Origin: Syntrophomonadaceae bacterium
Lineage (GTDB): Bacteria > Bacillota > Syntrophomonadia > Syntrophomonadales > Syntrophothermaceae
Assembly: GCA_012799365.1 (NCBI GenBank)
Contig: JAAZLJ010000006.1
Coordinates: 1 to 35,251 of the forward strand
Length of the DNA: 35,251 nucleotides
Reading direction: 5' to 3'
In this document: in pieces, positions 1 to 35,251 of the stretch
Numbering within the stretch: the first letter of the stretch is position 1
Layout: every line of letters begins with the position of its first letter
Position numbers and translations under genes: made by a program
Notes under the pieces: model-generated
The model's database searches: none
What the model saw: only the letters and a program-made list of their open reading frames with translations
What the model was told of the DNA's origin: nothing

Positions 1-431
1 GGGAGTGCGACGAGAACATAGATTTAACCGATGCCATTGAAATACATTTTATTGAGTTACCCAAACTTGATGCCAAACTGGCTAATTATGAGAACCCACT
101 GGACCGGTGGGCAATGTTTCTGAAGGGATGGGATAACATGGAACTGCTGGAGAGACTGTCAGAAGAAGATCCGGCCATCGCCCAGGCCAGGAAAGCGTTA
201 GAAAAAATGGCATCTGATCCTCGAGCCAAAGAAATCTATGAACAAAGACTTAAAGCCATCATGGACAGAAACTCCGATCTCTATGAAGCTAAGCTGAAAG
301 GCATGAGGGAAGGTAAACTGGAGACAGCCCGTGCTGCATTGCTAAAAGGTGCTGATGTAGAATTTGTTGCAGAGATTACTGGTCTGCCGCTGGAAATCAT
401 TCAAAAACTGAAAGCCGAGATAGTAAGCTAA
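1..431 (+). CDS. Rpn-family PD-(D/E)XK nuclease / putative transposase, 3' part
   Basis: The reading frame is open from the left edge of the window, so the gene is cut by the window and only its last ~142 residues are seen. The visible part contains the family-like stretch 'IHFIELPKL' followed by 'NPLDRW', then a helical charged tail ending 'LPLEIIQKLKAEI'. These resemble the C-terminal part of Rpn/PD-(D/E)XK transposase-like proteins, which act on DNA and often occur in many copies per genome. The catalytic nuclease core would lie upstream, outside the window. The first ATG inside the window (114) is internal and not the true start. A GC-rich hairpin follows 8 bases after the stop. Family assignment is by remembered motif similarity only. 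Confidence 0.7.
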   Translation, partial: ECDENIDLTDAIEIHFIELPKLDAKLANYENPLDRWAMFLKGWDNMELLERLSEEDPAIAQARKALEKMASDPRAKEIYEQRLKAIMDRNSDLYEAKLKGMREGKLETARAALLKGADVEFVAEITGLPLEIIQKLKAEIVS

Positions 432-438
432 GCAATAA

Positions 439-467
439 GTCCGGGGACAGTGAACTGGGCCCCGGAC
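439..467 (+). terminator. Hairpin terminator after the Rpn-like gene
   Basis: An 8-bp perfect stem, GTCCGGGG (439-446) with CCCCGGAC (460-467), is followed by an AT-rich stretch containing CTTTTAAT. It starts 8 bases after the stop codon. The T-run is short, so efficiency is uncertain. Confidence 0.5.
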
Positions 468-622
468 ATATACTTTTAATCACTAACCTCCAAATAATGA
501 TTGATAAGTAACTTTCTTCATATTGTACCATGTTAGGACCTATCACTCAGAAATATAATAGAACAACTATCATAAAAAACGTTTATATTCCGTAATGAGT
601 CGCCCACTACCAGATTTCTATA

Positions 623-649
623 AAGGGGGCTCCATCGTGGAGTCCCCTT
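623..649 (-). terminator. Terminator of the hdr-flx operon (possibly bidirectional)
   Basis: GGGGGCTCCA pairs with TGGAGTCCCC around a TCG loop, with one G-T wobble. Flanking AAA/TTT extend the stem. It lies about 40 bases beyond the flxA stop on the minus strand. Positions 468-622 hold nothing else I can support. Confidence 0.7.
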
Positions 650-687
650 TCCCTATCCCTATTCTTTTTCTTCCGCTTGCTCTATTT

Positions 688-1521
688 TTACCACTCTGGC
701 GGCAGCTGGCGTAACTGGGCCAGGTTAAATACCGGTCCATCCAGACAGATGTATTCTGAACCGATATTGCACCGGCCGCATTTACCGATACCGCATTTCA
801 TCCGCATTTCCAGGGTGGTTATTACCTGTTCATCGTTAAAACCCATTTTCTCCAACGATTGTAAAACCATTTTAATCATTATCGGCGGTCCGCAGACCAC
901 GGCGATGGTATTATCCGGACTCGGATTAATCTCTTCTAAATAGGTGGGTACAAAGGCCACTTTCCCGTCCCAACCCTCTTCCGCCCGGTCAATGGTAGTA
1001 TAGACTTCGGTATCCTTCTGCTCCGGCCACTCTTCAAACAGCTCCCGCTTGAAACAAAGGTCAGCTTGGCTGCGAGCTCCATACAATATCTGAATATTGC
1101 TATATTTATCCCGATGCTGAAAACAGTATTTGATAAAAGAGCGCAAGGGCGCCAGGCCAATACCGCCGGCGATGAACAACATATTCTTGCCTTCACACGC
1201 TGCCACCGGGAAGCCATTTCCATAGGGTCCCCTTACCCCGATTTCCTGCCCTATATTAATATCATGCAGGGCATCGGTAAGCACTCCCACTCTCCTGATA
1301 GCAAACTCCAGGTGATCTTCTGCCTGCCAGGAAACGGAAAACATCCCTTCTCCCGCCGGAAGCAGTGAGACCATGGCCAGCTGCCCGGGCATAACCGGGA
1401 AGGGAATACCGTTGTCAGTGGTAACATAGAAGGTCTTGACATCCGGGGTCTCGTCAACGATATCTACTACCTTAACAATGCTGGGAACCAGCGGATTTTC
1501 ACAGTTACAATTACCGGACAT
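688..1521 (-). CDS. flxA: FlxA: FAD/NAD(P)-binding oxidoreductase subunit of Flx-Hdr
   Basis: 277 residues. The fold is that of ferredoxin:NADP+ reductase-like subunits such as AsrB (anaerobic sulfite reductase) and the gamma subunit of sulfhydrogenases. An FAD-binding half contains 'RGPYGNGFP', an NAD-binding half contains 'GGIGLAPLRSF', and a C-terminal [2Fe-2S] loop has Cys243, 248, 251 and 259. In Flx-Hdr complexes this subunit is known to take electrons from NADH in the cytosol. The gene is the last of the minus-strand operon, overlaps flxB by 11 bases and is followed by a terminator. It could be called a generic hydrogenase/sulfur reductase gamma subunit. The neighbouring flxB, flxC, flxD and hdrABC make Flx the better name. 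Confidence 0.85.
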   Translation of the reverse strand: MSGNCNCENPLVPSIVKVVDIVDETPDVKTFYVTTDNGIPFPVMPGQLAMVSLLPAGEGMFSVSWQAEDHLEFAIRRVGVLTDALHDINIGQEIGVRGPYGNGFPVAACEGKNMLFIAGGIGLAPLRSFIKYCFQHRDKYSNIQILYGARSQADLCFKRELFEEWPEQKDTEVYTTIDRAEEGWDGKVAFVPTYLEEINPSPDNTIAVVCGPPIMIKMVLQSLEKMGFNDEQVITTLEMRMKCGIGKCGRCNIGSEYICLDGPVFNLAQLRQLPPEW

Positions 1522-2524
1522 CGAGTTCCACCTCCTGCAGACGCTTAATGATCGAAACTATATTTATTCCCTGTGGGCACGCCACTATACAGCGACCACA
1601 GCCGGTACATAATGACGTACCATAACGTTCCTGAAAAAATTCCAGCTTATGCAGAAAGCGGTTGCGAAAACGCTCGTGTTTGCTGCCCCGAGGATTGTGT
1701 CCTCCGGCCATCATGGTGTATTCCGGATACATACAGGAATCCCAGCAGCGAAAACGGTAGCCTTCCGTTCCCCGGTTCTTTACCTGTATATCGAAACAGT
1801 AGCAGCTGGGGCACAGATAGGTACAAATACCGCAGTTCATGCACGGCTCAGCCAGTTCTTCCCACAGCGGGTGTTCAAACATTCCGGCCAGCTTTTCCGG
1901 TAACCCATTAATGTCAACCTGGAGCTGGAACTCACCCGCTGACGGCTTCTGGAAATCCCGGTCTGCCAGGATATCGCCCAGACTCTGTGTAAGCTTCTGG
2001 CCCCGCTCACTGCGCGGTTCCCACCCGTAAGCATCACCCAGGTCATATATGATTACGTCAACCGGATCCGGTTCCAGCGGATCCACCCCCATGGCACTGC
2101 AGAAACAGTTGGGTCCGGGCTGGGTACAGGCCTTGCCTATAATAATCAGCGGCTCTCGCCGCGCTTTATAAAATCCGTCCTCATATCCGCGGGTCAGGAA
2201 TACCTCATCCAGGGCGGCTATCGCCTTGCTGTCACAGGCACGCACCCCGAATACCACCCGCTCCTTCCGTTCTTCTCCGGTTTCCTTGATCTCCACGCTC
2301 TGTCCCCGGGCCGCGAAGGTGTACATTTTCTCGGTCTGGGGCAGCACCACCTCTTTGGGCGAAAACATGGTGTTCAGACTATCCAGAGCCAGTTCATCCC
2401 CCGGCACGGTGGGCCAGGGAGCAAATCTGCTGCCTCCCTCCCGATGCACAGGCACATACACCTGGCTGTTTTCCGCAAGCCGGTTGAGCGCAGTGTTTAT
2501 CTTGTCTTTAACCAGGACTTTCAT
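1511..2524 (-). CDS. flxB: FlxB: 4Fe-4S dicluster subunit (AsrA-like)
   Basis: An iron-sulfur electron-transfer subunit of the AsrA / sulfhydrogenase-beta family. Numbered from a GTG at 2533, a first [4Fe-4S] motif has Cys231, 234, 237 and 241 within 'CMNCGICTYLC'. A second has Cys309, 312, 315 and 319 within 'CTGCGRCIVACP'. An N-terminal 'GVRACDSKA' is typical of the family. I prefer the ATG at 2524, three codons downstream of the GTG, because GGAGAGG then lies 8 bases upstream. From the GTG the spacing would be almost zero. The protein would carry electrons between FlxA and the FlxC/FlxD-HdrA side. It starts 14 bases after flxC ends and overlaps flxA. Confidence 0.85.
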   Translation of the reverse strand: MKVLVKDKINTALNRLAENSQVYVPVHREGGSRFAPWPTVPGDELALDSLNTMFSPKEVVLPQTEKMYTFAARGQSVEIKETGEERKERVVFGVRACDSKAIAALDEVFLTRGYEDGFYKARREPLIIIGKACTQPGPNCFCSAMGVDPLEPDPVDVIIYDLGDAYGWEPRSERGQKLTQSLGDILADRDFQKPSAGEFQLQVDINGLPEKLAGMFEHPLWEELAEPCMNCGICTYLCPSCYCFDIQVKNRGTEGYRFRCWDSCMYPEYTMMAGGHNPRGSKHERFRNRFLHKLEFFQERYGTSLCTGCGRCIVACPQGINIVSIIKRLQEVELDVR

Positions 2525-2538
2525 CAGGCTCACCTCTC

Positions 2539-3444
2539 CTATAGGAAGTTATCCGGGTCGTCAGGCCGATACACACTCAGGGGTGGACTGGCCTCCTCTT
2601 CCAGCTTCAGGCTGGCTTCATACGGCCCAAATAACTCGTTTACGTCTTTAATTAACTTGCGGTTCAACAGCATCAAAGGTATGCCCACCGGGCAAACGCG
2701 TTCACATTCGCCACATTCTACACACCGACCCGCTACGTGCATAGCTCTTATGACATGGTAACCAATATTATCCATCAGGTTGGTTTCTCTTCCCACCCAC
2801 TGGGGCCGAGTCTCGTCGAATATACACCGGCGGCAGTTACAGGCTACACAGACATTGCGGCAGGCATAACACCGGATACAGCGCGAAAACATATCAGAAA
2901 AAAACTGCCAGCGTTCTTCCGCACTCATGCCCTCCAGTTTCTTGACCTGGGCAAATCTCTCACCCTCCAGGTGAGGCGGCTGCTCATCACCTATAAGCTC
3001 ATCATAGAGTACGGGATTGGGATACATACACTCCCGGCACTTGGCGGCCAGGCCTTCGTTCTCTTCCGTTCCGTTTAGACCAGAAGCCGCTCTGGCCGCG
3101 GCCAATGGGTCCTTCATACCGGGACAACCAATACCAATGATGTACAGTCTTTCACGTAGAAACTGGTTGTCTTCGATAAGACGCACCACTCCACGCGAGT
3201 CACAGCCCTTGACGAATATGCCGATTTTCTCCTGCCCATCCCGGTAATCTAATAAAAAGGTACTCAAATTATGAATACAGAATTCATCAAAAACCAACTG
3301 CTCGGCCTCTTCGGGCTCCCGGATAAAGACCGGTTGACTGCGAAAGGGCTCGGGCCCCTTCTCCCATCCCAGCACCAGGTCAACCTGCTGCCCATCCAAC
3401 AGTTTACGGGCAGTTTGTCTCACCCGGTCTGTCAATTCCTTCAT
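2539..3444 (-). CDS. flxC: FlxC: 4Fe-4S ferredoxin-domain subunit
   Basis: 301 residues. The N-terminal half has 'FVKGCDSRGVVRLI', as in F420-hydrogenase-beta / formate dehydrogenase accessory-like proteins. Several Cys clusters follow: 'CRECMYPNP', a Cys-dense stretch 'CIRCYACRNVCVACNCRRC', and a ferredoxin-like 'CVECGECERVCPVG'. In known flxABCD-hdrABC loci the third Flx gene is such an iron-sulfur protein. Its start ATG shares one base with the flxD stop (TGATG), so translation is probably coupled. The exact number of clusters cannot be fixed from sequence alone. The Flx role rests on gene order. Confidence 0.8.
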   Translation of the reverse strand: MKELTDRVRQTARKLLDGQQVDLVLGWEKGPEPFRSQPVFIREPEEAEQLVFDEFCIHNLSTFLLDYRDGQEKIGIFVKGCDSRGVVRLIEDNQFLRERLYIIGIGCPGMKDPLAAARAASGLNGTEENEGLAAKCRECMYPNPVLYDELIGDEQPPHLEGERFAQVKKLEGMSAEERWQFFSDMFSRCIRCYACRNVCVACNCRRCIFDETRPQWVGRETNLMDNIGYHVIRAMHVAGRCVECGECERVCPVGIPLMLLNRKLIKDVNELFGPYEASLKLEEEASPPLSVYRPDDPDNFL

Positions 3445-3872
3445 CAGGCATCCCTCATCTTTCTGCTGGGCCCGACCTGGCGCACATCGTTTACCACTTT
3501 AGTAACCACATCGGCAAATTTCTGGCCTTCAGAGCCGGAGATCCAGGCCGTCTGATACCGTTCAGGTTCCAGGCCCAGATATCCCAAAAAACTCTTCATC
3601 AAGGTATGACGCCGACGCGTAAAATAATTGCCACTACCATAGTGACAGTCACCGGGGTGTCACCCCGATACCAGTACACCATCTGCCCCCTGCTGGAAGG
3701 CTCGCAGAATGAACTGCGGATCCATACGCCCGGAGCAGGGAACGCGAATTATCCTTATATCAGCCGGGTACTGCATCCGGTTAAGTCCGGCCAGGTCAGC
3801 ACCGGCATATGAACACCAGTTACAGGCGAAGGTCACCACTTTAGGTTTCCAGGCACCATCATTTACAGACAT
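3444..3872 (-). CDS. flxD: FlxD (MvhD family), selenocysteine-containing by in-frame UGA
   Basis: Reading through one in-frame TGA (3660-3662) gives 142 residues, the normal MvhD length. Without readthrough only 70 residues would remain. MvhD-type subunits carry a [2Fe-2S] cluster and pass electrons into HdrA. Visible residues are Cys17, Cys20 (CNWC), Cys46 and the family signature '[16 protein letters not shown]', where Sec71 replaces the usual Cys and Cys76 follows. After the UGA the same frame continues with clear MvhD sequence to a TGA at 3444-3446. A SECIS-like hairpin follows the UGA. VhuD of Methanococcus has selenocysteine at the same motif, which supports this reading over a nonsense mutation. 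It overlaps hdrA by 10 bases. Confidence 0.88.
3629..3647 (-). promoter_or_regulatory. bSECIS-like hairpin in flxD
   Basis: Immediately downstream of the flxD UGA the mRNA can form an 8-bp stem, UGUCACUA with UAGUGGCA (one U-G pair), closing the 3-base loop UGG. The loop lies 20 bases after the UGA. Bacterial SECIS elements generally have an apical loop 16-37 bases after the UGA with a G among its first two bases; this one has G in the second position. Confidence 0.7.
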
Positions 3873-5845
3873 AATGCATCCACCTCCGCTAGGATTTGCT
3901 CATCGGTGAAGCCCTTCAAGTTCAAGGCCCCTGAGCGGCAAGCACTGATACATGCTCCACACCCCTGACACAAGCCTTCATTGACAGCTGCTGCCTGGCG
4001 GGTAATGGGACCTTTGGGCCCCCGCTCCTCCACCTGCTTCATGCTAATCGCTTGATAAGGGCAAATAGGTACACAGAACTCACATCCCGAACACTTGCTG
4101 ACATCTACCTCCGATACCATAGGCTGGGTAGACAATTCCGGTTTGGAAAACAGCATGGCGACCTTGACCGCCGCCCCACTGGCTTGAGCCACCGTATCGG
4201 GTATGTCTTTGGGCCCCTGGCAGGCTCCCGCCAGATAGACCCCACCGGTAAAGGTCTCTACCGGCTGCAGTTTGGGATGGGCTTCCTGGAAGAAGCCGTC
4301 CTTGTCAGTGGAAAATCCCACCAGCTTTGCGATCTCCTCTGCACCTCGGGCTGGCTCCATGGCCGTTGCCAGCACTACCAGGTCAGCCTCCACCTCAATA
4401 GGCATGCCCAGAAGGGTATCTTCACTCTTCAATACCAGGCGGTCCCCACGCGGATATATCTTGCTCACTCGCCCGCGAATGTATTTGGCTCCGGCGTTCA
4501 GGGAGCGCTGATAGAATTCCTCATAGTTCTTGCCCGCAGTACGGACATCCATATAGAACACATAGGCTTCCCCACCGGGTATCTTTTCCAACACCTGCAA
4601 AGAATGTTTGGCTGTATACATACAGCAGGCCCGAGAACAGTAGGTCTTGCCTTTGGTATCATCCCGGGAACCCACACATTTGATAAAGGCTACACTCTGC
4701 GGTGTCTTCCCGTCCGAGGGTCGCTTGATCTTACCTCCGGTAGGCCCGGAAGCATTAACCAGTCTTTCAAATTGCAGCCCGGTTATGACATCCGGGAATT
4801 TGCCGTAGCCGTATTCCCCGTAAGTTTGCGTCCAGTCAAAAAGGTCAAATCCGGTGGCCATAACGATGGCCCCTACGTTTTCAGTAATCAGTTCATCTTT
4901 ATCATCGAAATTTATGGCCTGGGTAGGGCAGATTTTTTCACATACCCCACACTTGCCATTCTTTAACTTGCGACAATTCTCAGCATCGATGACCGGCTTG
5001 TTGGGTACCGCCTGTGGAAAAGCTTTATAAATAGCGGTCCTGTTGCCCAACCCCAGGTCAAACTCGCTCTTCAGTTTCTTGGTGGGGCACTTGGTCTCAC
5101 AAGTACCACAGCCATTGCACTTATCCCAGTCGACATACTTGGCCTTTTGGCGAATGGTAACGGTAAAATTGCCGATATATCCGTTAACTGCTTCTACTTC
5201 GGAATAAGTATACATTTTAATATTAGGATGCTGTGCCACAGCAACCATCTTGGGGGTACTTATTCAGGCCGAGCAGTCCAGGGTGGGAAAGGTCTTATCC
5301 AACTGAACCATCTTACCCCCAATAGTGGCCTCCCTTTCCACCAGTATGACTTCATAGCCCGTGTCGGCAATATCCAGAGCTGACTGCATACCTGCTATAC
5401 CGCCTCCAATTACCAACGCCCGTTTAGTAACAGGAATGGTACCAGGCTGAAGCGGTTCGTTTTTCAGCACCTTGAAAACCGCCATCCTCACCAGGTCTGA
5501 TGCCTTGCGGGTAGCTTCTTCCTTATCGTTATGAACCCATGAGTTTTGTTCACGAATGTTCACCATTTCGAACAGGTATGGATTTAAGCCACCATCCCCC
5601 ACCGCCTTACGGAAAGTGTTTTCGTGCATACGGGGGGAACATGAAGCTACCACCACCCGTTCCAGGTTTTGTTCCTGGATGGCTTTCTTGATCAGATCCT
5701 GCCCCGGGTCGGAACACATGTATTTATAGTTAGTAGCATAAACTACCCCCGGCATTTCCAGGGCTTCTCGGGCTACCCGCTCGGTGTCCACCACCGAAGC
5801 AATGTTGGTACCACAGTCACATACGAAAACTCCTACTCTTTTCAC
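3863..5845 (-). CDS. hdrA: HdrA, selenocysteine-containing heterodisulfide reductase subunit A
   Basis: Reading through an in-frame TGA (5264-5266) gives 660 residues, normal for HdrA. Conventional translation would split it into 193- and 461-residue parts. HdrA is the FAD subunit and site of flavin-based bifurcation. Visible features are an N-terminal 'CDCG' (Cys9, Cys11), the dinucleotide motif 'VIGGGIAG' (residues 145-152), and 'DCSA-U-ISTPKM' with Sec194 at the Cys of the canonical DCSAC motif. 4Fe-4S motifs follow at about residues 243-253 ([11 protein letters not shown]), 291 onward, 585-600 ([11 protein letters not shown]) and 625-640 ([11 protein letters not shown]). The two halves are in the same frame with no stop between other than the UGA. 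It overlaps hdrB by 4 bases and flxD by 10. Selenocysteine HdrA is known from methanococci. Confidence 0.9.
5226..5246 (-). promoter_or_regulatory. bSECIS-like hairpin in hdrA
   Basis: GGUUGCUGU pairs with ACAGCAUCC (one U-U mismatch) around the loop GGC. The loop starts 26 bases after the UGA and its first base is G, which fits the general bacterial SECIS rules. Confidence 0.7.
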
Positions 5846-7212
5846 TGACCGGTCACCTCCTCTCCTTTGGTCTTAGCCTCTTTTTTAATAAATGCTTCGC
5901 CCACTTTTATGGCCTTATCCTTATCCTGGGCCATAATTTGGGCCAGCTTTTTCAACTTATTTGTATCACGGGTGAGAATCTCTGCCAGCTGTCGAGCTTT
6001 AGCCTCATCGTTTTCAAATAAACGGGAAGAGAATTTCAAAGCCCCCTTACTGGGACCACCCGCAGCATCTTCAGTTCCGACTGACTTTGGTTTGGCTGCC
6101 TCCCCAGCCTTTTTGGCTTCCTTCTTAATCATAGCTTCAGCCACTTTACGAGCTTTATCTTTATCTTCAGCCATAATTTTGGCTATTTTCTTAATTCGTT
6201 CTGGTTCCCGAGTCAGAATTTCCGCTAGTTGATTGGCCTGGTCGGAATCATCTGCAAAGATACGGGTCGATAACTTGACCGCACCCTTGGATAGCCCGCC
6301 AGCCTGCGGCTCAGAAGCCGCTTTCTCCTTCGCCACTTCTTCCTCTGCTTGTGAAAGATGGGTCAGATGGTAGACTGCTTCAACAAAGTGCCGATGGATC
6401 CCCATTTCTTGCAGGGAGATCCCACAGGCCACACCTACCATCTCGGTGATATAATAAATCGGCAGGTCAAACCTGACCCCGAATCTCTTCTCTATCTGAG
6501 CCTGACGCATATCCAGGTTCATCTGGCAGAGAGGACATACGGTCACTATGCTATCCGCTCCCGCTTCCCGCGCCCTTTTTAATATTTCGTATGACATCCG
6601 CAGACCTACCTCGGGCCGGGTAGTGGAAAGGCTGGCTCCACAGCATTCGGTCTGGTGGGACCAGTTTACCGGCTGGGCTCCCAAAACCTTCATTATATTA
6701 TCCAGAGACTGCGGATATTCTGGATCATCAAACCCAGTATACTCTACCGGTCTTACCAGCAGACACCCGTAATAACAGGCAGGTTTCATTCCCGACAATG
6801 GTTGAGTTACCTTTTTCTTAATGGCATCCAGGCCAACATGACCGACCAGCCATTCCAGTATGGATAAGGTCTGGTTCTGGGCGTGGTACTCCATAGCGAT
6901 GGCTTCCTCTACCTGCTGCCGCACACCGACATCCTCGCGCACCAGGAATTCAGTGGCACGAAACCGGTTGTAGCAAGCGGCACAAGGAGCCAGGACATCC
7001 AGCCCTTCCTGTTCGGCCAGGGCCAAGTTGCGAGCCGGCAACGCCAGAGAAAGCAGCCAATTGGTGCTGTGAGCCGAAGTGGCCCCACAGCAGTTCCAGT
7101 CGGCAATCTCTTCCAGCTCCACCCCCAGCATCTCGGCCACCCGACGGGTAGATACCCCGTATTCTACAGCCGTAGCATTTAATGAACATCCTGGATAATA
7201 GGCCAGCCTCAA
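5842..7212 (-). CDS. hdrB: HdrB with a duplicated C-terminal extension
   Basis: 456 residues, about 150 longer than usual HdrB. Residues 1-285 are a standard HdrB with two CCG-type modules: Cys9, CysCys41-42, Cys77/Cys80, then Cys146/Cys150, CysCys190-191 and Cys226/Cys229. In this family these bind the two non-cubane [4Fe-4S] clusters that reduce a disulfide. Residues ~286-304 are a Glu/Ala linker. Residues 305-370 and 385-450 are two copies of a Lys/Ala-rich helical unit spaced exactly 80 residues apart, about 42 of 66 positions identical, each beginning 'GG-x-SKGA' and ending 'IKKEAK'. The function of the tail is unknown. The gene overlaps hdrC and hdrA by 4 bases each. The partner disulfide cannot be named; no DsrC gene is in the window. 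Confidence 0.9.
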   Translation of the reverse strand: MRLAYYPGCSLNATAVEYGVSTRRVAEMLGVELEEIADWNCCGATSAHSTNWLLSLALPARNLALAEQEGLDVLAPCAACYNRFRATEFLVREDVGVRQQVEEAIAMEYHAQNQTLSILEWLVGHVGLDAIKKKVTQPLSGMKPACYYGCLLVRPVEYTGFDDPEYPQSLDNIMKVLGAQPVNWSHQTECCGASLSTTRPEVGLRMSYEILKRAREAGADSIVTVCPLCQMNLDMRQAQIEKRFGVRFDLPIYYITEMVGVACGISLQEMGIHRHFVEAVYHLTHLSQAEEEVAKEKAASEPQAGGLSKGAVKLSTRIFADDSDQANQLAEILTREPERIKKIAKIMAEDKDKARKVAEAMIKKEAKKAGEAAKPKSVGTEDAAGGPSKGALKFSSRLFENDEAKARQLAEILTRDTNKLKKLAQIMAQDKDKAIKVGEAFIKKEAKTKGEEVTGQ

Positions 7213-7778
7213 CTCGGTCCACCTCCCATCTGCTCGACCCGTTTAAAGATCTGCTTCACCTGCTCCCGACCCTTGATGGTTCCGGGTAAAAGATGAACTT
7301 TGCCACGTGTGAACATGGGTAATCCCAGTTCCACATCTTTAAACAATTGACCGGTTTTCAAATTAAACTCCATCATCAGTCCTACTTCATGTACGCGGCC
7401 AAAGCGTTCCACCAGTTTGAGAAACGCCTTATTGAAAGTAGCTACTTTATGGTCGGTTACCTCGCCCCTCTTTAGAGCCTCCCGGCGCAGGGCATCCATA
7501 AGGGAAGCTATATCCACTCCTCGCGGGCAGCGTGTAGTGCAGGTGTCACAGGTAGCACAAATCCATATGCTCTCCGCCTTCACCGCTTCATCCACCATCT
7601 CCAACTGCAAGAGCCTTATAACCTGCCGTGGGGTATAATCCATAGCAAAGGCCGCTGGACACCCGGCAGCACATTTCCCGCACTGGTAGCATAAGCTCAC
7701 CTCGGTGCCACTCTCCCGCTCAATCTCCTTAATGAATTGCTTTTTCGCCTTCCCGGGAGATACCAGGACCCTCTCCAT
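7209..7778 (-). CDS. hdrC: HdrC, 4Fe-4S electron-transfer subunit
   Basis: First gene of the operon. Two ferredoxin-type motifs, 'CYQCGKCAAGCPAAF' and 'CATCDTCTTRCPRGVD', are those of HdrC, which carries electrons from HdrA to HdrB. The open frame begins at an ATG at 7796, giving 195 residues. The ATG at 7778 (189 residues, starting MERVLVSP) is the likely start because AAAGGGGAG lies 6 bases upstream of it. That purine tract would be inside the coding region if 7796 were used. The gene ends with a 4-base overlap into hdrB. Confidence 0.87.
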   Translation of the reverse strand: MERVLVSPGKAKKQFIKEIERESGTEVSLCYQCGKCAAGCPAAFAMDYTPRQVIRLLQLEMVDEAVKAESIWICATCDTCTTRCPRGVDIASLMDALRREALKRGEVTDHKVATFNKAFLKLVERFGRVHEVGLMMEFNLKTGQLFKDVELGLPMFTRGKVHLLPGTIKGREQVKQIFKRVEQMGGGPS

Positions 7779-7834
7779 TCCTTTCTCCCCTTTCATATGT
7801 AAATATATTTCTTAAATGGCAACATTGCTGGTGC

Positions 7835-7852
7835 ATGTTAAATACTTCACAG
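7835..7852. promoter_or_regulatory. Rex-like operator in the hdr-flx leader (candidate)
   Basis: ATGTTAAATACTTCACAG matches the Firmicutes Rex consensus TTGTGAA-N4-TTCACAA at 11 of the 14 defined positions. It lies 57 bases upstream of the preferred hdrC start. Rex is the NADH/NAD+ sensor, so a site here would fit an NADH-oxidising operon. It is weaker than the two sites near 35.1 kb. Confidence 0.35.
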
Positions 7853-8065
7853 ATACTCGCTGGATCGCGGATTTTGATATACTAAGTATGTTAATTCAAG
7901 GTGGACCCAAATGCAAGCTGTATACATAATATCTTCAGTGAAGGGAAATACTGTTTGGTTAATGCTTTTTATCTATTATAAAGCATATATGAGTCATATA
8001 TGTGTTAAGTTTGTGTTAATTTTGTCTCCAGTTAATGTATTATGCTATGCTATTTCCCCCTCCAT
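7853..8065 (-). promoter_or_regulatory. Upstream region of the hdr-flx operon
   Basis: AT-rich and without a convincing gene. On the minus strand it holds a TATAAT (7975-7980) that could be a -10 box, though no good -35 box is seen 17 bases upstream. TGTGTTAA occurs twice (8001-8008 and 8012-8019) as an 11-base-period direct repeat, which may be part of an operator. The promoter assignment is weak. Confidence 0.3.
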
Positions 8066-8099
8066 AAAAAAAGACCGGACCTGGCAGGTCCAGTCTTTT
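8066..8099 (-). terminator. Terminator of the hydrogenase operon
   Basis: AAAAGAC-C-GGACC, loop TGGCA, then GGTCC-A-GTCTTTT forms a long stem with one mismatch. On the minus strand it ends in a run of seven T. It lies 28 bases after the stop of the last hydrogenase gene and could also work in the other direction. Confidence 0.85.
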
Positions 8100-8126
8100 C
8101 AACCAGAGACATTAACCTTTTGCCCT

Positions 8127-10136
8127 TTAATTACCAGCTGCCAGCCAGAATATTGTCACCAAGACCAGGCCCAGACCCACCGCCTGCCACAGGAGATACT
8201 CCCGAGGCCGGCCTCCATGTACCTTACTGAAGCCCCGGCACCAGTTCATAAAACGTTGCCCGAGGGGAAGCCAGAAATTGTCCAGATCCAGCCAGTGAGC
8301 CAGCTGGTTCGGCAGCTTGAATTCGCGTTTCGGGCCCACCCTATAAAGCGGGGCGAAATGCTTTTTAAACGGCTGATAAAAACTATCAGCCCGGTAAAGC
8401 AGTTCTTCTTTACCTACGATTTCACCACAGCTCCATATCACTGAAGGCCGAACCGAAGGGTTAGCCAGTCGGTATATTCCATAGCAAAGCAGAACCCCAA
8501 TTACCAATGCTATCAGCACTATAGCCGGGGAAGCATGAGCAGATAAGGTCGTCCCCAGATTAATTCCCACCCCACCGGCCACAGCCGTCAACGCCTGGCT
8601 GGGAATACTGGCCAGATACGAACCGTTCAGTGCGCCCTGGGCCATGGCAACAGGCCAGGCCGGTATTACACCGAGAATGAGGCAGCCCAGGGCCAGTCCA
8701 CCCTCAACCACCCGCATACATAATGGCAGGTCTTTTTTACCCTCCACCTGGGGTGAAACTGGTCCCAGAAATGCAGCACCGAAAAACTTCAGGTAAGCGG
8801 CCAGACTGACCGTACTCATAAATATGGCCACCACCCCAAAAAACGCCAGTATCGGCCAGGTCTTACCTCCAAACATAGCTGCCTGATACAGCATCCATTT
8901 GCTCATGAAGCCGTTCAACGGAGGAACACCCGCAATAGCCAGCGAACCTACCAGAGCGGCGGCCGCGGTTAAAGGCATTATCTTGATTAATCCACTGACC
9001 TTATTAAGATCCCGTTCACCGGCAGTATAATCGATAGAACCAGCATTGAAAAACAACAGCGATTTAAAACAGGCGTCATTAATGAGATGATACAACGCTC
9101 CCACCAGACTCAATATACTTAATAACGGATTGGTGGCCAGGAACATCAAAGCAATACCCATACCTAACCAGATATAGCCCATCTGTCCTATCGTACTCTG
9201 AGCTACCAGACGTTTGGCATCACTTTCTCCAAGACAGCGCAGATTTCCTACTATCATAGATAGTACCCCGGCTGTGGCTATTACTGCTCCCCAAATGGTG
9301 GTGGTTCCTGAAGGAGGAAGCATCCAGTAAGTCAGTCTGAGTAATCCATAAACGGCTACCTTGTTCATAATTCCAGATAGAAGTGCACTGATAGGTGCCG
9401 GAGCGGCCGGATGGGCTTCCGGGAACCAGAAACCCAGCGGATAGATCCCCGCCTTGGTGGCAAAAGCAACTACCAGCATCCCAATAATCAGATGTAAAGC
9501 AGCCGGGTTGCTGGCAGCCAGGTGCTCATAAGCCCCGGGTATGGCCGTAAATGCCAGAGAATTCGTCCAGCTTCCCAGCATAACCACTACCAGCAGGATG
9601 CCCATCGACGTAACATGGGTCATGAAAAAGTAAAGCCAACCAGCCTGCAGGTTTTTCCGATCATCTCGTTGATATATAACCAGAAAATACGAGGCCAGGG
9701 TCATGATTTCCCAGAAAACCAGGAAGTAAAACAGGTCGGCAGCTACAACTACCGCCATCATGGCCAGTATGAATACCAAAAATGCTATATAATACCGGCG
9801 TGGGTCTTCAGTTCGGATATGAGGTACATAGCCCTGACTGTATATAACCGAAGCGATGCCCAGAATCCCCAGCAGCCCTAGAAACAAGGCACTCAAACGG
9901 TCAATGGCAAACACCGCCATGGCCGGAAACCCTGGAAGAGCTAATCCCGGTATGGCGGTAGTCACCGTACCTTTAATCCAGACTTCGACCGCTACATAGA
10001 TTACCAGTAGTCCAGCGGTCACCATGGACACTGCTCCAATGGTACCCGCCACCTGATGGCGTTTGCTCACCGGAATCAGTAAACTACCGGCAATCATTAT
10101 TGCAAACGCTAACCATAGGCACTGAAACGCGGTCAC
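8127..10136 (-). CDS. hyfB: Antiporter-like membrane subunit of group 4 [NiFe] hydrogenase (HyfB/HycC type)
   Basis: 669 residues, largely hydrophobic, a many-helix membrane protein of the NuoL/MrpA/HycC superfamily. The conserved Glu of the fifth core helix is in 'VFWEIMTLASYF'. The Lys region is in 'ATKAGIYPLGFWFPEAHP' and 'PISALLSGIMNKVAVYG', the wording seen in HycC/HyfB. These residues carry ion movement in the family. A long hydrophilic C-terminal part ending in a hydrophobic helix ('FSKVHGGRPREYLLWQAVG') resembles the separate 65-residue protein at 16755. It starts with GTG, with GAGGGGG 8 bases upstream. It is the last gene of the operon, separated from hycI by ~270 bases holding a repeat. 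Confidence 0.9.
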   Translation of the reverse strand: MTAFQCLWLAFAIMIAGSLLIPVSKRHQVAGTIGAVSMVTAGLLVIYVAVEVWIKGTVTTAIPGLALPGFPAMAVFAIDRLSALFLGLLGILGIASVIYSQGYVPHIRTEDPRRYYIAFLVFILAMMAVVVAADLFYFLVFWEIMTLASYFLVIYQRDDRKNLQAGWLYFFMTHVTSMGILLVVVMLGSWTNSLAFTAIPGAYEHLAASNPAALHLIIGMLVVAFATKAGIYPLGFWFPEAHPAAPAPISALLSGIMNKVAVYGLLRLTYWMLPPSGTTTIWGAVIATAGVLSMIVGNLRCLGESDAKRLVAQSTIGQMGYIWLGMGIALMFLATNPLLSILSLVGALYHLINDACFKSLLFFNAGSIDYTAGERDLNKVSGLIKIMPLTAAAALVGSLAIAGVPPLNGFMSKWMLYQAAMFGGKTWPILAFFGVVAIFMSTVSLAAYLKFFGAAFLGPVSPQVEGKKDLPLCMRVVEGGLALGCLILGVIPAWPVAMAQGALNGSYLASIPSQALTAVAGGVGINLGTTLSAHASPAIVLIALVIGVLLCYGIYRLANPSVRPSVIWSCGEIVGKEELLYRADSFYQPFKKHFAPLYRVGPKREFKLPNQLAHWLDLDNFWLPLGQRFMNWCRGFSKVHGGRPREYLLWQAVGLGLVLVTIFWLAAGN

Positions 10137-10179
10137 ATTCTCAACCCCCTCTACATCATTTCCACTAAAACTGCCCTGT

Positions 10180-10400
10180 ACTTGAACTCACATGCAAGCA
10201 GGAATTCTGGCTTGCATATTCCCCCGACACTCATCCATAAGCCATCCCATCTATCTGCGTCTATTTCCATCGCAGACCCCTCCTGTCGGTCGCACCGACA
10301 CCAACGTTTATTGGAGTGTGTTAACCCGGCGAAGCGACCTGACGAGGAGGCGTAGCAGTACACAGCGGTTTCAATTTCATCGCCCCATCGCTCACAAAAT
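10180..10400. repeat. Intergenic repeat copy R1, inside the hydrogenase operon
   Basis: The 271-base gap between hyfB and hycI carries no credible gene. It shares words in the same wording with two other intergenic regions: TCTGCGTCTATTT (10254-10266, exact at 25555-25567), TGTCGGTCGCA (10284-10294, exact at 31591-31601), TTGGAGTGTGTTAACCCG (compare 31503-31521), GCAGTACA, and CGGTTTCAATTTCAT (compare 31566-31581). The copies are degenerate. Confidence 0.6.
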
Positions 10401-10407
10401 GTCGGAG

Positions 10408-10917
10408 TTACCAGCTGCCGGTTACTCCACCCGGCATCCCAGAAAACCCGGGCTGCCGTCCACCCAGAGTCTTAACTAACCAGGATTCCAGGCAGTTTAA
10501 GATTAGTTCTACGCCGGGACTGAGCGGCTCCCCCAGATGGGTGGTCTGTGGCTGTATCCCCAGCATAAATACGTCAGCCCCGGTCAGCTGCTGCAAATAA
10601 CGCATAAACAAATCCAATCCCATTTTATGGGTACTAAGGTTCAGATTACCCAGGTCACTGGTTTCAATGATGGCCAGTGAGCCTGGTTTAGCTCCTACGT
10701 CTACCGCGTCCAATATGAGCACGGTATCTGGTTGGAGATCTGTTATTCGTGAAAGGTAGCTTTCTGGCACCTCTCCAACATCGAGCAAATCGGCTTCAAT
10801 CTTGCCATACAATCTTTCCACCAGGGCAGGCCCAACCGCATCATCACCGCGTAAAGGGTTGCCCACCCCCACCATTACAACATTACCTTTCAATCTCTCC
10901 TTCAGCTGTTTCCACAT
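10408..10917 (-). CDS. hycI: Hydrogenase maturation endopeptidase (HycI type)
   Basis: 169 residues. 'VVMVGVGNPLRGDDAVGP' near the N-terminus is the signature of [NiFe]-hydrogenase maturation proteases, with an Asp for nickel sensing. A second Asp is in 'VLILDAVDVG' and a His in 'LSTHKMGL'. Such proteases cut the C-terminal peptide from the large subunit after nickel insertion. The large subunit in this operon still carries a 32-residue tail after its last motif, so this is its likely substrate. The start overlaps the end of the small-subunit gene by 35 bases, which suggests translational coupling. A later start is possible. Confidence 0.9.
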   Translation of the reverse strand: MWKQLKERLKGNVVMVGVGNPLRGDDAVGPALVERLYGKIEADLLDVGEVPESYLSRITDLQPDTVLILDAVDVGAKPGSLAIIETSDLGNLNLSTHKMGLDLFMRYLQQLTGADVFMLGIQPQTTHLGEPLSPGVELILNCLESWLVKTLGGRQPGFSGMPGGVTGSW

Positions 10918-11395
10918 TTACCTGCCCACCTTCCTGATAAAAGTAGGGCTCTACCTTCTTATCTACGATACCAATAGCCACCGCAATGCCATAAATAATA
11001 GCCTCGGGACGAGGTGGACAGCCAGGAATAAAGAAGTCAACCGGTAAGACCTGATCCACTCCACCTACTACGTTATACGTATCAAACCACATGCCCCCGC
11101 CGATAGCGCAGGAGCCGCAGGCTATAACCAGTTTCGGATCCGGAACTGCTTCGTACAACCGCCGCAAACGCGGCTCCACATGGCGGGTTACCGGACCAGA
11201 TACCAGCAGGATATCGGCATGTCGTGGTGATGCCACCAGTTTCAGGCCGAACCGCTCGGCATCATAGTAAGGGGTAAAAGCATTTATCTCCTCGATATCA
11301 CACCCGTTGCAAGCCCCGGTGTTAGCATGGAATACCCAGAGGGATTTCTTAAACGCCTTCTCTAACAAGGATTGAAGAAACTTCACATCCGCCAT
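10883..11395 (-). CDS. hyfI: [NiFe] hydrogenase small subunit, NuoB-like (HyfI/HycG type)
   Basis: 170 residues. Cys29 and Cys32 in 'GACNGCDIE', Cys96 in 'IACGSCAIGG' and Cys126 in 'IPGCPPRP' are the four ligands of the proximal [4Fe-4S] cluster found in group 4 hydrogenase small subunits and NuoB. It is short, as usual for group 4, and has no signal peptide. It sits on the cytosolic side of the membrane arm and passes electrons between the ferredoxin-like subunit and the nickel site. It follows the 507-residue antiporter gene after 6 bases and overlaps hycI. Confidence 0.92.
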   Translation of the reverse strand: MADVKFLQSLLEKAFKKSLWVFHANTGACNGCDIEEINAFTPYYDAERFGLKLVASPRHADILLVSGPVTRHVEPRLRRLYEAVPDPKLVIACGSCAIGGGMWFDTYNVVGGVDQVLPVDFFIPGCPPRPEAIIYGIAVAIGIVDKKVEPYFYQEGGQVNVETAEGEIER

Positions 11396-11401
11396 CTATA
11401 A

Positions 11402-12925
11402 TCAACCTCCCCATGCACACATGATAGATTGGGCTGCCAGCTCAACCAGCTTGCTGATAGCCGGGGGATACAACCCAAGTCCCACACTGATACCGGCCAG
11501 AAGCACCATTGTGCCCGCCATAGAAAGCGGTAATCTGAATCCAGGGTTAGCTGGTGCCGATGCACATTCCCCTGTGTCCGGTTCTCCATGTTCATCGTCC
11601 CGCTCCAAAAACACCAGATATCCTGCCCGTACCAAACAGGCCAGGGTTAAGAGACTGGTAAACACCGCAATACCGGTGGCCCACCATAAACCAGCCTGGG
11701 CCGCGGCAATGAATATGGTAAACTTACTCCAAAACCCGTTGAGAGGCGGCAGCCCGCCAATGGCCAGGGCCCCGATAAAGAAACAAATAGCAGTTAATAC
11801 GTTTTTGTTCTCCTTACCCCGCAGGCTCGAAATATAGGTGGTACCACTGGTATACAGTAAAGCCCCGGTGCAAAGGAAAAGCATCCCTTTTAACAGTGCG
11901 TGGTTAAACAGATGGTACAGGGCCCCGAAGAATCCCAGATAAGTTCCGATGCCCAGGCCCATCACCACATAGCCGATCTGACTCACACTGCTGAAAGCCA
12001 ACATCCTTTTCAAGTCATCCTGAGCAAAAGCAAACATGATCCCCGCCAGCATGGTAACCGCCCCTATCATCACCAGTAATAGCGCGACACCACTGTATTG
12101 CGGGTAGAAAATGGTCATTACCCGGGCCATAGCGTAAGCCGCTACCTTGATGCTGACTCCGGAGAGCAGCGCGCTGACCGGGCTGGGTGATTGTGAGTGA
12201 GCATCAGGCAGCCAGGCATGGAAAGGTACCAGGCCAGCTTTGGTGCCAAATCCCACTACCAAAAATCCCATCGCCAGCAAAGTCAGTTCCCGAGGGAATT
12301 TGGAAGCCACCGTAGCGGCTGCTGTAATCAGCATGGCATCGTGACCCCCGATATGAGGCGTAGCCGCTGCATAAATGAGCACACAGCCCAATAAAGCGAA
12401 GGTAATACCTATAGTACAGAGCAGCAGGTACTTGTACCCCGCCTCCAATGACTCCCTTTTCCAGTAAAACGTTACCAATAAGGCAGAAGCCAGGGTAGTA
12501 GCCTCTACCACTACAAACAGCATGATCAGGTTATTGGTTATTACCGCCCAAACCATGGTACTGATAAACAGAGCAATAAGGCTGAAATACAAAGGCAGGC
12601 GCTCCCGGGTGGTTTTCCCTACCTTCACCTCGTGACGCATATAACGGTAACTGAATATGGTGGCTCCCAGCCCTACCGTAGATACCACCACCGCCATCAG
12701 CGCACCCAGGCCGTCCACGTACAGCTGACCATTCCAGGCCACCAGTTTGGCTCCATGCCATACCTGCCACCCCATAATCAAGGCCAAAACAAAGGTCAAT
12801 GTCGCTCCTATTCCGGCGTATAATCCCGACTGTTCCGGTCTTTTCCTTCCCGATATGGCTTCCGCTGCCGAGGCCAGAGCTGGTATCAGAAATATTAGCC
12901 AGGGTAGGATTGAATTATTCGTCAT
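11402..12925 (-). CDS. hyfF: Antiporter-like membrane subunit (HyfF/NuoN type)
   Basis: 507 residues, hydrophobic throughout. The superfamily charge network is intact: Glu in 'VVEATTLASALLV', and Lys in 'FGTKAGLVPFHAWLPDAH' and 'SALLSGVSIKVAAYAMAR'. This is the second of three antiporter-like proteins in the operon. In Hyf-type hydrogenases such subunits translocate ions driven by electron flow from ferredoxin or formate to protons. AGGGGG precedes the ATG. It lies between the small subunit and the HyfE-like gene. HyfF versus HyfD cannot be separated firmly by eye. Confidence 0.85.
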   Translation of the reverse strand: MTNNSILPWLIFLIPALASAAEAISGRKRPEQSGLYAGIGATLTFVLALIMGWQVWHGAKLVAWNGQLYVDGLGALMAVVVSTVGLGATIFSYRYMRHEVKVGKTTRERLPLYFSLIALFISTMVWAVITNNLIMLFVVVEATTLASALLVTFYWKRESLEAGYKYLLLCTIGITFALLGCVLIYAAATPHIGGHDAMLITAAATVASKFPRELTLLAMGFLVVGFGTKAGLVPFHAWLPDAHSQSPSPVSALLSGVSIKVAAYAMARVMTIFYPQYSGVALLLVMIGAVTMLAGIMFAFAQDDLKRMLAFSSVSQIGYVVMGLGIGTYLGFFGALYHLFNHALLKGMLFLCTGALLYTSGTTYISSLRGKENKNVLTAICFFIGALAIGGLPPLNGFWSKFTIFIAAAQAGLWWATGIAVFTSLLTLACLVRAGYLVFLERDDEHGEPDTGECASAPANPGFRLPLSMAGTMVLLAGISVGLGLYPPAISKLVELAAQSIMCAWGG

Positions 12926-12938
12926 TTATCCACACCCC

Positions 12939-13610
12939 CTAACCTTGCAGCTTTGATAGTTCACGGATATCAGTAGAACCGATCTGTTCATGGATACCCG
13001 TTACAATAATCAAAAGAATCCAGACAGAAACTACGACATCGGTGACTATTCCGATCATGGCCGTCTCCGGGATACCCGGGGCCAGGCTGACCAGGCTCAG
13101 ATGAACCGCATTCTCAATCAGACATACACTGATTACCGATTTCAAGGCATCTCTCCGGGAAAGTAACCCATAGAGACCAAAAGCCAGTATGGTAAAGGCC
13201 ACCGAAAGATTGGTGGCATAAGGTTCTCCCGCCAGAGCCGCTGAGGGCGCCAGCCAGCCCATATGCCCGTCGATTAACCAGTAGAACCCGGCCAGAACAG
13301 CTGCTCCAATAGCCAGTGAAACTCCGAACCCCAGACTCGGCGGTGTCTCCTCCAGCGTGGTCTTTTGCAAATAGTGCCGCAGCATAAGCGGAATAATAGT
13401 GGCCTTGGTTATCAAGACCGTAATCGCCCAGAGATAAAGCGTATGATTGGGCAAGAGGGTTCCATAGGACACCAGCAGCGCCACTATCAAGAGGGCTTGA
13501 GCTACATAAGCTATACTCGCCCATTTCAGGTGCCTCAGTTCTACAGCGGTCAGGGAGGTCACTACCAGGGCAAAACTCAGTCCAATAATAAGTGATGAAT
13601 GTTCAATCAT
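12939..13610 (-). CDS. hyfE: HyfE-like membrane subunit (NuoK-related)
   Basis: A hydrophobic protein matching HyfE, the NuoK-containing subunit of Hyf hydrogenases. 'ISVCLIENAVHLSLVSLAPG' contains the Glu in a membrane helix typical of NuoK. The frame is open to an ATG at 13649 (236 residues). The ATG at 13610 (223 residues, MIEHSSLIIG) has GGGGG 8 bases upstream and gives an 8-base overlap with the preceding gene instead of 47, so I prefer it. It would link the antiporter-like subunits to the HyfC-like membrane anchor. Confidence 0.82.
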   Translation of the reverse strand: MIEHSSLIIGLSFALVVTSLTAVELRHLKWASIAYVAQALLIVALLVSYGTLLPNHTLYLWAITVLITKATIIPLMLRHYLQKTTLEETPPSLGFGVSLAIGAAVLAGFYWLIDGHMGWLAPSAALAGEPYATNLSVAFTILAFGLYGLLSRRDALKSVISVCLIENAVHLSLVSLAPGIPETAMIGIVTDVVVSVWILLIIVTGIHEQIGSTDIRELSKLQG

Positions 13611-14145
13611 CCTCCACATCCCCCAATCTTCCCAGAATCCGCGCCTCATACTTCTGGCGGCAATCAGGACACCAGGATACCCATGCAGGTACTGTATCTC
13701 CCGACCCCTGGTCTCCGATGGTTTTTTGTGCCATCTTTTTTACCAGACGCTGAGTAGCAAAGGGGCGATTACAGCGAGAACACCTGGCTAATTTCATTTT
13801 CACCTGCAACAGCAAGTCGTCCTTCTGATTGGTGGCCGTTTCGAAATTATTGCTCATCTTTATGGCCCCTTCCGGACAAACCTCTTCACAACGAGCACAG
13901 TACGTACAGCGAGTATAATCAACCGTAAGCACCCGGTACTCACCCTCATCAGCCAGCGTGATCAGTCGGGGTGGGCAAACCATAGCACAGGTTCCACAAC
14001 CAACACAAAGCTCACCATCGATTTCAGGCTTGCCCCGGAAACCCTCCGGAGGTGCCTGGGGTACAAATGGATACGGCAGAGTCACCCGTCCCGCTCGGAG
14101 GCAAAGCAATGCTTCCTTTAATTTACTGCTAAACAATCGGCCCAC
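13603..14145 (-). CDS. hyfH: NuoI-like two-cluster ferredoxin subunit (HyfH type)
   Basis: 180 residues. Two 4Fe-4S motifs, 'CVGCGTCAMVCPPRL' and 'CTYCARCEEVCPEGAI', are followed by a C-terminal CxxC pair set ('CSRCNRPF' ... 'CPDCRQ') that looks like the zinc-ribbon tail seen in HyfH/MbhN-type subunits. It is the electron entry wire between ferredoxin and the small subunit. It starts 4 bases after the hyfC-like gene ends and overlaps the hyfE-like gene. Confidence 0.9.
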   Translation of the reverse strand: MGRLFSSKLKEALLCLRAGRVTLPYPFVPQAPPEGFRGKPEIDGELCVGCGTCAMVCPPRLITLADEGEYRVLTVDYTRCTYCARCEEVCPEGAIKMSNNFETATNQKDDLLLQVKMKLARCSRCNRPFATQRLVKKMAQKTIGDQGSGDTVPAWVSWCPDCRQKYEARILGRLGDVEDD

Positions 14146-14149
14146 CTCC

Positions 14150-15055
14150 TTATATACCCAGGAGTGCGAAAGCGAGACCCGCCAGGGCCAGCACCGCTAC
14201 TCCCTTGAAGTAGTTAATCGCCTGGTCAATCCGTAATCTCGGGTTGACCAACTCAATCAATTCAACCACAACCACTACCAGGAATACTTTGGCCAGATTA
14301 ATAATTAAATCCAGCAGCACAATCCCGGTCTGAGGGCCTGGTAAAAATACCCCCAGAAACAACGAAATAAAAACTATAACTTTGGCATAAAGTGCCCATT
14401 TGAAAAGAGCCAGCTTGGGTCCACTATTTTCTACAAACGGACCCTCCATTATCTCCGTCTCAGCTTCCGCGATATCGAAAGGAAGCTTGGCCAGCTCAGA
14501 TTGCATAGCCAGGAAGAAAGCCAGCCCGGCAATTATTACTGATACACTCCACCCATTGGCCAGCGTCCAGCCGGTGATATCAGACAAAACTAGAGAACCG
14601 GCTTTCAACCCCACGGTAAGCAGTGAAACGGCCACAATAGGCTCCACAGTCAGCACCAGGCTCATCTCCCGGCTGGCACCCAGCATCGAATACGGACTGC
14701 CAGCGGCCATTCCCCCCAGTATGATGGCAATCCCAGGAATACTGAGCAAATAAATTAGCAGTATAACATCCCCACCAAAACCCAGGGGAGCCGCCGTACC
14801 CATGGGGGTAAAGAGAGCCGCCACCAGAACTGAGCCCAGGCAAACCACCGGGGCCATGCGAAAAATAACGTTGTTGGCTACTTCCCGATCCTCCTTGCCG
14901 AAAAGCTTCAAAAGGTCATAATAAGACTGCATCAAAGGCGGACCCTGCCGGGAATGAATAATCGCTTTGATACGCCGCATAAACCCATCCAGTAGAGGTG
15001 CCAGGGCCAGGGTAACCCCGACATTAAACAGGGTGAGTAGTATTATTCTGGTCAT
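14150..15055 (-). CDS. hyfC: NuoH-like membrane anchor (HyfC/HycD type)
   Basis: 301 residues. The N-terminal loop 'RRIKAIIHSRQGPPLMQSYYDLLKLFGKE' is the conserved motif of NuoH/HycD/EchB proteins. 'AEAETEIMEGPFVENSG' is the acidic loop expected near the ion entry path. It anchors the hydrogenase module to the antiporter arm. It overlaps the large-subunit gene by one base, so translation is likely coupled. Confidence 0.92.
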   Translation of the reverse strand: MTRIILLTLFNVGVTLALAPLLDGFMRRIKAIIHSRQGPPLMQSYYDLLKLFGKEDREVANNVIFRMAPVVCLGSVLVAALFTPMGTAAPLGFGGDVILLIYLLSIPGIAIILGGMAAGSPYSMLGASREMSLVLTVEPIVAVSLLTVGLKAGSLVLSDITGWTLANGWSVSVIIAGLAFFLAMQSELAKLPFDIAEAETEIMEGPFVENSGPKLALFKWALYAKVIVFISLFLGVFLPGPQTGIVLLDLIINLAKVFLVVVVVELIELVNPRLRIDQAINYFKGVAVLALAGLAFALLGI

Positions 15056-16740
15056 TAATTTTCACCCCCTCGATACTCCCGGCGGCTTTTTTCCACTACT
15101 TCATTCCGATTATATACCCGTACTTTACGGGTTCTTACATCGACGGTTTCCATCCGCTCGGTACAGGAGAAACAGGGGTCAATACTCGCGATAATAATAG
15201 GAGCATCAGCCACCGTATTATTGGCCAACATGGTAGGTACCGCCTGCAGCTGCGGGTAAGTTGAAGCTCGTACCCGCCAGCGATAAGGCCGGTTGCCGGG
15301 TCCTGTTATTACGTAGTGACAGCACTCACCCCGGGGGGCTTCAATCACCGATATGCCCTCACGACCGGGTTCGATTTCGCCCACCTCGGCCATTATAGAT
15401 CCCTCCGGCATTTTCTCCAGAGCTTGCCGAATCAAACCGATAGATTCAAATAATTCATGCAAACGAACCAGCGTCCTGGCCCATACATCCCCGGCACTGA
15501 AAACTGGAACCGTCAAAGCCAGATCCGGATAAGCCGCATAAGGATGGTCGATACGGCTATCGATTTCCACCCCGGAAGCCCGGGCCGTAGGACCTACTAC
15601 ACAGATGCTGCGCGCATCCTCCAAAGGCAAGCAGCCCACATCTTTCAACCGCATAATAAGCGTGGTATCGTCTATGATGGCATCCACCACTTCACGAAGC
15701 TGAGATTCGATACCCGCAATGGTTTCTAAGATTTTCGGATACAACTCGGGTGAAATATCGCGCCGCACCCCCCCGACCAGGTTCATTCCATAAGTTTTAC
15801 GGTTGCCGGTTATCGCTTCCGCCAGCCACATGACCGGCTCGCGAATACGCCAGGACTGCATCAATACGGTGTCAAACCCTATGATATGACCGGCCAGACC
15901 CAACCACAACAAGTGGCTGTGAATGCGCTCCAGCTCCAGCATAACGGTGCGGATATAGCGCGCCCGGTCAGGAATCACGATTTCCGCCGCCGCCTCTACT
16001 GCCTGGCAGTAGCAGCAGGAATGGACAAACCCACAGATACCACAAATCCTTTCCGCCAGGAAAGGCACCTGATTATAGTCGAGCACCGTATCTGCCAGCT
16101 TTTCTATACCTCGATGGCTGTAAAATCCGCGATAGTCACTATCAATAATGCGTTCACCTTCGACAAACAGCCGATAACAAGCCGGCTCTTCCAATGTTGG
16201 GAAAAACGGCCCTACCGTCACCACCGTAGTATTTTCCGGTGCCTTTCTTACCGGTGGCTCCGCTCCAGGTACCGGCTCCGGTTTGAAGTTATGGGGAAAG
16301 TCTTTGCGTAGTGGATATAACCCCTCCGGCCAGTCGTCAGCCAGAACCAGTCGGCGCGGGTCTGGATGATTTCTGGGCTCCACCCCGATGAGATCCCGCA
16401 CCTCTCGTTCTGCCCAGTTGGCACCCGCAATAATAGGAGTAACTGACTCCACCACCGGATGTTCCGGATCAATCTCTACCGTGATGCTGAGGATGATATT
16501 ATCCCAATCAAATGAGAAAATATAGGAAATTTCATACCATCCCGTATCAGGTGTGCGATCGGTTCCTACCGTGGTAATCAGCCGTGCCTTCAAGTCATTG
16601 AACACGTATCCCACTATTCTTGGTAAAACATTGGCATCGACATTTACCTGTAATTGATTACTCCCCCGCAGAACCCAATTTTTCACCTGATCCTGGCCAT
16701 ATTCCTTGAGTTTTTGGGCTAATTCTTCACGTGTTAACAT
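15055..16740 (-). CDS. hyfG: [NiFe] hydrogenase large subunit fused to NuoC-like domain (HyfG/HycE type)
   Basis: 561 residues. Residues 1-150 are the NuoC-like domain ('NWAEREVRDLIGVEPRNHPDPRRLVL'). The rest is the catalytic subunit. Both nickel-ligand pairs are intact: Cys233/Cys236 in 'RICGICGFVH' and Cys523/Cys526 in 'DPCFSCTER'. That distinguishes it from a complex I subunit, which would lack them. A 32-residue tail starting METVDV follows Arg529 and should be removed by the maturation protease. The reaction is 2H+ + 2e- to H2 in the cytosol, usually run with reduced ferredoxin. GGGGGTGATG precedes the start. No formate dehydrogenase gene is linked, so this is unlikely to be a formate hydrogenlyase. 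Confidence 0.94.
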   Translation of the reverse strand: MLTREELAQKLKEYGQDQVKNWVLRGSNQLQVNVDANVLPRIVGYVFNDLKARLITTVGTDRTPDTGWYEISYIFSFDWDNIILSITVEIDPEHPVVESVTPIIAGANWAEREVRDLIGVEPRNHPDPRRLVLADDWPEGLYPLRKDFPHNFKPEPVPGAEPPVRKAPENTTVVTVGPFFPTLEEPACYRLFVEGERIIDSDYRGFYSHRGIEKLADTVLDYNQVPFLAERICGICGFVHSCCYCQAVEAAAEIVIPDRARYIRTVMLELERIHSHLLWLGLAGHIIGFDTVLMQSWRIREPVMWLAEAITGNRKTYGMNLVGGVRRDISPELYPKILETIAGIESQLREVVDAIIDDTTLIMRLKDVGCLPLEDARSICVVGPTARASGVEIDSRIDHPYAAYPDLALTVPVFSAGDVWARTLVRLHELFESIGLIRQALEKMPEGSIMAEVGEIEPGREGISVIEAPRGECCHYVITGPGNRPYRWRVRASTYPQLQAVPTMLANNTVADAPIIIASIDPCFSCTERMETVDVRTRKVRVYNRNEVVEKSRREYRGGEN

Positions 16741-16754
16741 AGTCTCATCACCCC

Positions 16755-16952
16755 CTATAAGACCAAGAGCATGGCCACCAGGATGACGGTTATTCCCCCT
16801 ATCTGCCTCAGCAGATAAATCCGGGTTAAACCACGGTGAACCTTACTCAGATTCCGATACCACGCAGAGAAACTTCTATCCAGCAGCCAACTTAAATGTT
16901 CGAGAACTAGAATTTCAGCCGGTAGTTCTGATAGTTTTACGGATGCAATCAT
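16755..16952 (-). CDS. Small membrane-tail protein (65 aa) matching the C-terminus of HyfB
   Basis: 65 residues: a charged first half and one hydrophobic C-terminal helix. 'WYRNLSKVHRGLTRIYLLRQIGG' resembles 'WCRGFSKVHGGRPREYLLWQAVG' near the end of the 669-residue antiporter subunit. The gene upstream encodes an antiporter subunit that lacks this tail. Its ATG overlaps that gene's stop (ATGA), so the two are coupled. I read it as a separately encoded C-terminal segment of that antiporter subunit. Its size and conserved operon position argue for a real gene. No independent function is known to me. Confidence 0.7.
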   Translation of the reverse strand: MIASVKLSELPAEILVLEHLSWLLDRSFSAWYRNLSKVHRGLTRIYLLRQIGGITVILVAMLLVL

Positions 16953-18412
16953 AGACTCAGGCCCCCTATAGCGTCAGCAATAATGGGTAAACCGAAAGTA
17001 GGGGAAAGTAAACTCAGCACGATAAGCACAAATAAAGGTACCAGCATAGTCCAGGGTGGATCAACTGCAATTTCCGCCTCCGGCGATGTGGGGCCAAAGA
17101 AAACGCGCTGCATTACCTTTAAGAACCAGGCGAAACAGGCCACACTTTCTGCCACGGCCAGAACGCCTACAATCCAACCCCAGGCTGAACCCAACTGGAT
17201 GGCACCCGCAACAATAAAGAACTTGCTCCAGAAAATATTAAATGGCGGCACCCCGGAAATAGCCAGAGCCCCTACGACGAAAGCCGCCGTAGTTATCGGC
17301 ATCTTACGCCCTAAACCGCTTAGTTTCGTAATGCTTTTGGTACCGGTCGCACAGGAAATAGCTCCCACTGCCAGGAACAACAGACTCTTGGTAAAAGAAT
17401 GGTTGATGAGGTGGAGCAAACCCCCTTGTACGGCCAACGTGGAGCCCAGAGGCCCCAGAGAAAGCCCCAGAAACATATAGCCCAGGTGCGTAATAGTTGA
17501 AAAAGCCAGCAGCCGTTTGAGGTCATCCTGAAAGAAATAGAAGGTCAACCCTATATACATAGTAATCAGGGCCATGGCCCCCATCAGGTAACCCACCGGT
17601 TCTGGCACCACCTGTGAGGAAATAACTACGCGAGCAGTAAGATAGACCCCCGCCTTGACCATCGCAGCCGCATGCAGGTAGGCACTGGCTGGAGTCGGGG
17701 CCGCCATAGCTGTAGGCAGCCAGGTAGAGAAAGGAAACTGAGCCGCCTTACCCCAGGCACCGATGAGAAGAAAAACAACGGTCAGAGTTTTAAGTCCCGC
17801 AGGAAGTTCCCGCAGGGCATTAAACTCGAAGGACCCAGTTTGGACATACATAATGAGCAGAGCAGCAACGAAGAACAACCCTGCCCCGTGGGTTATAACC
17901 AGAGCCTTAAACCCGGCTTGCACCGCTTCACGGGTTCGTAGGTGAGAAATTAATCCCCATGAACAAAGGGTGGTTAGTTCCCAGAATAGAAACAACTGAA
18001 AAAAGTTGGGAGAAAGGACCAACCCGGTCATAGACCCTATGAACAGGAGCAGGAAAAAGTAGTAACGTCCTTTCTCCGCCTGGGTCGGATGCTCACGGTT
18101 GAACTCACTCACATATCCTGCTGAATACAGAACCACCAGGAATCCCACTAACGTAACCGCAATCAGCAATAAGCAGCTCAGCGGATCAATCTGCAACCCG
18201 AAAAGGGGGTGACGGCTGGTCAACCACGGTAAATCAGCCAGCGGAAAGCTAATCGGTACCAGCTTGGACTTGATAATAGCCCAGATAGCCAGAACCAGTA
18301 CTATTCCCGCAAAAATACTACTTGTAACATCGGCTTTTCGTTCCTTTAATGGAGCTATCAGCACTGCACCCACAAAAGGCAGGAGCAGCAGTATCAATAA
18401 CAGTTTGAACAC
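16949..18412 (-). CDS. Antiporter-like membrane subunit (NuoL/MrpA-like), tail-less
   Basis: 487 residues and first gene of the hydrogenase operon. Conserved residues of the superfamily are present: Glu in 'LFWELTTLCSWGLI', and Lys in 'WGKAAQFPFSTWLPTAMAAPTPASAY' and 'HAAAMVKAGVYLTAR'. The last motif is NuoL/MrpA-like rather than HycC-like. It lacks the C-terminal extension, which is encoded by the next gene. It starts at GTG, with GAGGGG 9 bases upstream. Together with the 669- and 507-residue proteins it gives the complex three potential ion-translocating modules. Confidence 0.87.
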   Translation of the reverse strand: MFKLLLILLLLPFVGAVLIAPLKERKADVTSSIFAGIVLVLAIWAIIKSKLVPISFPLADLPWLTSRHPLFGLQIDPLSCLLLIAVTLVGFLVVLYSAGYVSEFNREHPTQAEKGRYYFFLLLFIGSMTGLVLSPNFFQLFLFWELTTLCSWGLISHLRTREAVQAGFKALVITHGAGLFFVAALLIMYVQTGSFEFNALRELPAGLKTLTVVFLLIGAWGKAAQFPFSTWLPTAMAAPTPASAYLHAAAMVKAGVYLTARVVISSQVVPEPVGYLMGAMALITMYIGLTFYFFQDDLKRLLAFSTITHLGYMFLGLSLGPLGSTLAVQGGLLHLINHSFTKSLLFLAVGAISCATGTKSITKLSGLGRKMPITTAAFVVGALAISGVPPFNIFWSKFFIVAGAIQLGSAWGWIVGVLAVAESVACFAWFLKVMQRVFFGPTSPEAEIAVDPPWTMLVPLFVLIVLSLLSPTFGLPIIADAIGGLSL

Positions 18413-18447
18413 TGTAACACCCCTCTTTTGCTAATGATAAACCAGCA

Positions 18448-18480
18448 GGCCAGCCGAAAGTTCTTCCCTCCCGGCCGGCC
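18448..18480 (-). other. Hairpin between moaD and the hydrogenase operon
   Basis: GGCCGGCCG can pair with CGGCTGGCC (one G-T) over a 15-base loop. On the minus strand it is followed by TGCTGGTTTATC rather than a T-run, so it is not a convincing terminator. It may mark an RNA processing or attenuation point between the AOR genes and the hydrogenase genes. Confidence 0.4.
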
Positions 18481-18498
18481 TTTACCGGTCCATCCTTT

Positions 18499-18768
18499 CT
18501 AGCCGCCAGCCATCTTGGGAAAAATGGCAATTTCGTCAGCAGGCTGAAGACGAGTCTTCACGCCATCCAAATGCTCGATGGCCCTCCCGTTGATCAGAAT
18601 GATGACATCATCACTCAACCCGCCGTCTGCCCATACCCAATCGGTAAACTTTTTACCATAATGCTGGCCAAGGGCCTGTAGCAGTTCTTCCAATGTTTCC
18701 GCTGCAAAATCCCCGGTTTCTTTAGTCCCGGTCAGCTCACGAAATATCGCAAAGAACTTGACTTTCAA
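18499..18768 (-). CDS. moaD: MoaD/ThiS-family sulfur carrier
   Basis: 89 residues ending in GlyGly ('IAIFPKMAGG'), the C-terminus that is adenylated and thiocarboxylated in MoaD proteins to supply the dithiolene sulfurs of molybdopterin. 'VIILINGRAIEHLDGVKTRLQPADEIAIFP' is the typical beta-grasp second half. Lying 15 bases downstream of the AOR gene, it is probably a dedicated carrier for the tungstopterin of that enzyme. A partner MoaE or MoeB is not in the window. Confidence 0.9.
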   Translation of the reverse strand: MKVKFFAIFRELTGTKETGDFAAETLEELLQALGQHYGKKFTDWVWADGGLSDDVIILINGRAIEHLDGVKTRLQPADEIAIFPKMAGG

Positions 18769-18783
18769 CCCTTACCCACTCCT

Positions 18784-20592
18784 TTAGAGCTGAATCGATA
18801 ATTCCGCTAATTTCTCCTTGGTGGGCACCCCGTCTTTACTCCAACCGCGTACCTTGTAGTATTCAGGGAGCATAACGTCGAGCTTACTTACACTGCCCTT
18901 GCAAGGACCGTATTTGATGGGCTCTTTCAAAACTCTGGGCGGCAGGGTATCATCCGCCCTGGTAAATCCGTTCTTCATGTTGAACATGCGTTCCAGATTC
19001 CAGATACGTTCGCCCGCTTTCATAACCTCTTCTACTGTATAATCAACTCCGGTCGCCGCTTTAAGCTGTTCTGCAACTTCGGGAGCACCGATAGCAAAGG
19101 TCAGGAAGAGGCAAATACCTGCAGAGTCCACAGCCCCGGTGAGATCCTGGAATATCTTGGTCCACTCCGCCTTGCCTTCTGTGACCAGGTTATCCAGTTT
19201 CTCGGGAATACCCAGAATTTCGGGTGCGGTCATATATCCACGTACGTGGCAGCCACCGCGATTATTGGTAGCGTAGTTCAGGCCCATTCCTTGCAGAGCC
19301 CGCGGGTCGTAGGCCGGCATCTCCTGCTTTTTCACGCTCATAGACAGCTCAGGATGCCCGTATTTGCTGGCCAGCCGGAAAGAACCCTCGGCCAGTTCAT
19401 TGCCAAAGCCCTGACGGTAAGCCGTCTTATAGGTCAGGTCGACGATGGCTTCCTCATTACCAAAACTCAGGTCACAGCCAGTTTGCTTCTTGGTGATATA
19501 TCCCTTCTCAAACAGTTCCATCGCACATGCAATAGTAGTAGGCATGGTAATAGCATCTATTCCCAGTTCATTACACAGGTTGCTCGCCTTGAGGATGGGC
19601 TCCAGGTTATCGATACCACAGTCAGCACCATAGCCCCAGGCCGCTTCGTATTCAGGACCTTCACCAAAGGTAGCGAACTGGCCCGCTGCCACCCGGTTTA
19701 TACGGCCACAGCTGATAGAACAACCTTTACACCCCTTGGGACGCACCAAATACTTGGCCGTCAGCGATTCCCCGCCCGTAGCATCGGCATTGGGAAAAGT
19801 ACCAGAATCCTGGAAATTCCGTACCGGTAATCCCCCGGATTGGTCGAGAATATTGACCAGGATGTTGGTTCCATAAAGGCCCAGGCCTTGTCCAGTTACC
19901 GGATGATCTTTTACCATCTGGCGTGCCTTGGTTACTGCTTCCATAAATTCCTGCGGGTTGGCTACTTTGACTCCTCCGGAGCCCTTGACTACAACCGCTT
20001 TCAGATTCTTAGCTCCCATTACGGCGCCCACGCCAGAACGACCGGCCGCCCGGGTGTAGTCGTTGATAATACAGGCAAACTTAACCAGGTTTTCTCCACC
20101 CGGTCCGATACAGGAAACTTTGGCATCTTCGTCAGTTTCATCCTTTAAAACATCGGTGGTATCGTACACGGTCTTGCCCCACAGATGTTCAGCACTACGA
20201 ATTTCTACCTCATCATCGTTAATCCAAATATAGACCGGTTTCTTGGCTTTACCTTCAAAAATAACTGCATCATAACCAGCATATTTTAGTTCTGGACCCC
20301 AGTAACCACCAGAATTGGAAGCTGCCATAGCTCCGGTTAAAGGAGCCTTGCAAACCACGTTGTAACGCCCGGCATTGGTAGCCAACGTACCTGTGAGTGG
20401 TCCGGTAATGAAGATCAGATTGTTTTTATCACTGAGTGGATCAACTTTAAGGTCAACTTCTTTCATCCACAGGCGAATGCCCAGGCCGCGAGCACCAATG
20501 TAATTTCTGGCCTCCACCGGATCCAATGCTTCTTTCTTAACCGTTTCTTTACTCAAGTTAATGCGCAGCACTTGTCCTACCCAACCGTACAT
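18784..20592 (-). CDS. aor: Tungsten-containing aldehyde:ferredoxin oxidoreductase
   Basis: 602 residues, normal AOR length. The N-terminal half has the tungstopterin-binding wording '[24 protein letters not shown]' and '[19 protein letters not shown]'. The [4Fe-4S] ligands are Cys288, Cys291, Cys295 ('[11 protein letters not shown]') and distal Cys494 ('DSAGICLF'). The enzyme converts aldehyde plus oxidised ferredoxin to carboxylate plus reduced ferredoxin, reversibly, in the cytosol. It abuts the ferredoxin gene with a one-base overlap and is followed by moaD. The nearby alcohol dehydrogenase suggests an alcohol-aldehyde-acid route. The substrate cannot be read from the sequence. Confidence 0.95.
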
Positions 20593-21071
20593 TATTCGCT
20601 CACCTCCTGGAGCAAGTCTTTGAATTTAGCCGCATAGGCTCTTTTCTTGGAAAGCGTAGCGGTAGCAGCTTCTCGGAAAGTAATCGCACCGGAAGGGCAG
20701 AACCTGGCACATTCCGGTTCCCCACCACAAAGGTCACACTTGATAATCTTCATTTCTACAGCATCATAAGCAGTATTGCCGAAGGGGCAAGCAGTGACAC
20801 ACATCTTACATTTGATACAACGGGCCTCATTTACCATCATGGCCCCGGTATCTGATTTGCTGATAGCCCCCATTGGACATACCTTCATACAAGCAGCGTC
20901 ATCACACTGCAGGCACATCATGGGCACGGATACTCCTACTGATTCCCAGGTAAGCACCGAAACCCGAGATGCTCCCGGCCTGAACTCTTGCGTGTGTTTA
21001 AAAGAGCAGGCCAGTTCACAGGTCTGACATCCGGTACATTTTTCCGGTGCCAGGGTTAAAACCTTAGCCAT
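20592..21071 (-). CDS. Four-cluster ferredoxin subunit for AOR (HybA/DmsB-like)
   Basis: 159 residues with four Cys clusters in order: '[11 protein letters not shown]', '[14 protein letters not shown]', '[12 protein letters not shown]' and '[15 protein letters not shown]'. This is the pattern of DmsB/HybA-type electron-transfer subunits. The gene is the first of the aor operon and overlaps the AOR start by one base. It likely takes electrons from the tungsten enzyme to free ferredoxin, NAD or a membrane acceptor. The C-terminus is a short helical tail with no membrane segment, so a cytosolic role fits. Confidence 0.9.
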
Positions 21072-21078
21072 ACCTCGA

Positions 21079-21114
21079 CCTGGTCCATTAATTGACCAGG
21101 CCCTTCACCTCCTT
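21079..21114 (-). promoter_or_regulatory. Hairpin between the Shine-Dalgarno sequence and start of the aor operon
   Basis: On the minus strand AAGGAGG (21114-21108) is followed by a 7-bp hairpin, CCTGGTC with GACCAGG (21100-21079), and then TCGAGGT and the ATG at 21071. Unfolded, the strong SD is too far from the ATG. Folded, the hairpin brings it close. The weaker GAGGT directly before the ATG has poor spacing. Confidence 0.45.
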
Positions 21115-21233
21115 AAGAAATTTGTCTAACCGAGCATGTCTATCTATAATCCCTGAATCCAGTTGGTTCTGGTTACCCCTCCTCTCACCCGTAAGTTCTA
21201 TAACAGCGGAGACAGTTTCTATGAATAATATGT

Positions 21234-21249
21234 TGCAATTTCTGTGCCA
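21234..21249 (-). promoter_or_regulatory. Sigma-54 (-24/-12) promoter of the aor operon
   Basis: On the minus strand TGGCACAGAAATTGCA matches the sigma-54 consensus TGGCAYR-N4-TTGCW at every defined position. Transcription would start near 21223, about 150 bases before the ferredoxin gene. No similar site lies in front of the hydrogenase genes, which may be read from here. Confidence 0.85.
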
Positions 21250-21366
21250 ACTTCTGAGGATTCTAACCAGACAGACAATTAAGATGTTCTTCACCCGGAA
21301 TTAGCGCTTTTCTACCGGGTAACGTTTCCACCCGTAAAAAACAACTGAGAACCCTGTTAATTTCGA

Positions 21367-21414
21367 TGTTCTACGATGATACAAAATTGCCAGGGCCTGC
21401 TCCAAACTAGAACA
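21367..21414. promoter_or_regulatory. Inverted pair TGTTCTA / TAGAACA upstream of the aor promoter
   Basis: A perfect 7-base inverted pair (21367-21373 and 21408-21414) lies 120-165 bases upstream of the sigma-54 promoter, where activator sites usually sit. A further TGTTCT is at 21285-21290. Activator binding is an inference. Confidence 0.35.
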
Positions 21415-21454
21415 ATCTACTCAATATCATGACCTATAATCAGGCTATAAAAGC

Positions 21455-21487
21455 AAAAAAAGGACCCCCGCCAACGAGGCGGGGGCC
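21455..21487 (-). terminator. Terminator after the alcohol dehydrogenase gene
   Basis: On the minus strand CCCCCGCC, loop TCGTT, then GGCGGGGG is followed by TCC and a run of seven T. It lies about 100 bases beyond the adh stop and separates adh from the aor promoter. Confidence 0.9.
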
Positions 21488-21505
21488 AAGGAAAAGGAGG
21501 ATTAC

Positions 21506-21574
21506 TGGAATGTTAGAAAAGGTTCTACAATATGAACCTTAATGGAATATTAGAAAAGGTTCTGGTATGAACCT
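21506..21574. repeat. Two tandem copies carrying AGGTTC / GAACCT dyads
   Basis: Copy 1 (21506-21539) and copy 2 (21543-21574) share TGGAAT-R-TTAGAAAAGGTTCT and then ATGAACCT. Each contains a dyad: AAGGTTC-N8-GAACCTT (21519-21540) and AGGTTC-N6-GAACCT (21557-21574). They lie between the adh stop and its terminator. A similar dyad is in the adh leader. They could be activator sites for the aor promoter or RNA hairpins in the adh 3' end. Confidence 0.6.
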
Positions 21575-21586
21575 GGGTCGGCATCA

Positions 21587-22807
21587 CTAAGCCATGGGTT
21601 TCATGCTATCCTGGAAGATCTTCCTGACAACGTTTTCATCAGCCTTAATCGGAGCTACTCCCAACAGTCCGGCCAGAGAAGGAGTTTCAAAAGCCAGCCT
21701 GGTTAGCTTATCGATATCGGATTCCTGGTAGCCCATGTCCTGGAGTTTTTCGGTGCAGCCCACGCTGAACAGCCATTGCTCAACACCGAACGCACATTTT
21801 TCCGCTTCACCCGGTACGCCTTTCAGGCCGGGTACAATTGGTTCATAGATAGCAGCCAGGATTTCTGGAACTGCAGGATAAGTATACTTAATAACTGCCG
21901 GCTGCAGCATAGCCAGTCCCAGACCATGAGGCAGATCAGGCTTGACTGCACTTAGCGGATGTTCTAACGCATGGGTAAAGTGCAGTAGACCATTATCAAA
22001 ACAAATCCCGGCTATCATGGAAGCATACAGCAAGTAGTACCTGGCGGTTAAATCATCGGGGTGGGCTACTGCCTGGGGCAGGTAACGAGCCACCAATCTG
22101 ACGGTTTCAACCGCGGTGAGAACCGTATATGGGCTGGTAACCAGGGAAGTGGCTGCTTCGTTGATATGGTTTACAGCGTCAACAGAGGTGTAACGAGTTT
22201 GATTGGCCGGCAGTTTGGTCATTATCGCCGGGTCATCTATGGCAAACAAGGGATAGATACAGTCTACGGCCAGAGCCGGTTTATATTCCAGTTCAGGAAT
22301 GCTGGCTACGGCGAACCTATCTACTTCGGTACCGGTACCATGAGTGGTGTTGATGGCAATGATAGGTACGGCTTTTTCCGCGTCAAATTTATAGAGATAC
22401 AGGTCGCGAGCATTGTAGTTAGCATTATCGGGATGAAGAAGAACGGCTGCACTCTTTCCAGTATCGATAGCACTGCCGCCACCGATGCCGATAACAGCTC
22501 CGGCTCCAATTTCTTTGCCCATCTTGGTAGCTTCATCAATGCCATCTACGGTCGGATTGGGTACCACGCCGGTATATAGCGCAGAGGCTATGCCATGTTT
22601 TTTCAGAGCCGGCTCTAGCATTTCCCAAACCCCGGTAACCTTGTAGACGATTTCATCAGTAACAACCAGTACCTGACCGATACCTTGTTTTTTCAGGTAA
22701 GCGCAAATATCATCTACCTTTTGCATAGCGCCCACGCCAAAATAGCACAAGGTACGACTGCGGATTTCTACCACTTGATTAACATTGATTTTAGATTCCC
22801 ACAACAT
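21587..22807 (-). CDS. Iron-containing alcohol dehydrogenase
   Basis: 406 residues, the usual size of group III alcohol dehydrogenases. The NAD(P)-binding loop is 'IGIGGGSAIDTGKSAA'. The metal ligands are visible as Asp and His in 'SVDAVNHINEA', His in 'FTHALEHPLSAV' and His in 'LPHGLGLAM'. It interconverts a primary alcohol and its aldehyde with NAD(H). It is a single-gene unit with its own sigma-54 promoter, a ~240-base leader and a strong terminator. Its product aldehyde would be the substrate of the neighbouring AOR, and a matching activator gene is divergently placed. Substrate length is unknown. Confidence 0.93.
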   Translation of the reverse strand: MLWESKINVNQVVEIRSRTLCYFGVGAMQKVDDICAYLKKQGIGQVLVVTDEIVYKVTGVWEMLEPALKKHGIASALYTGVVPNPTVDGIDEATKMGKEIGAGAVIGIGGGSAIDTGKSAAVLLHPDNANYNARDLYLYKFDAEKAVPIIAINTTHGTGTEVDRFAVASIPELEYKPALAVDCIYPLFAIDDPAIMTKLPANQTRYTSVDAVNHINEAATSLVTSPYTVLTAVETVRLVARYLPQAVAHPDDLTARYYLLYASMIAGICFDNGLLHFTHALEHPLSAVKPDLPHGLGLAMLQPAVIKYTYPAVPEILAAIYEPIVPGLKGVPGEAEKCAFGVEQWLFSVGCTEKLQDMGYQESDIDKLTRLAFETPSLAGLLGVAPIKADENVVRKIFQDSMKPMA

Positions 22808-22842
22808 TGTTATTCCCTCCTAATTAAGATTAGTTAATTTTG

Positions 22843-22862
22843 TGGTTCTGGTTAGAGAACCA
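22843..22862. promoter_or_regulatory. Dyad TGGTTCT-N6-AGAACCA in the adh leader
   Basis: A perfect 7-base dyad lies 36 bases upstream of the adh start. Its half-site GGTTC also forms the dyads at 21519-21574. It may be a protein site or an RNA hairpin. Confidence 0.5.
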
Positions 22863-22863
22863 T

Positions 22864-22889
22864 CCGGGCAGGGGCGGTAACCTGCCCGG
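22864..22889 (-). other. Strong hairpin in the adh leader
   Basis: A perfect 9-bp stem, CCGGGCAGG with CCTGCCCGG, closes an 8-base loop. No T-run follows, so it is not a simple terminator. It sits directly beside the dyad at 22843-22862 in the untranslated leader. Positions 22890-23060 hold nothing else I recognise. Confidence 0.6.
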
Positions 22890-23060
22890 GTTGAACGGAC
22901 TCGGGTTAAACCACGAAGCTTCTTATTAACACCACCTCCTGAAAGTTAACTACTCCTCCCCCCCAACCACCTGCCGACCGGTATCTTAACTAACGGATAA
23001 CATGTGGTGCCGGATATGGCAGGCTGGGATATAATTTTTATGGTTCTATACCTATTGACA

Positions 23061-23076
23061 TGCAAGATATATGCCA
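23061..23076 (-). promoter_or_regulatory. Sigma-54 (-24/-12) promoter of the alcohol dehydrogenase gene
   Basis: On the minus strand TGGCATATATCTTGCA fits TGGCAYR-N4-TTGCW at every defined position. Transcription would start near 23050, giving a leader of about 240 bases before adh. Confidence 0.85.
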
Positions 23077-23139
23077 GGTCCGCAAAATGGGGAAATAAGA
23101 GATTTCCCCCATGGGATTATAATTAGTATTAACCAGTAT

Positions 23140-23188
23140 GGAACACCGTAACCGCAATTTTTGAATGATACTGTTTCAAAATGGGACA
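23140..23188. promoter_or_regulatory. Possible activator sites upstream of the adh promoter
   Basis: An imperfect dyad, TGTTTC-N5-GGGACA (23172-23188), and a single GGAACA (23140-23145) share the half-site TGTYYC. They lie 65-110 bases upstream of the sigma-54 promoter, a normal enhancer position. Confidence 0.3.
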
Positions 23189-23299
23189 TTGCGTCACCTT
23201 CCGGCGAAAAAACCAGCTTAATGGTTGTGAATGGCGTCACAGAATTGTACAATATGGCTAGGGATGGGTAGATTTTATTATAGAAAGAGAGTAAAAATT

Positions 23300-25273
23300 A
23301 TGAGGAGGAAACCGCGTAACGACAGGAACCAAGCCTGGAAAAACTTTATAGAGGAAGGTTATGTTGATCCCATAGTAGTATCACCAGAAGTTGCCGATTC
23401 TTGGGGTCGTTCCGTATCGGCCGGTGTCCACCCTTTTGAAACCGAAGTTCCGGTTCTTACTGAATCAGAATTAAAGTACCGACGCGAAAAACACCATGAC
23501 TTGTTGGAAATTGCCATACCTCTTATGGAGGATCTACACCGTCTGAACAGTGGAGCTGGTTTTGTAATCATCCTTTCCGATATCGATGGTTATATCATAC
23601 ACATGGTGGGGGATACCGACTTTGAGGAGGCCCGTCGGTTATCTTTGATCTCCGGGGCCAACTGGCACGAAAACATGATCGGCACCAATGCTATCGGAAC
23701 TGCCATCGCTTCCTCCGAGCCAGTAAAAATTGACGCAGCCCAACACTATCTCCGTCGTAACCACATGCTTACCTGTGCGGCTGCTCCCATTTTTAACCCG
23801 CAGGGAGAATTGATTGCCGTCCTGGATGCGAGCGGCCACACACTTAAATCCAATCCCCATACCCTGGGTATGGTGGTGGCAGCAGCCCGCGCCATTGAAG
23901 ACCAGTTGCTGCTCCGTAATGCGCGAGATCAACTGGTGGTAGCGTACAAACGGGTAACCACCGCTATGGAATCAGCACCGGAGGGCATGATAGCCCTGGA
24001 TGAAAAGGGCGTAATTACTCAGATTAACCATATGGCCGCCCGTTTACTGGGACTTAATCCATCCAAGTGTATAGGACGTACGGCCGATGACATCATTCGC
24101 TCATCCGGTGTACGTTTCATTGACTGGAAAAAATATCAGTACCCGGTAGAAAAGCTCATCACCACTAAACTGGTGGAAGAGGCACCACCTGCCACCTTTG
24201 TAGTGCGTACGGTGGTAGACAACCGGGGTTCCTTCAAAGGAGCGGTAGCCACCATACGTAATGTCATCGGGTCAGTAGATACTAAACTTCAGAGAAAAGA
24301 ATCTGACTTATTTACCTTTGCCGATATCCTGGGACAAAGCCGCTCGATGATCGAAGCCAAACACCTGGCCCGGGTGACAGCTGAAACCAACTCGACTGTT
24401 CTTTTGCTGGGTGAAACCGGCACCGGCAAGGAACTCTTCGCTCAGGCTATTCACCGCGCCAGTGACCGGGCGAAAGACCCTTTCGTGGTGATAAACTGTG
24501 GAGCTCTGCCAGAAAATCTGGTGGAAAGCGAATTGTTTGGCTACGAAGAAGGCGCTTTTACCGGAGCAGTTAAAGGCGGCAAGCCGGGTAAATTTGAACA
24601 GGCGGATCAGGGCACCATTTTCCTGGACGAAATCGGGGAAATGCCGATGAACCTGCAGGTGGACCTGCTAAGAGTTCTGGAGTCCAAACAGGTTACCCGC
24701 GTAGGTGGAACCAAGCCCATACCTGTCGATGTTAGAGTGGTGGCGGCTACTAATCGAAATCTCCGCCAGGAAGTAGAAGCGGGGAATTTCCGTGCGGACC
24801 TGTTTTACCGATTAAACGTTATCAGTGTGCATATTCCGAGTTTACGGGAAAGAGAGGGAGATATCCCGGAACTGGCCAACCATTTTCTCACCCTCATCGG
24901 CTTTCAACATGGCAAAAAGCTATCTGGATTTGAATCGGATGCCATGGCTCTGATGGAGCGTTACTCATGGCCGGGCAATGTCCGCGAATTGCGCAATGTT
25001 ATCGAAAGGATGGTAATCCTGGCCCGGGGCAGCGTAATAACGGTTCAGGATCTACCGGAAGAAATCGTCAACACAAGAGGCGAAATAATGGATTCGAGTC
25101 CCGACACTTCCGATGAAAAACCTACCCTGCTGCTGCGTGATGTGGAACGAATGACTATTATAGAAGCCCTGGAAGTATGTGAAGGTAATATAAGTGAAGC
25201 CGCCCGCCAGCTGGGCATCGGCCGTAACACCCTGTACCGGAAAATGAAGGAATACGAAATAGGGGAGTGGTAA
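23300..25273 (+). CDS. Sigma-54-dependent activator, AcoR-like (GAF-PAS-AAA-Fis)
   Basis: An enhancer-binding protein that activates RNA polymerase with sigma-54. Numbered from the ATG at 23300 (657 residues): a GAF-type sensor at about 60-195 ('[24 protein letters not shown]'-like wording of AcoR), a PAS domain at about 215-325, the AAA+ domain with Walker A GETGTGKE at 371 and the sigma-54 contact loop GAFTGA at 418-423, then a Fis-type helix-turn-helix at the end. The frame is open to an ATG at 23231, but AcoR-like proteins normally begin near the later start. Divergent placement from adh and two full-consensus sigma-54 promoters nearby make adh and aor its likely targets. The ligand is unknown, perhaps an alcohol or aldehyde. 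Confidence 0.92.
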
Positions 25274-25289
25274 CTCACTCCCCTATTTT
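25257..25289 (+). terminator. Terminator overlapping the regulator stop codon
   Basis: A 13-bp perfect stem, AAATAGGGGAGTG with CACTCCCCTATTT, closes loop GTAACT, which contains the stop codon. A final T-run follows. Confidence 0.9.
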
Positions 25290-25399
25290 CACATGGTACA
25301 AGACCATTCTTGCCGGGCTTAAACGGCATGATTATTGACCTTTAATCCCTTCTATCTTCATCGCAGAAATCCCATGATACCGGGGTTATCACTACCGAC

Positions 25400-25595
25400 G
25401 AATGAAAACAGCATATTATTCGTAGAGTCTTAACCGGCTCGCTCCGATACTCCTCGACTGCAACCCATCGGCTTCGTAAGTCGCTCGACTCGGTTAAGAC
25501 TCTCCTGGTGAGGATTATTTTGTTTCTTCAGCGTTTTCATAATATTCAGTGTGCTCTGCGTCTATTTTATGATTCATCTGCGGTTTCAAACCGTT
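25400..25595. repeat. Intergenic repeat copy R2 with a 13-base inverted repeat
   Basis: AGAGTCTTAACCG (25424-25436) is exactly inverted as CGGTTAAGACTCT (25491-25503) around 54 bases that contain smaller pairs such as CCGAT/ATCGG. It shares ATGAAAACAGC, TTAACC and CGCTCC spacing with R3 (31.5 kb), TCTGCGTCTATTT with R1 (10.3 kb), and CGGTTTCAA with both. No gene is visible in 25290-25585. Confidence 0.6.
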
Positions 25596-28500
25596 TTCAT
25601 AGCCGCCGCCAGAGCAGCGATGATCTCCCGGTTATCCATACCTGCAGCCGGAGGCCGTACCCGGTTCAATCGCCGCAGTTGGCCATCACAACTACGATAA
25701 ACCCCATCCGTTTCCAGAGGCGTAGAGCCAGGCAGAACCACATGAGCAATACCGCTGGTAGCAGTCTTAATAGGAGTTAATACCACCAGAAACTCTACCC
25801 CCCTCAGTTCCTCCGGCTTCAGCCTCCCGGTTCCCACCGGATCCTCTCCCACTATCAACATGCCTTTTATCTTCCCCTGCTGTAACAGCTCACGATAATC
25901 CTCATAACCATGCAATATACCGGCTTCAACCAGGCCCATAGCGTTTCCGCCCTGGTTTACCACCAGCAGACCGGAGCCGTCCTGGCCGTCCTCGCTCTTG
26001 AATCGGGCCAGTTTGGACAGAATTTCCACCACGGATGAAGCAGTCGTGCTTCCGTCTACAACTATAACCACCTGATGTGAACGGCCATAGAGATCCGCCA
26101 CCTGTTGGGCTTCAGGCCCTGGCTCTACTGCTGCCCAGATACCGACTTCCTCTTCTTCCAGCCTGCCATCTGTCAGTCCCGGCTGGACATACGCTGATAA
26201 CACCTCACGCCAGAACCCGGTGCTGTCAGCAGGGTCTATTCTCAAATCAGCCAGATCATCCACCAGGGTAGGACCCTTATTAACCAATACCAGATGGGCC
26301 CCAGACTTCACCGCTCTCCGCACTCGAACCGCTGTTATCTGACTGGCATCAAACCCACCCACCATAACAATGAGCTCGGCATGTTCCAGATCCGATAAGC
26401 GGCAGCTGCCGGTAGTCAAGCCTATCTCCTGTAAACGGCGAACAGGATTAGGGGTAAAACTGGCCAGATTGTTAATTCCCAGGCCCTCACGGGCCCATCC
26501 TACCACCGCCTGTACTTCCTCCATAGTAGCACCTGGTGACACCAACACCGCCAGCGATGATTCACCATACTGGGATTTTATTTCCTGAAAGCGAGCGGCA
26601 GTAAACCCCAGAGCTTCGCCCCAGGACACAGCCACCAGTTCTCCCTCTTTCTTCACCAATGGCGTAAGCAGACGCCGCTCCTGGTTCCAATCAGCAAAAC
26701 CAAAACGTCCCTGGTAGCACAGGAAACCCTGGGACGCAGGCCGGATTCTAGCCACCAGACCACCCCGTCCCTCTACCACCTGTTCACAACCCAGGTCACA
26801 GAAAGAACATACCGAAGGAATACGGTTCATATCCATGGGAAAGTTCCGCACCAATGGATATTTTTCACCCAGAGCCCCGGTAGGACAGACCGCCACACAC
26901 TGACCACAAGAAATACATTCCGTATCATACAAAGGCAGCCCAAATTCCGGCTTTACCGTAGTGTCGAACCCACGTTCAACCAGGCCCAGAGCCCCTACTC
27001 CCATAACCTCATCACAGATCCTTACACAGAGCCCACATAGAATACATTTATTGGCATCCCGTTGTATAAAAAGGTGTTCATACCGCAGCAGCTCTTCCTG
27101 ATGCCTGGCCCCCTGTAAACGACCGGGAACCACATCATATTGGTTGGCATATGCCAGTAATCGGCAGTCAAAATAAGCCTGACACCCGCACTCCAGACAG
27201 CGCAGGGCCTCAGCCATCGCTTCGTCTTCCCGATACCCGGGACTCACCTCGCGAAAATCCTGACAACGCTCTTCCGGTACCCGACAAATCAGCGGAGTAC
27301 GCCCCACCTTCTGGTAATGAGCAAAGTCATCCGCCGTCGGGTCAGACTGCTGCAGGAAAGTCTTCCGGCAGGTAAAGCTCTTGCCTTCCAAATAATCATT
27401 CATTTCCTGTGCCGCCTGCTGCCCCTGGGCAATAGCTTCAATAGCGATACCCGGCCCGGTCACCGCATCCCCTCCGGCAAACACCCCGGGAATATCGGTG
27501 GCCAGACTGCCCGACCCGGTAGCGATAGTACCTTTCCGAGTCAGGCCCACTGCTTCCAGGCCATCCGCCCTGACCTGCTGCCCAATAGCACTTATGATAG
27601 TATCCACCGGCACTACCTCTTCCGCACCAGAAATAGGCACCGGCCTGCGCCGCCCGGATTCATCTGGTTCACCCAGTTCCATCTTCTGCAGGCGGATAGA
27701 CTCCACTTTCCCCTTCGGCCCAATTACTTCCAGGGGAGCCACCAGGAACCTGAATTCGATGCCCTCCTCCTGCGCTTCCTGAATCTCCAGGTCCTCTGCC
27801 GGCATCTCCCGACGAGTACGCCGGTACAGAACCATAACCTGTTGGGCCCCCAACCGAAGCGCAGTACGAGCCGCATCCATAGCAGTGTTGCCCCCGCCTA
27901 CCACTGCTACCCGCTCTCCTATCTCCGCCCGACCCTTCAGGGATACCTCGCGCAGGAACTCGATACCACCCATTACTCCGGGTAGATGGTCCCCAGGACA
28001 ACCCAGTTCCCAGCTCTCCCAGGCCCCGATACCCACAAAAACTGCGTCATGGTCAGAAATCAGCTGTTCCAGGCTGATATCCTGTCCGATCCTGGTACCG
28101 GTTACCATATCAACTCCCATGCGACGGATAAGATCTATCTCCGCATCCAGTATCTTTTTGGGCAATCGGTACTCGGGAATACCGTAACGCAGCATTCCAC
28201 CCGGCTGCGGCATGGCTTCATAAACGGTAACTGCATGCCCCGCCTGTACCAGAAAATAAGCCGCAGTCAGCCCGGCCGGGCCCGAACCCACAATAGCCAC
28301 CTTCTTACCAGTATCCGGTTTGATTTCCGGCATCCAGGGCTCTCCATCTGCCAGGTCAAAATCCCCGGCAAAAGCCTTCAAAGCCGCGATAGCCACCGGC
28401 TCCTCCACCAGCTGTCGGCGGCAGGCATCTTCGCAGGGATGGGGACAAATCCGACCAATACTCGCCGGTAAGGGCAGCTTTTCCTTGATCAGAGCCGCAG

Positions 28501-28885
28501 CCTCCTGATGTCTCCCATTGGCTATCAGCCCCACGTAGCCCTGACAATCAGTATGGGCCGGACAAGCCACCACACACGGCGGCCGGCAATCCCCCGTATG
28601 GTCCGATAGTAAAAGCTCCAGGGTCAGTCGGCGCATATCCCGTACTCGCTTGTTATCAGTGTGTATTGTCATCCCCGCCGCAATCTGGCTGGCACAGGCC
28701 CGCAGCAGTCGGGGTTCTCCTTCTACTTCCACCACACACAGCCCGCAGGCTCCGTAGGCTTTAACCCTTTCATCATGGCACAGGGTAGGTATCTTTATAC
28801 CATTATCCCGGGCTGCTTCCAGAATGGTCTGACCGGCAAAACCGACAGCTTCCCGGCCATCAATAGTAAATTTTAGTTTATCCAT
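25586..28885 (-). CDS. NuoG/FdhA-like iron-sulfur flavoprotein with GltD-type domain
   Basis: 1099 residues, a natural fusion. Residues 1-80: [2Fe-2S] domain (Cys36, 47, 50, 64). About 95-190: the Cys-rich N-terminus of GltD-type proteins. About 193-500: FAD/NAD(P) domain with 'GSGPAG' (200-205) and 'VVGGGNTAMDAAR'. About 610-670: two 4Fe-4S clusters (Cys614/617/620/624; Cys657/660/663/667). About 690-1099: a molybdopterin-oxidoreductase-like domain with Cys693/696/700/723. Where formate dehydrogenases have the catalytic Cys or Sec, this protein has 'VSPGATMEE' (782-790), so it is not an active formate dehydrogenase. With NuoE and NuoF it probably forms a cytosolic NAD(P)H:ferredoxin-type, possibly bifurcating, complex. 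Confidence 0.85.
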   Translation of the reverse strand: MDKLKFTIDGREAVGFAGQTILEAARDNGIKIPTLCHDERVKAYGACGLCVVEVEGEPRLLRACASQIAAGMTIHTDNKRVRDMRRLTLELLLSDHTGDCRPPCVVACPAHTDCQGYVGLIANGRHQEAAALIKEKLPLPASIGRICPHPCEDACRRQLVEEPVAIAALKAFAGDFDLADGEPWMPEIKPDTGKKVAIVGSGPAGLTAAYFLVQAGHAVTVYEAMPQPGGMLRYGIPEYRLPKKILDAEIDLIRRMGVDMVTGTRIGQDISLEQLISDHDAVFVGIGAWESWELGCPGDHLPGVMGGIEFLREVSLKGRAEIGERVAVVGGGNTAMDAARTALRLGAQQVMVLYRRTRREMPAEDLEIQEAQEEGIEFRFLVAPLEVIGPKGKVESIRLQKMELGEPDESGRRRPVPISGAEEVVPVDTIISAIGQQVRADGLEAVGLTRKGTIATGSGSLATDIPGVFAGGDAVTGPGIAIEAIAQGQQAAQEMNDYLEGKSFTCRKTFLQQSDPTADDFAHYQKVGRTPLICRVPEERCQDFREVSPGYREDEAMAEALRCLECGCQAYFDCRLLAYANQYDVVPGRLQGARHQEELLRYEHLFIQRDANKCILCGLCVRICDEVMGVGALGLVERGFDTTVKPEFGLPLYDTECISCGQCVAVCPTGALGEKYPLVRNFPMDMNRIPSVCSFCDLGCEQVVEGRGGLVARIRPASQGFLCYQGRFGFADWNQERRLLTPLVKKEGELVAVSWGEALGFTAARFQEIKSQYGESSLAVLVSPGATMEEVQAVVGWAREGLGINNLASFTPNPVRRLQEIGLTTGSCRLSDLEHAELIVMVGGFDASQITAVRVRRAVKSGAHLVLVNKGPTLVDDLADLRIDPADSTGFWREVLSAYVQPGLTDGRLEEEEVGIWAAVEPGPEAQQVADLYGRSHQVVIVVDGSTTASSVVEILSKLARFKSEDGQDGSGLLVVNQGGNAMGLVEAGILHGYEDYRELLQQGKIKGMLIVGEDPVGTGRLKPEELRGVEFLVVLTPIKTATSGIAHVVLPGSTPLETDGVYRSCDGQLRRLNRVRPPAAGMDNREIIAALAAAMKTV

Positions 28886-28898
28886 TTTCGCCCCTCCC

Positions 28899-30662
28899 CT
28901 ATTCTACGGTCACGGCACTGAACCGAGTTGGACACACTTCCATACAAGTACCACATTTGATGCATTGCTCTTGTTCAATGACGTGGGGCTTCCTCTTCTC
29001 GCCCACAATACAGTTAACCGGACATTTTTTTACACAGAGAGTACAGCCCTTACATTTCTCCGCCTCAATCCGATAGGAAATAAGCTCCTTACACTGGCCA
29101 GCCGGACATTTCCGGTCGCGAATATGAGCTTCGTACTCTTCTCTAAAATAGCGCATGGTGGTAAGGACCGGATTGGGAGCACTCTGCCCCAGACCACACA
29201 GCGAACCATCCCGTACCTTTTCCGCCAGTTCTTCCAACAATTCCAGGTCGCTTTCCTGTCCCTGCCCGGTGCAAATGCGTTCCAGTATCTCCAACATCCT
29301 TTTGGTACCAATACGGCACTGCACACATTTACCGCAGGACTCCTTCTGGGTAAAATCCAGGAAAAATCGGGCAATGTCCACCATACAGGTGGTCTCATCC
29401 ATAACGATCATGCCCCCGGAACCCATGATAGCTCCCGTACTGGTAATGGACTCGTAATCTACCGGAGTATCGAGGAGTTCAGCCGGTATGCAGCCCCCGG
29501 ACGGTCCCCCCATCTGCACAGCTTTAAAATTGTGGTCATCCTTTATGCCGCCCCCCACCTGGAAAATAACTTCGCGCAAGCTGATGCCCATAGGTACTTC
29601 CACCAGCCCGCCCCGTTTCACTTTCCCAGCCAGAGCAAAAACCTTGGTACCTTTACTCTTTTCGCTGCCCATCGATGCCAGTGCCTGGCCCCCCTGTTCG
29701 ATAATCCAGGGAACATTGGCCAGGGTCTCTACATTGTTAACACTGGTAGGACGGCCGCTGTATCCTGCCTCAGAAGGAAACGGGGGTTTTAAACTGGGCA
29801 TACCCCGTTCCCCTTCCAATGAGGCAATGAGAGCAGTTTCTTCCCCACATACAAAAGCTCCCGCCCCCTGCTTGATATCTATATCAAAATCAAATCCCGA
29901 ATCCAGAAGGTTTTGCCCCAACCATCCCCGGTTCCGGGCCTGCTCAATAGCCATCTGCAGCCGGCGCACTGCTACCGGATACTCGGCCCGCACATAGACC
30001 ATTCCCCGGACTGCACCAATAGCATACCCGGCCAGAGCCATTCCCTCCAAAACTGCATGTGGATCCCCTTCCAGTATGCTGCGATCCATAAAAGCTCCGG
30101 GATCCCCTTCGTCGGCATTGCAGATAATAAACTTGGGACTGCCTTCTGCCTCCCGGGTCAGGCTCCATTTCAATCCGGCGGGAAACCCGGCTCCCCCCCG
30201 ACCGCGCAAACCAGACATCGTTATCTGTTCTATAACTTCCTCAGGGGTCATATTTCGCAGGGCCTTTTCCAGCGCACGATAGCCCCCCTGCTCTATATAC
30301 GAATCGATGGATTCCGGGTCGATAATCCCACAATTGCGCAGGGCTACCCGTACCTGGCCGGCCAAAAAGTCGGCCGGTCGTGCCGTTGAACCCACCAGGT
30401 GTTCTTCCACGGGCCGACCACCCTCAATATGCTCATTAAAAATTCGCTGCACCATTTCCGGAGTCACCAGACCGTAAGTGTATACCTGGCCATCATCCAT
30501 CAGTACATCCAGGAGGGGTTCCAGATAGCACATTCCTATACAGCCAGTCTGCTGCACTTCCAGCTCCAACCCACGGTTGGCCGCTTCCTGGCTGGCCGCC
30601 TCGTAAACCTCAAGAGCACCGGCCGCCATACCACAACTTCCCAGCCCCACCCGTATCCTCAT
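28899..30662 (-). CDS. nuoF: NuoF-like NADH-binding flavoprotein subunit (HydB type)
   Basis: 587 residues. The N-terminus is a thioredoxin-like [2Fe-2S] domain ('QQTGCIGMCYLEPLLDV'). The NuoF core follows, with the NADH/FMN region 'GLRGRGGAGFPAGLKW' and 'ICNADEGDPGAFMDR', and the [4Fe-4S] motif 'ESCGKCVQCRIGT'. A C-terminal two-cluster ferredoxin domain has 'CKGCTLCVKKCP' and 'CIKCGTCMEVCP'. This layout is that of HydB-type subunits of bifurcating hydrogenases and NAD-linked formate dehydrogenases. No hydrogenase H-cluster subunit or active formate dehydrogenase follows; the partner is the GltD/NuoG fusion. It overlaps nuoE by 4 bases. Confidence 0.92.
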   Translation of the reverse strand: MRIRVGLGSCGMAAGALEVYEAASQEAANRGLELEVQQTGCIGMCYLEPLLDVLMDDGQVYTYGLVTPEMVQRIFNEHIEGGRPVEEHLVGSTARPADFLAGQVRVALRNCGIIDPESIDSYIEQGGYRALEKALRNMTPEEVIEQITMSGLRGRGGAGFPAGLKWSLTREAEGSPKFIICNADEGDPGAFMDRSILEGDPHAVLEGMALAGYAIGAVRGMVYVRAEYPVAVRRLQMAIEQARNRGWLGQNLLDSGFDFDIDIKQGAGAFVCGEETALIASLEGERGMPSLKPPFPSEAGYSGRPTSVNNVETLANVPWIIEQGGQALASMGSEKSKGTKVFALAGKVKRGGLVEVPMGISLREVIFQVGGGIKDDHNFKAVQMGGPSGGCIPAELLDTPVDYESITSTGAIMGSGGMIVMDETTCMVDIARFFLDFTQKESCGKCVQCRIGTKRMLEILERICTGQGQESDLELLEELAEKVRDGSLCGLGQSAPNPVLTTMRYFREEYEAHIRDRKCPAGQCKELISYRIEAEKCKGCTLCVKKCPVNCIVGEKRKPHVIEQEQCIKCGTCMEVCPTRFSAVTVE

Positions 30663-31186
30663 ATTTCTCCCCCCTCCTGCCTCTCACTGGCGTAAATATC
30701 TCTAATTATATTACGGGCCTTCTCCAGGCTCAGTGGGCCATAGACCTCCCCATTTATCATCATCGCCGGCGCCAGGCTGCAGCACCCCAGACAGGCCACA
30801 TTGGTCAGCGTGAACAACTGATCCTCCGTAGTCTCACCCGGCTTTATCCGCAGTTCCTCCTCCAGCACAATTTCCAACCGTTCCGAACCATTAACATGGC
30901 AGGCTGTACCCTGGCACAGCTGAATGACATATTTGCCTACCGGGGTTAACCGGAACTGAGTATAAAAAGTAGCCACCCCGTACACTCGGGCCGGCTTCAG
31001 TCCTAATTCCCGCGCAATATGCCGTAAAACAACCGGTGGCAGGTAGCCGTATATCTCCTGGGCCTCTTGCAGCACCGGGATAAGGCTCCCCAACTGCCCG
31101 CGGTAACGATGCAGAATCGGTTCCAACTGTACCAGGTCTAAACCCGGTTCCCCCGTTCTTACCAACAGACTTTTGTCCTCCACCAA
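30659..31186 (-). CDS. nuoE: NuoE-like [2Fe-2S] subunit (HydC type)
   Basis: 175 residues, thioredoxin-like. The four [2Fe-2S] ligands are Cys91 and Cys96 ('CQGTACHVNG') and Cys132 and Cys136 ('CLGCC'). 'GYLPPVVLRHIARELGLKPARVYGVATFY' is the conserved N-terminal helix region. It is the first gene of the nuoEF-fusion operon and starts ~100 bases downstream of a predicted promoter. Confidence 0.92.
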   Translation of the reverse strand: MVEDKSLLVRTGEPGLDLVQLEPILHRYRGQLGSLIPVLQEAQEIYGYLPPVVLRHIARELGLKPARVYGVATFYTQFRLTPVGKYVIQLCQGTACHVNGSERLEIVLEEELRIKPGETTEDQLFTLTNVACLGCCSLAPAMMINGEVYGPLSLEKARNIIRDIYASERQEGGEI

Positions 31187-31290
31187 ACCATCCTCTCCTT
31201 ATCCTCATACCCCCTGCCCCATAACCAGGTGGCAAAGAAGGCAATTATCTGTCAATTTTAGGCTTTAGCCGTGTTAGCTCACTGTTTTTC

Positions 31291-31319
31291 ATTATATTAT
31301 TTCCGCCCCATATCAGCAA
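31291..31319 (-). promoter_or_regulatory. Predicted promoter of the nuoEF operon
   Basis: On the minus strand a -35-like TTGCTG and a perfect -10 TATAAT are 17 bases apart. The start would be near 31284, about 100 bases before nuoE. Confidence 0.45.
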
Positions 31320-31329
31320 TATCGACTAC

Positions 31330-31604
31330 CCACTCGCCGCATCCAGACCGCAAAAACTAACCGCTGTTATTCAGAGAATATTTAATCGGCCCGCTATTCG
31401 AATCATCAACTCCAGTATATCGGCTGTTTCAGAACCATCTTTGCAGCAGACGTCCGTGATACTCGATGATATCACCATCAGGGACATGAAAACAGCGCAT
31501 TTATGGAGTGTGGTTAACCCGTCCGCTCCCGGACTTGTTGACTGCAGTACATCAGCGTTCATCTACGGTTTCAATTTTCATGCAGCTCACTGTCGGTCGC
31601 ATCG
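31330..31604. repeat. Intergenic repeat copy R3 between nuoE and acd
   Basis: The 524-base divergent gap has no credible gene. It holds ATGAAAACAGCGC, TGGAGTGTGGTTAACCCG (31504-31521), a small hairpin GTCCG-CTCC-CGGAC, GCAGTACA, ACGGTTTCAATTTTCAT and TGTCGGTCGCA (31591-31601). These words recur with gaps in R1 and partly in R2. Confidence 0.6.
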
Positions 31605-31607
31605 TTC

Positions 31608-31637
31608 TTGCACAACACCTGATTAAACCTATATATT
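31608..31637 (+). promoter_or_regulatory. Possible promoter of acd-etfBA
   Basis: TTGCAC, a 16-base spacer and TATATA (or TATATT with an 18-base spacer) lie about 75 bases upstream of acd. Confidence 0.35.
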
Positions 31638-31710
31638 AAGAAGGGTAAGACTAGCTGCTTCGAGAATATAGAAAAGAGATTCATCCCGAATATTTAAGGA
31701 GGGATCCGAT

Positions 31711-32865
31711 TTGGATTTTGCCCTGTCACTGGATCAGAAAGGGCTCGGCAAGGATATACAAGAGTTTTCCCGCCGCTTTCTGGCCCCGATTGCCGCCGAA
31801 TGTGACGAAAAACAAGAATTCATCCCGACAGAAATATGGAACCAGATGGCTTGTTTGGGCTATTGCGGGTTACCTATCCCACTTGAATACGGAGGGGCCG
31901 GGCTGGGAGCCCTGGATACCCTTATCTGCCTGGAAGCAGCTGGAAAAGGCGGAGCCGCTGCCGGCCACCTGCTGTCATGGGCCGTGAGCACCGTACTCGG
32001 TTCCATTCCTATCATTAAATTCGGTACCCCGGAACAAAAAGAACTTTATCTTCCCCGTATCGCCAATGGGGAATTAATATGCGCCTTCTGCCTTACCGAA
32101 CCGGACGCCGGTTCCGATGCCGGCAGCATCCGTACCCGGGCAGAACGCTCCGGAGATTACTACGTTCTCAATGGAACCAAAGCCTTTATAACCAATGGAC
32201 CCATAGCCGATCTGTGCCTGATTTTTGCCGTCACCGATCCTGACCGGGGCTCTGAAGGCATCAGTGCTTTTCTGGTGGAAAGCTCTTTCCCCGGTTTTTC
32301 CCGGGGTAAGCAGTTGGATAAAATGGGGATACGTTGTTCGCCTACCGGTGACTTGATCTTACGCGATTGCCTGGTGCCTGCAGCCAACCGGTTGGGGCCC
32401 GAAGGCCAGGGGTTTAAGACCGTAGCCCACCACACCCTGGAATGGGAGCGGGCCAATTTCTCCTTTTTCCTGGGAGTAATGGAATACAACCTGCAGACCT
32501 GCATCAAGTATGCCCGGGAAAGAATCCAATTCAAACGACCTATCGCCCGATTCCAGGCTATACGCCACATGCTGGCAGAAATGAGAGTAGAGCTGGACGC
32601 TGCCCGGCTGATGTTTTACCGCATCGGATGGATGATCGACCAGGGCCTGGTTCCGGCCCCGGTACAGGCCTCCTCGGCCAAATATTTTCTCACCCGAGCT
32701 CTCAAGAAAAACGCCGACTACGCCGTTCAGATTCACGGGGCAAACGGCATGATGAAAGAATACCCGGTAGAGCGTACCCTGCGTGACTATAAGATCGCCG
32801 AAATCGGCGGTGGCACCACCCAGATTCAGCTGGATATCATCGCCGGGAATATCATAAAAAGCTAG
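31711..32865 (+). CDS. Acyl-CoA dehydrogenase, isovaleryl-CoA dehydrogenase-like active site
   Basis: 384 residues, typical length. FAD/substrate wording is present: 'CLTEPDAGSDAGSIRTRAER' and 'YVLNGTKAFITNG'. The usual C-terminal catalytic 'YEGT' is replaced by 'EIGGGTTQIQ' (364-373), as in isovaleryl-CoA and long-chain dehydrogenases. In those the base is a Glu in helix G, matching Glu246 in 'LEWERANF'. It starts at TTG, with GGAGGG 7 bases upstream. The linked ferredoxin-fused Etf genes suggest it works as an NADH/ferredoxin-coupled enoyl-CoA reductase or acyl-CoA dehydrogenase, as in CarCDE of Acetobacterium. The acyl substrate is unknown. Confidence 0.92.
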   Translation: MDFALSLDQKGLGKDIQEFSRRFLAPIAAECDEKQEFIPTEIWNQMACLGYCGLPIPLEYGGAGLGALDTLICLEAAGKGGAAAGHLLSWAVSTVLGSIPIIKFGTPEQKELYLPRIANGELICAFCLTEPDAGSDAGSIRTRAERSGDYYVLNGTKAFITNGPIADLCLIFAVTDPDRGSEGISAFLVESSFPGFSRGKQLDKMGIRCSPTGDLILRDCLVPAANRLGPEGQGFKTVAHHTLEWERANFSFFLGVMEYNLQTCIKYARERIQFKRPIARFQAIRHMLAEMRVELDAARLMFYRIGWMIDQGLVPAPVQASSAKYFLTRALKKNADYAVQIHGANGMMKEYPVERTLRDYKIAEIGGGTTQIQLDIIAGNIIKS

Positions 32866-32929
32866 TCACTAAAAACATTAAAATAACTCGGTCAGCATTT
32901 TACATTTATCACAGGTTGGAGGTGATCTA

Positions 32930-33712
32930 ATGCGTTGGATAGTATGTATAAAACAAGTACCGGACACTACCGAAATTCGCATTGATTCCCGCACCAATAA
33001 CCTGGTACGGGAAGGAATCGCCAGTATAATGAACCCTTATGACTGCCACGCCCTGGAAGCAGCCTTACAATTACGCGACCAACACGGAGGCCAGGTCACC
33101 GTGGTCACCATGGGACCATCACAGGCCGAAGAATGTCTGCGTGATGCCCTGGCCATGGGTGCCGATGAAGCAGTACTGCTCTCAGACCCGGCCTTCCGGG
33201 GCGCCGACACCCTGGCCACTTCCTATACTCTAGCCGCAGCCATACGCCGCCTGGCTCCGGTCCAGCTTATTTTCTGCGGCAAACAAGCCATCGACGGCGA
33301 CACCGCCCAGGTCGGACCAGAACTGGCCGAATGGCTGGGATTACCCCATATCGCCGGTGTGGAATACCTGGTTGTAAAAGCCAATAATATCACCGCACGG
33401 CGAGAAGCAGAAAGTGAATACTATCTGGTCGAAGCCAACCTTCCCGCTCTGGTCACGATATCCCGTACCATGAATGAACCGCGCCTGCCTTCAGTCTGGG
33501 GCCGCCTGCGGGCTAACCGTACACCGATAACCGTTTGGACGGGTGAAGACCTGGATATCGACCCCAACCGTATCGGCCTGGCGGGATCCCCAACCCGGGT
33601 AAAACGCATCTTCTATCCTCAGCATCAACGTCAGACCCAGATCCGCCAGGGAAATGCTGAACAGCTCAGCAATTGGCTGGTAAAAACCCTGGCCGAAGAA
33701 CGCTTGCTATAA
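32930..33712 (+). CDS. etfB: Electron transfer flavoprotein beta subunit
   Basis: 260 residues. 'MRWIVCIKQVPDTTEIRID', 'NPYDCHALEAALQLRDQHGGQVTVVTMGPSQA' and 'CGKQAIDGDTAQVGPELAEWLG' are standard EtfB wording. In bifurcating Etfs this subunit holds the FAD that meets NADH. GGAGGTGAT precedes the ATG. It lies 64 bases after acd and 19 before the preferred etfA start. Confidence 0.95.
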   Translation: MRWIVCIKQVPDTTEIRIDSRTNNLVREGIASIMNPYDCHALEAALQLRDQHGGQVTVVTMGPSQAEECLRDALAMGADEAVLLSDPAFRGADTLATSYTLAAAIRRLAPVQLIFCGKQAIDGDTAQVGPELAEWLGLPHIAGVEYLVVKANNITARREAESEYYLVEANLPALVTISRTMNEPRLPSVWGRLRANRTPITVWTGEDLDIDPNRIGLAGSPTRVKRIFYPQHQRQTQIRQGNAEQLSNWLVKTLAEERLL

Positions 33713-33731
33713 TCCTCAAGGGGTGAGTATT

Positions 33732-34925
33732 TTGATACGAATTGATGAAGAATTATGCACCGGCTGCAAGTTATGTGAAGAAGCCTGCTTGTTTGGAGCG
33801 GTAATGATAATCGAAGGAATGGCCATAGTAAACGAAGGCTGTACCGCTTGCGGAGCCTGCGTAGACCTGTGCCCGGTGGAAGCCATCTCCCTGGACCTAG
33901 ATGAAATACCGACAGACGAAACAGATGAATACTGCGACGTATGGGTATGGCTGGAAACCAGAGACAACCGGTTGGAAGGAGTTGGCCTGGAATTACTGGG
34001 CATAGGCCGGGAATTAGCCGATATTAAACAAGAAAAGCTGGTAGGAATTCTCCTGGGCAGTAAGCTGGAAGGGCTGGCGGAAAAAGCCATCTCTCACGGT
34101 GCCGACCGGGTGTGGTGTATTACCGATCCTGCCCTGGAACACTATGAAAACGGAGCTTATACCGCTGCTTTAACCGAACTCATAAATCAAGAAAAACCGG
34201 CCATTGTGCTCCTGGGGGCCACCCCTGATGGACGAGACCTGGCACCACGGGTAGCCGCCCGCCTGCAGACCGGCCTTACCGCCGATTGTACCGGACTGGC
34301 TATCGAGCTGGAAACCGGTAATCTACTACAAACCCGTCCCGCCTTTGGCGGTAACATCATGGCCACTATCATCACCCCTCATCATCGCCCTCAGATGGCC
34401 ACCGTACGCCCTCAGATAATGAAAGCTCGGCCCGCCGATGCCGCTCGTACGGGCGAAATCCTGGACTATCCTTTCGAATCCGGTGCCTGGGCCCTAACCC
34501 GTATATTGAGCCAGGAGGACACACAAAAACAGGTAAACCTTGAACAAGCCGACATTATCGTAGCTGGGGGCCGGGGTGCGGATGGCCCGGAAGGTCTCCA
34601 ACTCCTGCAAGAGCTGGCCACCACCCTGGGAGGTACCCTGGCCGTATCCCGGGCTCCCGTTGAAGAAGGCTGGATAGCCCCCGACTATCAGGTAGGCCAA
34701 ACCGGTAAGACCGTAGCCCCCCGGCTTTACATAGCCTGCGGTATCTCCGGCACTATTCAACACCTGGTGGGAATACAGGGTGCAGACATCGTAGTTGCCA
34801 TCAACCGAGATCCCAAGGCTCCTATTTTTCAGGCTGCTGACTATGGACTGGTCGGCGACCTATTCGAAATCGTTCCGCTGCTCATTACAAAAATCAGAAA
34901 AATCCAGAAACAGCGGCACCAATGA
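33732..34925 (+). CDS. etfA: Electron transfer flavoprotein alpha subunit with N-terminal ferredoxin domain
   Basis: About 397 residues. The first ~60 form a two-cluster ferredoxin domain: Cys12/15/18/22 and Cys40/43/46/50 when numbered from the GTG at 33723. A standard EtfA follows, ending with the FAD-binding 'SRAPVEEGWIAPDYQVGQTGKTVAPRLYIACGISGTIQH'-type region. The TTG at 33732 is the likely start, because AAGGGGTGA lies ~6 bases upstream; the GTG overlaps that element. An added ferredoxin domain is known in CarE of the caffeyl-CoA reductase complex and points to ferredoxin exchange. It is the last gene of acd-etfBA. I see no clear T-run terminator after it. Confidence 0.93.
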   Translation: MIRIDEELCTGCKLCEEACLFGAVMIIEGMAIVNEGCTACGACVDLCPVEAISLDLDEIPTDETDEYCDVWVWLETRDNRLEGVGLELLGIGRELADIKQEKLVGILLGSKLEGLAEKAISHGADRVWCITDPALEHYENGAYTAALTELINQEKPAIVLLGATPDGRDLAPRVAARLQTGLTADCTGLAIELETGNLLQTRPAFGGNIMATIITPHHRPQMATVRPQIMKARPADAARTGEILDYPFESGAWALTRILSQEDTQKQVNLEQADIIVAGGRGADGPEGLQLLQELATTLGGTLAVSRAPVEEGWIAPDYQVGQTGKTVAPRLYIACGISGTIQHLVGIQGADIVVAINRDPKAPIFQAADYGLVGDLFEIVPLLITKIRKIQKQRHQ

Positions 34926-34972
34926 TAGTTCCATAATATGGAGACAGGGTTAGATATATTGTAATTGTGCGT

Positions 34973-35033
34973 TAGCCCCTTGCCACCTCCTGCACGAGCA
35001 GGTCATGGCTTATATTCCCTTTATAAGGGGCTA
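34973..35033 (+). ncRNA. Folded intergenic element of unknown type
   Basis: A 9-bp perfect outer stem, TAGCCCCTT with AAGGGGCTA, encloses a second stem (GCCA/TGGC continuing after a bulge to CCTGC-ACGA-GCAGG) and an AT stem TTATA/TATAA. No T-run follows, so it is not a plain terminator. I do not recognise it as a known riboswitch. It may be a structured leader, an RNA processing site or a small mobile-element relic. Confidence 0.4.
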
Positions 35034-35081
35034 CAACAACTTTGGCATAGAGTGGATATGAATATATAATGAAGTTAAGGA

Positions 35082-35099
35082 TAGTGAATGTGTTCACAA
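35082..35099. promoter_or_regulatory. Rex-type operator 1 upstream of the next gene
   Basis: TAGTGAATGTGTTCACAA matches TTGTGAA-N4-TTCACAA with one mismatch among 14 defined bases. It is followed by AACAAGGGGTGACGG, similar to the sequence after operator 2. Confidence 0.65.
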
Positions 35100-35174
35100 T
35101 AACAAGGGGTGACGGAAAGAGACAGACGATACACATCGGTAATAATTGTACAGGGGATTTTTTTAGGCTGGAGT

Positions 35175-35192
35175 TTGTGAATGAGTTCACAG
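35175..35192. promoter_or_regulatory. Rex-type operator 2 upstream of the next gene
   Basis: TTGTGAATGAGTTCACAG matches the Rex consensus with one mismatch. It lies 55 bases before the next start codon, so it is probably in or beside the promoter. It is part of a ~30-base imperfect direct repeat with operator 1, 93 bases apart. Confidence 0.65.
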
Positions 35193-35246
35193 TCACAAGG
35201 GTCGGTTTGTGCTCATAACAATCTAAAAATGAAAGGGGGTATTAAA

Positions 35247-35251
35247 ATGAC
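35247..35251 (+). CDS. Start of the next gene, cut by the window edge
   Basis: An ATG at 35247 is preceded by GAAAGGGGG with good spacing. Only the first codon and two bases are inside, so no product can be named. It should be Rex-controlled. Confidence 0.5.

Follow-up and report, generated by a model that had tools for sequence, protein, structure and literature searches.

Selenocysteine (Sec)-containing FrhD (PF02662 family) and HdrA have been known in Clostridia since 2006, when Zhang et al. (2006; PMC1794560) listed both as selenoproteins for S. wolfei, Carboxydothermus, Desulfotomaculum and Moorella. FrhD stands for the delta subunit family of F420-reducing hydrogenase. The same authors counted Sec/Cys conversions for the FrhD family and reported that Sec-HdrA and Sec-FrhD share operons in archaea and Deltaproteobacteria. 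The flxD gene described here thus joins an already described selenoprotein family; the hosts are related, and for S. wolfei both FrhD and HdrA are on that list. For the FlpD family a CxxU motif has been given, with a maximum of two Sec residues (PMC13188914). VhuD and HdrA of Methanococcus are likewise selenoproteins (PMC2933860, PMC11097638), and VhuD hands electrons to HdrABC (PMC6019823). Here the likeness to our locus is that an MvhD-type subunit and HdrA both contain Sec and are encoded together. The first-pass annotation further proposed that the Sec of methanococcal VhuD sits at the motif found in FlxD. However, the archaeal SECIS elements are found mostly in untranslated regions and have another structure, and the partner of VhuD is a hydrogenase or Fdh, while that of FlxD would be FlxABC.

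For Syntrophomonas, the FlxABCD-HdrABC cluster and its proposed role have been discussed, with NADH-dependent electron bifurcation involving ferredoxin and a disulfide as the proposal; Syntrophomonas BUT1 was described as being without DsrC (PMC6687939). In Desulfovibrio vulgaris the same kinds of genes form one cluster (Ramos et al., 2015, as cited in PMC6687939). Our locus resembles it in gene order and protein families, and two of its subunits are predicted to carry Sec. At several loci of Desulfobacterium autotrophicum, a sulfate reducer, hdrA and mvhD are neighbours and one or both of their products contain Sec; the pair is accompanied there by Mvh hydrogenase, Fdh or Dsr genes (PMC2702500). 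Proteomic studies of S. wolfei detected Hdr together with two neighbouring products, Swol_0400 and Swol_0402; a statement on peptides beyond the UGA was not found in this literature (PMC4324140; PMC3582634).

The hdr-flx cluster and its surroundings

The analysed stretch of 35,251 nucleotides, hereafter the window, comes from a Syntrophothermus-like bacterium and contains a co-directional run of genes in the order hdrC-hdrB-hdrA-flxD-flxC-flxB-flxA (Table 1). The genes are closely spaced, mostly with overlaps of a few bases: the start of flxD overlaps the end of hdrA by 10 bases, and one base is common to flxD and flxC. Judged by the predicted products, the gene set is that of the known FlxABCD-HdrABC cluster. 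The first-pass annotation had named flxD as a second selenoprotein gene of the operon without giving its strand, which is minus. The claim agrees with our data, as hdrA has its own UGA and its own SECIS element.

Table 1. Positions of the cluster genes, Sec codons and hairpins in the window.
Feature	Positions	Strand	Remarks
hdrC	7209..7796	minus	CoB-CoM heterodisulfide reductase subunit C family, 86 bits, below cut-off
hdrB	5842..7212	minus	two CCG stretches, C-terminal extension
hdrA	3863..5845	minus	660 aa, predicted Sec at residue 194 (DCSAU-ISTPKM); HdrA2-type
Sec194 codon of HdrA, UGA	5264..5266	minus	kept in nearly all orthologues of the order
hdrA bSECIS hairpin	5226..5246 (approximate limits)	minus	GG.UGCUGU-GGC-ACAGCA.CC; compensatory changes in relatives
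flxD/mvhD (FlpD family)	3444..3872	minus	142 aa, predicted Sec at residue 71; PF02662 across the UGA
Sec71 codon, in-frame UGA	3660..3662	minus	aligned with Cys of GCHPGDCHY / GCHxGDCHY in Cys homologues
flxD bSECIS hairpin	3623..3653	minus	8-bp upper stem UGUCACUA/UAGUGGCA (3647-3629), lower stem weaker
flxC	2539..3444	minus	Fe-S protein; name from Fe-S domain and gene order
flxB	1511..2533	minus	Fe-S protein, AsrA/sulfhydrogenase beta-like
flxA	688..1521	minus	FAD/NAD(P)H-binding, AsrB/sulfhydrogenase gamma-like

The hairpin of hdrA reads GCUGU-GGC-ACAGC in the window and GCUGC-GGC-GCAGC in other genomes, and in one case the stem is GUUG/CAAC. As far as these sequences tell, the pairs are changed on both sides while the pairing is kept. 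HdrA homologues with Cys had no such hairpin. Comparison with shuffled sequences was uninformative for this element (z = -0.84).

Other redox genes were seen elsewhere in the window. A membrane [NiFe]-hydrogenase/complex-I-like cluster occupies 10151-18412 on the minus strand and includes a 30/49-kDa fusion protein (15055-16740), with an aldehyde ferredoxin oxidoreductase (18784-20592) upstream. At 25586-28885, also on the minus strand, a fusion protein of 1099 aa combines 2Fe-2S, glutamate-synthase-beta-like NAD(P)-binding, Nqo3-type Fe-S and molybdopterin oxidoreductase domains, and is adjoined by a NuoF-like gene (28899-30662).

The reading frame of flxD

Under translation table 11, flxD appears as an ORF of 70 aa (3660..3872, minus strand). 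With the TGA read as Sec, the frame gives a protein of 142 aa, i.e., 70 residues, U71 and 71 further residues, and ends at a second TGA (3446-3444). The FlpD profile PF02662 matched residues 12-134 with 180.7 bits (E 1.3e-53; gathering cut-off 22.3 bits), covering all of its positions 1-123 of 123 and spanning the UGA. The conserved Cys set of MvhD (CNWC, CSGR, GCHxGDC) is present in FlxD, at positions 17, 20, 46, 71 and 76, the fourth of these being Sec. In the solved MvhD chains 5odc, 9sw2, 8rvu and 7bkb, the position of the UGA is taken by the Cys of G-C-H-x-G-D-C-H-Y. From the letters alone, the first-pass annotation had proposed that a TGA takes the place of the Cys in G-C-HPGDCHY, that 71 in-frame residues of MvhD sequence follow it, and that the gene is easily missed with 70 residues visible as an ORF; all of this was borne out by the alignment and the profile match. 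Relative to the single-contig genome G001, which we take to be Syntrophothermus lipocalidus, the part after the UGA differs at 10, 5 and 34 sites in codon positions 1, 2 and 3, respectively. This bias to the third position indicates that selection at the protein level continues beyond the UGA.

In the window, 23 frames joined over a TGA extend for 60 aa or more before it and for 40 aa or more after it. Family homology on both sides was recognised in two of them, flxD and hdrA, and no further selenoproteins were recognised among the 23. These frames also bear on the question whether the UGA is read in another manner, by a general reassignment to Trp or Gly or by unspecific readthrough. The frame of flxD would indeed be open under any code with TGA as sense, but flxD's own terminator is a TGA, one base before the start of the next gene, and TGA is evidently a normal stop elsewhere, since both-sided homology was confined to two of the 23 joined frames. 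In addition, the homologues have Cys at this site, and the genome encodes tRNA-Sec and the full Sec machinery. We therefore regard another reading of the UGA as highly improbable. The tRNA-Sec gene (selC) scored 73.7 bits and has the anticodon TCA (UCA), the matches to SelA and SelB reached 590 and 372 bits, and selA, selB, selC and selD all lie on contig C46 within about 12 kb. Lack of this machinery had been named beforehand as an outcome that would speak against Sec in FlxD. The selD gene (G000:C46:37483-38403) has one in-frame TGA of its own.

Taken together, we put at about 0.96 the probability that FlxD/MvhD is the [2Fe-2S] electron-transfer subunit of FlxABCD-HdrABC and is made as a selenoprotein by means of the UGA and a bSECIS element. 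If TGA is taken as a stop in gene calling, FlxD would be cut to its first 70 residues and HdrA would be split. Central parts of a complex presumed to bifurcate electrons in syntrophic fatty-acid oxidisers would then go unnoticed.

The flxD hairpin and the distribution of the UGA

The hairpin after the UGA has the loop UGG at 3639-3637, corresponding to +21 to +23, with a spacing of 20 nt, and a folding energy of -10.3 kcal/mol. The rules for bSECIS elements quoted in PMC13188914 are a loop of 3-9 nt with a G within its first two positions, an upper stem of 4-16 bp, a distance of 16-37 nt from the UGA and a minimum free energy of -7.5 kcal/mol or lower. With its 3-nt loop, 8 bp, 20 nt and -10.3 kcal/mol, the flxD hairpin agrees with all of them. 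Single-sequence folding against shuffled sequences gave z = -0.15, that is, no extra stability, so the stability of the hairpin is not by itself evidence. The hairpin with loop UGG 20 bases on, as given in the earlier description, is present. The Rfam search of the flxD region gave no relevant match.

More informative was the comparison of codons between 44 non-redundant Sec genes and 86 Cys homologues. The codons +6 to +11 of the Sec genes read CAC TAT GGT AGT GGC AAT, with synonymous variation near nil. Over +6 to +12, mean codon heterozygosity was 0.084 in the Sec genes, as opposed to 0.576 in the remainder of the same genes, and 0.513 in the Cys homologues, with 0.636 elsewhere in those. 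Folding energies of this stretch averaged -12.7 kcal/mol in Sec genes and -7.0 kcal/mol in Cys genes (Mann-Whitney p 8.7e-18, to be read with caution as the sequences are related to each other). Codon +8 of the Sec genes is mostly Gly (GGT) and in others Val or Ala (GTT, GCT), with the first G and the third T fixed; by this pattern, loop and stem are maintained and the amino acid is not. The frozen codons of the Sec genes, and the decay or absence of the hairpin in two Cys orthologues, indicate that selection acts on the flxD hairpin in Sec genes but not in Cys homologues. With codons frozen in Sec genes and free in Cys genes, the gene family is a clear example of SECIS function seen by comparison.

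A match to FlxD was obtained in 50 of the 61 genomes of the order, and 48 of these 50 orthologues have exactly one in-frame TGA. In G038 and G042 there is none, and the site encodes Cys. In G017 the gene is split over contigs, and its N-terminal part holds the TGA. The same TGA is present in the single-contig genomes G001 (2,405,559 bases) and G005 (2,936,195 bases). The latter is presumably Syntrophomonas wolfei; its orthologue has the one TGA at the same motif and is 66% identical to the window protein, an ordinary divergence. The TGA is also frequent across the phylum sample. The FlpD tree contained five label changes and few firm forks; its alignment is short, and the search patterns had biased the sample. 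It was considered whether flxD could be a pseudogene, or the TGA an error of sequencing or assembly, with a real stop or a miscalled Cys codon leaving a fragment of 70 residues. The source assembly consists of 267 contigs, and the hairpin energy by itself is at chance level, as such an explanation would have it. Against this stand the recurrence of the TGA in 48 of 50 orthologues from independent genomes, the single-contig ones included, the protein-level selection downstream and the frozen hairpin codons, and we give the explanation hardly any weight.

Predicted role of Sec71 and possible Sec loss

In the reading preferred here, FlxD as a selenoprotein, SelB with Sec-tRNA-Sec would recognise the hairpin after the UGA and place Sec at residue 71, and translation would continue to the normal end at the second UGA. 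Sec71 would stand in for one of the five conserved Cys from which the [2Fe-2S] ligands are probably drawn. In methanogens the bifurcating flavin of HdrA receives electrons from the [2Fe-2S] cluster of MvhD (PMC6019823, PMC12350162), and FlxD likely binds such a cluster, as its homologues do (PMC12350162). Electrons would most likely run from NAD(P)H at FlxA over FlxB/C and FlxD to the HdrA flavin, and the Sec-containing HdrA would bifurcate or confurcate them between ferredoxin and a disulfide at HdrB. The data show the frame, the conservation of the UGA, selection on the hairpin, the Sec machinery and the gene cluster; we infer Sec insertion at residue 71, the role of Sec71, the partner disulfide and the direction of electron flow, and for the last two in this bacterium we draw on the literature on relatives. 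Within the same reading, Sec71 could instead stay outside the cluster as a free redox-active selenol, e.g., in a pair with Cys76. Five conserved Cys/Sec positions for the four ligands needed leave one spare, and the transfer from the cluster to the HdrA flavin has been described as of unknown mechanism (PMC12350162), but the family has also been described with four conserved cysteines (PMC5736913). We consider the free selenol possible, though the less likely of the two roles for Sec71.

Three genomes, from a subclade of the order, depart from the paired Sec-FlxD and Sec-HdrA arrangement. Firstly, FlxD of G038 (L155, G038:C27) has TGT, i.e., Cys, at the Sec site and a decayed hairpin; its hdrA has kept the TGA, and selA and selB are present. 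Secondly, FlxD of G042 (L154, G042:C105) has Cys and no hairpin, the Sec machinery being present, and its HdrA is a fragment that ends short of the Sec site. Thirdly, flxD of G055 (L157, G055:C194:10500-14000) has kept the in-frame TGA, followed by a hairpin that is degraded (GCCACTATGGTACCGGC), HdrA has Cys (DCSACICSPKM), and selA and selB are present. The G055 orthologue, with its TGA and degraded hairpin, is a point against the reading of FlxD as a selenoprotein. On these sequences, the three may represent stages of Sec loss; as the G055 draft genome has 6% contamination, an artefact of assembly is the alternative there. It would be a lineage where gene-by-gene loss of Sec seems under way. 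The search of the window's genome (92% complete) gave no FlxD copy with Cys. If the two redox sites in FlxD and HdrA were tuned together by selenium, the supply of ferredoxin would, with no Cys copy at hand, hang on selenium. We hold it as a tentative and rather doubtful idea that such joint tuning makes ferredoxin supply in syntrophic growth selenium-dependent and that the lineage of G038, G042 and G055 is dismantling the Sec pair stepwise.

One other FlpD candidate in the window's genome, a weak domain of 39 bits in a frame of 466 aa on contig C112, was rejected as a Cys copy of flxD. In G030 two tandem FlpD genes follow hdrA (G030:C27:3741-4649, partly L156). The first of them has no TGA, is 45% identical to the window protein and is located directly before the Sec-type copy.

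Follow-up and report, generated by a model that had tools for sequence, protein, structure and literature searches.

In a [NiFe]-hydrogenase operon of the Hyf type that is linked to an aldehyde oxidoreductase, the 65-residue protein encoded between hyfD and hyfG is probably the product of a shrunken remnant of hyfB that stayed in the ancestral position of this gene. The protein is homologous to the C-terminal tail of HyfB, its gene occupies the slot that holds an intact hyfB in related operons, the start and end of the gene match those of the intact one, and an intact hyfB is present in the same genome. A small membrane peptide may still be made from the shortened gene, and it would presumably be dispensable.

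Organization of the operon

The window, which is the whole 35,251-nucleotide stretch of DNA that was analyzed, contains the operon on its minus strand (Table 1). Positions 8127–21071 link an aldehyde ferredoxin oxidoreductase to a three-pump Hyf-type [NiFe] hydrogenase, a combination that few genomes share (2 of the 113 in one class). The operon is predicted to encode a group-4-type [NiFe] hydrogenase because its large subunit contains the sequences RICGIC and DPCFSC, the nickel-ligand motifs, and because the hycI protease gene is present. The MoaD/ThiS-like gene has no match in the corresponding operons of Pelotomaculum propionicicum (L020) and genome G541 (L037). No Rfam families were detected in the window. 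Beyond the operon, the HdrA-like gene at 3863–5845 of the minus strand has an in-frame TGA at codon 194 (DCSA-U-ISTPKM), which is probably a selenocysteine codon rather than a boundary between two genes.

Table 1. Positions of the operon genes and of the features discussed in the text, numbered along the window.
Feature	Position	Strand	Basis or remark
Ferredoxin, multi-cluster	20592-21071	-	operon head
Aldehyde ferredoxin oxidoreductase	18784-20592	-	operon head
MoaD/ThiS-like gene	18499-18768	-	between aldehyde oxidoreductase and hyfD
hyfD, complete antiporter-like subunit of 487 aa without tail	16949-18412	-	NF005097 match, synteny, HyfD ends
65-aa ORF, putative remnant (mini) hyfB, HL and TMH16 only	16755-16952	-	homology, junction
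65-aa protein residues 12-38, predicted helix equivalent to lateral helix HL (HyfB 613-639)	16839-16919	-	models of modest or low confidence, alignment
65-aa protein residues 43-64, predicted transmembrane helix equivalent to TMH16 (HyfB 644-666)	16761-16826	-	models, sequence
hyfG-type fused large subunit (C/D)	15055-16740	-	after slot; RICGIC and DPCFSC kept
hyfC / NuoH-like	14150-15055	-	
hyfH (Fe-S protein)	13603-14145	-	
hyfE	12939-13649	-	
hyfF	11402-12925	-	
NuoB-like small subunit	10883-11395	-	
hycI maturation protease	10408-10917	-	
Dispersed repeat, shortened copy	10307-10367	none	in hycI-hyfB spacer
hyfB, 669 aa, full length: TMH15, ND3-type loop, HL, TMH16	8127-10136	-	after hycI
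hyfB part homologous to 65-aa protein	8130-8318	-	

Homology of the 65-residue protein to the HyfB tail

The sequence-only reading had pointed to a resemblance between the 65-residue protein and the C-terminal end of the 669-residue antiporter subunit, which is HyfB, and this resemblance is real. A search of the protein against its own genome, which contains a single intact copy of hyfB, matches only the protein itself and the tail of HyfB (E 6.3e-5, 40% over residues 12–61). In pairwise alignments, 24 of 55 residues are identical to HyfB of the window and 24 of 61 to HyfB of P. propionicicum, and none of 2000 shuffles of the 65 residues equals the score of the real alignment against HyfB. A profile of 14 HyfB tails from which the 65-residue row was left out recovers the short open reading frame (ORF) at E 5.5e-6 among the 654 stop-to-stop frames of the window, and a profile without any window sequence still finds it at E 1.1e-4; with both profiles, the best window frame other than the short ORF and hyfB reaches only E 0.2 or worse. 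The homology begins four residues after the start of the ORF and continues to its end, without gaps, over residues 5–65 in the alignment to P. propionicicum HyfB and likewise gapless to HyfB of the window in the five-sequence alignment. The protein does not belong to any Pfam or NCBIfam family, and its sequence has no match among PDB chains at E 10. A search for a solved homologue with the C-terminal 140 residues of HyfB alone gave a single chance-level match.

AlphaFold predicts helices at residues 12–38 and 43–64 of the 65-residue protein (mean pLDDT 68). In the end of HyfB, helices are predicted at residues 610–616, 618–639, and 644–666, with low confidence (mean pLDDT 55). The helix boundaries of the small protein equal those of HyfB (613–639 and 644–666) with an offset of 601. 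The loop motif W-x-C-G, formed by W568, C570, and G571, is invariant in the HyfB alignment and is located upstream of the homologous part. The 65-residue protein begins at the level of HyfB residue 606/607, past this loop, and is devoid of TMH15 and of the ND3-type loop with the W-x-C-G motif. The alignment with HyfB C-termini thus identifies the protein as a tail of the HyfB type, formed of the lateral helix and the last transmembrane helix; according to the models, the fragment would comprise HL and TMH16 without the coupling loop.

The order of HL followed by TMH16, together with sequence homology, relates the protein to the C-terminal extensions of HyfB and HycC from hydrogenase-4 and formate hydrogenlyase of E. 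coli. However, the 65-residue protein has neither the 14 pump helices nor TMH15 nor the ND3-type loop of these subunits. In HycC, HL is followed by TMH16 (PMC9474812), and the ND3-type loop has a conserved cysteine, Cys537. Profile A2 of the tails, built with the 65-residue row, matches residues 605–631 of MrpA, near TMH16 (6z16_A, E 0.0012), and weakly matches residues 609–645 of complex I ND5 (7zm7 chain 5, E 0.048), but in MrpA and ND5 the tail is part of the large subunit. A lateral helix and transmembrane segment encoded apart from the core subunit are known from the membrane-bound hydrogenase MBH of Pyrococcus furiosus, in which the corresponding Loop 1, transmembrane helices, and HL belong to MbhI, separate from MbhH (PMC7684303). 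Nevertheless, MbhI is described there as TM1, Loop 1, HL, and TM2, so that two transmembrane helices are joined by Loop 1 and HL (PMC7684303), whereas the 65-residue protein has one transmembrane and one amphipathic helix only, lacking the loop and the first transmembrane helix. Moreover, an MbhI-like arrangement calls for a partner without its own lateral helix, whereas HyfB of the operon keeps HL and TMH16.

HyfD and the slot of hyfB in related operons

The sequence-only reading had proposed an antiporter subunit divided into a core and a separately encoded tail, and this proposal holds only in part: the tail is of the HyfB type, but the upstream HyfD has not been robbed of a tail of its own. 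The two ORFs lie where that reading had placed them and overlap as ATGA, with the start of the small gene on the stop of hyfD, as would be expected for translational coupling. This overlap and the adjacency of the genes are the points in favor of a frameshift or gene fission that separated HyfD from a tail of its own, an event that is nevertheless extremely improbable. The 487-residue protein aligns from residue 3 to 478 with positions 3–479 of the 480 in the HyfD family NF005097 (573 bits, cut-off 430). HyfD proteins from all 12 of the other genomes compared (G445, G541, G438, G278, G347, G244, G075, G230, G191, G292, G158, and the Coriobacteriia contig L022) are 479–503 residues long, end at or near the same place, and have no tail. 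The lack of such an end in the upstream subunit, correctly noticed before, is thus normal for HyfD. In addition, the relatives of the small protein are HyfB C-termini, TMH15 and the loop are absent from both ORFs so that joining them would not restore HyfB, and a whole HyfB with its own tail is encoded 6.6 kb downstream. A split HyfD was ruled out by the family match, the HyfD ends in the 12 genomes, and synteny. Based on these sequence comparisons, the 487-residue subunit is a complete, full member of the HyfD family, no antiporter has been divided into core and tail, and the 65-residue gene is not a piece of hyfD.

A full-length hyfB is positioned between hyfD and hyfG in all three other genomes with this operon type: P. 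propionicicum (G445, operon L020), G541 (L037), and G053 (L057). The first two are the 2 of 113 genomes of their class with HyfD at E 1e-80, whereas G053 belongs to the order of the window organism and is the sole one among the 62 others there with such a HyfB match (E 1.7e-183). The frameshift joining the two genes in other strains, which the sequence-only reading had named as its refutation, is therefore not what happened, as the relatives have a whole extra gene between hyfD and hyfG. The matches to the operon end with hycI in P. propionicicum and G541, and the stretches compared contain no hyfB after it. The G053 contig starts inside hyfD and ends before the hycI region, and its Hyf gene order is that of the window operon type. 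Unlike in these relatives, hyfB of the window stands after hycI. In five more distant Hyf operons (L038–L042, five of nine non-self matches), hyfB adjoins a ferredoxin gene and hyfD immediately precedes hyfG. In P. propionicicum L020, the aldehyde oxidoreductase gene (8034–9840) and hyfB (11430–13441) are each in two overlapping frames, which reflects either sequence error or mutation.

The 65-residue ORF lies in the slot of the intact hyfB of the three relatives and begins and ends where the intact gene does. In the relatives, hyfD ends in two Gly codons. The ATG of the short ORF follows the corresponding second codon at a distance of 8 nt, compared with 8 nt for the ATG of hyfB in G541 and 7 nt in P. 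propionicicum; in G053, hyfD and hyfB overlap by 1 nt. The hyfD gene of the window is three codons longer (Leu-Ser-Leu), as a result of which its stop overlaps the ATG of the short ORF. The stop of the ORF is located 14 nt before the start of hyfG.

The short gene might also be an assembly artefact, with a full hyfB present in the slot of the genome but skipped by the assembly, which is a draft in 267 contigs that is 91.6% complete and 4.2% contaminated. This is very unlikely, as the tail in the slot is just 53% identical in DNA sequence to the tail of the downstream hyfB, leaving no long shared word that could cause a collapse, and the junction keeps the frame, is clean, and coincides with the start site of hyfB.

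Decay or retention, and the proposed origin of the short gene

The preferred reading of the short gene as a remnant of hyfB has to be weighed against retention as an accessory subunit. In this unlikely alternative, a mini-HyfB would be translated together with HyfD and attach to the membrane arm through its amphipathic helix and single transmembrane helix. There it would serve as an additional lateral staple, or as a spacer that separates HyfD from its neighbor, beside the tail of HyfB itself. In the MBS complex, HL and TMH16 hold two antiporter-like subunits together (PMC7684303), which speaks for the alternative. The variant in which the deletion yielded an autonomous HL/TMH16 subunit that braces the HyfD side of the three-pump arm, giving the complex two lateral helices, one covalently part of HyfB and one free, is quite unlikely.

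The distribution of the short gene speaks against retention. A tail-profile search at E 0.001 gave 60 matches in 58 of the 398 genomes of the phylum; 59 are in frames of 519–786 residues, and the sole stand-alone match is the ORF described here, in a 72-residue frame. Among 23 matches at E 0.01 in the 63 genomes of the order, 20 are in frames of 626–743 residues and one is the same ORF; the remaining two, in a 206-residue frame (G044) and a weak one in a 96-residue frame with a stop (G042), do not provide a second convincing stand-alone tail. The phylum and order searches rule out a conserved family of small subunits. Searches of the PMC literature for MbhI with a lateral helix, a link of aldehyde oxidoreductase to hydrogenase in Pelotomaculum, gene remnants, and split NuoL-type genes returned nothing on this arrangement.

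Some features of the protein sequence would fit decay. Of the 22 positions that do not vary among four intact HyfB tails, as counted on these tails themselves, nine are changed in the 65-residue protein. When each intact tail is left out in turn, it keeps 22 of 24, 22 of 22, 22 of 24, and 22 of 30 fixed positions, whereas the 65-residue protein keeps 13, 13, 14, and 17. Its amino acids are identical to those of intact tails at 18–24 of 60 positions, whereas the HyfB tail of the window shares 36 and 31 of 60 with those of P. propionicicum and G541. Against a functional role, the protein has lost the proline of the P23 column, which is kept in nearly all tails, and residues of the conserved LDLD and YLLWQ stretches, and HyfB already brings one such tail to the complex.

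In favor of retention, the protein keeps G41, Y46, the hydrophobic transmembrane segment, and the helix boundaries of HyfB, and the start site and overlap of its gene are preserved. The frame is still open and its codon-usage score of 0.055 is coding-like and resembles that of the operon genes. Control windows reach this score in 50 of 1150 cases in wrong frames and in 11 of 210 cases in intergenic DNA, and of 677 operon windows, 164 do not exceed it. In simulations, substitutions alone that bring identity to 0.39–0.52 leave the frame open in 11–16% of runs, before indels, for which a rate of one per 15 substitutions was assumed. Codon-based maximum likelihood gives an omega of about 0.09–0.20 on the branch of the short ORF (background 0.20), and omega = 1 is worse by 1.3–1.9 lnL, a suggestive but not significant disfavoring of neutrality in a test with 60 codons from five sequences, synonymous sites near saturation, and an uncertain position of the tail in the tree. 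Since no second stand-alone piece was found in the genomes searched, the functional loop is missing, and HyfB has a tail that makes the piece redundant, the relic is favored over a working peptide as the likelier reading, and the 65-residue gene is most likely an ordinary evolutionary leftover.

In the proposed origin of the remnant, a copy of hyfB would once have stood between hyfD and hyfG, and a second hyfB, now after hycI, would supply the full subunit. The old copy would have lost about 600 internal codons in frame, while its start codon, which overlaps the stop of hyfD, and its last 60–61 codons stayed. The deletion would have removed the 14 pump helices, TMH15, and the ND3-type coupling loop and spared the lateral helix and TMH16. 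Duplication or relocation presumably came first and the internal deletion second. Third-position identity is 0.38 between the short ORF and hyfB of the window, and 0.55 between the latter and hyfB of P. propionicicum or G541, so the split may be old or decay fast. The best tree topology places the tail outside the group of the window and Pelotomaculum sequences, by 2 lnL, and the remnant may therefore have a source other than the present hyfB.

If the gene is only a relic, it documents how a pump gene can be relocated inside a complex-I-like operon, with the vacated site becoming smaller without loss of frame, and it is a caution not to take small ORFs between subunit genes for split subunits. 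If functional, it would allow a natural test of whether a lateral helix can be separated and still brace complex-I-like pumps.

In the 271-nt spacer that separates hycI from hyfB, about 55 bp belong to a dispersed repeat, which matches 41 other places in the genome. The repeat is a plausible trace of a rearrangement, with which it fits without proving it. The window copy is shortened; of eight copies compared, five have some 210 bp in common, and mirror-image ends are seen in one short copy.
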